A stretch of DNA of 43,256 nt from a virus. Below the pieces are notes generated by a model. That model was not told where the DNA came from. It was given only the letters and a program-made list of their open reading frames with translations, and did not search any database. The first letter of the stretch is position 1. The number at the start of each line of letters is the position of its first letter. Shown one piece after another: positions 1-43,256 of the stretch. The translations under genes were made by a program, and so were the position numbers. The stretch lies in the IMG/VR virus record IMGVR_UViG_3300017763_000039, positions 1 to 43,256 of that record. One strand, given 5' to 3'.

Positions 1-734
1 AAACCATCCGACATTGACATATGGATAACGTGCTCTGCGTTTATGTTGTACGCATTCATGGTCTTGTAGAATCTTCCACCTGCATTTCCACCTGCAAAGC
101 CTGACATATTATTTGTAGCACCTTGATTTGCGTAACTCGAACCATATGCCGCTGTACCACCGCCAGTTGTTCCACCGCCACCGTATGTTTGGTTAGGTGT
201 AATTTGTGTTGCTGATAATCTTTGTAGGTTAGGGTTAATATCCCTGATGACATACTGTTCAGGTTTCTTTCCCTCGGACTCATTAACAACGATCCTGTCA
301 ACTTTTGCGTTGTCTATGTACAACCATTTGTTTGTTTCTGGATCTCTAACGAAGAAACAATCTCCGTACTTCAGTGCGTTCCTGAAAATCCTGAAGATTC
401 TTTTGTTGAACTGATTGGACTTTGTCCACTGTTGCAAAGCCTTCTTCAATAATTTTACTTCGTGTTCTGTTGTCTCATCTTTGAACACAAGATCAAACGG
501 AGTCTCGTTCTCTGTGTTCTTCTGTGTTGAGAATTCTGCCAGGATGTCCAGTGCCGCGTTGATCTCCGAGTCTGAATCCATTTGGTCATACTGGAAGTAT
601 CTCTGTATCCTGTTGGGGTGTCCTGTGTACACATCCGGCAAGTAAGAACTGTAGTTCCTCTTGGCGAAGTTGGGTACTTTCTCTCCACTGATTGGAGACA
701 TGTTTGCGTCTTTAAAATATTTTTTCCAAGCCAT
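1..734 (-). CDS. gp20: Portal protein gp20, N-terminal part (cut by window edge)
   Basis: The frame is open from an ATG at 734 to the window start, giving about 244 residues. The N-terminus reads MAWKKYFKDANMSPISGEK, and near residue 58 there is SEINAALDILAEFST, which matches the S-E-I-x-x-A-L-D-I-x-A-D-E-S-T block of T4-type portal proteins. In T4, gp20 forms the dodecameric DNA gate at the head vertex, nucleates head assembly and joins the tail; the full protein is about 520 residues, so roughly half lies outside. A Gly/Thr/Ala-rich insertion (about residues 185-220, GGGGTTGGGTAAYG) looks like a surface loop. It follows the tape-measure-like gene on the same strand with a 35-base gap and probably shares its transcript. 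No strong Shine-Dalgarno sequence is visible. Identity rests on my recognition of the motif, not on a search. Confidence 0.85.
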   Translation of the reverse strand, partial: MAWKKYFKDANMSPISGEKVPNFAKRNYSSYLPDVYTGHPNRIQRYFQYDQMDSDSEINAALDILAEFSTQKNTENETPFDLVFKDETTEHEVKLLKKALQQWTKSNQFNKRIFRIFRNALKYGDCFFVRDPETNKWLYIDNAKVDRIVVNESEGKKPEQYVIRDINPNLQRLSATQITPNQTYGGGGTTGGGTAAYGSSYANQGATNNMSGFAGGNAGGRFYKTMNAYNINAEHVIHMSMSDG

Positions 735-769
735 GCTTTATATTACACTTTTTTATTCATTTTAGCAAC

Positions 770-2899
770 CTAAACCAGTCCAACTTGGTTACGGTCTTTA
801 CGTGCTGTTGTCTCAACTGCTTTCAAGGCCCTGGATTCCACTGCTACAAGCGTATTTACGCCATTTACCATATTCGATAAAGTCTTATTCGCACTGTTCA
901 TCTCTGTGACAAGGCTTGCCATCTTGGTCTCCAGTGCTGATGTATCGAATGTGCTCTTAAGATCGTTGTTTGCGGTCACTGTTGATTTGGTTCCTGGGGT
1001 CACCATCTCTGGTCCACGCTCACCAACTAGGTAAGTTTTTCCACCATCCATACCACCACCAAATGCTTTGCCTTCACGTGATGCGGCAAAAAGTGCTGAC
1101 GCTCCGCCGAGTGCTCCTCCGACAGCGGCACCGACTGCTGTTCCTATCACTGGAATAACTGATCCTATCATTGCACCTGTGAGTGCACCTCCAATGGCCG
1201 CCTGTCCAACACCAAATGCTTTCTCTCCTGTGGTCTCGGCATTACTTGCCTGTGCAACTCCACCCGCGGCTATTCCTAATCCTGCCAGTCCGCCAACACC
1301 CTTGCCGGCGATGCCTGCACCTTTCCTAGCGAGGGCACCTGCTCCCGCTCCACCTAAATTTAAATGTGCCGTACCCAATCTAGTACCAGCGGCAACTATG
1401 GATGTCTGTTTGGCCGCATCAAATAATAATTTACCTGACAGTCCTGCAACTAGTAATCCTGCTGTTAATCCTGGTGCTTTAGCCAGTGCAGTCGCTACAG
1501 AACCACCGGCGCCGAACGCACTTTTTATAATGTTAACGAATCCACCCAACGCAGGACCAAACGCTTGGAGTAATCCTGTTTCTATCTGTTGGAATTGGCT
1601 CGACAATACTTTCGTCGCTTGTTCAAATGTTGTTAGACTCTGCACAAGATCTGTTGCAGACTTATTTTGTTCGTCTAACACTGCACCTGTGTCAGTTACT
1701 CTTCTACCTAATTCAATTATGCCACCTTGCAGTGATAAAAATTCTACCTGACCTGTGACAGTTGCTTTTCTAAATCTATCAATGCTGGACGCTGAGACAT
1801 CTCTTATTCCGACCAGTGCCTGTTCCGCCGATACTGTTCCGTTGATGAGGCTTCTTATTATGTTTTGTGCCTCTGGAATGTTTTGCACGAGTGCAAGTGC
1901 CGACTCGGTTACCGGAACTCCAGCGTTTGCTATAAGGTCTTGGAAGCCTTCTGCCAACTGAGGTGATATGCCTCCCACTGTTGCCGCGAATCCTTGTAGC
2001 CTCTGACGTGTCTCGTCTGTCTGTCCCTGAAGTGCCGCCTGGAATCTTTCATTTGATTGTTGCTGTTCTATCTGTGCTCGTAACTCGTCTCTTTGTTGAC
2101 CTGTCAGTTTCGCCAGTCTATCTAGTTGTTCAGCAAAATTTATTGCACTTGTTGTCCTCTGCTGGTCAGTGAGGGTATTCAATATACCTGTCCTTCTCTG
2201 TGAATCTAAATTTAACAGAAGTGTTTCGTTTATCTCATCTACAGTAAGTCCCAATGGAGCCAGTCTTTCTATGCCGAGTTCTCTGGTCTGTGCTCCTAAT
2301 CTTGCTATGGCCTGTGCACCTTGTGTGGTTGATCCGAACAGTGCCGCCAAGTTCTGCGAATTGTTTGCAACCAAGGCCGCAAAGTCGTCTAATGGCAGTG
2401 CCGCACTGGCCGCCGCTGTCCTTAGTTCAACTATGCTCTGTCCAAAGTTCGCACCCGACTGCGAAAGTTGCCTGAATGTTTCTACGTTTACGTCAAGCCT
2501 GTTGCCAAGCAGTCCAAGACCTTTGACGTTGTCCGTGAAAGCACTGATCGATCCCGAACCCTCGAACGCCGCTTTACCCAAGCCAACAAAACTATTACCA
2601 ACTTTCTTAAGTGTCTCGTTGTATTCTTTGTTTGTTTCAATAAGAGTTTCGGTGCTTTTGACTTGTTTATCAATTTGATTGTACTGCTTCTCACCAATCT
2701 TGAATTGGTTCCTTGCTTGTTCTAACAATCTCTGTTTTTGTCTTAATGATTCGTCGTCTGACTTATTAACCTTTTTTGCAAGTTCCAGCAGTCTCTTGGA
2801 TTCTTCGGCCGCCTTCCTTCTACCAGCAGAATTACCACCGGTCTGACCGCTGTCTGCTATCTCCTGTAGATCCTTGATTATCTGCTCTAGTGTTGCCAT
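770..2899 (-). CDS. Tail tape-measure-like protein (probable gp29 equivalent)
   Basis: 709 residues, stop TAG. The first 100 residues are charged and helical (coiled-coil-like), followed by a long Gln/Ala/Leu helical region. Residues about 455-620 are rich in Gly, Ala and hydrophobic residues with several possible membrane-crossing stretches (for example GALTGAMIGSVIPVIGTAVG). Near residue 630 is GGKTYLVGERGPEMVTPG, the element typical of the C-terminus of phage tape-measure proteins. Such proteins set tail length and pass into the host envelope on infection. T4's equivalent, gp29, is 590 residues and not obviously alike in sequence, so the function is inferred from architecture. Its divergent neighbour is the gp26-type gene, a likely chaperone, which is the usual pairing. 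Start ATG at 2899; a minus-strand late promoter (2963-2970) lies 64 bases upstream. Confidence 0.75.
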   Translation of the reverse strand: MATLEQIIKDLQEIADSGQTGGNSAGRRKAAEESKRLLELAKKVNKSDDESLRQKQRLLEQARNQFKIGEKQYNQIDKQVKSTETLIETNKEYNETLKKVGNSFVGLGKAAFEGSGSISAFTDNVKGLGLLGNRLDVNVETFRQLSQSGANFGQSIVELRTAAASAALPLDDFAALVANNSQNLAALFGSTTQGAQAIARLGAQTRELGIERLAPLGLTVDEINETLLLNLDSQRRTGILNTLTDQQRTTSAINFAEQLDRLAKLTGQQRDELRAQIEQQQSNERFQAALQGQTDETRQRLQGFAATVGGISPQLAEGFQDLIANAGVPVTESALALVQNIPEAQNIIRSLINGTVSAEQALVGIRDVSASSIDRFRKATVTGQVEFLSLQGGIIELGRRVTDTGAVLDEQNKSATDLVQSLTTFEQATKVLSSQFQQIETGLLQAFGPALGGFVNIIKSAFGAGGSVATALAKAPGLTAGLLVAGLSGKLLFDAAKQTSIVAAGTRLGTAHLNLGGAGAGALARKGAGIAGKGVGGLAGLGIAAGGVAQASNAETTGEKAFGVGQAAIGGALTGAMIGSVIPVIGTAVGAAVGGALGGASALFAASREGKAFGGGMDGGKTYLVGERGPEMVTPGTKSTVTANNDLKSTFDTSALETKMASLVTEMNSANKTLSNMVNGVNTLVAVESRALKAVETTARKDRNQVGLV

Positions 2900-2929
2900 A
2901 CGACTTTAATTTTTACCTTTTTATACGCA

Positions 2930-2937
2930 TATAAATA
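2930..2937 (+). promoter_or_regulatory. T4-type late promoter upstream of the gp26-like gene
   Basis: TATAAATA, an exact match to the T4 late promoter -10 element read by gp55. It lies 44 bases before the ATG at 2981, the same spacing as the late promoter before the gp48-like gene. Confidence 0.75.
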
Positions 2938-2962
2938 TAGACATCTATACGCTTTTAGTGTA

Positions 2963-2970
2963 TATTTATA
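2963..2970 (-). promoter_or_regulatory. T4-type late promoter for tape-measure and portal genes
   Basis: The plus strand reads TATTTATA, so the minus strand carries TATAAATA. It faces the tape-measure gene starting at 2899. It lies beyond the opposing plus promoter, so the two divergent transcripts should overlap by about 20-30 bases. Confidence 0.65.
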
Positions 2971-2980
2971 GAATTAAAAA

Positions 2981-3835
2981 ATGACGGAAAACACAAACCC
3001 ACTAAACAAGTACTTCAGACAGCCGGCCATATACGTGTCGTTGCCGTCAGGTACTGCCTATCCACCACACGTGGTAACACCAGCACAGACCGGTGAACTA
3101 GGCGTGATGCCCATGACTGCCAAGGATGAGATCAGATTCAAAACACCAGACGCACTGATGAACGGGCAAGGCGTGGTAGACGTTATACAGAGTTGTGTGC
3201 CCGAGATCAAAGACGCTTGGCAGATAAAGAGCTACGACTTAGACACCATATTGGTTGCCATCAGGGTAGCCACATACGGAGAGACCATGGAGATCAATTT
3301 CAACGTACCGGGTGCGAACGAGAACGTTTCACACACAGTCAATTTACCTTCGATTCTCGATCAGTTAAGAACAACTAAAGTGGAAGGACATATTACACTA
3401 AAAGACGGACTGAAAATCACAGTAAGGCCATTGACTTACAAGGATATGACAACAACATCATTACAGACTTTCCAACAGCAGAAGATGTACACAGCAATAC
3501 AGGATTCACAACTGTCAGACGAAGACAAAGCCTCTAGATTCAATGATGCATTCAAGGCACTCACTGATTTAAACTCTAGCATATTATTAAAGAACATCGA
3601 GACAATAACCATGCAAGACGGAACTGAGATAACTGATCCTGCCCATATAAAAGAATTCGTAGAAAATGCAAACGCAGTTTTGATAAAAGAGATAGAGGAC
3701 AAGTTGACACAACTGCGTGGACAGGGTGCAGTGAAACCTCTAAAACTTAAAGCCACTGAAGACCAGATCAAGAAGGGTGCACCGATCACTTACGAGGTAC
3801 CCGTAACTTTCGACACATCAAATTTTTTCGTATAA
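2981..3835 (+). CDS. gp26: gp26-type baseplate hub / tail assembly chaperone
   Basis: 284 residues, starting MTENTNPLNKYFRQPAIYVS. The N-terminal N-P-L-x-K-Y-F-R-Q-P-x-I-Y-x-x-L-P signature and the following T-P-A-Q-T-G-E-L-G-V-M-P-M-T-A-K-D-E segment are those of the T4 gp26 baseplate family (T4_baseplate, PF12322). T4 gp26 is about 208 residues, so this one is longer. gp26 is needed for hub assembly and is thought to act as a tape-measure chaperone with gp51, consistent with the divergent tape-measure gene next door. The last codons are TCA AAT TTT TTC GTA TAA, holding two overlapping slippery heptamers. A -1 slip there joins the frame that continues to 4059, which would give a fusion of about 359 residues. 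Late promoter at 2930-2937. Family call is good; the chaperone role is inferred. Confidence 0.8.
   Translation: MTENTNPLNKYFRQPAIYVSLPSGTAYPPHVVTPAQTGELGVMPMTAKDEIRFKTPDALMNGQGVVDVIQSCVPEIKDAWQIKSYDLDTILVAIRVATYGETMEINFNVPGANENVSHTVNLPSILDQLRTTKVEGHITLKDGLKITVRPLTYKDMTTTSLQTFQQQKMYTAIQDSQLSDEDKASRFNDAFKALTDLNSSILLKNIETITMQDGTEITDPAHIKEFVENANAVLIKEIEDKLTQLRGQGAVKPLKLKATEDQIKKGAPITYEVPVTFDTSNFFV
3820..3829 (+). other. Probable programmed -1 ribosomal frameshift site
   Basis: In the gp26 frame the sequence reads A_AAT_TTT (3820-3826) overlapping T_TTT_TTC (3823-3829). Both fit the X_XXY_YYZ rule for tandem -1 slippage and lie two codons before the stop. Slipping enters the -1 frame at CGT (3829-3831), open to the TAG at 4057-4059. 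A weak stem (GTCTGAT with ATCAAGAC, 3855-3872) lies 25 bases downstream, farther than usual for a stimulator. Confidence 0.6.
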
Positions 3836-4059
3836 CCTTGCTTTCACAATCGGAGTCTGATATAATCAAGACATTGAAGGACATGGAGAACTCACAGAAA
3901 GAACTCAAGCACGAACTGGTCAAGATCAGTTGGTACATGAGGGGTGGACTTTCATACTCGGAGGCAATGGCGCTCTGTCCAACGGAAAGAGAGATCATAG
4001 CACAACTGGTAAAAGACAACTTGGAAACTACCAAGAAAAGCGGTCAACCTTTCTTCTAG
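3829..4059 (+). CDS. Small gp51-like chaperone extension, probably made as a gp26 frameshift fusion
   Basis: About 76 residues in the -1 frame of gp26. It lacks an ATG near its start: the first possible initiator is TTG at 3838, and no Shine-Dalgarno sequence precedes it. The product is charged and helical, with a compact motif S-W-Y-M-R-G-G-L-S-Y-S-E-A-M-A-L-C-P-T-E-R-E, which resembles the short proteins annotated near gp26 in marine T4-like phages as hub assembly catalyst (gp51); I hold that comparison with moderate confidence. In T4, genes 26 and 51 are neighbours. Together with the slippery site, the layout mirrors the tail assembly chaperone pairs (G/GT) of other tailed phages, where the longer product is a -1 fusion. 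Independent initiation at TTG or at the internal ATG of DMENSQ cannot be excluded. Confidence 0.65.
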   Translation, partial: RITLLSQSESDIIKTLKDMENSQKELKHELVKISWYMRGGLSYSEAMALCPTEREIIAQLVKDNLETTKKSGQPFF

Positions 4060-4061
4060 AA

Positions 4062-4077
4062 TATAGTATACTATAAT
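4062..4077 (+). promoter_or_regulatory. Perfect 14-base palindrome with TATAAT -10-like box
   Basis: TATAGTATACTATA (4062-4075) is a perfect palindrome, and TATAAT follows in overlap at 4072-4077, 35 bases before the next gene's ATG. It could be a -10 element or an operator. No good -35 element is visible. Confidence 0.3.
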
Positions 4078-4111
4078 GGTATTCGAAAATGCAGATAATT
4101 AACACTTACAT

Positions 4112-4429
4112 ATGTCCGACAAAGACCTAGTCAAGGAACTCAAAGCCGAACTCTCAGAAATCACAAAAGACCGTGATGACACTCTGACGAAAATGAAATC
4201 CAAGGAGAGCCGGATGAAGCAGGTGTTGATCAAACTGGAACACAGAGAGCAGGACGTCCAAAGCATAGGACACAAGATAGGTGAGCAGAACAAGGAGATA
4301 GCGGACCTCAAGGCCAAGTTGGAGACCAAAGACCGACTGCTGGACGAGGCTCTGCAGAAGATCAAGGACATACATGACGACTCGACCGAAAAAACAGACA
4401 CCCACACAGACCATAAAGAGTTGGATTAA
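4112..4429 (+). CDS. Coiled-coil protein, unknown function
   Basis: 105 residues, start MSDKDLVKELKAELSE, stop TAA. Almost all of it is a charged helix with leucine/isoleucine heptads from about residue 5 to 90 (for example KIGEQNKEIADLKAKLE). There is one Cys-free stretch throughout, no enzyme motif and no membrane segment. The C-terminal 15 residues are polar (TDTHTDHKELD). Its last 56 bases overlap the next gene in another frame, so the two are probably translationally coupled. It may be a scaffold or partner-binding protein; nothing in the sequence decides which. Confidence 0.7.
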   Translation: MSDKDLVKELKAELSEITKDRDDTLTKMKSKESRMKQVLIKLEHREQDVQSIGHKIGEQNKEIADLKAKLETKDRLLDEALQKIKDIHDDSTEKTDTHTDHKELD

Positions 4430-4901
4430 GGACTTCGTAACCAAACCCAATCCGGTTTTCGGTGACCTACCGCCATGCCCATACGCACGGAAGGCCATAG
4501 TGGATGGCAAGGTAAAATTCCTAGAGCTGGATGGCATAGGAGAGTTCGGAACCATATTCACACACATTTGGGATTTCGACTTCGACAAACAGGACGTGCT
4601 GTGCATAATAGCCGAACCAGACCAGTACACTGCCCGGGAGACCGTGGAGATCGCTGACAGGTTGAATCAGGCATTCATGCCCCGTGACGTGGTGGTGCTG
4701 GAGGACCATCCCAAGATACACGAACACGTGAAAGGTGTCAAACTCAACAACGGCCACTACATACTGTTCCTGGCACAGAGACTGAGCAAACTGAACAAGT
4801 TCTCCAAGATGTTGGAGACTGGTCCTTACTATAAAAATTGGTCTAAATCTTATCTGAAAGAAGTGAAAGGTTTCCGAGGTCCCGCAAAGACTCGATCCTA
4901 G
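4374..4901 (+). CDS. Conserved-type hypothetical protein with PPCPYA motif
   Basis: 175 residues, start MTTRPKKQTPTQTIKSWIKD, stop TAG. After a basic N-terminus comes N-P-V-F-G-D-L-P-P-C-P-Y-A-R-K-A (about residues 26-41). I associate that P-x-C-P-[FY]-A motif with small uncharacterised proteins of marine bacteria and phages, but I cannot name a family. The middle alternates strands and helices (DVLCIIAEPDQYTARE), and the C-terminus has Y-Y-K-N-W. Only two cysteines stand out (in CPYA and VLCII). It overlaps the coiled-coil gene by 56 bases. Its last 59 bases lie on top of the 3' end of the opposite-strand transferase gene, so both strands code there. The position beside the enzyme cassette hints at a shared pathway, but that is guesswork. 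Confidence 0.7.
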   Translation: MTTRPKKQTPTQTIKSWIKDFVTKPNPVFGDLPPCPYARKAIVDGKVKFLELDGIGEFGTIFTHIWDFDFDKQDVLCIIAEPDQYTARETVEIADRLNQAFMPRDVVVLEDHPKIHEHVKGVKLNNGHYILFLAQRLSKLNKFSKMLETGPYYKNWSKSYLKEVKGFRGPAKTRS

Positions 4902-5613
4902 AATCTCTCTTACACAATCTACGGTACTGTTTCTTGTTGCGGCTCCATTCCGTGCCTGTCCACCACTCGAATCCTTTATAGTTGGCCTTGTACTCGGACG
5001 AGGTCTCGTAGCCAGAACCCATGTAGAAGTAACTGACGTAGTTGTTGGCGGCCCATTCTATCTCTAGGTCCAGCGTGACGTCCGATATGGGCACCGTGTT
5101 GGCGTGTATCACTGATTCCAGTCCGTGCAGGTCCTTGGCGTCGTAACTGTCGATGGTGCTGTAGTGCTCGTCCTCCCAACGGTAACGCTTCTGCTTGGTG
5201 AACCCAATGATGTTGTCAGCGGATCCTGTGTAGAATATCATGAACTGGTCACGTGGGTTGTAGTGTGCGAATGGATCGTAGTCCTGCGTAAATTTTTTCC
5301 TCTCCATGTACTGCTTGTAGATGTGCGGCAGTCCCAACAGTTTCACCATCTCGGATGCGTCAATTATTTTCACGCCGATCTCGTCGCCCTGGTACTCGTG
5401 TCGCTTGTAGCGTGGCTTGTACAGGTCCAGGTTAATCCTGGTGCTACGTGATTGGTAGAAAACCTCACGGTTCATGACCGGGTGGTCCAGCGCCAGCCAA
5501 CCTCGATCCAACGCCTCGTGTTCCTCGTCCACGTCCACTATGGCCATGGGTCGGCATATCACAAGGTCCTGGTGTTCCTGTTTGCCCAGAGTGTGATCGA
5601 ATATCAGTTCCAT
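4843..5613 (-). CDS. GNAT-fold / aminoacyl-tRNA-protein transferase-like protein
   Basis: 256 residues from the ATG at 5613 (MELIFDHTLGKQEHQD), stop TAG. I chose this start over a longer frame because GAGGAGG sits four bases upstream and the longer N-terminus lies inside the oxygenase gene. The C-terminal part (E-I-E-W-A-A-N-N-Y-V-S-Y-F-Y-M-G-S-G-Y-E, then EYKANYKGFEWWTGTEWS) resembles the GNAT-like core of leucyl/phenylalanyl- or arginyl-tRNA-protein transferases, where a Y-x-G-Y-x-I segment is followed by the M-x-Y-K-x-x-F-x-P-x-E region. That similarity is remote and from memory. It is the last of three overlapping genes (10-base overlap with the oxygenase), so it probably acts on an amino acid, amine or peptide made by the other two. 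An ordinary GNAT acyltransferase is the main alternative. Confidence 0.5.
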   Translation of the reverse strand: MELIFDHTLGKQEHQDLVICRPMAIVDVDEEHEALDRGWLALDHPVMNREVFYQSRSTRINLDLYKPRYKRHEYQGDEIGVKIIDASEMVKLLGLPHIYKQYMERKKFTQDYDPFAHYNPRDQFMIFYTGSADNIIGFTKQKRYRWEDEHYSTIDSYDAKDLHGLESVIHANTVPISDVTLDLEIEWAANNYVSYFYMGSGYETSSEYKANYKGFEWWTGTEWSRNKKQYRRLCKRDSRIESLRDLGNLSLLSDKI

Positions 5614-6272
5614 ATCACCTCCTCTTTTAGTATGCCAGTCACGTTGAATGTCCATTTGTCTGTGATGCCAACATTGGCGGAAAGGTGCCAACGATCAGGG
5701 TACCACAACAGTATGTCTCCGGCCTTCCAGTGCGTGACAAAGGAGTCGCCTGCCTGTAAAAGATGTCCGTTCTGCCAGTCTTTCTGGAACACAATGAATC
5801 TCACCACGTGATCGTCATGGCCCGGATTCTCACGTTTGAAGTATATGAATTTGTCCTGGTGCCATGGCATCACGTTGCCGGGTGGTTGCAGTGTTGGTCT
5901 GCTGGTGGCATTCGTCAGGGGCAGTTGCTCCATTATTTCGCCCTCCCAGGACATCTCCAGTTTGGGTTGTATCGTGGTCGTCTCCCAGTGTCTGGTGTTG
6001 TATGGACTGTAGCCGGACTGCCTGTGCTTGTCCAGTTCCTTGTTGAGGTCATCTCCCAGGCCGTCCCATGACTCCCTGTCACCCACCAGTGTCTGCCAAC
6101 ACTCCGGGTGATCCTTCACCGCCTGTTCGCACTCCTGCTGTATTGCGGACCAGTCCGCCGGTATGTTGCCACACCACACGTAGTCCTTGTGTTGGATGCT
6201 ATCCAGATAGGTGGTTCGAGATACAGACACGAATATAGTCTCCCCTTTTGTATTCTTGCATGGATTCATCAC
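5604..6272 (-). CDS. 2-oxoglutarate/Fe(II)-dependent oxygenase
   Basis: 222 residues. The double-stranded beta-helix metal site is visible: H138-Q-D140 in PWHQDKF, then a distal His in D-R-W-H196-L-S-A-N, preceded by the usual G-D-I-L-L-W-Y-P-D strand. R158 in VVRFIVFQKDW is typical of the core. Such enzymes hydroxylate or oxidatively modify amino acids, peptides, nucleic acid bases or small metabolites using 2-oxoglutarate and O2; the substrate is not readable here. The annotated ATG pair at 6272 overlaps the aminotransferase gene by 74 bases; a GTG around codon 15-17 is a possible later start. It stops with TGA, one of only two natural TGA stops in the window, overlapping the next gene's start. 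Middle gene of the minus-strand cassette. Confidence 0.75.
   Translation of the reverse strand: MMNPCKNTKGETIFVSVSRTTYLDSIQHKDYVWCGNIPADWSAIQQECEQAVKDHPECWQTLVGDRESWDGLGDDLNKELDKHRQSGYSPYNTRHWETTTIQPKLEMSWEGEIMEQLPLTNATSRPTLQPPGNVMPWHQDKFIYFKRENPGHDDHVVRFIVFQKDWQNGHLLQAGDSFVTHWKAGDILLWYPDRWHLSANVGITDKWTFNVTGILKEEVIWN
5614..5625 (-). promoter_or_regulatory. Strong Shine-Dalgarno deciding the transferase start
   Basis: The minus strand reads AGAGGAGGTGAT directly before the ATG at 5613. It lies inside the end of the oxygenase coding sequence and fixes the start of the downstream gene. Confidence 0.7.
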
Positions 6273-7050
6273 CTATGGCCAACGTCAGTGTGTTGGTCGG
6301 TTTGAGGTTCAATCGCTCGCACACGGTTTTGCTCTTGTCCATGTATTTTTCTATCAGCCAGTCCTGGGGGAACTTGTGTAGCAGTTGTGAACTGATGTAT
6401 CCGTTGACCTTGTCAAATATGTTGGCACCAAGCAGTGCGATCGTGATGCTGTCATCCACGAGGTCTTTGGTGAAACGCACACCCAGTCTCAGTGGATTGC
6501 CCACAAAGTTTTTGCTCAGGCTGGTGGCGATATCTTTCACACAGGGTCTGGTGAGATCGTATGTGATGCCGTGTGATATGCCGAAGTATGCGGCATCTAT
6601 GAAGACCGGAATGTCCAGGCCGTCACAGGTGTCCATTATCCTATCAAACGCAGGGTGCATGGCGCCATTGCCCGAGAAAGGCACACTGATTATCAAAGAA
6701 TCCCCTGCACGTAGTTCGTCGTCCTCTAGGTAGCACAGGTTCCTACCGTATGCCTTGGATAGAACTCTCGTGATGATGAAATCACTTCTGCTCACTCTAA
6801 TCCTGTTGTCGTGGTATCTCGACACAAACTCACCAAATGCGTCGGTTGTGCCGGGACAGAACGCACAGTGTTTCATGCCGTCCAGGCCTAGTATGCTGTT
6901 GTGTGAGGAATCTGCCAACCACTTGCGCCAGTCCGCCTCGAACTGCGCCGCGGTAAATTTGTCTAGGGTTTTGTAGTCCATTTTGGCCAGGACTTGGTCT
7001 ATGTGTTCGATGATCTCGGGTGTCTGTAAAGGGTCATGTGGAAGTTGCAT
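6199..7050 (-). CDS. Short PLP-dependent aminotransferase-like enzyme (fold type I)
   Basis: 283 residues, ATG at 7050, stop TAG. The fold-type I core motifs appear in order: I-S-V-P-F-S-G-N-G (121-129, equivalent of the N-P-T-G loop), F-I-D152-A-A-Y155-F-G (pyridine-nitrogen Asp and Tyr), S-L-S-K180-N-F (Schiff-base Lys), and L-R188-L-G-V-R192-F (phosphate/carboxylate Arg region). Class I aminotransferases are usually near 390 residues, so this is a compact form with short N- and C-terminal parts. It would transfer an amino group or carry out related PLP chemistry on an amino acid; the substrate is unknown. First gene of a three-gene overlapping operon. No Shine-Dalgarno is evident, but a long structured leader lies upstream (7051-7450). 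Confidence 0.75.
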   Translation of the reverse strand: MQLPHDPLQTPEIIEHIDQVLAKMDYKTLDKFTAAQFEADWRKWLADSSHNSILGLDGMKHCAFCPGTTDAFGEFVSRYHDNRIRVSRSDFIITRVLSKAYGRNLCYLEDDELRAGDSLIISVPFSGNGAMHPAFDRIMDTCDGLDIPVFIDAAYFGISHGITYDLTRPCVKDIATSLSKNFVGNPLRLGVRFTKDLVDDSITIALLGANIFDKVNGYISSQLLHKFPQDWLIEKYMDKSKTVCERLNLKPTNTLTLAIGDESMQEYKRGDYIRVCISNHLSG

Positions 7051-7078
7051 TACTGTACTTAATGTATTGTCAGAGACG

Positions 7079-7137
7079 GCTTACGCCATCTGAAACTTCG
7101 CTTACGCTCGTTTCATTTTCTTAATTTACGCTTACGC
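7079..7137. repeat. Three copies of GCTTACGC
   Basis: The 8-mer GCTTACGC occurs at 7079-7086, 7100-7107 and 7130-7137, with a degenerate fourth copy GGTTACGC at 7153-7160. Each exact copy forms the loop of a hairpin. Confidence 0.7.
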
Positions 7138-7155
7138 AAAGTGGAAATTAACGGT

Positions 7156-7171
7156 TACGCATATATGCGTA
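7156..7171. promoter_or_regulatory. Perfect 16-base palindrome, possible operator
   Basis: TACGCATATATGCGTA is self-complementary over 16 bases and lies 106-121 bases upstream of the aminotransferase start. It could be a dimeric repressor site or an RNA hairpin. No protein partner can be named. Confidence 0.35.
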
Positions 7172-7557
7172 CTCTGTGGTAGATGAGCAGTCACAATTCG
7201 GCTATTTCTAGCCGAACCGACTTGAACCCTGTGGTGAGTTCGCAGTCACTATACATCGCTACCGGAGTTGGGCGGTTGTGCTGTACCCATTTGCTCATTC
7301 ATTACAACGCGAGCCTGCCAAACCCTTGTATAATAGTTCTTGGCGGACCTGGGGATTTACTTTTTCTAAGAGCCCCATCATTTTTTGCTGTGTGCATCTA
7401 AGGATTCACCTGTCGCCTTGTCGGCCGCATTTCCTTGCTCACTGGTTGCGATGCTATGTTTGCCTATTGGAAATTTTTAAGAAATTTTAGTTTGCCTATC
7501 GCACTTGTTTATATGAGTTTTAATTTTAGGTCAATCTTTTTGGCTTTAAATACCACA

Positions 7558-7965
7558 ATGCATTGGACATACCAAGGAAATGAAATTACCACAATTCCAG
7601 AGGATATAGTTGGCTTCGTCTATCTCATAACAAACACGACCAACGGTAGGAAGTACATAGGCAAGAAATTGGCCAGGTTCAAGAGATCTAGGCCACCACT
7701 CAAAGGCAGGAAGAACAAGCGTAGATACAAGGTGGATTCAGACTGGCAGGACTACTATGGATCCAGCGATGATCTAACGATGGATGTCAACAAACTGGGC
7801 AGGGACAAGTTCACCAGGGAGATACTGTTTTGGTGTAGGTCCAAGGCGGAACTGTCATACGTGGAGGCACGTGAACAGTTTGCACGTAAGGTGCTTGAGT
7901 CAAACGATTACTACAACGGCCACATCCGTGTGAGGGTGCATGGAAAAGGGATTATAAAGTCTTAA
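7558..7965 (+). CDS. GIY-YIG family endonuclease
   Basis: 135 residues from the ATG at 7558 (MHWTYQGNEITTIPEDIVGF), stop TAA. The GIY-YIG nuclease motif is G-F-V-Y-L-I-T-N near residue 19, followed by R-K-Y-I-G-K-K, then a basic stretch (KRSRPPLKGRKNKRR) and D-W-Q-D-Y-Y-G-S-S. E86 or E89 of the F-T-R-E-I-L / E-A-R-E-Q-F segments is a candidate for the catalytic Glu. Such single-domain proteins are common in T4-like phages as Seg-like homing endonucleases or unassigned nucleases. A longer frame starts at 7435, but its N-terminal extension does not look like part of the family. It ends in a 14-base tail-to-tail overlap with the SGNH gene. It lies beside the structured gene-free region, which raises the possibility of a mobile unit. 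Confidence 0.75.
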   Translation: MHWTYQGNEITTIPEDIVGFVYLITNTTNGRKYIGKKLARFKRSRPPLKGRKNKRRYKVDSDWQDYYGSSDDLTMDVNKLGRDKFTREILFWCRSKAELSYVEAREQFARKVLESNDYYNGHIRVRVHGKGIIKS

Positions 7966-8947
7966 CAATTTCGTTAGCAAAATGCTCATGGTGTTTCCTA
8001 TGAGGATGTTCACCGTCATCGGCTCGTTCAGTGAACAGGGATAATCTGGGGAATTTCGCCAACAGGTTTATATTGTTTTGTGATTTTAGATAATCATATA
8101 CATCGTCATGATGACTTGAAACATTTAATTCTATTTTATTTTTATTGCAGTAGTCTATTATTTTGTTCAAAAATCTTTTAGAATATCTATTTTTTACATC
8201 TTTTATGATGTTATCCCTGACCTCTTGCATTTTGGACAGCAATCTTTTATTTCTGTAAAACGAGTGTTCACTAGTCACGTGGGATAAATCTACAGTGCTA
8301 TAGATACTCATATATTTGTCATCAATTTTACAACGAACGATTCTACGTTCAAAATTAGGAAACAGTATCACACACTTATCAAAATTCTGTGCCTTGTGTA
8401 GTAATTTTAAATTGTGGTAAATGCCATCTATACCACTTCCGCTCACACCCATATTGAGATAGTTTGCACCTGTCCTTTGAGATAACTGAAATGGCCAAGA
8501 GTCCGAAGCGGATTGGTAAGCACCATAGGTAAATGAACATCCAAAACAAGGAATGAATTTTTTTTCAAATCCTTTGTGATCTCGATCTCTGTACCGATTG
8601 GTAAAACTATCGTTTGTAAATTCGTATTGAAAAATATAATCATCCTTTTTTGTAGCACAATGCCAATTATTTGACCTATGAGATAAGATGTAAAGGTCAT
8701 CTAGTTCTAGGGTGAATACTCCTTTCATAGATATTTCATGTATAGATGTCAGTACAACATCACTGCCGTCTATGAGTAATGATGTGTTGTAAAATTTATT
8801 GGTTTCGATACCGTTAAGAATAATTTTATTAATAACAATGGTGTTACCCTTTGGATCCAAAGGGAAGGAAATTTTATTTTGCTTGGGATAATCTATGTCC
8901 CACTCCATAACTTTTGTGCTGAGGTGGATTTCGATTTTCAAATTCAT
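7952..8947 (-). CDS. SGNH/GDSL-type hydrolase, AT-rich, probably acquired
   Basis: 331 residues, ATG at 8947, stop TAA. After a beta-rich N-terminal part of about 125 residues comes the SGNH block I, F-I-P-C-F-G-C-S138-F-T-Y-G, with the nucleophile Ser. Then L-N-M-G-V-S-G-S-G (about 164-172) supplies the Gly/Asn region, and the C-terminal D311-G-E-H314-P-H gives the D-x-x-H pair. SGNH enzymes are esterases, often removing acetyl groups from glycans or acting on lipids; in phages they may work on surface polysaccharide, but this one sits outside the structural block. The base composition is plainly more AT-rich than in its neighbours (long runs such as ctattttatttttattgc), suggesting recent transfer. 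Substrate unknown. Confidence 0.7.
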   Translation of the reverse strand: MNLKIEIHLSTKVMEWDIDYPKQNKISFPLDPKGNTIVINKIILNGIETNKFYNTSLLIDGSDVVLTSIHEISMKGVFTLELDDLYILSHRSNNWHCATKKDDYIFQYEFTNDSFTNRYRDRDHKGFEKKFIPCFGCSFTYGAYQSASDSWPFQLSQRTGANYLNMGVSGSGIDGIYHNLKLLHKAQNFDKCVILFPNFERRIVRCKIDDKYMSIYSTVDLSHVTSEHSFYRNKRLLSKMQEVRDNIIKDVKNRYSKRFLNKIIDYCNKNKIELNVSSHHDDVYDYLKSQNNINLLAKFPRLSLFTERADDGEHPHRKHHEHFANEIVKTL

Positions 8948-8954
8948 GCTACAT

Positions 8955-9004
8955 AAGCCTCCGACTCGTCAAAGACGGAGACTTGGGTTTTGCAAAATCC
9001 AATT
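8955..9004. terminator. Paired hairpins between the Hc1-like and SGNH genes
   Basis: Two inverted repeats: CTCCG/CGGAG (about 8962-8983) and TTGGGTTTTGCAAAATCCAA (about 8984-9003), the latter almost perfectly self-complementary. They lie just beyond the stop of the Hc1-like gene and could act as a terminator or processing site. There is no clear U-tract. Confidence 0.35.
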
Positions 9005-9009
9005 ATAGA

Positions 9010-9204
9010 TTACGCCGCTGTCTTTGCCGCGTTCTTCACTTCTTGAATTTCTTTTCTTCTTGCTTTGATCAGTTTAGATAATTCTGCTAGGGCCTTTCTG
9101 GCTCTCGTTGCAGAGGCTTTTACACCCTTATCAACAAACTTCCCATTCTCTTCTGAGTAAGTCTGAATTGCTGTCATTATAGCGTCATGTGTTTCATTTG
9201 ACAT
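9010..9204 (-). CDS. Histone H1-like Hc1-family DNA-binding protein
   Basis: 64 residues, stop TAA, with AAGGAAGG about nine bases before the ATG. The segment F-V-D-K-G-V-K-A-S-A-T-R-A-R-K-A-L-A-E-L (about 22-42) followed by S-K-L-I-K-A-R-R-K-E-I-Q-E-V-K matches the pattern of the Hc1 nucleoid protein family (PF07432: K-G-N-K-A-A-x-T-R-A-R-K-A-L-x-E-L-x-K-L). Hc1 proteins bind DNA without strong sequence preference and compact it. In a phage it could condense host or phage DNA or modulate transcription; which one is unknown. Transcribed toward the SGNH gene, with a possible sigma-70-type promoter at 9259-9288. The match is from memory but covers most of the protein. Confidence 0.65.
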   Translation of the reverse strand: MSNETHDAIMTAIQTYSEENGKFVDKGVKASATRARKALAELSKLIKARRKEIQEVKNAAKTAA

Positions 9205-9258
9205 ATTAATTGTCCTTCCTTTATTATCGTACGATTAACATTAATTAACGTCAGTGTA

Positions 9259-9288
9259 ATTAAAGCACGTAAGAAGTGGTTTTGTCAA
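9259..9288 (-). promoter_or_regulatory. Possible sigma-70-type promoter for the Hc1-like gene
   Basis: On the minus strand TTGACA (9288-9283) and TTTAAT (9264-9259) are separated by 18 bases, about 55 bases upstream of the ATG at 9204. It may be an early-type promoter read by host polymerase. Confidence 0.4.
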
Positions 9289-9296
9289 CATAAAAA

Positions 9297-11072
9297 TTAA
9301 ACAATTATGTCAACATCATTGGCATAGTTGGTAAAACCATTCTCTTTTACAACTTTTAATACGGAGTTTACTCTGCTTACCAATTCGTCTTTGTGTGATA
9401 TTAGGAATATGTTCTTCTTCTGTGTCCTGCTCATGTCTTTGAGCACAGCCATTGAACTCTCAACTCCGGATATATCCATGCCAGCATCAACGAGCTCGTC
9501 GATGAACAGCAAGTTGATCTGTTGATAAAGGCTTTCCCACACATCTCTGAATGCCCAACTTAGACTTAATATTAGTCTGTTTCTCTCACCTCTGCTCAAG
9601 TTGTCGAAGTCCAGTTCTCTGCCCAACTCCTCGATACGTACACTCAGGTCTGATTGGAAAGTCACCGTGTGTGGTAGTTTTACTTTTCCTAAAAAGTATG
9701 CTAATCGCTGATTCAGGTATGTCAAGTTCTGTTCTATGATCCTTGTTCTTATGAATGAGTCTTTTGCAGTTAACAGTTTGTACAGGAACTCTTGGTGCCT
9801 GTGGAGGTCTTCTAGTTCGTTTGCCTTCTCATAATCTACATCTTGTATTGCCGATTTCTTCATTTCTGCAATCTGTTCTGCGTAGGTGTCTTCCTTTTTC
9901 TCTGTCTGTTCCAACTGTCTCTTAAGATCCTGTAGTGATCCTTTGTGATTGAATGCCTCATCTATGGTGTCGTAGTACGTTTCAGGCATTTGTCCTAGAT
10001 CACCCACCTCGTCTATGCCTTCCTGTATTTTTGCTAGATCCGTTTTCAATTTTGTAACGTAATCGGTTGATTCCGTGAGTTGCACTTTCAGTTTGTCCAC
10101 TAGATGCGTGTGTTTCTCATCCAGTAGTTCCTGTTCGCACGTTGGACATTTCTGTTGTGCCGCATATTCGAGATCCGCGTTTGTTTTTGATACTGTGCTT
10201 TCCGCTTTCGTGAGACTGTTCTCGTGATACGCTTTCTCTTTCTCCAGGCTCCTCAGCATGGTCTGTAGTTCGTTCCTCTTCTGAAGTTTCTTGTGTTTGG
10301 CAATCTCTATCTCGCTGTCCACTTTGTCCAGTTCCGCAATCGCCTCTTTGAAACTGTTTATGTCATCGTCCTTTTGCTTTGTCCATGCGTTGGATCTGAT
10401 CTGCAGGCTCTCTATGGATTCCTGAATCTTTTCATTGCTGGCGACCCTGGCATCGATCTTTAATTTTTCTTCAGTCAGCATCTGTTTCGTTGCTTTCTGT
10501 TTTTCCTTCAACAGATCTGCTTTCTGTGAGAGCAGTGTTATACCCAGCAGTTGTTCAATTATCTCTCTCTGCTCTGCCTGTTTTGTAGACAGGAACGGTT
10601 GTGTGTAAGTGTTCAGTGCTATTATGTTCTTGAACATGGAATGGGTCATGCCCATCAGTTTGTTTATCTCTACTTGTGTTTCTCTGTTCTCACCTTGTGC
10701 TTCGTTGCTCTCTGTTTTCTGTTCTATGTCGTTGGCATAGAATCTGAATATTTGCGGTTTACGTCCTCTTTCGATCGTGTATGTTATTCCGTTTTTCACA
10801 AACTTAACACCAACCAACATACCTTTCTCGTTGGTCTTGTTAACAAGATTGTCTCTTCTGATGTTTGTCAGTGCTTCACCAAAGAACACATAACTCAGTG
10901 CGTTTATGATTGTGGTCTTACCTGTACCGTTCCTTGCACCTGCGTCGTCACCTCCCAGATCCATGTTCTCTCCAATAACCAGCACAAGGCTCTTGTTAGA
11001 GAAGTCTATTGCTTGGGCCTGGTTGCCCACGCTCATGAAGTTTTTTACTGTAAGTTCTTTAATCGTTAACAT
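9297..11072 (-). CDS. gp46: Recombination nuclease subunit gp46 (Rad50/SbcC-like ATPase)
   Basis: 591 residues (T4 gp46 is 560). The N-terminal Walker A is G34-E-N with the phage-type insertion, then R-N-G-T-G-K52-T-T. The middle is a long antiparallel coiled coil with the zinc-hook C-P-T-C near residues 309-312. The C-terminus carries the ABC signature S-R-G-E-R-N-R and Walker B L-L-F-I-D-E-L. With gp47 it forms the Mre11/Rad50-type complex that resects DNA ends, degrades host DNA and supports recombination-dependent replication and repair. Gene order is gp55-gp47-small ORF-gp46. Its ATG overlaps the stop of the preceding small gene (ATGTTAA), suggesting coupled translation. Confidence 0.95.
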   Translation of the reverse strand: MLTIKELTVKNFMSVGNQAQAIDFSNKSLVLVIGENMDLGGDDAGARNGTGKTTIINALSYVFFGEALTNIRRDNLVNKTNEKGMLVGVKFVKNGITYTIERGRKPQIFRFYANDIEQKTESNEAQGENRETQVEINKLMGMTHSMFKNIIALNTYTQPFLSTKQAEQREIIEQLLGITLLSQKADLLKEKQKATKQMLTEEKLKIDARVASNEKIQESIESLQIRSNAWTKQKDDDINSFKEAIAELDKVDSEIEIAKHKKLQKRNELQTMLRSLEKEKAYHENSLTKAESTVSKTNADLEYAAQQKCPTCEQELLDEKHTHLVDKLKVQLTESTDYVTKLKTDLAKIQEGIDEVGDLGQMPETYYDTIDEAFNHKGSLQDLKRQLEQTEKKEDTYAEQIAEMKKSAIQDVDYEKANELEDLHRHQEFLYKLLTAKDSFIRTRIIEQNLTYLNQRLAYFLGKVKLPHTVTFQSDLSVRIEELGRELDFDNLSRGERNRLILSLSWAFRDVWESLYQQINLLFIDELVDAGMDISGVESSMAVLKDMSRTQKKNIFLISHKDELVSRVNSVLKVVKENGFTNYANDVDIIV

Positions 11073-11296
11073 TCTTTTTTTCTTCTACGTTTCTTTTTTC
11101 CAAAATTTTCTATCGCTTCATACACTGCCAATGGTGTTGACAGCGTTTGATCTTCCACCCACTTTTTGTAGCCTTTCAACCATTCCTCCTGTGTTGGTGG
11201 ATTTTTGAATCTTTCAAAAATATCAGACTTTGTCATTTTAACTTCAAGATCACCTTTCAGTGCTTTTATTAATTTTCTTTTACTAATGCGTGACAT
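11066..11296 (-). CDS. Small basic protein between gp47 and gp46, unknown
   Basis: 76 residues starting MSRISKRKLIKALKGDLEVK and ending in a strongly basic KKKRRRKKEC. The middle includes P-P-T-Q-E-E-W-L-K-G-Y-K-K-W. It overlaps gp47 by 14 bases at its start and gp46 by 7 bases at its end, so it is translated within the nuclease operon. T4 also has small genes in this interval, but I cannot show homology. The basic tail suggests nucleic acid contact. Confidence 0.7.
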   Translation of the reverse strand: MSRISKRKLIKALKGDLEVKMTKSDIFERFKNPPTQEEWLKGYKKWVEDQTLSTPLAVYEAIENFGKKKRRRKKEC

Positions 11297-12305
11297 CTAG
11301 ATCATTGTAAATTGCTGTTAATACGTTCTTGTCATAGACCTCCGAGTCCACACCCTGTAACTGCTTGATAACGATTTGATCAACGCTGTCAAACTTCTGA
11401 ACTTCTACCAGTGGTTGTTGTGCGTTGTCCACCTGTTCCGGTATCAGTTGTAGTTCTCTCAATTGGTATTTGTCTATGAATGTCTCTCTCACGAAGTTCG
11501 CCTCTTCGTAACTGATCTTTATGTCCAGTGTAACTCTCACATACATCTTTGGTTTTAGATATTTGTCTGGGTCTTCCAGTAGCTCAGATACTTTTATTGT
11601 GATGTATCTTGGCATATCGGGCCAGTTGACATATTTAGGTTCATTGCCATATTCCAAAATCATCATGCCCCTGTCGTCGTCCCAAGCATCTGCGTAGTTG
11701 TGTGGGAAAGCGTTTCCCATGTAAGTTACATTTTTCATTACCTGTCTCTTGTGGAAGTGTCCTGAGAAAACTTTCTCACAACCTGCGAAGTGACCAGTCT
11801 GTATTCCGCCCACGTCCGGCATCTCCACCATGGCGTTCATTTTGAAGTAAGGCAGTTCGAAGTGTCCGAACACGTACTTCTGTTTCATCTTTTCGATCTT
11901 CTTCCATTCGTCTTCCACTATCCATGGCAGTATGGCAACGTCATCCTCGACTAGCCATTCGTTAACGATGTGTATGTTTGGAATGTTTCTGATGTATTCC
12001 ATTGAATTAATTTCTCTCTTGTCTCTGTAATACAGATCGTGATTACCCATGATCACATAAACCTTCTCGAACGCCTTGCCCAGCCGCTCCATGTTGGAAA
12101 CTGTGTAGTTCATTGTGGAAACGTTAGTTGCTGATCTGTGGTGGTGCCAGTCTCCCAGGAATATACAGGTCTCGCAACCTTCTGCCTTGGCCTGTGCTAT
12201 GAACCATTTCACAAACTCTTCACAGTCATCGTTGTGTATTCGACTGTTGCCTTTGAGCCCGAAGTGTATGTCCGTGAAGCAGGCTAACTTTTTAAAGAAT
12301 GCCAT
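11283..12305 (-). CDS. gp47: Recombination nuclease subunit gp47 (Mre11/SbcD-like)
   Basis: 340 residues, close to T4 gp47 (339). The metallophosphoesterase motifs are in order: F-T-D-I-H-F-G (about 10-16), F-L-G-D-W-H-H-H (about 46-53), I-M-G-N-H-D-L (about 90-96) and F-S-G-H-F-H-K (about 161-167), which bind two metal ions. It is the nuclease half of the gp46/gp47 complex, with 3'-5' exonuclease and endonuclease activity in the Mre11 family. It starts four bases after the end of gp55 and runs into the small basic gene. Stop TAG. Confidence 0.95.
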   Translation of the reverse strand: MAFFKKLACFTDIHFGLKGNSRIHNDDCEEFVKWFIAQAKAEGCETCIFLGDWHHHRSATNVSTMNYTVSNMERLGKAFEKVYVIMGNHDLYYRDKREINSMEYIRNIPNIHIVNEWLVEDDVAILPWIVEDEWKKIEKMKQKYVFGHFELPYFKMNAMVEMPDVGGIQTGHFAGCEKVFSGHFHKRQVMKNVTYMGNAFPHNYADAWDDDRGMMILEYGNEPKYVNWPDMPRYITIKVSELLEDPDKYLKPKMYVRVTLDIKISYEEANFVRETFIDKYQLRELQLIPEQVDNAQQPLVEVQKFDSVDQIVIKQLQGVDSEVYDKNVLTAIYNDLDVTH

Positions 12306-12308
12306 TGA

Positions 12309-13292
12309 TTACCACTTCTTCTTGACTACGGGTTTATGATTGGTCATGTCTATCTTGTTCTTAAACTTGACGTCTTCGAAGTCCTCTGAATCCAGTTTAC
12401 CTTTCTTCTTCAAGGTCTTGTTCAGTTTTGCTAGGGTTGTTTTGTTGACTGCGTGTACGTCGCCGTGTGCTGTCTTCATTCTCTTCTGGTATGATGGTCC
12501 TGCGGTCTCGTTTTCGTTTTGCCTTGTGAAACTAGGCATCATTCCGTTGAACTCCAATAAGTCGTCCCTGATCGCTTGGTTCTTCTTTTCAATATTCAGT
12601 ATCCTCGTGAAACTGTTTGTTATCGCCGCCGTGTAATATGCGAACGGGTTGTCAGATTTTGATTCATCAAACTGCAATCCTATTTGACTCAATTGCATCA
12701 GTGCCTGTGACTGCATCTCGTCATTGTATGTGTATCCTCTCCAGTTTGCTCTTGTGCCGTACCTTTCACACAACTTCATGTACATCATGGCCAATTGATT
12801 GGTCATCTTGCCGTGGTCAACAGAGAAGTGCCCGTTGCTCATCCCGCCAACCCAGTGTGATTTACCCACGCACACCAGTTTGCCTTTTTTGTCAAACTTG
12901 TAGTGCTGGAATGGAGGAAAGTTGACCTTGTGGTGATGGTCCGCCACTGTCTTGGGATTCTTCTTCCTCTCGCTGTCCATAGGCACATGGTCAAACATCA
13001 TGACCCTGAAAATCAGATCCGTTTTCTCTATCTTCCTAGGGCTCACTGTGTAGTCCACTAATTTTATCTTCTTGAGTCCTGCCGCCTTGGCCTCTTCCCA
13101 CGCTTCCTGTGTCAAACGCTTGGCCTTGGCCTTACGTGCCTGTGCCACCGCACTGGCGTTGACCTTCTTTAGGTTGGGCACTATGAGGTCATACTGTGCG
13201 TCCTCGGGTGCGACGTATGAGCAGTAGGTGTTCTTGCTGGCGTGTATCTGTGCCAGCAGATCTCGGTTGTTTAGGTACTTGACTCTCTTCAT
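12309..13292 (-). CDS. gp55: Late-transcription sigma factor gp55
   Basis: 327 residues, stop TAA. The central region L-A-M-M-Y-M-K-L-C-E-R-Y, then N-W-R-G-Y-T-Y-N-D-E-M, and N-P-F-A-Y-Y-T-A-A-I-T-N-S-F-T-R-I with the following EKKNQ, is the T4 gp55 core (sigma region 2-like). gp55 directs host RNA polymerase to TATAAATA late promoters, four copies of which are in this window. T4 gp55 is 185 residues; here there is a long N-terminal part (about 155 residues, His/Lys rich, with HVPMDSERKKNPK) and a basic C-terminal tail ending VVKKKW. The extra N-terminal segment is unexplained and may be a polymerase- or clamp-contact domain. First gene of the gp55-gp47-gp46 operon. Confidence 0.85.
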   Translation of the reverse strand: MKRVKYLNNRDLLAQIHASKNTYCSYVAPEDAQYDLIVPNLKKVNASAVAQARKAKAKRLTQEAWEEAKAAGLKKIKLVDYTVSPRKIEKTDLIFRVMMFDHVPMDSERKKNPKTVADHHHKVNFPPFQHYKFDKKGKLVCVGKSHWVGGMSNGHFSVDHGKMTNQLAMMYMKLCERYGTRANWRGYTYNDEMQSQALMQLSQIGLQFDESKSDNPFAYYTAAITNSFTRILNIEKKNQAIRDDLLEFNGMMPSFTRQNENETAGPSYQKRMKTAHGDVHAVNKTTLAKLNKTLKKKGKLDSEDFEDVKFKNKIDMTNHKPVVKKKW

Positions 13293-13359
13293 AATTGGTT
13301 CTCTTTATATTGTGTTGATTCGTGCCGTATGGCGAATTAAGTGTGCCTAAAATAATGCC

Positions 13360-13367
13360 TATAAATA
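13360..13367 (+). promoter_or_regulatory. T4-type late promoter for the tail structural block
   Basis: TATAAATA, 44 bases before the ATG at 13411, identical spacing to the promoter before gp26. It would start the long plus-strand structural transcript. Confidence 0.75.
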
Positions 13368-13410
13368 TAGTTAAAGTATACGAAATTTTACAAAGGAAAG
13401 CAACCATATA

Positions 13411-14238
13411 ATGGCATTCGGAGACATAGGCAAGATAGTCAAGAACGTGGGAGGGGGCATATTCAACCGTACCCTGGGCAGGCTAACGGGTGCTGGTATT
13501 TCCACGGATTCGAGAATAGTACAGGCCAGGGCCAAATGGTCCGGACGTTCGGACAAGACCGACTGGCGTGTGAGACTGCAGATACCAAACGGTGCAGACG
13601 CCGTCTACAACTCCATACTGGCCAACAACGAATTACTGGCGCCATTGGTGCCGTCACGTGGCATATTCTGGCCTTTGACACCGGCGGTGGTGATACAGCA
13701 TTCTGCCAACTACAATCCCCTGGCACAGACACACGCTAACTATCCGTTCCAGGCATATCAAAACTCACAAGTGGACTCCATGAACATCATAGGAGAGTTC
13801 CCCGTGCAGAATTCAGATGACGCCAAGCACTGGGTGGCAACCGTGAACTTCCTGAGGACCATAACAAAGATGTATTTTGGTAAGGAGCAACAATCACTCA
13901 AAGGTAATCCCCCACCGATCATGCACATGTCGGGTTATGGTGATCACATGTTCAGCAAGGTACCAGTGATAGTGAACACATTCAACGTGGAACTTAGACC
14001 GGGCATTGACTACATCTCAACCAAACAGTCTAACACAGAATACAAACAACTTACAGGAGCAGATGCTGGGGAGTTTTTAAACTCTAGTGAATCACAGACC
14101 TGGGCACCAACGCTGTCAAACATATCAGTGCTGGTGACACCGATCTACAGCAGGGAATCAATCAAGGACTTCTCTCTAACAGAATTTGCACGTGGCGATT
14201 TGAGCGGTAAAGGGACAGACGAGATAGGATTCATCTAA
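13411..14238 (+). CDS. Baseplate tail-tube cap/initiator protein (gp48/gp54-like)
   Basis: 275 residues, start MAFGDIGKIVKNVGGGIFNR, stop TAA overlapping the next ATG (TAATG). The order (just before gp53 and the hub genes), the conserved W-R-V-R-L-Q-I-P segment, and a tube-like core with F-W-P-L-T-P-A-V-V-I-Q-H fit the T4 gp48/gp54 group that caps the baseplate and starts the tail tube. T4 gp48 is 364 and gp54 320 residues. I cannot decide between the two; only one such gene is present in the window. Preceded by a late promoter at 13360-13367. Confidence 0.7.
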   Translation: MAFGDIGKIVKNVGGGIFNRTLGRLTGAGISTDSRIVQARAKWSGRSDKTDWRVRLQIPNGADAVYNSILANNELLAPLVPSRGIFWPLTPAVVIQHSANYNPLAQTHANYPFQAYQNSQVDSMNIIGEFPVQNSDDAKHWVATVNFLRTITKMYFGKEQQSLKGNPPPIMHMSGYGDHMFSKVPVIVNTFNVELRPGIDYISTKQSNTEYKQLTGADAGEFLNSSESQTWAPTLSNISVLVTPIYSRESIKDFSLTEFARGDLSGKGTDEIGFI

Positions 14239-14537
14239 TGGCCAAGTATTCTTCAACATCACCTTACTTCTCGACACCACAGAATGATGTGAACCTGGAA
14301 ACATTCGTGCCCAGGACTATCACAGCGGAGGATGACGATCAGAGTTACACCATCGAGAGGACCTACGCATACAGGCCAGACCTGTTGGCCTATGACCTTT
14401 ATGGCTCACCGAGGCTTTGGTGGGTGTTCGCACAGCGTAACCCAGACCAGATAGAGGATCCCATATACGACTTCAAACCAGGAGTGACCATACAGTTGCC
14501 TAAACCCAGCAACGTCAACTCAGACCTAGGAATATAA
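14238..14537 (+). CDS. gp53: Baseplate wedge protein gp53
   Basis: 99 residues, stop TAA. The block Y-R-P-D-L-L-A-Y-D-L-Y-G-S-P-R-L-W-W-V-F-A-Q-R-N, then D-P-I-Y-D-F-K-P-G, is the hallmark of the gp53 family (PF11246). In T4 (196 residues) gp53 joins neighbouring wedges around the hub, using a LysM-like fold; here only that core remains. The start overlaps the stop of the preceding gene by one base, so translation is coupled. The hub gene begins two bases after its stop. Confidence 0.85.
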   Translation: MAKYSSTSPYFSTPQNDVNLETFVPRTITAEDDDQSYTIERTYAYRPDLLAYDLYGSPRLWWVFAQRNPDQIEDPIYDFKPGVTIQLPKPSNVNSDLGI

Positions 14538-14538
14538 C

Positions 14539-16362
14539 ATGGCGGAGAAATACACCACATCAGGTTCTGCCAGTAAACCTTTTTTGAAACCCAACGTGCT
14601 TCACCAGTACGCCTCGTTCAACACTATATTCACACTGAGTGGTATCACAGAGCAGGAGATCCGTACAGCCAAGTTTCTGACCAATCCTGTACACGACATA
14701 GTGGCACGTTCGGGAGGCATAGGTGATGCCAAGGTACAGACGAGACAGTTCAAGGAAAACAATAAAGAGGCGGAGGTATTCAGGACCTTGATCAAGGATT
14801 TCGAAAAGAAGAAATATTTCGAGCAATACCAAGACAGCATAGACATATTGGACAGGGCACATGACCTGTTCATAGAGAACGTCAACATGGTGTCAACGGT
14901 TGGACCCAACGCGGAACGTAACCTAGGAAACTTCACGAAGATGGAATTCGAGATACACGAACCATACGGTATCACTTTCATAGAGAAGGTCAGGGCCGCG
15001 ACTGCGATCAACGGTTTCCTGGACTACCAAGACGCACCCATGTTGCTGACCATAGAGTTTAAAGGGATCGACGACCAGGGAAGACCATACGCCCAACACA
15101 GCACCAACAAGAGCCACACACGTAAGATACCCATACTGATCAGCAGGGTGGACTTCGACGTGAACGAGGGTGGTGCCAGATATCAGGTCATGGCGGTGCC
15201 ATATACCGACCTTGCGTTCGACGACAGGTACAAGTATCCACGTACTTCAATGCCCATAGAGGGCAACTCACCTTATGAATGGGCCAAGGCCGCGGAACGT
15301 GCCATGTCCGAACAGATGGATAGGGAGTTCGAGGAACAGCGGAGGTACTACCCAGACATCTACAAGTTCGAGATAGACGACGAACTCAGGAAAATAGGAC
15401 TGCAATACAAGAATGAGGCGGGCACCACCAACAGTGCCGGATCGGTGTCGCAACAGTCAGAAGCGGATCAACTTGCGGCCGAAGTTGAAACTCTTGCACC
15501 ACCACCACCTAGGCAGAACACCATGTCTGCACAGGCCAGTTCGGGAATTGCGGTCACCAAGTTCTTCGAGGATGCTGTCAGAAACGGTTTCCATTACCAA
15601 GAGTTGGCCAACGATTTCTGGACTACCTATATCAGGTCCAACACCAATTACACTAAGGAAAGCCTTACCAAAGAGAAAGTGGATTCCATAATCAAGAGCA
15701 AGGAATTTGAGAAGATACTGTTCAACAACCAGTACATAGACTGGTTCAAGATCAAGACCACTGTGTACACGGACACAAGCAAGGTCGATCCCATAACCAA
15801 GATGCATCCAAAGACCATTACATACAAGGCTATACCTTACAAGATACACATTTTGAAGTTCGTTGGTCCTGGGGTCAGCATAGCCAACGTGGATTGGGGT
15901 AGAAAAGTACACAAGGAATATGACTACATGTACACTGGCGACAACGTTGACGTGCAGAGTCTAAGGATCAACTACAAGACCGCCTACTACCTACGGAATG
16001 TTAGGGGTGACGACAAGAATGACACAGAGAAGGGACTGTTCGCACCGCTTACGGAAGCGTTCAAGAACGTGTTCGGCAGGGAGCGTGATCCAGAACCGCT
16101 GTTGCCTCTGAGGCAATACCCGTCATCCATCAAGGGTGCCAACACCGTGCAGACACTGTCAGGGGAGGCCAACAAGGCCCAGCAGTTCTATGATTACCTT
16201 ACCAATCCTGAAGTGGATATGATGAGGATAGAACTGGAGATACTGGGAGATCCTACCTACATCTGTCAGGACATGTATGTTCCCATACAAGAAGGTGGCA
16301 AGGCATTTGGCAACAAGGATGAATCATTTGACTCAGCATCCGCCAGTTTCAACGCTGACTGA
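14539..16362 (+). CDS. Baseplate hub protein (gp27-like position), ends at in-frame TGA
   Basis: 607 residues to a TGA at 16360-16362. It holds the long structural segment E-I-H-E-P-Y-G-I-T-F-I-E-K-V-R (about 137-151), the Y-Q-V-M-A-V-P-Y-T-D region (about 215), a Pro/Gln-rich linker near 315-325 (APPPPRQNTM) and, near the end, M-M-R-I-E-L-E-I-L-G-D-P-T-Y-I-C-Q, typical of gp27-like or late-control-D-type hub proteins that bind the central spike. The spike gene gp5 follows. The same frame continues after TGA for 120 codons with protein-like sequence that completes the barrel, so the real protein is probably 727 residues. T4 gp27 is 391 residues; the extra length is an inserted region. Function inferred from position and motif; moderate. 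Confidence 0.65.
   Translation: MAEKYTTSGSASKPFLKPNVLHQYASFNTIFTLSGITEQEIRTAKFLTNPVHDIVARSGGIGDAKVQTRQFKENNKEAEVFRTLIKDFEKKKYFEQYQDSIDILDRAHDLFIENVNMVSTVGPNAERNLGNFTKMEFEIHEPYGITFIEKVRAATAINGFLDYQDAPMLLTIEFKGIDDQGRPYAQHSTNKSHTRKIPILISRVDFDVNEGGARYQVMAVPYTDLAFDDRYKYPRTSMPIEGNSPYEWAKAAERAMSEQMDREFEEQRRYYPDIYKFEIDDELRKIGLQYKNEAGTTNSAGSVSQQSEADQLAAEVETLAPPPPRQNTMSAQASSGIAVTKFFEDAVRNGFHYQELANDFWTTYIRSNTNYTKESLTKEKVDSIIKSKEFEKILFNNQYIDWFKIKTTVYTDTSKVDPITKMHPKTITYKAIPYKIHILKFVGPGVSIANVDWGRKVHKEYDYMYTGDNVDVQSLRINYKTAYYLRNVRGDDKNDTEKGLFAPLTEAFKNVFGRERDPEPLLPLRQYPSSIKGANTVQTLSGEANKAQQFYDYLTNPEVDMMRIELEILGDPTYICQDMYVPIQEGGKAFGNKDESFDSASASFNAD
16360..16362 (+). other. In-frame TGA splitting the hub gene
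   Basis: Codons read AAC GCT GAC TGA TTC CAA CCC ATA. The frame is the same on both sides (14539 and 16381 share phase), and the sequence after it continues a hub-protein domain. Possible readthrough or recoding site, a nonsense mutation, or a sequence error. Confidence 0.6.
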
Positions 16363-16722
16363 TTCCAACCCATAATCAGCGTGAGATATCGTCTGCCTGC
16401 AGACATAAATGAAAAAGAGGGAACAATGTTCTCCGGCATAGACAAAGTAAGGGACGAGAACCTGTTCTTCAATGGACTGTACCAGGTCAACAAGATAGAC
16501 ACCAAATTCGACAACGGGCAGTTCCTACAAACACTGCACTGTAGCAGGTTCAACAATCAACAGGGAGAGGGTGCAGTGCCGTTGTTGACAAACGCCTCGA
16601 TAAAAAGCATAACGGAGATTAAAAAAAGCGTGGACATCAAGAAAAAAATTACCAAGCCAGTAACAAAATTTGATGAGTACCTAGAGTCGATTGAAAAGAT
16701 CAATAGGGACTTCCCGGTATAA
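16363..16722 (+). CDS. C-terminal continuation of the hub protein after the TGA
   Basis: 120 codons in the same frame as the upstream hub gene, beginning F-Q-P-I-I-S-V-R-Y-R-L-P and ending at TAA (16720-16722). An independent start would have to be GTG at 16381, with no Shine-Dalgarno sequence and in the middle of a strand. The segment D-I-N-E-K-E-G-T-M-F then F-F-N-G-L-Y-Q-V-N-K-I-D-T-K-F-D-N-G-Q-F is the usual end of gp27/late-control-D-type barrels, where the closing strand reads G-x-Y-x-V-x-x-V-x-x-x-F-x-x-G-x-F. That makes this the missing end of the upstream protein rather than a separate gene. The last 40 residues are Lys-rich and helical. Confidence 0.7.
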   Translation, partial: FQPIISVRYRLPADINEKEGTMFSGIDKVRDENLFFNGLYQVNKIDTKFDNGQFLQTLHCSRFNNQQGEGAVPLLTNASIKSITEIKKSVDIKKKITKPVTKFDEYLESIEKINRDFPV

Positions 16723-16742
16723 TGAGCAGGATAAATTAAAGT

Positions 16743-18518
16743 ATGGCATACACTTCAGCAGGATTCACTGACACACAGGACAACCAGAAGAATTTCAAAG
16801 AGAAATACGTTGACAACGATCCAGGTCCGTACATTGCGACGGTAAAGGTCACTGTTGACCCGTTGAAGATGGGCAGACTGGGTGTGAACATACCAGCACT
16901 GTCACTGACAACAAATCCAACTGCGAGCCAGATAATATGGTGCCAGTATCTAAGTCCATTCTACGGTGCGAAAAGCATCAAAGCGGTGTCTGAGATTGAC
17001 CCCTACCTCTACAAGGAAACACAGCACAGTTACGGCATGTGGGCGGTGCCACCGGACGTGGACACGGACGTGTTGGTGATATTCGCCAAGGGAGAACAAT
17101 CTAACGCCAGTGCTTTCTGGATAGGTTGTGTGCAGAAACCACTTGTCAATCAACAGGTGCCAGGTTACGGCTCCACGGTAAACACATCAAAAGCGGCTGA
17201 AAAAGTAGACGCGGCGGAAACAAGCAAATTACAAGATTATGGAACAGAATTTTTACCAGCGGGTGAGAAGAATCAGCGATTGTACGCATCGGGCGAGATT
17301 TTACAGAACATAGACAAATGGAAATATCCCGTCAATGACATATTGGCCGATCAACTGAAGAAGCAGGGACTGGTACAGGACACGGTGAGGGGTACAACAT
17401 CATCGTCAGCCAGACGTGAATCTCCGAGCAGGGTTTTTGGTATAAACACGCCAGGCAGGATAGATCCAAACTCACGAGAGTTGAACATAGGGTTGGACAA
17501 CAGCAAGGTCAGGACAGACAGAGTACCAGGTCACAGTTTCGTAATGGATGACGGTGCCGCGGATGGCACCAACCAACTCACAAGATTGAGAACGGCATCA
17601 GGACATCAACTGCTAATGAACGACTCAGAGGGTGTGGTGTACCTTGCCAATGGTTCGGGCAAGGCTTTCATAGAGATGGACACGGACGGCACGGTCAGTG
17701 TTTACTCCGACGGCGGTATAAACATGAGGTCGGGCAGGGACTTCAACCTACACTCAGACATGAACATCAACTTCCATGCCAAGGGTGCGATAAATTTTAC
17801 TTCTGAGACAAACGTGGCCCTTAACGCAGAAGGTTATGTGTTTGCGATGGGAGAGAAAGGCATACTGAACAGTTCACAGAAAGGTTCGGTCAGGAACTAC
17901 GCAAGGGACGGGATATCGTCATTCACGGACGGAACACAACTACATGGTGCAGACGGCAGGATAGATCTAGCAGGATCACAGGTACATTTTAATTCGGTCG
18001 GCGCCAGCAGTGCATGGGGGCCAGGTTGGTTGAAGCCAGATGCCATAGGCATAAAGGTCACCGACGGCTTGATAGACATTGACGATGATAATCCATTACC
18101 GCAGGGAAAACCAAACAAGATCGAGAACAAGACCACCGTGTCTGACTTTGTCACCCACGAGCCATATGACAGGCAGAGTAGCACACAGAGGACAAAGGCA
18201 TACATCAATGAAGCAATGGCAGAGATCAAGGCAACCAGTCCAGAACTGTCAGCGACAGAATTAAAAATAATCAAGGCGGAACTATTAAAACAGCCAAGCA
18301 TTAAAGCAGTAGCAGACAAACTGGGCAAGGTTGTGAAACTGAACGACAAGATCAAACTGCCCATAAAGAATCTAAACACGCTCGTGGCAAAGGCAGATGC
18401 TATCAATAAACTAATAAATCTAGATCCAAAGGAAGCGGTGATGAGTTTCGTTCAAGGACAGGTAGCAAGTTTAAAAAATCAGGCGATTAGTGCAGTGAGG
18501 AGTTTCTTCCGATTTTAG
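16743..18518 (+). CDS. gp5: Central spike / hub protein gp5, without an obvious lysozyme domain
   Basis: 591 residues (T4 gp5 is 575). The N-terminal OB-fold (about 28-135) includes V-K-V-T-V-D-P-L-K-M-G-R-L-G-V and W-A-V-P-P-D-V-D-T-D-V-L-V-I-F, as in gp5/VgrG spikes. From about 250 to 420 there are beta-helix repeats (G-S-G-K-A-F-I-E-M-D-T-D-G-T-V-S-V-Y-S, then D-F-N-L-H-S-D-M-N-I-N-F-H). T4 gp5 has a lysozyme between these parts; here residues 150-245 are polar linker with no visible E...D/T catalytic arrangement. The C-terminal 110 residues are Lys/Ala-rich helices, absent from T4. It should form the membrane-piercing needle with the hub protein and lies between that gene and gp25. Stop TAG. 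Confidence 0.85.
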   Translation: MAYTSAGFTDTQDNQKNFKEKYVDNDPGPYIATVKVTVDPLKMGRLGVNIPALSLTTNPTASQIIWCQYLSPFYGAKSIKAVSEIDPYLYKETQHSYGMWAVPPDVDTDVLVIFAKGEQSNASAFWIGCVQKPLVNQQVPGYGSTVNTSKAAEKVDAAETSKLQDYGTEFLPAGEKNQRLYASGEILQNIDKWKYPVNDILADQLKKQGLVQDTVRGTTSSSARRESPSRVFGINTPGRIDPNSRELNIGLDNSKVRTDRVPGHSFVMDDGAADGTNQLTRLRTASGHQLLMNDSEGVVYLANGSGKAFIEMDTDGTVSVYSDGGINMRSGRDFNLHSDMNINFHAKGAINFTSETNVALNAEGYVFAMGEKGILNSSQKGSVRNYARDGISSFTDGTQLHGADGRIDLAGSQVHFNSVGASSAWGPGWLKPDAIGIKVTDGLIDIDDDNPLPQGKPNKIENKTTVSDFVTHEPYDRQSSTQRTKAYINEAMAEIKATSPELSATELKIIKAELLKQPSIKAVADKLGKVVKLNDKIKLPIKNLNTLVAKADAINKLINLDPKEAVMSFVQGQVASLKNQAISAVRSFFRF

Positions 18519-18534
18519 GGAGTAAATATAGCAT

Positions 18535-18951
18535 ATGGCATACGGAGATTCAGGATCAGGCAACGGACTATCAAACAAGTCAGTGACCTTCAAGGGTTTC
18601 AGTTCACGTGCGGACAAGAAGAACTTCAAACTATACGACTTCGAGGTTGCCAAGCAGGACCTCATAAACAGGTTGAGTGTGCGTAAGGGCGAGCGTGTGG
18701 AGAATCCAGAATTCGGTACCATCATATACGATGCCATATTTGAGCCATTCACAGAGCAACTTAAAGAGGCCATAGTGGAGGACATAACGGCCAATTTAAA
18801 CGCAGATCCACGTATAGCCACAGAGGAGATCTTGGTATCAGAAGCGGACAAGGGCATAGCCATACAGGCCACTATAACGTATGTTCCTCTGAATATCACC
18901 GAGAAATTGAGATTCAACTTCGATGAGAATTCGTTGTTACGCCTATCTTAA
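18535..18951 (+). CDS. gp25: Baseplate wedge protein gp25
   Basis: 138 residues (T4 gp25 is 132), stop TAA. The segment L-Y-D-F-E-V-A-K-Q-D-L-I-N-R-L, the K-G-E-R-V-E-N-P-E-F-G-T motif (about 58-70) and I-F-E-P-F are diagnostic of the gp25/lysozyme-like wedge family (GPW/gp25). In T4 it binds the end of gp6/gp53 and starts the sheath. It is preceded by a poor late-promoter variant (AGTAAATA, about 18520) and followed by gp6, the standard order. Confidence 0.9.
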   Translation: MAYGDSGSGNGLSNKSVTFKGFSSRADKKNFKLYDFEVAKQDLINRLSVRKGERVENPEFGTIIYDAIFEPFTEQLKEAIVEDITANLNADPRIATEEILVSEADKGIAIQATITYVPLNITEKLRFNFDENSLLRLS

Positions 18952-18971
18952 TATACGCACATTTCCTAACA

Positions 18972-18979
18972 TATAAATA
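18972..18979 (+). promoter_or_regulatory. T4-type late promoter immediately upstream of gp6
   Basis: TATAAATA only 14 bases before the ATG of gp6. Initiation about 7-8 bases downstream of the element would leave a leader of under ten bases, so the transcript would be almost leaderless for gp6. Confidence 0.6.
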
Positions 18980-18997
18980 CCATTGTAATTACAATGG
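18980..18997. other. Perfect 18-base palindrome over the gp6 start codon
   Basis: CCATTGTAATTACAATGG is self-complementary over its full length and includes the ATG (18994-18996). No Shine-Dalgarno sequence lies in front. In RNA it could hide the start codon; as DNA it could be a protein site. Confidence 0.55.
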
Positions 18998-21900
18998 CCA
19001 CAACAGATAGACAGAACAGATTATTAGTAGCGGAAGATTGGAGAAAGATCTACCAGGCCTTCCAACAGGCAGATTTCAAAAGTTACGATTTCGAGACCCT
19101 AAGAAGGACCATGGTTGCCTATCTCAAGGAGAACTACCCTGATGATTTCAATGATTTCGTTGAGAGTTCTGAGTACGTGGCCCTGATAGATCTTATTGCT
19201 TATATTTCACAGGCACTTTCATTCAGGGTTGACTTGAATGCTAGGGAGAATTTCCTTGAAACTGCTGAGAGAAGAAATTCGGTTCTGAGATTGGCGAGGC
19301 TGATCAACTACAACGCCAAGAGGAATCTGCCGGCCACAGGAATGTTGAAGATAGATTCTATATCAACAAGCCAGGATGTTAGTGACAGCACGGGTACAAA
19401 CCTAGCAAATTCAACGATTATATGGAATGACTCTGCAAACTCAAACTACAGAGAACAGTTCACTGCGATTCTGAACGCGGCCAACCAATCAGGACAACTG
19501 TTTGGTAACCCAAGGGAGTCAGGCTCCATAGGTGGGATCAGCACTGAGGTCTACACTTTAAGTTCTAACCAGTTGGATCTACCCATATTCAAATTTCAGA
19601 AATCAGTAGGAGGCATATCGAGATCATTCGAAATCGTTTCAAGTACCATAACAGATTCCGATTCAATATACGAGTCATCACCAGTGCCAGGAACAGGACT
19701 GACATACACATACAGGACAGATGGTTCTGGGGACAGTTCTAACAACACAGGATTCTTCTTCTTGTTCAAACAGGGCACACTACAGCAAACGGATTTCACA
19801 GTGGACACGTCAGTGACCAACTACATTAAATCTTTGGACGCATCTAACATCAACAACTCGGATGTGTGGCTTTACAAGTTGGATCAGTTTGGACAGTTGT
19901 CAGAATCATGGACGAAAGTTCCATCTCTTTCTGGAAACAATGCAATTTACAATTCGTTGTCAAAGGCGGAGAGAAACACGTATAACGTAGTTACAAAAAA
20001 CAACGATGCGATTGATCTAGTGTTTGGAGATGGCAATTTCTCAAACATACCTCTAGGTAGTTTTAGGACATATTACAGGACCAGTGATAACAGCAAGTAT
20101 GCGATACAGTCATCGGACATGCAGAACGTACAGTTGACGGTGCCTTACACGGACGCCAACGGTGCACAGCAATCATTGACAATGAGCATAAGTCTTAAGG
20201 CCAGCGTCTACAATTCAGCGGCCACGGAATCAAATGATTCAATCAAAGAGAAGGCCGCACAGGTATACTACTCACAGAACAGGATGATCACGGCAGAGGA
20301 CTACCAGGTTGTTCCACTATCTGCATCACAGGAGATTGTGAAAGTGAGATCTGTGAACAGATCAGCATCTGGCATAAGCAGGGCCAAAGAAATACTGGAT
20401 CCGACAGGTGCATACTCCAATGTGAGTGTGTTCGCAGATGATGGCATACTGTACAGGGAAGAATCTCTACAACGATTTACTTTCACGTTCAACAACAGGA
20501 GCGACATACAGTCCACGATAGATACATCCGTTGAGGCGAAATTGAAGGAAGCATATGCTAGACAGTTCTACTATCTTAAGTATGGCACTAAAGATGCCAG
20601 CACACTTTCAGCAACGTGGAATTCCACTACAACATCAACTAACACAAACACAGGTTACTTTCTTTCTGGTCGTGCATTAGTAATAGGAGATTCAGCAACT
20701 AGCAACATGAAGTTTGCCAAGCCAGGTGCATTGGTTAAGTTCACATCACCAGACACAAGGAAGTTCCTAAACGGAACCTTGGTCGCATCAACAACTGACA
20801 ACGCAGAGGACAGGGTATGGGCCAAGATCGGAGAAGTTGTGCTTGATGGTGCAAATGGCGGAGTAGGAAACCTAGAGTCGGGAGTAGGTCCTGTCACACT
20901 CACTGATATAATACCACAGGGTTCTGTAATAAATGCAATAATTCCTAATTTTACAACTTCATTTTCTGCAACACTAGAAGCAGATTTGCAAGACAGGATA
21001 GAAGCATACGAAGAGTTTGGACTGAGATATGATGTAGATTCAGAGACATGGAAGGTCATAACATCAACGAACCTCAGCACTAGCACATCTTTTGATCTAG
21101 CCGGAGCGGGATCAACTGCGGGCACAAACGCAGATGCCAGTTGGTGGTTCAAATTTACCAATGACGGAAACACATACACCGTGCAATATAGAAAACTGGA
21201 TTACATATTTGAATCGGATTCACAGAACAAGTTCCATTATGACGTGGAAGAAAAAATTTACGACTACACAACAGGCAAGAGTGTAAAAGACACAGTAAAA
21301 ATACTTAAAACAAACAGCATAGTTTCATCAGGTAACAGTGTTGGATATCCAATAACATGGCAGGTGGTTGACGTGGTAACAGAAGCGGACGGCTTCCAGG
21401 ACAACAGGAAAGTTAAAGTTGGGTTCTTCGACGATGATGATGACGGTGTGGTCGACAATCCAGAACTGTTTGACATATTCGTCGAACCTTCTTTATCGGA
21501 GTCCACTAAATTTGTTTTCTTTGAGAAGTACACATCCTATGACAACATAGAGAGATTCAGACCATACGCATCAACAAATTTTGTTGTTGCACAGAATGAA
21601 GCAGACATAAATCTTAACACAACAGCATATGATGATGAACAGTTGTTTTACTTCTATGACAGTGCAGAGGATGTCATCAAGTCTTACAGTTCTACAACGA
21701 ACACATTATCTACAACCACAGATTACACTGCCAGGAGAGGTAGGGGTTCAATCAACTTCCAGTACAAACACCACGCAGGACAGGAGACTAGAATAGATCC
21801 CAGTGTTTCAAACATAGTTGACGTGTATCTATTAGAAAGAACTTACGACAACCTTTTCAGGATCTGGTTGCAAGACGGTGGTAGCAAACCAAATACAGCA

Positions 21901-22476
21901 ACAGCGGACCAGTTGAGGATCAATTACTCGGGCATACTTAACCCATTGAAATCATTGTCAGATCAGATCATATACCATCCTGTGAAATACAAGATACTTT
22001 TCGGTTCAAACGCAGACGAGCAATTACAAGCAACTTTCAAAGTTGTTAAAAATCCAAAGACCAACGTGTCAGACGCAGTGGTAAAGACCAGAGTGATTGC
22101 CGCAATAAACGAATTCTTCGCACTGGACAACTGGGATTTCGGAGACAGTTTTTACTTCACAGAATTAGCCGCTTACATACACAATCAACTAGCACCAGAC
22201 TTGTTGACAGCGGTCATTGTGCCCAACCAGTCAGGACAGGGTTTTGGGTCCTTGTTCCAACTTGACTCGGCGGCGGACGAGATTTTCATCAGTGGGGCCA
22301 CCGTTGATGATGTGTCAATCATAACAGCACTGGGAGCCAACCAACTGGCGGCCTCCGGCACTGTGGTCACATCGACATCAACTACCACGACCAACACCAC
22401 GACAGGATCAGCAGTGTCAGGCTCTACTACAACAGGTTCCGGTTCAAGCACCGGCAGTAGTGGGTCAGGATACTAA
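18994..22476 (+). CDS. gp6: Baseplate wedge protein gp6, enlarged
   Basis: 1160 residues; T4 gp6 is 660. The N-terminal D-W-R-K-I-Y-Q-A-F, then F-V-E-S-S-E-Y-V-A-L-I-D-L-I-A-Y and L-N-A-R-E-N-F-L-E-T-A, is the gp6/J-type wedge signature. Later, K-A-A-Q-V-Y-Y-S-Q-N-R-M-I-T-A-E-D-Y (about 418-435) is the second family landmark. The second half holds beta-rich inserts, and the last 45 residues are Ser/Thr/Gly-rich, ending G-S-S-G-S-G-Y. gp6 dimers form the inner ring that holds wedges together and controls baseplate switching. The stop overlaps the start of the giant gene (TAATG). A late promoter and an 18-base palindrome mark its start. Confidence 0.85.
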   Translation: MATTDRQNRLLVAEDWRKIYQAFQQADFKSYDFETLRRTMVAYLKENYPDDFNDFVESSEYVALIDLIAYISQALSFRVDLNARENFLETAERRNSVLRLARLINYNAKRNLPATGMLKIDSISTSQDVSDSTGTNLANSTIIWNDSANSNYREQFTAILNAANQSGQLFGNPRESGSIGGISTEVYTLSSNQLDLPIFKFQKSVGGISRSFEIVSSTITDSDSIYESSPVPGTGLTYTYRTDGSGDSSNNTGFFFLFKQGTLQQTDFTVDTSVTNYIKSLDASNINNSDVWLYKLDQFGQLSESWTKVPSLSGNNAIYNSLSKAERNTYNVVTKNNDAIDLVFGDGNFSNIPLGSFRTYYRTSDNSKYAIQSSDMQNVQLTVPYTDANGAQQSLTMSISLKASVYNSAATESNDSIKEKAAQVYYSQNRMITAEDYQVVPLSASQEIVKVRSVNRSASGISRAKEILDPTGAYSNVSVFADDGILYREESLQRFTFTFNNRSDIQSTIDTSVEAKLKEAYARQFYYLKYGTKDASTLSATWNSTTTSTNTNTGYFLSGRALVIGDSATSNMKFAKPGALVKFTSPDTRKFLNGTLVASTTDNAEDRVWAKIGEVVLDGANGGVGNLESGVGPVTLTDIIPQGSVINAIIPNFTTSFSATLEADLQDRIEAYEEFGLRYDVDSETWKVITSTNLSTSTSFDLAGAGSTAGTNADASWWFKFTNDGNTYTVQYRKLDYIFESDSQNKFHYDVEEKIYDYTTGKSVKDTVKILKTNSIVSSGNSVGYPITWQVVDVVTEADGFQDNRKVKVGFFDDDDDGVVDNPELFDIFVEPSLSESTKFVFFEKYTSYDNIERFRPYASTNFVVAQNEADINLNTTAYDDEQLFYFYDSAEDVIKSYSSTTNTLSTTTDYTARRGRGSINFQYKHHAGQETRIDPSVSNIVDVYLLERTYDNLFRIWLQDGGSKPNTATADQLRINYSGILNPLKSLSDQIIYHPVKYKILFGSNADEQLQATFKVVKNPKTNVSDAVVKTRVIAAINEFFALDNWDFGDSFYFTELAAYIHNQLAPDLLTAVIVPNQSGQGFGSLFQLDSAADEIFISGATVDDVSIITALGANQLAASGTVVTSTSTTTTNTTTGSAVSGSTTTGSGSSTGSSGSGY

Positions 22477-25400
22477 TGGCGGACAATCCCACAAACCCTT
22501 TAACCAATAACGAAGTTGTCAAACAGGGCACCAACGAGTACAGACGTACTGTACAGCACCTACCTGCTTTCTACAGGACGGACGCCAATCAACGTTTCCT
22601 GGCCAGCACGATGGATCCGTTGGTACAAAAAGGATCTTTAGAAAGACTTGATGGCTACATAGGCAGACAAGATGCCTACACCAGGGATGTCAGCGACAGG
22701 TACATCACTGCAACAAGCAGGGCCAGGTACGCATATCAGTTAGAACCCGCTGTCACCTACACGGACAGAGACACAACATCTGTGAATCCTGAAGACCAGG
22801 TCAAGTTCACTGGAACGTATGACGACTACATAAACCAGATCAAGTACCTGGGAGGTAATGTCAACAACCACGATAGACTTAACAAGGAAACTGTGTACAG
22901 TTGGAATCCTGCCATAGACTACGACAAGTTGGTCAACTACAGGGAGTACTACTGGATGCCGGATGGACCAGGCACCATAGAGATAGATTCTGTCGGACCA
23001 AGTGCGGTAGTAGAATATTCCGTAGAGAATTTGGCGCAAGGCGCTTATAACTTCACCCACAGGGAAAATGAAAACAATCCTATATTAACACTATACAGAG
23101 GTAACACCTACAAGTTCAACGTGAACGCCAAAGGACATCCGTTCTGGATAATGACGGAACCATACAAGAGCAAGGTATCTGCTGATGGCTCAACGTCAAC
23201 TATATTTGACACAGGCGTTACGAACAACGGAGTTGACTACGGAACAGTTACATTCACGGTTCCCACAACTGGTGCACCAAGCACTTTATATTACCAATGT
23301 GGTAACCATGATGCCATGTACGGCATCCTGCAGATAAAAGATGCCACGAGCACCACAGCAATAGATGTTGAAGATGATATCGTGGGTGCGAAAAATTACA
23401 GCCTACGTACTCTTGATCTATCAAACGGAATGAAGATCAAGTTCACGAAATCCTTGGTAGCGAGTGCGTACCAAGACAAGGAATACTACGTGGAAGGTGT
23501 TGGTGATGCAATAACACTCACAGATGTTGAGGATTTAATTACCCCAGGCTCATATGCGACAGAATCCACTATACTGTATGATCAGGTAGGATATGATTCA
23601 AGACCATACGCCAAAGCGTATTACACTCCTGAGAACAAAGATTACATAACGATCAAGAGGGATTCACAGGATCAGAACGCTTGGTCTAGATACAACAGAT
23701 GGTTCCATAGATCCATCATAGATGAAACAGCAAGGATCGGTGGTTTCACTCCCACGCTGAACGAGGACGACAGAGCAAAGAGACCTATTATAGAATTCGA
23801 TTCAGGATTGGCACTATACAACCATGGAACTGTGGCCAAAAAATCTGTCACGCTGTATGACACAGTAACAACTGACGCCTTCAGCACAGTGGTCAAACAG
23901 ACAGGTTACATCGTCGATGGAATAGCATTGGCGGATGGCATGAGGATAGTGTTTGCCGCGGACACAGACACACTGGTAAAAAATAAGATATATGATGTGA
24001 ACTTTGTGACAGCGGGAGACTCCACTCAAGTCATAAACTTGACAGAAGCGTCCGACGGCACCCCGGCAGACAATGATTCCATATTCATAGAGTTCGGAAC
24101 AACAAACCAAGGTAAGACTTTCCATTACGACAACACAACAGAAACTTTTATAGAATCACAAGAGAAGACAGGAGTGAACCAACAACCATTGTTCGCCATG
24201 TTCGACAACGACCACACACCGTTCGATGATGCCACAACGTATCCAAATTCAACTTTCGCAGGAGCGAAGGTTTTTGCTTTCGCAACATCAGACACAGCAA
24301 CCACAGATACTGTGCTAGGTATCAAAGTGAAATACAACACAATAAACAATGTCGGGGACATTGTGTTCGATTCGGACCACACGTCAGGAACATTTACCTA
24401 CAAGAGTGGAACACAAACGCTTACAAAAAATTTAGCCGAGGGACACTTGCACTACAGCACAGGCAGAAGCACACACAACTCGAGAAGTGCTTGGATAAAA
24501 AGAACGTCGGAAAGTAAGCAACGTGTCATACGTACATTCATAGTAGATGCCACAGAGAAACAGTTGTTCCCTATTGACTTCTACAAGGATTCAGCGGACC
24601 TAACAGATCTTGAAGTTTCTGTATCAGTTAACGGTACGAGAAAAACACTGACTACAGATTACACATTGGAGACCGGCACAAAAAACAAATACGTGAAATT
24701 CAACAAGGCACTAGAAGTTAATGATCAGGTCAGGATCGCTGGACACAGCAGTGTCGATAAAGTAGAAAATAAAGGAATATACGAGATACCAGAGAACCTG
24801 GCTACAAACAGTCTCAATGAACAGTTGGGCACATTCACGTTTGGACAAATTCTAAATCACGTAAAGGACATACTAGACAAGAATCAAGATGTGAATGGAG
24901 CGATACCAGGAGTGTCAAATCTTAGAGATAAACCAGATGCAAGATTAAAGGGTGGTAGCATACATCAGCACGAAGGATCTTTACTGCCTGCTATATTCAA
25001 TCTGTTAGATCAAGAGGCAAACTTTGTTACTTCATTAGATTACGCAGGTCATGAATACGAGAAATGGTACAACGCATTCCTTACTCACGCAACTGGCACA
25101 GCATACGAAGGTGTTGCGGCCGACAGAGTGGACGAAATCATCACAGCAATAACACCTGGCAGGAACAACAGTTTCCCGTTCTATTATGAGGACATGTTGG
25201 GTTGGGGAGAAAATGTATCAACTAGGTCATACTCGGTTATGGGATCATCGCAGACAGAATACGCACTTGATTCACAACATGACATCACTACATTGAACAA
25301 CAGGGCAGTGTACGTTTACCTCAATGACGTGCAATTATTACTGGGAACAGATTACACTTTCAGCACAACCAATGACAGCGTAGAGATCACAAAAGCACTG

Positions 25401-28400
25401 GCAGAAGGCGACAAGATTGTCATAAAGGATTACAGTGACACAACAGGAAGTTACATGCCACCATCTCCTACCAAATTGGGAATGTATCCTAGGTTCACTC
25501 CTGAGGTATTCACAGATACGACCTACATCACAGACACAGCAATGATCCGGAAGCACGACGGTTCCATAATAAAAGCATACGGTGATGAACGAGATGACCT
25601 AATAATTGAACTTGAAAAAAGGATCTACAACAATATAAAAGTCACGTACGACGCCGCATACATCGACATACATGATATCATGCCAAGTGCTTTTACGTCT
25701 ACAGAATACAAACTACAAGAAGTAGACAGTGTGATGGGGCCAGACTTCTATCAATGGGCAGGACGTAACAATGTTCAGTACATCAACAACACAGTTTTCT
25801 CAGAAGGATCACCATTCACTTACAACTATGCTAGGTCCAAAGGCAGGCTGATAGATGAGAATCTACCAGGACACTGGAGGGGCATCTACAAATATTTCTA
25901 CGACACTGACGCTCCGCATGTTAGACCATGGGAGATGTTAGGTCATTCGGAGAAACCAACGGATTGGGACGCAACATACGGAACTGCTCCGTACACCTCG
26001 GGCAACGATGTGTTATGGAACGCGGTTGCAACAGAACCAGGCAGATACGGCAAGCCTTTGATAAAAGACTACCTACCGGTAGATGCATCTGGAAACTTAT
26101 TAGATCCATTGGCGGCAGGACTAGTTGACAACTTTGACATACCAGGACGACAGAACGCTTGGAAGTTTGGTGATCAAGCACCAGCGGAGACGGCGTGGAG
26201 AAGATCCAGTGCTTATCCATTCACGGCCGTGAAGGCTTTGGCACTGACCAAACCCGCAAAATTCTTTTCAAACCTTTTCGATCCATCAAGATTGACAACC
26301 AATGTTGCTGGAAACCAGATTTACACAGAGACAGGAATAAGAAAAACATTAGCCACTGCCAGGTATCACTTAGAGACCGAAACAAATTTAGCAACGGGTG
26401 TAACAACAAAATACCAGACAGCGGGTTATCAACCGTATGTGGTCAATCACTTGATTTCAAAGAACTTGGATGCCAAGACCTTCTACTACGACAAGATGAA
26501 AAATCTAAGTGTTCAGTTGGCATACAAGTTGGGAGGGTTCACAGACAAGGACAACATTAAAATCTTAACAGACAGTGTGTCCCCGGGATCCAAATCAGGA
26601 TCAAAATTTATACCAGACGAAAACTACAAGATATTGTTCAGGACATCAAATCCTGTGGACAGTTTCCAATTCTCTGGTGTGCTGATAGAGAAGAACACGG
26701 ACATCAGTCAGGATGGTTCTACTGTACTAGGCGGATACAAGATATTAGGTTACAGCACAACTAAACCATATTTCAATTTCAACTATCCGGTCAAGACCAC
26801 AACGGCAACAGCGGTATCGACAGAAGGATCAACGGTAGTAGAACAGTATACCGCATACCAAGAAATTACGCAGACAATACCATATGGTCATGTATTCAAT
26901 ACCATACAGGACGTTACTGATTTCTTATTTGGATACGGACATTGGTTGGAATCACAAGGATTCCAATTCAACAAATTCTCAAATGAATTAAAAGAAACAC
27001 TGAATTGGGCGAACGCAGTCAGAGAATTCTTATTCTGGACCACGCAGGAATGGTCTCCAGGATCAGCGATAACCGTTTCACCGGCCGCTGACGGATTCGA
27101 ACTAAACACCAACAACAGCATTGTAGGGAAACTTAGGAACCTGGCAGGTGACTATTCACTTCTAGACTCAGGAGGCAGGAAGATAGACATCAGTGAGATA
27201 TCTACCAAACGAATAGGCAAGACTTTTGAACTGGGGATCAAGTCTGACACCATCGGACTTTACAACATAGCATTGAACACTGTTCAGAAGGAACACGTAT
27301 TGTTGTTTGACAACAGCACAGTGTTCGCGGACATAATATATGATCCATTCACAGGTTTCAGACAACAGAGATTGAAACTAGTTGGATGGAAGACAGCAGG
27401 ATGGAACGGTGACTACTACGCACCAGGTTTCGTATTCGATGCCGCACAGGTCACATACTGGATTGCCAACACAGACTACAGGATAGGCGACAGTGTAGAG
27501 TACCAAGGCAAGTTCTATGTGGCAAAATCTAATCACAACTCAGGATCAACCTTCGATAAAACCTATTGGACACTCAAGGATGAGAAACCAGCACCACAGT
27601 TGATACCAAACTTCGAGTACAAGATCGCACAGTTCAATGACTTCTATGAGATGGAGACCAACAACTTTGATGAATCGCAACAGCAGTTGGCACAGAGATT
27701 GACTGGGTACCAGAGCAGGGACTACCTGGAGAACCTATTCGTCAACGACGTTTCACAGTACAAGTTCTACCAAGGCTACATCAGGGAGAAGGGCACGCAG
27801 AACGCCATAGACAAGATCCTGAAGGCCAAGTACGAGGGCGAGGATATCTCACTCGACCTTTATCCGGAATGGATGATAAGGACAGGTAACTTCGGCAACA
27901 CAGATTCCATAGAGAACATACAGATCACACTGAAAGACGATGAGATCACGGCAGATCCACAGAGCATAGAGTTGTTGGACACGTCCAATGACACGGTGGA
28001 ATATACAAGATCAGATGCCATTGTCAAAGACAACTTCTACTACAAGCCAGTGGAGTACACAGCATCAGACACGTTCAAGAGATTGGACTACACCAAGCAA
28101 GGTGTCAGCAGGGACACAGCACAGGTGTTCAAGACAGCAGGATACCCGCAAGTTCAACAGGTGCAACACACAGCCTTCGACATAGAAGAGATCCTGGATT
28201 TAGACATGAACGCCATAACGGCCAATGACCTTGTATGGGTTGCCAACAAGAGCAACCTTGACTGGGACGTTTTAAGGATCACTAGTGCTGGCATAAAGAT
28301 AGCGAATCTACACTTAATAAACGATGCCTCACAGTTGGAGATCACTTTCACAGGTTCTCACAATCTGACAGCAGGTTCCACAACTACACAAGCGGACTAC

Positions 28401-31400
28401 TTTGGCATATCAAACAGTGAAGAAGCAACACTGAATGGCGTGTACCAGGTCAGTGCCACACCGGACCACAAAACGGTGATCATAGATTACGATGGCAACG
28501 TGGGATTCATTCCGGCACTGGAAGACGGCTCAACGGCAGACAGTTATGGAAACATCTACAAGTTCGTGTCTGTGAGATTGGCATCAATGGACAATGTAAA
28601 TGACTTGATAGATTTTGAAAATTACACAGACAAGGATGACGCCATAGAACAACCAGGAGACAAGGTGTTCGCAGATGCTGACAGCTCAGGACTGTGGCGT
28701 GTGTATGAGAAACAGGATCCATACACCACAGCGATAGTGTTATCGCCAGACGCCAGCACAGCAGAGCAGGAGTTCGGACACAGGATAGTGGCACGTAATG
28801 ACGGTAGGACAGTGATTGCGTCTGCTCCAGGCAAGGGCCAAGGTGAGGTACACTTCCTATTCAGGACCTCGTCTACAGCGGGTACTCTTTTACAATCACA
28901 GTCTGTAGGAACCATGACCGACAATGATGACAACACCAGTAGGTTAGGTGAATCACTGTCAATGAGTACAGACGAGAACTTCGTTGTTGCAGGAGCACCA
29001 TACACGAATGCAGTAGGTGCCGACGGTAGCACAAGATTTATTGACTCAGGACTGGTAAAAATTTACATATGGGATCCTAGCACGTTCAAGTATGGCATAC
29101 TAGACACAGTCAGAAGTCCTACTGATGGATCCACATTGAATGAGAATGCCAATTTTGGATGGGCACATAAAATTTCAGAACCAGGGACTAGTTCGGTAAG
29201 AACGACTCCTGACAAATACCTCTTCGTATCAGCACCGGGCCATGACAACGACAGGGGTCGGGTATACATGTACACATGGGGAGTGGGTGCAGACGGTTCC
29301 ACATATGACACATGGACACAGGACTACACAATAGAAGCACCAAACGGCGGTAGAGGCCAAAGATTTGGACACAGAATTCAAACGAATGACAACGGTGACA
29401 TACTTGCCGTTAGTTCCGTTGCACCAGGCAACGCTGGCAAGGTGGAGATATTCATCAAGACGTCACAGAGCAATGATGGTAGCACACAAAATTCATTCGC
29501 ACTGGCACAGACACTGACCGGGGTCACAAGCGATGGGTCATCTATAAACACAAAATTTGGCGAATCTATAGCAATGAGCAAAGATGGAACTACGCTGATT
29601 GTTGGAGCGCCTGGCGTTGATGGCACATCACATCCAGATGCAGGAGCGGTGTACTATTACAAATGGAATGCAGATGATTCCACAAACACCTACACCCTAC
29701 AACAGACCATAAGTGCTCCAGAATCAAGCACTAACATGAAGTTTGGCACAAGCATGGATATCAGCCATGATGGTACGAGAGTAATCATAGGTGCTGAAAA
29801 TTTTGCGAGCTCTAGAGAAATGAAATTTGACGCAGGGGAGACGACGTTTGACTTGCAGGACACTACCATAGTCGACAGCAACACGGGTTCGGGTGGGGCA
29901 TTCACGGCAACCATGTACAACACTAAATTTGTTTTGGATGACAGACTGATCACAGACAACGTCACAGTGAATGATGACTTTGGAAGAGGCGTCTGCGTAA
30001 TTGACGGTTCGGTCTACGTTGGAGCACCAAAAGACGATGGAAACACAACAACAGACGGAAGCACTAAAGTAGTGAATGACGGCACAGTGACCTGTTTCGA
30101 TCTTACAGTCAACGGAGAATATGCTTGGAAGAATCTAGTGACTGAGACTGCACTAATGGACACGGAAAAACTAGGAAAAGTTTTTGAATTCAATAAAAAA
30201 ACAAAACAATTACAGGATTACTATGACTTATACGATCCTATCAAAGGTAGGATACTAGGTATTGCAGACAGAGAGATTGATATCAAGACTGCGTGGGATC
30301 CAGCATCATACAACGTGGGACCAAAGGCCACTATCAAGACACCATGGGCGGAAGACCATAAAGGTGAGGTGTGGTGGGATCTTTCCACAGTAAAATGGTT
30401 GTGGTACGAACAGGACACGCAGGAATACAAACTCAACCACTGGGGACAGACATTCCCTGGTTCGAGCATAGACGTTTACGAATGGGTTGAATCAAGACTC
30501 CTACCAAGTGAATGGAACAACAGAGTCGAAGGCACAAGCTCAACGATATCAGGCATTGCACTGTATGGCGACGACTCAAATTACAGTGTGGTGCAGAAGT
30601 ACGATTCACGACTGGACAGTTTCGTGAACGTCTACTACTTCTGGGTAAAAGGCAAAACAACATTGCCTGACAACACACACAGGAAGAACACGGTGGCGTT
30701 CGTTGCCAACCTGATCACAAATCCTAGGGCATTTGATCACAAATACTATTCTATCACAGACACTAACAAATTCCTATTGAACAATATTTCTAATTTGACG
30801 AATGACGATGTAGTACTTAATGTGGATATAAGGACAAACACATTCGAGGGAGATTCACACAGCGTATGGAAGTTGGTCAGGGAAGGTGACGCCGACTACA
30901 GACCAGGAGTGCAAGTAGAGTCACGTTGGTGGGATTCGTTGATAGGTAAAAATACTGCGGGAGACATTGTACCAGATTTAAATCTTCCGTTAAACGAGAG
31001 ATACGGCAACAACGTCAGACCAAGACAGAGCTGGTATGTGGATAGGTATGACGCATTGAAAGAGATCATAGACTATGCAAACAGTGTATTAAAGAAAAAT
31101 CAACTAGTGGGACAGGTAAACCTAACAAACTTGGATTCCCAGGATCCAGAACCAACGTCACAGAGTCTAGAATGGGACGCTTCGGTGGACACATATGCAG
31201 AGTTGACATACATTAACACAGCAGACATATCAGGTACAGTGAAATATCTTGTGAAAGCGGATGAGACTGCCAACAACTACTGGGCAATATACACCTGGGA
31301 TGGCACGGAATGGTCGAGGACCAAGATACAAACGTACAACACTTCTGCATACTGGGGTTACACGGATTGGTACAAAGTTGACGGTGACATGATCCATGAT

Positions 31401-34400
31401 GAGAACACTAAAATTGACAAGCAGGTTACATACCAGTACGAACTTGACACGCTGGATATCGCGATAGGCAAGCACGTCAAAGTTACAAGTGCGGACACAG
31501 GTGGTTGGAAACTGTTCATGAAGACTGCAACAGGATGGGAAAACGTTGGAACAGAGAACGGTACAATTAGGTTAAGCACCAAACTTTACGACTACAGCCA
31601 AGACGCATCGGGTTTTGCAGGACAGGACAACTTCGATGACAATTTCTTTGATCAAGAGCCAAGCATTGAGACAAGGAAAATTTTGACTGCATTAAGGGAC
31701 GACATGTTCACGGACGAGTTAGCCGGAGAATACAACACATTGTTCTTTACAGGATTAAGAAAAGTTCTTTCTGAACAGACGTACGTAGACTGGATGTTCA
31801 AAACATCATTCATAAATGCTAAAAATTCTGTGAGGCAACTTGATCAGAGAAAAACATACACCACTGGCACGGACAGTTGGATAGAGAGCTACATCAATGA
31901 AGTCAAACCATTCCACACAAAATTAAGGGAATACAAACTAGGTTATGACAAAACAGAAACACAGGATGGCCTATTCTCGGACTTTGACAATCCCACTTTC
32001 TATGACGCGACAACAGGTAAGATCAGAAGTCTCAACGTTGATTCAGACACAGCGAAATTAACAGAGTTCCCATACCAGATGTGGTATGACTACCACAAAA
32101 AGTATGTGCAGTCTATCACTGTGACAGCAGGAGGTTCGGGATACGAGGTGGCTCCTACAGTAACCATACTGGGAGGAACGACAGGATCAACAGGACCGTT
32201 CCAGATACAGGCCACAAGTAGTTCAGGTGCGACTAGTGGACAGTTTGGATACTACTATCCGTTGTTCACGAGTGAGAAACAGGCCGAGATTTATGACGCA
32301 CAGAATTCAGGTTCAGGAACAACTAAACCTTACACATTTGATGGGTTGGATGGAACATTCTATGGCCCAACAGCGTCGGTTACAGAAGCACAATCCTCGA
32401 AATCAACTTTATACAAGATTTATGTCACGCCTACCACAACAGCGGCGACAGCCACTGCAATCATACAGGGTGGTGCAGTAACAAAAATTAATGTCACAGG
32501 GATAGGTGCGAATTACACAGCAACACCTACAGTTGTGTTGACAGGTGGTAAAAAAGATGGCACCACACCAACAGACACAGCCAAAGCATATGCGAACTTG
32601 AACAACGACCTTGTTAGAGATTTTGACACCACTATCAAGTTTGACAGGGTGTCAAGCACATCCAGGGTGGTGGACTGGGCGGCATCAACAGCCTACGCAT
32701 ACAACGACCTATTGAGATACAACAATGGACTTTACAAAGTTACAAACGCATTCACTTCAAGCACAGACTTCGACGACAACTCAGCAAGTGTATATAAGGT
32801 ATACGGTAACGAGACAGGATTGACAGCGGCTGACAGAACAAAAGGGTTCTACACACCAGGCTCAGGAATGCCGGGCAACGAACTAGACCAAGTGATGACT
32901 GGAGTTGACTACGGTGGGACGATGGTCACAGGATTGCTATTCAGCCAAGAGGCAGGATGGGACAAGGCGGGTTGGTATGACTTCCCATGGGACAACTACG
33001 GAAATTCAAGAGTCAAGGCGTTCAGGGCAGATGGTTCAACAGCGGCATACACATTTGACACAGCACCTACCAGCAGTGAAGTATATCAAGTGTACCTAAC
33101 ACAAGACGACAGTACACGTAAGAAACTTACAGACGTGTTCAGGGGCGACGGTTCAACAGTATCATTCACTATAAGTGAAACACCGGAAGCAAACGCACTT
33201 GTAGAGTTCATACCATTCGATGACGACGGCGTGCTTACACCAACAGATGACAGGACGTTAGATTCTTTAGTGAAAGGTGGCCTATTCACATCAGCACTGG
33301 GTCACGCACCTAGTGACATAGTTTTAGAGGGTGATGATTTCGTTTCTCCAGACACAAGTTACGCACCGGAAGAGGTTGTTCCTGGACAGTTGTTTGATAC
33401 CTTAGACATCAAGGTGTACACGTCACCGGAATCAGGTGTGCCATTCATAAGTGAGATGAACCACAGGGGGAATGGAAGCACAACAACATTCAGCATAGGC
33501 GACTATCCTGGATCTCTTGGGTCAGTCACAGTGTCTGTTGACGGTGTAGTACAGAAATTGACAACAAACTATACAGTCAACGTTGGTAACAAAACAATTA
33601 CATTTACATCAGCACCTGTAAACAACAGCATAATATCAACAAAAGTTTTTGCAATTTCAGGTGAGAACTACAGAGTGCTGAACACTTTTACAGGCGACGG
33701 AAGTACAACATCGTTCTTGACTTCTACAAGAGGAGAATTCAATTTAGATTCTACGTCATCGGACATCTACGTGACGGTGGACGGAGTTCCTACAACATCA
33801 TACACAACAACGACAACAGCAAATACAATCACTGTGGTATTCAATTCAGCACCAGCGGCAAGTTCTTACATACAGATAGCAGGTTTCAACAAGTCAACCA
33901 CAAGCACTAGAAGTTTTGCAAGTGTGAGGAATCAGGCAATTACGTATGACGGTGCAACAAACAGATACACCTTGACTTATCCACCGGGAGCGATAGGACC
34001 ATTCTCTGGTCTGACCACGGTCGAGTTGAACGGCAGAGTATTACGAGGACCGGACAACACCTACTACGTTGGAGACGGAAGCACATACACATATGGTGTT
34101 GTATCTGGATTAGAAGATGATTCAACAGTTGACCCGGCAAAAACAATTTCAAGTGCCAGCCAGGTACAAGTTTTTGTTAATGGAACCAAAAAAGATCTTA
34201 ATACGCACTACACTGTGGATGTTGGAAACAACAATATAGAATTTAACACAGCATCAGTTCCTACTTCAACAGATGTGATTTGTATTTCAACGTTAGTCGA
34301 TCATCAATACTACAATGAAGGAACGGATTTGATATTAGTGCCTAGTGCAATTACATCTCCTTACAGTCTGAGTGCAAGTGATGTATTATCAGTCACAACA

Positions 34401-35312
34401 TTCAATAACGCACTTGGAATGAAACAGCGAAGGGAAGTTTTAGAAGGCAGATCAGGCGGTGTGTTCAAATTGAGATTTGACATATTACACGCAGGTTACA
34501 CTTACGTTTGGTTGAATGGTGAGCAGTTGATACAAGGTGCGGACTACACAGCAAGTGGTAACACAATAACAATCAATGGCAAAACAATAACTTCTTCAGA
34601 CAGACTAGATGTGATGTACTTCGCAATTGAAACGGCAACAGGTGCTACGGGATTCAGGATATTTAAAGACATGATGAACAGAACGTTCTACAAACGTATT
34701 TCAAAAAATGCGACTACAAAATTGACACTAGATATGACAGAAGGAACGCAGACCATAACTGTGGAAGACGCGAGTGTGTTGCCAACACCAAACGCATCTG
34801 CTAACGTTCCAGGGGTCATATTCATAGACAAAGAGAGAATAGAATACTTTACGAAATCAGGTAACACGTTGGGACAATTAAGACGTGGAACACTTGGTAC
34901 AGGAATTAAGGGGCATGGATCAGGCACGGAAGTGGTAGATGCGTCTGGTACTCAAACCATCCCTTATGCGGACACAGTGTACACCAACACCTTCACAGGT
35001 GACGGCAGTACAGTTGTGTATGCACTATCACAAGCACCATCATCCGCTAGTGAGTTAGACATATTCATTGGTGGCCAACGATTGTTGCTCACTAGCGAGG
35101 ATGGATCAACTATCAACTACTCTGTTTCTGGAGCAAACGTGACTCTAAGCACAGCACCTGCTTCTGCAACACAGATAAAAATATTACACAAGAAAGGACA
35201 GGTTTGGTACACAGCAAAAGATGGTAATCCAGCGGACGGTAAAGGATTACAGGCTTCTGGCACTCAACAGGCTAAATTCATTGCTAATGAGCCTACAAAC
35301 GCACCTGAATAA
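22476..35312 (+). CDS. Giant multidomain tail/baseplate structural protein (4278 residues)
   Basis: One open frame of 12.8 kb. N-terminus about 1-165: conserved-looking (LPAFYRTDANQRF; Y-S-W-N-P-A-I-D-Y-D-K-L-V-N-Y-R-E-Y-Y-W). Residues about 178-288: cupredoxin-like domain with H221, C275, H278, M281. About 1659-1705 and 3398-3440: CBM5/12-like segments (Y-x-x-G-D-x-V-x-Y-x-G-x-F-Y-V-A-K). About 2094-2540: seven FG-GAP-type repeats. About 3212 and 3338: G-S-G-Y / G-A-N-Y repeats with P-T-V. About 3515-4250: at least six modules beginning F-x-G-D-G-S-T and ending in a x-x-x-A-P turn. It sits where T4 has gp7/gp8, but I see no gp7 similarity. Likely roles are a long peripheral baseplate arm or fibre that contacts the host. 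Very similar large proteins are known in marine T4-like phages. No frameshift seen. Confidence 0.7.
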   Translation: MADNPTNPLTNNEVVKQGTNEYRRTVQHLPAFYRTDANQRFLASTMDPLVQKGSLERLDGYIGRQDAYTRDVSDRYITATSRARYAYQLEPAVTYTDRDTTSVNPEDQVKFTGTYDDYINQIKYLGGNVNNHDRLNKETVYSWNPAIDYDKLVNYREYYWMPDGPGTIEIDSVGPSAVVEYSVENLAQGAYNFTHRENENNPILTLYRGNTYKFNVNAKGHPFWIMTEPYKSKVSADGSTSTIFDTGVTNNGVDYGTVTFTVPTTGAPSTLYYQCGNHDAMYGILQIKDATSTTAIDVEDDIVGAKNYSLRTLDLSNGMKIKFTKSLVASAYQDKEYYVEGVGDAITLTDVEDLITPGSYATESTILYDQVGYDSRPYAKAYYTPENKDYITIKRDSQDQNAWSRYNRWFHRSIIDETARIGGFTPTLNEDDRAKRPIIEFDSGLALYNHGTVAKKSVTLYDTVTTDAFSTVVKQTGYIVDGIALADGMRIVFAADTDTLVKNKIYDVNFVTAGDSTQVINLTEASDGTPADNDSIFIEFGTTNQGKTFHYDNTTETFIESQEKTGVNQQPLFAMFDNDHTPFDDATTYPNSTFAGAKVFAFATSDTATTDTVLGIKVKYNTINNVGDIVFDSDHTSGTFTYKSGTQTLTKNLAEGHLHYSTGRSTHNSRSAWIKRTSESKQRVIRTFIVDATEKQLFPIDFYKDSADLTDLEVSVSVNGTRKTLTTDYTLETGTKNKYVKFNKALEVNDQVRIAGHSSVDKVENKGIYEIPENLATNSLNEQLGTFTFGQILNHVKDILDKNQDVNGAIPGVSNLRDKPDARLKGGSIHQHEGSLLPAIFNLLDQEANFVTSLDYAGHEYEKWYNAFLTHATGTAYEGVAADRVDEIITAITPGRNNSFPFYYEDMLGWGENVSTRSYSVMGSSQTEYALDSQHDITTLNNRAVYVYLNDVQLLLGTDYTFSTTNDSVEITKALAEGDKIVIKDYSDTTGSYMPPSPTKLGMYPRFTPEVFTDTTYITDTAMIRKHDGSIIKAYGDERDDLIIELEKRIYNNIKVTYDAAYIDIHDIMPSAFTSTEYKLQEVDSVMGPDFYQWAGRNNVQYINNTVFSEGSPFTYNYARSKGRLIDENLPGHWRGIYKYFYDTDAPHVRPWEMLGHSEKPTDWDATYGTAPYTSGNDVLWNAVATEPGRYGKPLIKDYLPVDASGNLLDPLAAGLVDNFDIPGRQNAWKFGDQAPAETAWRRSSAYPFTAVKALALTKPAKFFSNLFDPSRLTTNVAGNQIYTETGIRKTLATARYHLETETNLATGVTTKYQTAGYQPYVVNHLISKNLDAKTFYYDKMKNLSVQLAYKLGGFTDKDNIKILTDSVSPGSKSGSKFIPDENYKILFRTSNPVDSFQFSGVLIEKNTDISQDGSTVLGGYKILGYSTTKPYFNFNYPVKTTTATAVSTEGSTVVEQYTAYQEITQTIPYGHVFNTIQDVTDFLFGYGHWLESQGFQFNKFSNELKETLNWANAVREFLFWTTQEWSPGSAITVSPAADGFELNTNNSIVGKLRNLAGDYSLLDSGGRKIDISEISTKRIGKTFELGIKSDTIGLYNIALNTVQKEHVLLFDNSTVFADIIYDPFTGFRQQRLKLVGWKTAGWNGDYYAPGFVFDAAQVTYWIANTDYRIGDSVEYQGKFYVAKSNHNSGSTFDKTYWTLKDEKPAPQLIPNFEYKIAQFNDFYEMETNNFDESQQQLAQRLTGYQSRDYLENLFVNDVSQYKFYQGYIREKGTQNAIDKILKAKYEGEDISLDLYPEWMIRTGNFGNTDSIENIQITLKDDEITADPQSIELLDTSNDTVEYTRSDAIVKDNFYYKPVEYTASDTFKRLDYTKQGVSRDTAQVFKTAGYPQVQQVQHTAFDIEEILDLDMNAITANDLVWVANKSNLDWDVLRITSAGIKIANLHLINDASQLEITFTGSHNLTAGSTTTQADYFGISNSEEATLNGVYQVSATPDHKTVIIDYDGNVGFIPALEDGSTADSYGNIYKFVSVRLASMDNVNDLIDFENYTDKDDAIEQPGDKVFADADSSGLWRVYEKQDPYTTAIVLSPDASTAEQEFGHRIVARNDGRTVIASAPGKGQGEVHFLFRTSSTAGTLLQSQSVGTMTDNDDNTSRLGESLSMSTDENFVVAGAPYTNAVGADGSTRFIDSGLVKIYIWDPSTFKYGILDTVRSPTDGSTLNENANFGWAHKISEPGTSSVRTTPDKYLFVSAPGHDNDRGRVYMYTWGVGADGSTYDTWTQDYTIEAPNGGRGQRFGHRIQTNDNGDILAVSSVAPGNAGKVEIFIKTSQSNDGSTQNSFALAQTLTGVTSDGSSINTKFGESIAMSKDGTTLIVGAPGVDGTSHPDAGAVYYYKWNADDSTNTYTLQQTISAPESSTNMKFGTSMDISHDGTRVIIGAENFASSREMKFDAGETTFDLQDTTIVDSNTGSGGAFTATMYNTKFVLDDRLITDNVTVNDDFGRGVCVIDGSVYVGAPKDDGNTTTDGSTKVVNDGTVTCFDLTVNGEYAWKNLVTETALMDTEKLGKVFEFNKKTKQLQDYYDLYDPIKGRILGIADREIDIKTAWDPASYNVGPKATIKTPWAEDHKGEVWWDLSTVKWLWYEQDTQEYKLNHWGQTFPGSSIDVYEWVESRLLPSEWNNRVEGTSSTISGIALYGDDSNYSVVQKYDSRLDSFVNVYYFWVKGKTTLPDNTHRKNTVAFVANLITNPRAFDHKYYSITDTNKFLLNNISNLTNDDVVLNVDIRTNTFEGDSHSVWKLVREGDADYRPGVQVESRWWDSLIGKNTAGDIVPDLNLPLNERYGNNVRPRQSWYVDRYDALKEIIDYANSVLKKNQLVGQVNLTNLDSQDPEPTSQSLEWDASVDTYAELTYINTADISGTVKYLVKADETANNYWAIYTWDGTEWSRTKIQTYNTSAYWGYTDWYKVDGDMIHDENTKIDKQVTYQYELDTLDIAIGKHVKVTSADTGGWKLFMKTATGWENVGTENGTIRLSTKLYDYSQDASGFAGQDNFDDNFFDQEPSIETRKILTALRDDMFTDELAGEYNTLFFTGLRKVLSEQTYVDWMFKTSFINAKNSVRQLDQRKTYTTGTDSWIESYINEVKPFHTKLREYKLGYDKTETQDGLFSDFDNPTFYDATTGKIRSLNVDSDTAKLTEFPYQMWYDYHKKYVQSITVTAGGSGYEVAPTVTILGGTTGSTGPFQIQATSSSGATSGQFGYYYPLFTSEKQAEIYDAQNSGSGTTKPYTFDGLDGTFYGPTASVTEAQSSKSTLYKIYVTPTTTAATATAIIQGGAVTKINVTGIGANYTATPTVVLTGGKKDGTTPTDTAKAYANLNNDLVRDFDTTIKFDRVSSTSRVVDWAASTAYAYNDLLRYNNGLYKVTNAFTSSTDFDDNSASVYKVYGNETGLTAADRTKGFYTPGSGMPGNELDQVMTGVDYGGTMVTGLLFSQEAGWDKAGWYDFPWDNYGNSRVKAFRADGSTAAYTFDTAPTSSEVYQVYLTQDDSTRKKLTDVFRGDGSTVSFTISETPEANALVEFIPFDDDGVLTPTDDRTLDSLVKGGLFTSALGHAPSDIVLEGDDFVSPDTSYAPEEVVPGQLFDTLDIKVYTSPESGVPFISEMNHRGNGSTTTFSIGDYPGSLGSVTVSVDGVVQKLTTNYTVNVGNKTITFTSAPVNNSIISTKVFAISGENYRVLNTFTGDGSTTSFLTSTRGEFNLDSTSSDIYVTVDGVPTTSYTTTTTANTITVVFNSAPAASSYIQIAGFNKSTTSTRSFASVRNQAITYDGATNRYTLTYPPGAIGPFSGLTTVELNGRVLRGPDNTYYVGDGSTYTYGVVSGLEDDSTVDPAKTISSASQVQVFVNGTKKDLNTHYTVDVGNNNIEFNTASVPTSTDVICISTLVDHQYYNEGTDLILVPSAITSPYSLSASDVLSVTTFNNALGMKQRREVLEGRSGGVFKLRFDILHAGYTYVWLNGEQLIQGADYTASGNTITINGKTITSSDRLDVMYFAIETATGATGFRIFKDMMNRTFYKRISKNATTKLTLDMTEGTQTITVEDASVLPTPNASANVPGVIFIDKERIEYFTKSGNTLGQLRRGTLGTGIKGHGSGTEVVDASGTQTIPYADTVYTNTFTGDGSTVVYALSQAPSSASELDIFIGGQRLLLTSEDGSTINYSVSGANVTLSTAPASATQIKILHKKGQVWYTAKDGNPADGKGLQASGTQQAKFIANEPTNAPE

Positions 35313-35321
35313 ATACACTAG

Positions 35322-36050
35322 ATGACACAGGACAACAAACCAACAGAATCTAAAAAAGAAGAGAACAACAAGCCTCAGGATAACACGGGTGTTATGATGA
35401 CGGGGCACATAAAGATTTCAGACCCAGAGACAGGTGAGGTTATTGTAGACAAGAGAAATGCGATACACTACGAGAACATGTCTCAGGCATTGGCTAATTC
35501 ATTGGCCAACAAGACGACAGGATTCGTGCATGAAATTGCACTGGGCAATGGCGGTACAAGTGTTGACCCAACAGGTATAATAACATACCTCACACCAAAC
35601 TCCACGGGTACAAATGCCACATTGTACAACCAGACTTATTACAAAGTAATTGACGATAATTCAGCAACGAACAAAGATACAACAAGGAACAAAATGGAAG
35701 TGAGACACACAGCAGGTAACAAGTACACTGACATAGTTGTGACTTGCACACTTGACTACGGTGAGCCAACAGGGCAGGCGGCGTTCGACAACACAACAGA
35801 TTTCAATGGTGACTATGTGTTTGACGAACTAGGTCTAAAGAGTTGGGAAGGCACAGAGAACGGAGCAACAAACAAATTGTTGACACACGTTATTTTTCAC
35901 CCAGTACAAAAATCATTAAACAGATTAATACAGATTGATTACACATTAAGAATTCAAAGTTTGACAACTTTCACTGAAACTAGTTCAACAGCACTGTCAA
36001 CATCAAACACAGTTAGTGGAACAACGTCAGGTGGTAACACAGGATACTAA
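35322..36050 (+). CDS. Virion structural protein of marine T4-like type, unknown role
   Basis: 242 residues, stop TAA overlapping the next ATG. After a polar, Lys/Asn-rich first 20 residues comes M-T-G-H-I-K-I-S-D-P-E-T-G-E-V-I-V-D-K-R-N-A-I-H-Y-E-N-M-S, a segment I associate with structural proteins near the fibre genes of marine myoviruses. The rest is beta-rich (D-I-V-V-T-C-T-L-D-Y-G; F-D-E-L-G-L), and the C-terminus is a Ser/Thr/Gly tail ending G-G-N-T-G-Y, like the tail of gp6. By position it could be the gp8-like wedge component or a fibre connector; sequence alone does not decide. Confidence 0.65.
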   Translation: MTQDNKPTESKKEENNKPQDNTGVMMTGHIKISDPETGEVIVDKRNAIHYENMSQALANSLANKTTGFVHEIALGNGGTSVDPTGIITYLTPNSTGTNATLYNQTYYKVIDDNSATNKDTTRNKMEVRHTAGNKYTDIVVTCTLDYGEPTGQAAFDNTTDFNGDYVFDELGLKSWEGTENGATNKLLTHVIFHPVQKSLNRLIQIDYTLRIQSLTTFTETSSTALSTSNTVSGTTSGGNTGY

Positions 36051-37546
36051 TGGCATACACTGTTAACAAATCAAATAGTTCATCGTCACCGAACCAGTAC
36101 ACTGTACAGGACGGTGTGGTCAACACACAGACTGATCTAAGTTTTATTGGAAAAGGGTATGCAGGTTACGGTGAAAGTATTGCAGAAAACTTTTTACACT
36201 TATTAGAAAACTTTTCAAATAGTTCAGCACCTTCGAAGCCGATCCAAGGACAACTATGGTGGGACGCGACCAATAACAAATTACAAGTGTACAACGGAAC
36301 TGCCTGGCAGACCGCAGGCGGAAGTGCACCATACCAATCAGATCAACCAAGTGGCCTGGCCGCTGGTGATATATGGATAGACTCAGATACAGGGCAGATG
36401 TATTTCTACAACGGTTCTGCATCAGTGTTGGTAGGACCGCCAGGCGCCACAGGTACAACAAATGGTTTCACATTTGATACAATACTTGACTCGGGTGATA
36501 CCAGTCAAAACATAACCAAATTGTTCAATGACGGAAACCTAATAGCAATCATTTCAGAGGATGAGTTTACTCCAAAGGTATCTTTATCAGGATTCGCGAC
36601 TATCAAGAAAGGTATAACCTTATCCACAGCGATTTCAGGCAACAAGTTCCAAGGCACTGCCACAGACGCGGATGCGTTGGGTGGGGTTGCCGCGGCAGGC
36701 TATTTAAGAGCAGATTCAAACGACACAGCATCAGGTACTATCTCGATTTCAAACGATGGTGGATTGATTGTTGGAGCGGACAGTGACATGACATTGACAG
36801 TGGACGCATCTGGAGGAATAATTTCTAACACCGTGCCAAACACGGATATCACATTCAAGGTCAACGACGGCGGAACAACGACAACCGTGATGACCATAGA
36901 CGGTTCTGAATCGAGGATTGGTATAGGAACAACTACACCTACTACTAAACTTGAAGTGTCAGGCACAACAACTTCAACGGCATTCGCAGGACCACTGACA
37001 GGCAACGTGACAGGAAACATCACCAGCACCGGTGCTAACTCAATGACAACCCTAACAATGGGCGGAACATTGACTTCTAAAGCGATATTGCCTGATGCAA
37101 CTACAAGTTATGACATAGGTTCAAGCAGTAAGAAATACAGCACTGTTTACGCAAAAGCAACATCGGCGCAGTACGCTGACTTGGCTGAGGTTTATGAGAC
37201 CGACTTTGAATACGAAGTGGGTACGGTTGTGGTGTTTGGCGGTGACAAAGAAGTAACAATCTCAACAGAAGGCAACGATCCAAGGGTGGCAGGCGTTATC
37301 AGTGAAAAACCTGCTTACTTGATGAATTCGGAATCAGCAGGACAACCTGTAGCATTGATGGGCAAGGTCCCTTGCAAAGTGATAGGACACATTGTCAAGG
37401 GCGACATGCTGTCAACAGATCCAGCGAACAACGGTGTGGCCAAGAAAACACATGACCCACAGGTCGGTGAAGTGATAGGAAAAGCATTAGAGAATTACGA
37501 TTCTGACGAAATAGGCACAATTAATATAGTAGTGGGAAGGTGCTAA
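36050..37546 (+). CDS. Tail fibre/baseplate adhesin 1, paralogue family
   Basis: 498 residues. The N-terminal 135 residues (L-S-F-I-G-K-G-Y-A-G-Y-G-E-S-I-A-E-N-F, then G-Q-L-W-W-D) are shared with the genes at 37557 and 42263 and look like a particle-attachment module. There follows a short collagen-like G-P-P-G-A-T-G, beta-rich repeats with L-G-G-V-A-A-A-G-Y-L-R-A-D, and a T-L-E-V-S-G-type fibre shaft. The C-terminal 130 residues start A-D-L-A-E-V-Y-E-T-D and contain V-P-C-K-V-I-G-H-I-V-K-G-D, a domain seen at the end of many marine phage fibres, similar to the autoproteolytic chaperone/G2 type; cleavage is not shown here. Likely a distal fibre. Stop TAA. Confidence 0.75.
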   Translation: MAYTVNKSNSSSSPNQYTVQDGVVNTQTDLSFIGKGYAGYGESIAENFLHLLENFSNSSAPSKPIQGQLWWDATNNKLQVYNGTAWQTAGGSAPYQSDQPSGLAAGDIWIDSDTGQMYFYNGSASVLVGPPGATGTTNGFTFDTILDSGDTSQNITKLFNDGNLIAIISEDEFTPKVSLSGFATIKKGITLSTAISGNKFQGTATDADALGGVAAAGYLRADSNDTASGTISISNDGGLIVGADSDMTLTVDASGGIISNTVPNTDITFKVNDGGTTTTVMTIDGSESRIGIGTTTPTTKLEVSGTTTSTAFAGPLTGNVTGNITSTGANSMTTLTMGGTLTSKAILPDATTSYDIGSSSKKYSTVYAKATSAQYADLAEVYETDFEYEVGTVVVFGGDKEVTISTEGNDPRVAGVISEKPAYLMNSESAGQPVALMGKVPCKVIGHIVKGDMLSTDPANNGVAKKTHDPQVGEVIGKALENYDSDEIGTINIVVGRC

Positions 37547-37556
37547 ATATATACAA

Positions 37557-38954
37557 ATGGCGTACACAATAAACAAAACAGACGGAACAGTAGTAACAAC
37601 GATCACGGACGGGACAGCGGACAACACCACTTCGTTGCAGTTGTTTGGAAAATCATATTCAGGTTTTGGTGAGGGCCTCAACGAGAACCTAGTAAAATTA
37701 TTAGAGAATGCCGCATCAACATCGGCACCCTCGACACCATTAAAAGGTGAATTATGGTTCGACACAACCACAAACCAATTGAAAGTTTACGACGGCACAA
37801 GTTTCAAGCCAACAGGCGGTTCGAAATCAAGTGCAAGCCAGCCCACATCTCCATCAGCGGGTGACCTATGGCACGATTCAACAAATGACCAGGTGTATGT
37901 CTACACAGGATCTGCATTCTTATTGGTTGGACCGGTTTACACAGCAGGACAGACGCTGTCAGGATGGAAGATAGAGACGTTAGCAAGTTCGGGAGGCAAC
38001 AAGGTTGTTTCTTCCATGTACGCAGGTAACACAAGAGTTTGTATAGTTTCAAAAGAAACATTCACTCCGACTGCATCACAATCAGGGTTCGCAGAGATCA
38101 AAGCGGGTCTGACATTGAACTCTACGTTGAGTGCAGTGTTTGAAGGAACAAACACTCAGGCCAGCAACATAGATGTGTCGGGCACAACTAACACATCGGC
38201 CATAGTCATCGCAGGTGGAAACTTCCTAAGGGCAGACGCGGCGGATACAACCACAGGTGCACTGACAGTAGACACAGATTCAGGAATCATCGTTGGTGAT
38301 GCACAAGAACTGACAGTCACGGTTTCAAGCAACGATGTGACAGTTGCACAGACGTCACAGGACAAAGATTTAAAATTCACAGTAAACGATGGCGGAGTTA
38401 CAAAAACACCGTTGACATTGACGGGTGCTGATGGCGGCATTGACATGACAGGAGATCTTACCATTACTGGAAATTTAACAGTGACTGGCGAGTTTGATAA
38501 AAGTGGAAGTGTAATTAATCTTGTTGATGACGCATTTATAAAATTAAACTCAGGTAACAGCGAAGCAGATTCAGGTGTAATTGTTGAAACAGGAGATTCA
38601 GATGATGCTAGATTATTTTACGATGTGTCAGAAAATAGATGGACAGCAGGTGAAGGCTCAACATATTCTCATTTGATAAGAGACACAGATGCAACAGCAG
38701 ACGGTAACGCAAACAAAAATACAAAATTCTTAAGGACGACGGCGGCAGGATTGTTAACAGTAACAAACATGTCTTTAGCGGCGGTAGGTTCAGCGATAAC
38801 AACATCAGACACATCCAGCGTGAGTGTGCCAACCATAGGACAGGTAGCAACATTTGGTAACCAATGGGGTGGATCTGAGAAAACAGTTTCAACTTCATTA
38901 CCAACAGGCGGCGACGGTAGTGACGGGGACTTCTGGTTCGTAAGGGAGTCATAA
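37557..38954 (+). CDS. Tail fibre/baseplate adhesin 2, paralogue family
   Basis: 465 residues, start MAYTINKTDGTVVTTITDGT, stop TAA. The first 135 residues follow the same pattern as adhesin 1 (S-G-F-G-E-G-L-N-E-N-L-V-K-L-L-E-N; G-E-L-W-F-D; L-L-V-G-P). The middle has L-R-A-D-A-A-D-T-T-T-G-A-L-T-V-D-T-D-S-G-I and F-T-V-N-D-G-G. The C-terminus differs from adhesin 1: it lacks the A-D-L-A-E domain and ends G-S-D-G-D-F-W-F-V-R-E-S, a motif often found where a fibre or needle ends and a separate tip protein attaches. The tip may be the glycine-rich protein that follows four bases later. Confidence 0.75.
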   Translation: MAYTINKTDGTVVTTITDGTADNTTSLQLFGKSYSGFGEGLNENLVKLLENAASTSAPSTPLKGELWFDTTTNQLKVYDGTSFKPTGGSKSSASQPTSPSAGDLWHDSTNDQVYVYTGSAFLLVGPVYTAGQTLSGWKIETLASSGGNKVVSSMYAGNTRVCIVSKETFTPTASQSGFAEIKAGLTLNSTLSAVFEGTNTQASNIDVSGTTNTSAIVIAGGNFLRADAADTTTGALTVDTDSGIIVGDAQELTVTVSSNDVTVAQTSQDKDLKFTVNDGGVTKTPLTLTGADGGIDMTGDLTITGNLTVTGEFDKSGSVINLVDDAFIKLNSGNSEADSGVIVETGDSDDARLFYDVSENRWTAGEGSTYSHLIRDTDATADGNANKNTKFLRTTAAGLLTVTNMSLAAVGSAITTSDTSSVSVPTIGQVATFGNQWGGSEKTVSTSLPTGGDGSDGDFWFVRES

Positions 38955-38958
38955 TCCC

Positions 38959-40380
38959 ATGGCGTCGGATGCCTTTACTTTCAATTATACAGGTACAATT
39001 AACCAAGTTGTAATTCCACCAGGAACAGAATCTATAGACGTTCATCTCTGGGGAGGAGCAGGTGGCGGTGGAGGTTCAGACGCTGGAGGCCCTGGTGGCA
39101 CAGGAGCGGCAGGACACTACGTCACATCGTCAACGATATCTATAACATCAGCACAGATAAACACCACTATGGAAATAGTAGTGGGTGGTGGTGGAGCAGG
39201 TGGGTCGTCAGGTGGCGGAGCACCAGGTGGTACCAACGGAAAAAGTAAAACAGGTTATTCAGGTGGAGAAGGCGGTAACGCTGGACCACAACCATATTCG
39301 GGCTCAGGTGGAGGTGGCGGAGGAGCCACTCTAGTGAGGATCGATGGCACAGACATAGCAGTCGCAGGAGGCGGCGGTGGAGGAGCAGGAGCGGGCAAGA
39401 GCTCAAACGGAACAGCAGGGATCAACACAAACACAGCAACATCAAACACACCAGGCACACTGGGAGAGAACGGCAAGGACCACAGCGGAGACGGAGGTGG
39501 TGGTGGAGCCGGTGGAGGTGGTGTCGATGGCGGAACGTCAGGCGATGGCGGATCGGGCGACAACGGCGGTACTGGCGGTAAGTCAGGATCAAACAACGCG
39601 GGCGGTGGCACAGAGAACAACGGATCTGGAGTAACACCAGGTGGCACGGGATCAGCACAATACACGGCAGGTATCGCAGTAGGTGGAAATCCAAGTTCTT
39701 CAGGTGCAGACGGCAAAGCAGTAGTCGTCTTCAACTCAAATGCACGGGGAAATGTAAAAGTTGGTGCTACGTGGAAAGGTATCTCTGAGGCATACTATAA
39801 AGTCAGCGGTGCTTGGAAAAGAATAACAGCAGGTTATTACAAAGTGGCTGGTGAATGGAAGGCTATATTCGCCCTATCAACATTCACACAGACAGCGGCC
39901 GGATTCGGTGACGCACAAGGGAGTTCAAGTTCAGGATCAGGTGGATCAGGCGGTGGTTGTTTCATAGCAGGCACTATGATCACAATGGCAGATGGCAGTT
40001 TCAAAGCAGTTGAAACTGTGGACATAGGTGACGAGGTTGCAGTAGGTGGCAAAGTGTTTGCAACAGGTAAGTTCTTGATTGATAACTTATATGAATACAA
40101 AGGTGTGCAGGTATCAGGCACGCACATGGTCAAAGAAGATGGTAAATGGACTCGTGTTGAGAACAGCAAACACGGTGTATCACTAGGTGATGATGACGCA
40201 ATAGTTTACGTGTTTGGAAACGAGAACAGAAGAATCATAATAGAAGGAATAGAGTTCACTGACTACTTCGAATTGAGTGAACAGCAAGAATTAGCCAACC
40301 ACGGCGAACAATTTTTTAGTAATTGGCAGGATCATGATAGACAGATTCATGATAAAAATGTTAATATACTAAATGCTTGA
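38959..40380 (+). CDS. Glycine-rich adhesin with C-terminal Hint (hedgehog/intein) domain
   Basis: 473 residues. The first 40 residues (F-T-F-N-Y-T-G-T-I-N-Q-V-V-I-P-P-G-T) lead into poly-Gly segments to about 260, resembling glycine-rich fibre-tip adhesins with polyglycine-II packing. Residues about 268-303 hold three Y-Y-K-V-x-G-x-W-K-x-I-like repeats. After a Ser/Gly linker comes the Hint domain: G-G-C334-F-I-A-G-T (splicing block A, nucleophile Cys), A-V-E-T-V-D-I-G-D-E, then V-S-G-T388-H389-M-V (block B-like), and F-T-D-Y-F-E-L at about 435. There is no C-terminal H-N splice motif, so cleavage rather than splicing is expected. The stop is TGA directly followed by TAA and overlaps the start of the next gene by 8 bases. 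Confidence 0.75.
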   Translation: MASDAFTFNYTGTINQVVIPPGTESIDVHLWGGAGGGGGSDAGGPGGTGAAGHYVTSSTISITSAQINTTMEIVVGGGGAGGSSGGGAPGGTNGKSKTGYSGGEGGNAGPQPYSGSGGGGGGATLVRIDGTDIAVAGGGGGGAGAGKSSNGTAGINTNTATSNTPGTLGENGKDHSGDGGGGGAGGGGVDGGTSGDGGSGDNGGTGGKSGSNNAGGGTENNGSGVTPGGTGSAQYTAGIAVGGNPSSSGADGKAVVVFNSNARGNVKVGATWKGISEAYYKVSGAWKRITAGYYKVAGEWKAIFALSTFTQTAAGFGDAQGSSSSGSGGSGGGCFIAGTMITMADGSFKAVETVDIGDEVAVGGKVFATGKFLIDNLYEYKGVQVSGTHMVKEDGKWTRVENSKHGVSLGDDDAIVYVFGNENRRIIIEGIEFTDYFELSEQQELANHGEQFFSNWQDHDRQIHDKNVNILNA

Positions 40381-41038
40381 TAAATCTTTTTACCACGGAC
40401 AGCAAGGCGAATGTTTTAGGCAGTTGGAAAAACACTGGGCGGACATCAAACACGAGTTTGACACACAACCTAACAAAGTATTTTTAGATCCTGAAGACTT
40501 CTCAGACAGTGTGAGGGGACTACCAGAAGACTTCGATGACAAGTCAGGAGACTATGTGCATGGGCAGTGGCAGGCATTGGGCATACAATCAGGGGATCAT
40601 GAAGGGCAGTCTTTTAATGACTATCCCATGCTATACAGTATTCTTAGAAAATTTCCCTATAAAACTAACGTCGCAATAATGACAGTAGGACCAAACACAA
40701 AAATTGGTAATCACACAGACAACGAGGGAGGATGGAGATATCAGATGTGCCTGGATGACGGTGGCGGAGATCAAAGCGGTATGTATGTGATGAATCTAGA
40801 GACCGGTAACCAGGAACCAATGATCTGGAAGACAGGTCAAGCATTTGTGTTCCAACCAGACATACAACTACACAACGGTTTCAACAATAACCCAGGCTCT
40901 AGGACCACGTTGTTAATTGACTTTTACAAGGAATCCGTGTACACTAAAGACAAGTTTGAAAAATATTACCAACACTATTCTGAGTGTTTCGAGGGGTTGG
41001 AAAATTTAGTGGACATATATGAATCTAGGAAAAAATAA
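40373..41038 (+). CDS. Aspartyl/asparaginyl beta-hydroxylase-like 2OG-Fe(II) oxygenase
   Basis: 221 residues, start MLDKSFYHGQQGECFRQLEK, stop TAA. Metal and cosubstrate residues are clear: G-N-H114-T-D116-N (H-x-D), a distal H167 in Q-P-D-I-Q-L-H-N-G-F and R177 in G-S-R-T-T-L-L-I-D-F, the pattern of the aspartyl/asparaginyl hydroxylase family (PF05118). It may hydroxylate a side chain in a virion or host protein, or a small molecule. It overlaps the Hint adhesin gene by 8 bases and the SDR gene by 20, so it belongs to a translationally coupled chain. The adhesin next door is an attractive but unproven substrate. Confidence 0.8.
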   Translation: MLDKSFYHGQQGECFRQLEKHWADIKHEFDTQPNKVFLDPEDFSDSVRGLPEDFDDKSGDYVHGQWQALGIQSGDHEGQSFNDYPMLYSILRKFPYKTNVAIMTVGPNTKIGNHTDNEGGWRYQMCLDDGGGDQSGMYVMNLETGNQEPMIWKTGQAFVFQPDIQLHNGFNNNPGSRTTLLIDFYKESVYTKDKFEKYYQHYSECFEGLENLVDIYESRKK

Positions 41039-41603
41039 AATAGCAGTTATAGGACACACCCGAGGTATAGGCAAGGCCATTTGTGATCTATACAAGAAAA
41101 AGAAATACCAAGTAGTTGGCATGAGTAAAAGTAATGGTTTCGACATCATACACGATCAAGAAAAAATATTAGAAAATATCGAAGACTGTAGTCTCGTGGT
41201 GTTAAATGCACACGCAGACAGAGGACAATTGAAACTTTTGAAAAATATCTACGGTAGACATGCATTTGATAGAATGAAAGTGGTGGTGATAACCAGCACG
41301 TCAGGGTTGGAGGAAGAACCAGACTATGGCCAATTCAAGGTGTGGGACAAGTTCAAGTACGTACAGTACTGTGAGATCAAGAAAGAATTGATAGAGTACA
41401 TCACTGAACTACAGGAAGAATTAATTTCAAAACCTTTGTCAGTTTATGATGTGTGTCCTGATGTGGTAGACACAGACATGACCAAAGGTCTGTGGGAAAA
41501 TTTGCCAAAATTGACAGCACAAGAAGTGGCAGAAGCAGTGAGATTCTGTTTTGAATCTACATTCAATATAAACAAGATGGTTATACAGAAAAATGCAAAG
41601 TAG
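41019..41603 (+). CDS. Short-chain dehydrogenase/reductase (SDR) family protein
   Basis: 194 residues, stop TAG. The Rossmann motif is I-A-V-I-G12-H-T-R-G16-I-G18-K-A, the N-A-H-A segment (63-66) stands where SDRs have N-A-G, the Ser region is V-I-T-S-T-S-G (90-96), and the catalytic pair is Y117-C-E-I-K121. Further on, D-V-C-P-D-V-V-D-T-D-M-T equals the P-G-x-V-x-T-x-M-T loop. At 194 residues it is shorter than the usual 250. It should oxidise or reduce a hydroxyl/keto group with NAD(P). The gene is AT-rich compared with the baseplate genes, and it overlaps both neighbours (20 and 11 bases). Confidence 0.75.
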   Translation: MNLGKNKIAVIGHTRGIGKAICDLYKKKKYQVVGMSKSNGFDIIHDQEKILENIEDCSLVVLNAHADRGQLKLLKNIYGRHAFDRMKVVVITSTSGLEEEPDYGQFKVWDKFKYVQYCEIKKELIEYITELQEELISKPLSVYDVCPDVVDTDMTKGLWENLPKLTAQEVAEAVRFCFESTFNINKMVIQKNAK

Positions 41604-42057
41604 GCCCTGGGACAGAGATACAGATTACATCACCCTGACCAAGTGGTGGACGGATTGAGAGTTTGGCGTGGTGCCCAAGGAATGCCTGCCACCAGATGGA
41701 GTCATGGTCGAAGTAGACGGCGAGCCTGTGTGTGCGGGAGGTTTGTACATAGGTGTAGGCACACAGTTTGCTTTCATGGAATGGATAGTCACAGATAAGA
41801 ATGCCGATCAAAGGACAACTCATAAGTGCCTCAAGGAATGCATAGACAGTATAATTCAATTGGCAAAAAGCAAAGGGATGAAGCTCGTATATACAGCAAC
41901 TAAAGAACAGGCACTGCACAAAAGATACACCAAATACCACAATATGGTGCTAACGGAGAGCAACGTGAAGACATTCCTAAGGGATCTCGATGGCTCATAT
42001 TCCAAGGATTTAACTTGGATATCCGACGATGAGCATATCGATAACCGTAATAAATAA
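41593..42057 (+). CDS. GNAT-type N-acetyltransferase-like protein interrupted by an in-frame TGA
   Basis: The expected start is ATG at 41593, which overlaps the SDR stop by 11 bases. Codons 1-21 read MQSRPWDRDTDYITLTKWWT plus D, codon 22 is TGA (41656-41658), then E-F-G-V-V-P-K-E-C-L-P-P-D-G-V-M-V-E continues. D-Y-x-x-L-x-x-W-W ... V-P-x-x-x-L-P-P-x-G is the N-terminal pattern of a GNAT group common in marine phages, and F-M-E-W-I-V-T-D follows as the acetyl-CoA strand. Full length would be 154 residues. A GTG at 41668 could start a shortened 129-residue product, but that lacks the first strand and helix. Substrate unknown. Stop TAA. Confidence 0.65.
41656..41658 (+). other. In-frame TGA in the GNAT gene
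   Basis: Codons read TGG ACG GAT TGA GAG TTT GGC. The family pattern W-W-x-x-[WH]-x-[WF] places an aromatic residue (often Trp or His) exactly at the TGA, as expected if it were read as Trp or arose from TGG. Confidence 0.55.
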
Positions 42058-42076
42058 GCATAAGGAGTACATTTAA

Positions 42077-42259
42077 ATGGCAACAAAACAAGAAGTCGCA
42101 GACTACATCAACGCAAACTACGAGTCAACGTGGACGTCAGAAGAAGAAGCAAAGATTGACGCTATGTTAACTCCAGAGTTAGCAACTATATTGATCAAAT
42201 TAGTTGGAGATGTAAGTTTCTTGACAGAGGTCAGAGACAACGCATCAAACAACGACTAG
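42077..42259 (+). CDS. Small acidic protein, unknown
   Basis: 60 residues, start MATKQEVADYINANYESTWT, stop TAG, with a good AAGGAG ten bases before the ATG. It is acidic and helical (S-E-E-E-A-K-I-D-A-M-L-T-P-E-L-A-T-I-L-I-K-L-V-G), with no cysteine and no membrane segment. It sits four bases before fibre paralogue 3 and after the GNAT gene. It might be a small fibre chaperone, but no motif shows this. Confidence 0.7.
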   Translation: MATKQEVADYINANYESTWTSEEEAKIDAMLTPELATILIKLVGDVSFLTEVRDNASNND

Positions 42260-42262
42260 ACA

Positions 42263-43256
42263 ATGGCATACAAGATAAACAACACATTCGGAACCTTATT
42301 GGTCACACTGGCAGACGGAACAATAGATGTCGCCACAACTGACCTCACACTGATAGGAAAAGGTTATGCGGGTTTTGGTGAAAAACTAAATGAAAACTTC
42401 GTAAAATTATTAGAAAATTTCAATAACACAACTGCACCTTCGAACAAGATACAGGGACAGGTGTGGTATGATAAAACAAACAATCAAATTAATGTCTACA
42501 CTGGATCAAAATGGAAACCGGTGGGATCAACTTCAAACTCCGCTTCAGCACCAACAAATGCTGTGCTCGGAGACATGTGGCTTGACACAACAAATACACA
42601 ACTTTATGTGTACACAGGATCGGCATGGACACTGATTGGACCAACAACAGTCGCAGGTTCCGGCGTTACACAGGTGATAACTGAATCACCGGAAGACAAC
42701 ACAGGCGTAAAAAGAAGTATCTTAAAATTAGTTGCTAACGATACAGTAGTGGGTGTAGTATCGAATTTGGCATTCACACCAAGTGGCACTGAGACATTGG
42801 GTGCCGCATTGATATCGGCGGGTTTCTCAACAGTGGCACAGGGTATTCAACTTTCATCATCTGTGGCATCTGCAAAATTCAGAGGTACAGCCACTGATAC
42901 AGATAAGTTGGGAGGTGTAGCGGCAACAAATTTCCTAAGATCAGATTCAGCAGATACAACAACAGGCAGAATCACAATACAAACAGACGATGGTATAAGA
43001 CTAGGTGCCGGCAATGACATTACGATGACAATGTCCAGTGATGATTTCACTCTAGCACAAACCACACAGGACAAGGACATAATATTCACGGTCAACGATG
43101 GAGGGACCACGAAAGAGGCACTGAGGATAACAGGATCCACCGGCAGGATAGAACACTTGAGGGTCGGTGACCTAACAGTCGATGGAACGAATACCATAAT
43201 CAATACCAGCACACTGTCTGTGGAAGACAACATTATAGAATTAAACAGGAACATAT
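42263..43256 (+). CDS. Tail fibre/baseplate adhesin 3, paralogue, cut by window edge
   Basis: 331 codons from ATG at 42263 (MAYKINNTFGTLLVTLADGT) to the window end without a stop. It shares the N-terminal module of the genes at 36050 and 37557: L-T-L-I-G-K-G-Y-A-G-F-G-E-K-L-N-E-N-F, G-Q-V-W-Y-D, G-D-M-W-L-D and W-T-L-I-G-P. The middle has L-G-G-V-A-A-T-N-F-L-R-S-D-S-A-D-T-T-T-G and F-T-V-N-D-G-G, as in both others, and the last visible part (L-S-V-E-D-N-I-I-E-L-N) is a common fibre-shaft motif. The C-terminal domain, which would decide its tip, lies outside. Confidence 0.75.
   Translation, partial: MAYKINNTFGTLLVTLADGTIDVATTDLTLIGKGYAGFGEKLNENFVKLLENFNNTTAPSNKIQGQVWYDKTNNQINVYTGSKWKPVGSTSNSASAPTNAVLGDMWLDTTNTQLYVYTGSAWTLIGPTTVAGSGVTQVITESPEDNTGVKRSILKLVANDTVVGVVSNLAFTPSGTETLGAALISAGFSTVAQGIQLSSSVASAKFRGTATDTDKLGGVAATNFLRSDSADTTTGRITIQTDDGIRLGAGNDITMTMSSDDFTLAQTTQDKDIIFTVNDGGTTKEALRITGSTGRIEHLRVGDLTVDGTNTIINTSTLSVEDNIIELNRNI

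Follow-up and report, generated by a model that had tools for sequence, protein, structure and literature searches.

Does a trio of overlapping genes in a marine phage encode one pathway that makes and attaches a modified amino acid? The question was raised by a first-pass annotation of the marine bacterial virus record IMGVR_UViG_3300017763_000039 (43,256 nt; the window, by which we mean the whole stretch of DNA analysed), in which an aminotransferase-like gene, a 2-oxoglutarate (2OG) oxygenase gene and a GNAT/aminoacyl-transferase-like gene were read as a three-gene cassette. Comparison of related loci upholds part of this reading: the first two genes are a unit, but the third lies outside it.

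Reading frames and their overlaps

The three open reading frames are real and lie on the minus strand, opposite to the surrounding genes as the annotation had stated. The aminotransferase-like gene (AT, 6199..7050) begins with ATG and encodes 283 residues, the oxygenase gene (OG) stops at 5604, and the GNAT-like gene (4843..5613) encodes 256 residues. The start of the latter at 5613 is indicated by its 32 viral homologues, nearly all of which align from residue 27 of a longer TTG open reading frame. OG and the GNAT-like gene share 10 nt, as originally reported. The 74-nt overlap given for AT and OG holds only if OG starts at the GTG at 6272 (the ATG at 6269 is another alternative on the same strand); from the GTG at 6230, the start that relatives appear to support best, the overlap is 32 nt and OG (5604..6230) encodes a 208-residue protein. 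In three homologous loci (L004, L005 and L045) the earliest possible OG start corresponds to the GTG at window position 6230, and GGGGAG lies 9 nt upstream of this codon.

AT and OG travel together and the GNAT-like gene is a core gene

AT and OG are a conserved pair travelling together through many viruses. Scans anchored on AT found OG directly downstream in 12 of 12 loci (the contig of L051 ends within OG), and scans anchored on OG found AT alongside in 29 of the 31 best loci, the exceptions (L056 and L064) being cut by contig ends. They remain next to each other in numerous unrelated genomic settings, whichever gene comes first. Hence the PLP-enzyme and 2OG-oxygenase genes singled out by the annotation are present, overlap and are consistently found together in other genomes.

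The GNAT-like gene is instead a core gene of the phage lineage and an ordinary neighbour of AT-OG. It is syntenic between GIY-YIG/g9010 and g4374 and stands without AT-OG in most of the 32 related loci, and the pair occurs without it in unrelated phages (L003-L005, L042, L045-L051). In the window it overlaps, tail to tail and by 59 nt, a convergent core gene (phrog_28122, 4374..4901, plus strand). On the far side of AT lies a conserved structured leader (7051..7548, minus strand), from which a GIY-YIG endonuclease-like core gene diverges (7549..7965, plus strand; Pfam SegE_GIY-YIG, E = 3e-36; syntenic in relatives). Close relatives match the leader at 91-95% identity across some 450 nt, and 20 of its 77 predicted pairs show compensatory changes. 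Its z-score is -3.1; it had no match in Rfam and contained no tRNA. In relatives lacking AT-OG it lies directly upstream of the GNAT-like core gene. At these empty sites leader homology stops at about 7054-7056 and resumes at the start codon at 5613 (L007, L008, L010, L037, L024, L031 and others), and the sites agree to within a few bases. This alignment pattern indicates that AT-OG (segment 5614..7054) is a cargo pair cleanly inserted between the leader and the start codon of the core gene. Other cargo is also found in the slot downstream of the leader: in L015 an SGNH-type open reading frame lies between leader and core gene, and in L001 the slot is filled by AT-OG-SGNH, so that the SGNH-type gene separates AT-OG from the GNAT-like gene.

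That intervening gene, together with the empty sites, argues against a pathway in which the PLP enzyme, the oxygenase and the GNAT/aminoacyl transferase produce a modified amino acid and attach it. The proposal draws on the adjacency of the genes, on the OG/GNAT-like overlap (4 nt in L002) and on the fold of the third protein, which is close to the aminoacyl-transferases ATE1 and FemX, as had been suspected. Foldseek matched this protein to GNAT-fold acyl/aminoacyl transferases of the PDB with E values down to 2.6e-4 and low TM-scores, and searching viral structures with its model returned nothing but phage proteins that were unnamed or described generally as GNAT. We considered it as an ATE (arginyl-tRNA-protein transferase) homologue and rejected that assignment in favour of one at the fold level, as a search of the window for the ATE_C domain (PF04377) gave nothing at E ≤ 10. 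In the neighbourhood survey that the annotation suggested, AT and OG stay together, whereas the GNAT-like gene is scattered independently, keeping its position in relatives that lack the pair. The three-gene pathway is thus largely refuted, and we regard it as very improbable.

The varied cargo of the post-leader slot could also mean that AT and OG share no pathway, being separate cargo held by a recombination hotspot, or that the PLP enzyme merely supplies 2OG to the oxygenase. We consider this decidedly unlikely, given that the two genes are neighbours in so many unrelated settings irrespective of order, and that cells are already rich in 2OG, which would make a dedicated supplier needless.

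AT is a short PLP enzyme by conserved residues and predicted fold

The annotation remarked on the small size of AT, and this proved to be a trait of the whole family (roughly 270-320 residues). In an alignment of 34 diverse members (A14), G67, P124, D152, K180, R192 and D200 are invariant, S177 and R188 are at least 90% conserved, and the C-terminal R274 is nearly invariant. K180 (codon 6511..6513, minus strand; motif SLSKNFVGNPLRLG) is the presumed Schiff-base lysine, and D152 (codon 6595..6597, minus strand; motif IDAAYFG) presumably pairs with the ring nitrogen of PLP. In the sequence R188 follows K180 by eight residues (K+8), the spacing of class I aminotransferases, and we take K180 and R188 to be equivalent to K258 and R266 of AspAT. 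Pfam Aminotran_1_2 (PF00155) scored the window protein below its curated threshold (14.1 bits against a cut-off of 19.7, E = 0.027) and matched 8 of 10 family members, with a best E of 4e-7. The AlphaFold model (pLDDT 60) matched 287 PDB chains at E ≤ 0.001 in Foldseek, including HisC, CobD, AspAT and RohP, and the 50 matches listed were all PLP fold-type-I enzymes. Taken together, residues and modelled fold identify AT as a PLP fold-type-I enzyme of the aminotransferase class I/II-like kind, with predicted transaminase activity. It could catalyse another PLP reaction, because the sequence link to known aminotransferases is barely there (the best E of the family against the PDB was 0.017) and the model is weak. 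Searches of PDB sequences with single proteins and early profiles returned nothing informative.

In our searches the family was almost confined to viruses. No AT homologue was found in 50,697 named phage genomes, and named-phage searches with the window OG and GNAT-like proteins likewise gave no match. We rejected a cell-encoded origin of AT, for which the GTDB contig collection yielded a single match, the MAG contig L051, which may be viral or bacterial and also carries DegT-like, dTDP-sugar-like and 2OG-like genes. Given these searches, annotation pipelines probably overlook AT. In L001 and L002 the AT protein is 82-83% identical to that of the window, whereas DNA identity over the stretch is only 72-74%, which fits purifying selection. 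The third-position GC of AT and OG follows that of each host phage.

OG is a PhyH-like 2OG oxygenase by its conserved residues

The facial triad H137, D139 and H195 (numbered from the ATG at 6269) is invariant in 35 diverse OG members (alignment A15). The metal-binding HxD occupies codons 5853..5861, and the distal H195 to K205 codons 5655..5687, both on the minus strand. Position 205 (H+10, the presumed 2OG-carboxylate contact) is K or R in 10 of 10 rows of alignment A2 and F in L049; in the window it is Lys, where Arg is usual. Pfam PhyH scored 16.9 bits (E = 0.008), below its curated cut-off of 22, and matched 6 of 11 family members with a best E of 2.6e-4. The HxD...H triad and the basic 2OG residue thus mark OG as a PhyH-like Fe(II)/2OG oxygenase. 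The annotation had asked whether catalytic residues are conserved; those of AT and OG are invariant across homologues spanning about 20-80% identity.

An amidinotransferase is the usual third partner

Searching with OG alone, and then with OG's neighbour alone, led to a further partner, an amidinotransferase. As a profile of all amidinotransferases was too diverse for scanning, we divided them into types A and B and used type B as the control for type-A neighbourhoods. After deduplication at 90% identity, AT was found at 3 kb or less from 24 of the 28 type-A clusters but from only 1 of the 58 type-B clusters (p = 4e-16), and OG within the same distance of 20 of 28 against 7 of 58 (p = 6e-8), p values that ignore further shared virus lineage. 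The type-A profile matched inosamine-phosphate amidinotransferase (1bwd, E = 5e-82) and AGAT (6e-65), as well as SxtG and HsvA, and its catalytic H227, D229 and C336 are invariant. By profile and residues, then, the usual third partner of AT-OG is a StrB1/AGAT-type amidinotransferase. Of the logic first proposed, an aminotransferase, an oxygenase and an acyl/aminoacyl transferase, the first two members stand and the recurring third is this enzyme rather than a GNAT protein.

The amidinotransferase gene lies upstream of AT-OG in L001 and, immediately adjacent, in L042. A profile search of all window reading frames found only AT and OG, with no amidinotransferase within the 43 kb, and the AT clade of the window (14 members, 98% support) is mostly without one; amidinotransferase chemistry may consequently not apply to the window phage. 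The operon often also contains a radical-SAM gene, a second 2OG oxygenase gene and one that is glycosyltransferase-like: radical SAM was present in 35 of 80 type-A and 0 of 80 type-B loci (and in 20 of 148 near against 6 of 148 far genes), P4H-type 2OG in 40 against 0, and GT-like genes in 44 against 8. The SGNH gene was rejected as a module member, as none of the 80 type-A loci matched the SGNH profile used.

A proposed pathway

We tentatively propose, at a confidence slightly short of even, that AT-OG is a co-translated two-gene biosynthetic cargo module of tailed phages whose enzymes act sequentially on one small substrate; judged from their joint occurrence, often with an amidinotransferase gene, the two probably build a chemical tag. 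Inserted ahead of the core gene start codon, the module would use the expression signals of the leader. OG would hydroxylate or oxidise an unactivated carbon of the substrate, AT would then install an amino group from an amino-acid donor, and the amidinotransferase, where present, would move the amidino group of arginine onto the AT-made amine, much as an aminotransferase and StrB1 act in streptidine biosynthesis. The glycosyltransferase-like gene, often last in the operon, may attach the product to a glycan or other acceptor. Oxidise-aminate-guanidinylate is the most likely order given the enzyme classes. In the window phage the pathway would halt once the substrate is oxidised or aminated, or the amidinotransferase would come from outside the 43-kb record or from the host.

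Oxidation, amination and transfer are also the logic of known phage base modifications, and OG might oxidise a base, AT aminate the carbonyl and partners extend it so as to protect phage DNA. In L165 and L171 a QueD-like gene, read from the sequence, precedes the module by a few kb; this gene, and two PTPS matches in the far set, would suit such DNA hypermodification. We think it quite improbable, since no TET/JBP-type oxygenase, base-modification kinase or pyrophosphorylase was recognised beside the pairs, where the neighbours are glycosyltransferase-like, sugar-nucleotide and radical-SAM genes.

An unlikely but more serious alternative starts from a free amino acid such as arginine, which OG would hydroxylate and the PLP enzyme rearrange or cyclise to a non-proteinogenic guanidino amino acid. 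VioC and VioD work in this manner in capreomycidine formation, by hydroxylation followed by rearrangement or cyclisation of the hydroxy-amino acid. The enzyme pair is the same (2OG oxygenase and PLP enzyme of class I/II fold); the recurring partner uses arginine; RohP, on the Foldseek list of AT, is a PLP L-arginine hydroxylase; and the nearly invariant R274 would suit an alpha-carboxylate. However, OG is PhyH-like, and Pfam and NCBIfam scans of the window proteins gave no VioC- or VioD-specific match. The Foldseek ranking was obtained with a model of low confidence and includes many further PLP enzymes, and a start from arginine would make the amidinotransferase unnecessary.

Taken at its broadest, our proposal is of a widespread viral pathway in which a 2OG oxygenase, the short PLP enzyme, the amidinotransferase, a radical-SAM enzyme and a glycosyltransferase-like protein produce molecules decorated with guanidino groups during infection of marine bacteria, perhaps as a disguise for phage or host surfaces. 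The window would carry the smallest version, oxygenase plus aminotransferase, based on a new family of compact PLP enzymes nearly restricted to viruses. In this full form the idea is possible, although we consider it less likely than not. We found no paper describing the AT-OG-amidinotransferase set and, in agreement with the first-pass annotation, no described T4-like pathway with the gene set of the window. 2OG oxygenase genes rank high among the auxiliary genes that marine phages most often carry, and few of the substrates are known. One study, for example, reports them enriched in seasonal viruses (PMC11561400). For one subfamily, conserved gene order now provides a link to a PLP enzyme and an amidinotransferase. 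The range of likely reactions thereby shrinks to oxidation, amination and guanidinylation, and two or three purified proteins would suffice to test it.

Relation to known systems

The closest logic is that of the streptidine branch of streptomycin biosynthesis, where StsC and StrB1 aminate a carbonyl and then transfer an arginine amidino group onto the amine; StrB1 is the 1bwd protein matched by the viral amidinotransferase. StsC belongs to another aminotransferase class, and oxidation in that branch is by a dehydrogenase. The viral set uses a 2OG oxygenase instead, and the window lacks the amidinotransferase. VioC/VioD likewise combine a 2OG oxygenase and a PLP enzyme of class I/II fold, but no family-level match was found to the viral enzymes, which are shorter and PhyH-like or unassigned, and the viral module adds an amidinotransferase. 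In Synechococcus phage S-SCSM2R an OG-family gene is followed directly by an inosamine-amidinotransferase gene among glycosyltransferase and radical-SAM genes. This cluster is without AT and has in its stead a gene annotated as 3-amino-5-hydroxybenzoic acid synthase, which is presumably DegT-type. The gvg operon of Pseudomonas fluorescens WH6, for formylaminooxyvinylglycine, brings together amidinotransferase, aminotransferase and lipase/esterase-like genes (PMC8067088). It resembles L001 in these gene types only, since its aminotransferase is of class III and it encodes a haem-oxygenase-like protein and carbamoyl- and formyltransferases. Finally, the Campylobacter phages CP220 and CPt10 carry an exchangeable cluster of radical-SAM enzymes with a glycine-amidinotransferase-like gene (PMC2853527). 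No AT or OG homologue was detected in that cluster. The CP220 and marine amidinotransferase genes are homologous (25% identity over 96%, E = 2e-20), and the two modules are analogous.

An AT-OG insert between a leader and a core gene

The three minus-strand ORFs reported by the first-pass annotation were confirmed: a short PLP fold-type-I aminotransferase-like gene (AT, 6199-7050), a PhyH-like Fe(II)/2OG oxygenase gene (OG, ending at 5604) and a GNAT-like gene (4843-5613), the start of which is backed by 32 relatives. The AT/OG overlap is real, but the 74 nt claimed for it falls to 32 nt with the GTG start at 6230 favored by the starts of relatives. AT is preceded by a leader of ~500 nt (7051-7548, minus strand), beyond which is a divergent GIY-YIG (SegE-like) gene (7549-7965, plus strand). 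On the downstream side the GNAT-like gene overlaps a convergent gene (4374-4901). Gp26-hub and tape-measure neighbors, together with genes whose translations are probably gp46/47-like, mark a T4-like phage. A very large plus-strand ORF (22476-35312) encodes 4278 aa.

The GNAT-like gene had been counted as the third member of a cassette, an assignment that comparison with relatives overturned. Window genes mapped onto relatives gave a fixed core order of g9010, GIY-YIG, GNAT-like, g4374, g4112, g3838, hub and tape measure, and most relatives having the GNAT-like gene in this order lack AT-OG. Conversely, AT-OG is found without the GNAT-like gene in other contexts (L003, L004, L005, L042 and L045-L051). 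There the pair sits after a probable uvsW-like helicase, near a probable FkbM-like methyltransferase or in a sugar-nucleotide cluster. The GNAT-like gene is thus outside the AT-OG cassette. At the empty sites (L007, L008, L010 and L037 among others) the GNAT-like start codon adjoins the end of the leader, which is 93-95% identical over ~450 nt; in the window leader homology stops at ~7054-7056 beside AT and picks up again at 5613. Hence, AT-OG is an insertion of 1441 bp that separates the leader from the core gene. Within its final codons OG holds GAGGAGGTGAT directly before the GNAT-like ATG, so the insert seems to carry the ribosome-binding site of the next gene, that of the leader apparently having been taken over by AT. 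The same slot holds AT-OG-SGNH in L001, AT-OG in L002 and an SGNH-type ORF in L015.

Several features flank this slot. About 330-400 nt of the leader (window 7051-7548, minus strand; L007:9605-10000 and relatives) form a conserved structured RNA candidate adjoining the GIY-YIG gene, with z=-3.1 and with compensatory changes in 20 of 77 consensus pairs over 14 related sequences, for example stem TTCGGCTA-GAAA-TAGCCGAA versus TACTGCTA-GAAA-TAGCAGTA; a search of Rfam gave no match at E<=1. The GIY-YIG gene keeps its synteny across the lineage, and the 'NAD synthetase' label of its best PHROG (phrog_447) looks like a misannotation. SGNH-type genes recur near the slot. The minus-strand ORF at 7952-8947 encodes a 331-aa protein with a DUF6473/weak GDSL-like match and homologs in the same region of L021 and L034.

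Conservation of the AT and OG proteins

AT weakly matches Aminotran_1_2 (its relatives match better), and a low-confidence structure model retrieves PLP fold-type-I enzymes. Across 34 members with identity down to ~21%, D152 and K180 never vary and S177, R188 and R274 seldom do; the K180-R188 spacing is that of class I aminotransferases. OG weakly matches PhyH. Every one of 35 members keeps the OG residues H137, D139, R157, G168, H195 and N199 (numbered from ATG 6269), and ten rows carry Lys or Arg at H+10, with one exception (L049). Loss of catalytic residues was one of two observations said to speak against the proposed cassette; both sets proved conserved. The AT proteins of the window and L001/L002 are 82-83% identical and the insert DNA 72-74%. 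Third-position GC of AT/OG (window 0.62/0.67, L002 0.26/0.18, L001 0.28/0.23) tracks each host phage. Such a pattern would be expected of genes kept for a long time under purifying selection.

In a quick-method AT tree (34 rows) the window groups with L004 (support 95) inside a 14-member clade (98) composed mostly of AT-then-OG pairs. A distant type, AT'' (276-290 aa), follows a small ORF of ~181-185 aa, which overlaps it and shows what looks like an HxD...H pattern. The pair occupies the variable region of related phages (L007:7428-8790, L027:6610-7948, L037:4934-6299), and a related pair in L004 (11470-12869) adjoins its AT-OG. Pfam gave a weak PhyH match for the L004 small ORF and no relevant match for that of L037, so the 2OG identity of these ORFs stands on the motif.

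Linkage of AT-OG to an amidinotransferase

AT and OG co-occur consistently in other genomes. OG lay directly downstream in all 12 loci of an AT-anchored scan; an OG-anchored scan gave 80 loci, and AT was alongside in 29 of the best 31, the two exceptions (L056 and L064) being cut by contig ends. At many more OG loci an amidinotransferase-like gene adjoins OG, replacing AT or alongside it; its profile matches the structures of StrB1, AGAT, SxtG and HsvA at E=1e-61 or better. In the reverse test the amidinotransferase alone was the search anchor, type B of its two subfamilies serving as built-in negative control for type A. Type A had AT within 3 kb in 24/28 clusters and OG in 20/28, the three genes usually running OG, AT, amidinotransferase and lying very close together, whereas for type B the counts were 1/58 (L001) and 7/58 (Fisher p=4e-16 for AT and 6e-8 for OG, the loci being not fully independent because related viruses give several clusters). 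P4H-type 2OG, radical SAM and, judged by motif, putative glycosyltransferase-like genes flanked type A at 40, 35 and 44 of 80 loci and type B at 0, 0 and 8. In the Pfam neighbor count radical SAM occurred near in 20/148 versus far in 6/148 (p=0.007, loci again not fully independent). The type-A-linked ATs fall in other groups of the AT tree. An amidinotransferase lies directly upstream in L042, of the window's clade, and likewise in the close relative L001; a profile search of the ORFs in the window's 43 kb, a fragment, detected none.

Clusters combining P4H-type 2OG, OG, AT, amidinotransferase, radical SAM and the glycosyltransferase-like gene were seen in L147 (3887-12009), L145, L146, L165 and L171. 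That of L147 also contains a tryptophan halogenase (Pfam E=1e-90) and, presumably, a NodU-like carbamoyltransferase.

A possible pathway and known phage modules

Beyond the established linkage, conservation, insertion and enzyme families, we infer a sequence in which OG would oxidize a substrate, AT would aminate it, the amidinotransferase could optionally guanidinylate it and the glycosyltransferase-like protein would pass the product to an acceptor. A glycan or sugar target is weakly favored by the cluster of Synechococcus phage S-SCSM2R, where an OG-family gene and an amidinotransferase are found with radical SAM and several glycosyltransferases, and by the sugar-nucleotide genes of L049, L051 and L104. 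That AT-OG instead serves a capreomycidine-like pathway seems unlikely to us, and that it modifies DNA more doubtful still. AT found no match in named phages, and the literature searched held no description of the AT-OG pair or the AT-OG-amidinotransferase triad. Phage biosynthetic cassettes that can be exchanged are, in this general form, already known from Campylobacter phages, where amidinotransferase/radical-SAM exchange modules are on record (PMC2853527).

Follow-up and report, generated by a model that had tools for sequence, protein, structure and literature searches.

In-frame TGA codons in a GNAT-fold gene and a virion structural gene of a T4-like phage sequence: probable private nonsense substitutions rather than recoding

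The in-frame TGA at codon 22 of a GNAT-fold gene in the phage DNA described here is very probably a private nonsense substitution carried by one sequence, not a recoded codon. The window (the whole stretch of DNA analysed) is a virus record of 43,256 bases, probably a phage genome fragment, from a marine phage that is tailed and has baseplate and late-sigma genes of T4-like type, and its baseplate wedge protein is less than 60% identical to those of isolate phages. A second in-frame TGA interrupts a virion structural protein gene; because the two codons replace unlike residues (W/H at the first, Q/R/S/K at the second) and both are absent from relatives, private substitutions are favoured. The features concerned are:

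14539-16722, + strand: virion structural protein gene of 727 codons, interrupted by TGA at codon 608 (phrog_11190, 1e-15)
16360-16362, + strand: second in-frame TGA, aligned to Arg or Gln in four relative genes
40373-41038, + strand: aspartyl/asparaginyl beta-hydroxylase-like gene, intact (PF05118, 1e-10)
41019-41603, + strand: SDR-like (short-chain dehydrogenase) gene, intact (PF00106, 6e-8)
41593-41655, + strand: codons 1-21 of the GNAT-fold gene, a 21-residue peptide as written, homologous in 32 relatives
41656-41658, + strand: in-frame TGA, codon 22 (TGG in 29/32 relatives, CAT in 3/32)
41659-42057, + strand: remainder of the GNAT-fold gene, conserved, open until the TAA at 42055-42057
41668-41670, + strand: GTG in frame downstream of the TGA, an unsupported candidate start, not conserved as GTG

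The GNAT-fold gene and its product

Both the overlap of the ATG at 41593 with the stop of the SDR-like gene and the TGA at codon 22, as given in a preliminary description of this DNA, are borne out by the coordinates; the frame thereafter is open, and the gene read through has 154 codons. That description had also matched codons 1-21 to the family N-terminus and placed the TGA at a conserved aromatic position, and comparison with relatives agrees on each point: the window has MQSRPWDRDTDYITLTKWWTD where the closest relative has MQDRPWNRDKDYDTLVRWWTQ, residues D11, Y12, L15, W18, and W19 are invariant across 28 aligned proteins, and codon 22 is a sense codon at all 32 related viral loci (which include duplicates, and represent 27 distinct proteins), encoding Trp in 29 and His in three (L027, L030, and L031). 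Since the frame is open at codon 22 in these 32 loci, and the start and first 21 codons are common to the close relatives, the TGA is internal to a genuine gene. The alignment with homologues that the preliminary description proposed leads the same way: identity to the read-through protein is 27-88% across the 27 relatives aligned, so the match is not chance. After the TGA, dN to the nearest relative (L002) is 0.05, against a saturated dS of 1.3, and the codons of this part appear strongly conserved over the long term. We considered decay of codons 1-21, but dN to 15 relatives is 0.13-0.28, against a median of 0.17 among the relatives themselves (dS being saturated), and thus no clear decay was seen.

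An AlphaFold2 model made with the TGA read as Trp predicts a GNAT fold (pLDDT 88.8, pTM 0.84), mixed alpha/beta with beta1-alpha1 at the N-terminus and a long helix after beta4; strand 1 spans residues 2-5 and helix 1 residues 8-21, the TGA following immediately. The top matches in a fold search of solved structures are N-acetyltransferases (Z 15.2-15.5 and rmsd 1.8-2.3 for the five best), with RimI, Ard1, and aminoglycoside 6'-acetyltransferase reaching Z ~15.5 over residues 1-136, and the protein also matches PHROGs family phrog_17252, of unknown function (4e-18). A Pfam search brought no acetyltransferase model to its cut-off, and a sequence search of solved structures returned nothing useful. 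GNAT enzymes usually bind the acetyl-CoA pyrophosphate through a loop motif, R/Q-x-x-G-x-G/A. The window protein differs from the RimI/Ard1 type here, since by eye the alignment between strand 4 and the long helix has TDKxAxxRxxHK, without the Gly pair, in place of that motif. The earlier name of GNAT gene therefore holds for the fold, as seen in the model and the fold search, but with the loop glycines missing we write “GNAT fold” and not “proven acetyltransferase”.

A scan of genome contigs found one relative, on contig L171 (2207-2668) in a MAG labelled Verrucomicrobia (TMED56); its GNAT-fold protein is 77% identical and has Trp at the codon-22 position. L171 is possibly a phage contig within a Verrucomicrobia-labelled bin.

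Upstream of the GNAT-fold gene lie the beta-hydroxylase-like and SDR-like genes, the latter intact in 14 of the 15 related records searched (the fifteenth had no match), and tail-fibre-like genes flank the group on both sides; this neighbourhood would fit a cargo or protein-modifying cassette. One flanking gene (38959-40380) encodes a glycine-rich tail-fibre-like protein with a weak C-terminal match to Hint (intein-like) domains (PF05203, E 5e-4, below the curated cut-off). Farther upstream, a single ORF of 4,278 codons (22476-35312) follows the baseplate wedge gene and has matches in related records.

The second TGA, relatives, and error load

The preliminary description mentioned a second in-frame TGA but gave no coordinates, and we take it to be 16360-16362 from comparison with relatives: when the genes of seven related records were set against the window, this was the one further in-frame stop accepted in a homologous gene. 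This stop too is real, but the relatives have no aromatic residue there. Across 32 relatives, counted by eye, the position is Gln in 16, Ser in eight, Arg in six, and Lys in two, with CGA in 6/32, all among the nearest. A wider automatic alignment of 92 relatives shows neither Trp nor a stop in this column, which is ragged there, so the residue counts are those of the 32-relative comparison. With this TGA standing for Arg/Gln-type codons, the two TGAs lend each other no support as Trp codons.

Other candidates were rejected. A TAA at 7399-7401 falls in non-coding DNA, because the third-position variation that marks coding sequence begins only near 7595; the remaining stop flags were judged to be N-terminal extensions or wrong-strand ORFs; and an apparent frameshift at 469-688 is due to a short ORF lying antisense to the gene at 3-734. 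A comparison rich in such shadow hits did not enter the counts. In the homologous genes compared, no frameshift was seen.

The segment 7055-7965 looks like a mobile homing-endonuclease cassette. About 500 non-coding bases within it are 90-92% identical to four related records, the DNA around them being mostly 81-88% identical in one of these comparisons (G002), and they sit immediately 5' of a SegE-like GIY-YIG endonuclease ORF (7558-7965; PF19835, 1e-36). This non-coding stretch has no match in Rfam, and its predicted fold is barely better than that of shuffled sequences.

Two nonsense codons in 13,031 codons make the window an outlier, as no in-frame stop was found in 509,744 aligned codons from 135 relatives (the stop marks in two alignments stem from these running beyond natural gene ends, and none of the alignments was split around a stop). 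Were stops evenly spread, the chance of both falling in the window would be ~6e-4, a figure to be read with the non-independence of the relatives and the choice of the window for its oddity in mind. The chance that both would be TGA is 0.042 by C-to-T/G-to-A routes and 0.058 by all single-base routes.

The window is otherwise unexceptional. Of 4,102 columns that are invariant elsewhere, 21 carry a change private to it (0.51%), a rate mid-range among seven long related records (0.37-1.02%), and for this reason we rejected the notion of an error-rich contig; the changes are mostly conservative, and C-to-T/G-to-A changes make up 2/17 of the single-base ones. Given that 4.57% of substitutions are nonsense, two nonsense hits would be expected to accompany ~44 random substitutions in the coding sequence, ~10 of which would hit the 4,102 invariant columns. 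Set against the changes observed, this expectation is uncomfortable for random error, though compatible with some errors in a contig that is not plainly error-rich. Searches for a near-identical strain, in which the two codons could be compared, found none. An exact 35-base pattern had no match in viral contigs, and a looser 26-base pattern retrieved four stretches, from the records behind L013, L029, L023, and L024, which are already among the 32 loci and all have Trp; phage records and plasmids likewise gave no DNA match.

Other readings of the in-frame TGAs

The alternative that survives best, though improbable, is that the host partly suppresses UGA through a near-cognate or suppressor tRNA, so that the phage tolerates a few UGAs and full-length proteins are made. 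Both stops are TGA, neither TAA nor TAG, apart from the TGA each gene is intact and conserved, and the contig is otherwise clean; moreover, apart from the two in-frame codons, the single gene among the 21 compared that ends in TGA has TAA directly after it. Yet such codons occur in no relative, and TGA terminators are scarce among relatives too (6/107 orthologous ends), so their low use is nothing special to this phage. The sole window gene ending in TGA has an orthologue that also does so in five of seven related records, and orthologous genes of the relatives mostly share their terminator codon with the window genes (the terminator counts leave out the mis-framed row 42078-42259). A tRNA search, positive in 14/14 control genomes, found none in the 43 kb window fragment or in 16 related records of up to 138,715 bases, and so no suppressor tRNA was seen. 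PMC11210395 reports a UGA-reading tRNA for only 11/73 predicted code-4 phages. We likewise give small credence to the corresponding picture of a host leaky for UGA and a marine T4-like phage early in the course of codon capture, with sense-read UGA in two or more genes, including a structural gene.

Very improbable is a true start at GTG 41668, with re-initiation after the TGA yielding a working protein of 129 residues. This GTG is in frame, three codons after the TGA, and by eye a weak purine stretch (GAGAG) precedes it; but the relatives have ACG, AAG, GTT, and other codons at the position, and the resulting protein would lose beta 1 and helix 1 of the predicted fold. The preliminary description had asked whether homologues start at the downstream GTG; none does, and all relatives carry the N-terminal part with its five invariant residues.

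The proposal that the TGA is read as Trp, also made in the preliminary description, is not supported. A phage using code 4 would place the codon-22 TGA well enough, at a Trp column kept in 29/32 relatives. However, at the 116 conserved Trp columns of the window (Trp in 90% or more of the relatives, five or more being present), TGG stands at 115 and TGA at one. In the 23 window genes compared, TGG occurs 150 times and TGA twice; the second TGA falls outside Trp positions, no relative shares either TGA, and relatives terminate genes with TGA. Some phages read TGA as Trp (code 4) or TAG as Gln (code 15), as in PMC11210395; compared with such phages, the window is alike in having one TGA at a conserved Trp, and differs in that TGA is not used genome-wide, no suppressor tRNA was seen, its second TGA lies off Trp, and its relatives use TGA as a terminator. 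The TGG, terminator, and tRNA results argue strongly against an established code in which TGA means Trp, a reading that we regard as close to refuted, and leave a weak case for suppression. Nor do relatives have Cys or Sec at either TGA, as for a selenoprotein.

Programmed UGA readthrough is the means by which phage Qbeta makes its coat extension. A structural gene cut 120 residues from its end resembles such an extension, but we hold it extremely improbable that each protein is made in two forms here by readthrough, as the signal should be conserved and the stops are found in 0/32 and 0/32 relatives, and a short GNAT form of 21 residues makes little sense.

Origin and significance of the two codons

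We therefore return to private nonsense substitution as the favoured account. C-to-T and G-to-A transitions are the commonest kind of point mutation, and each TGA is one such transition from a near-relative codon, TGG at codon 22 and CGA at 16360; on this ground, the earlier suggestion that a second TGA makes chance error less likely carries little weight. With the starting codons taken from relatives, the TGA at 41656-41658 would have arisen by transition from a conserved Trp codon in the GNAT-fold phage gene, and that at 16360-16362 by a separate transition from an Arg-type codon in the virion structural gene. Both TGAs would then terminate translation here: as written, the GNAT-fold gene would yield a peptide of 21 residues in place of a folded GNAT protein, and the product of the structural gene would be short of its last 120 residues.

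The two substitutions may be genuine alleles, carried by a defective or minor genome, or they may be errors of the consensus. Because a phage carrying both stops would probably be crippled, the balance tips slightly away from two fixed alleles and towards a consensus error, or a rare variant taken up in the contig, at one or both sites. The window resembles viral contigs with nonsense alleles or consensus errors in that a single-base stop, private to one sequence, interrupts an otherwise intact gene; it departs from them in having two such stops, each a TGA, in a contig of clean appearance elsewhere.

If UGA were sense-read in a free-living marine phage-host pair, this would be a natural case of early stop-codon capture. 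The two genes together also offer a caution, in that an in-frame stop at a conserved Trp mimics recoding until a second stop is compared across relatives.
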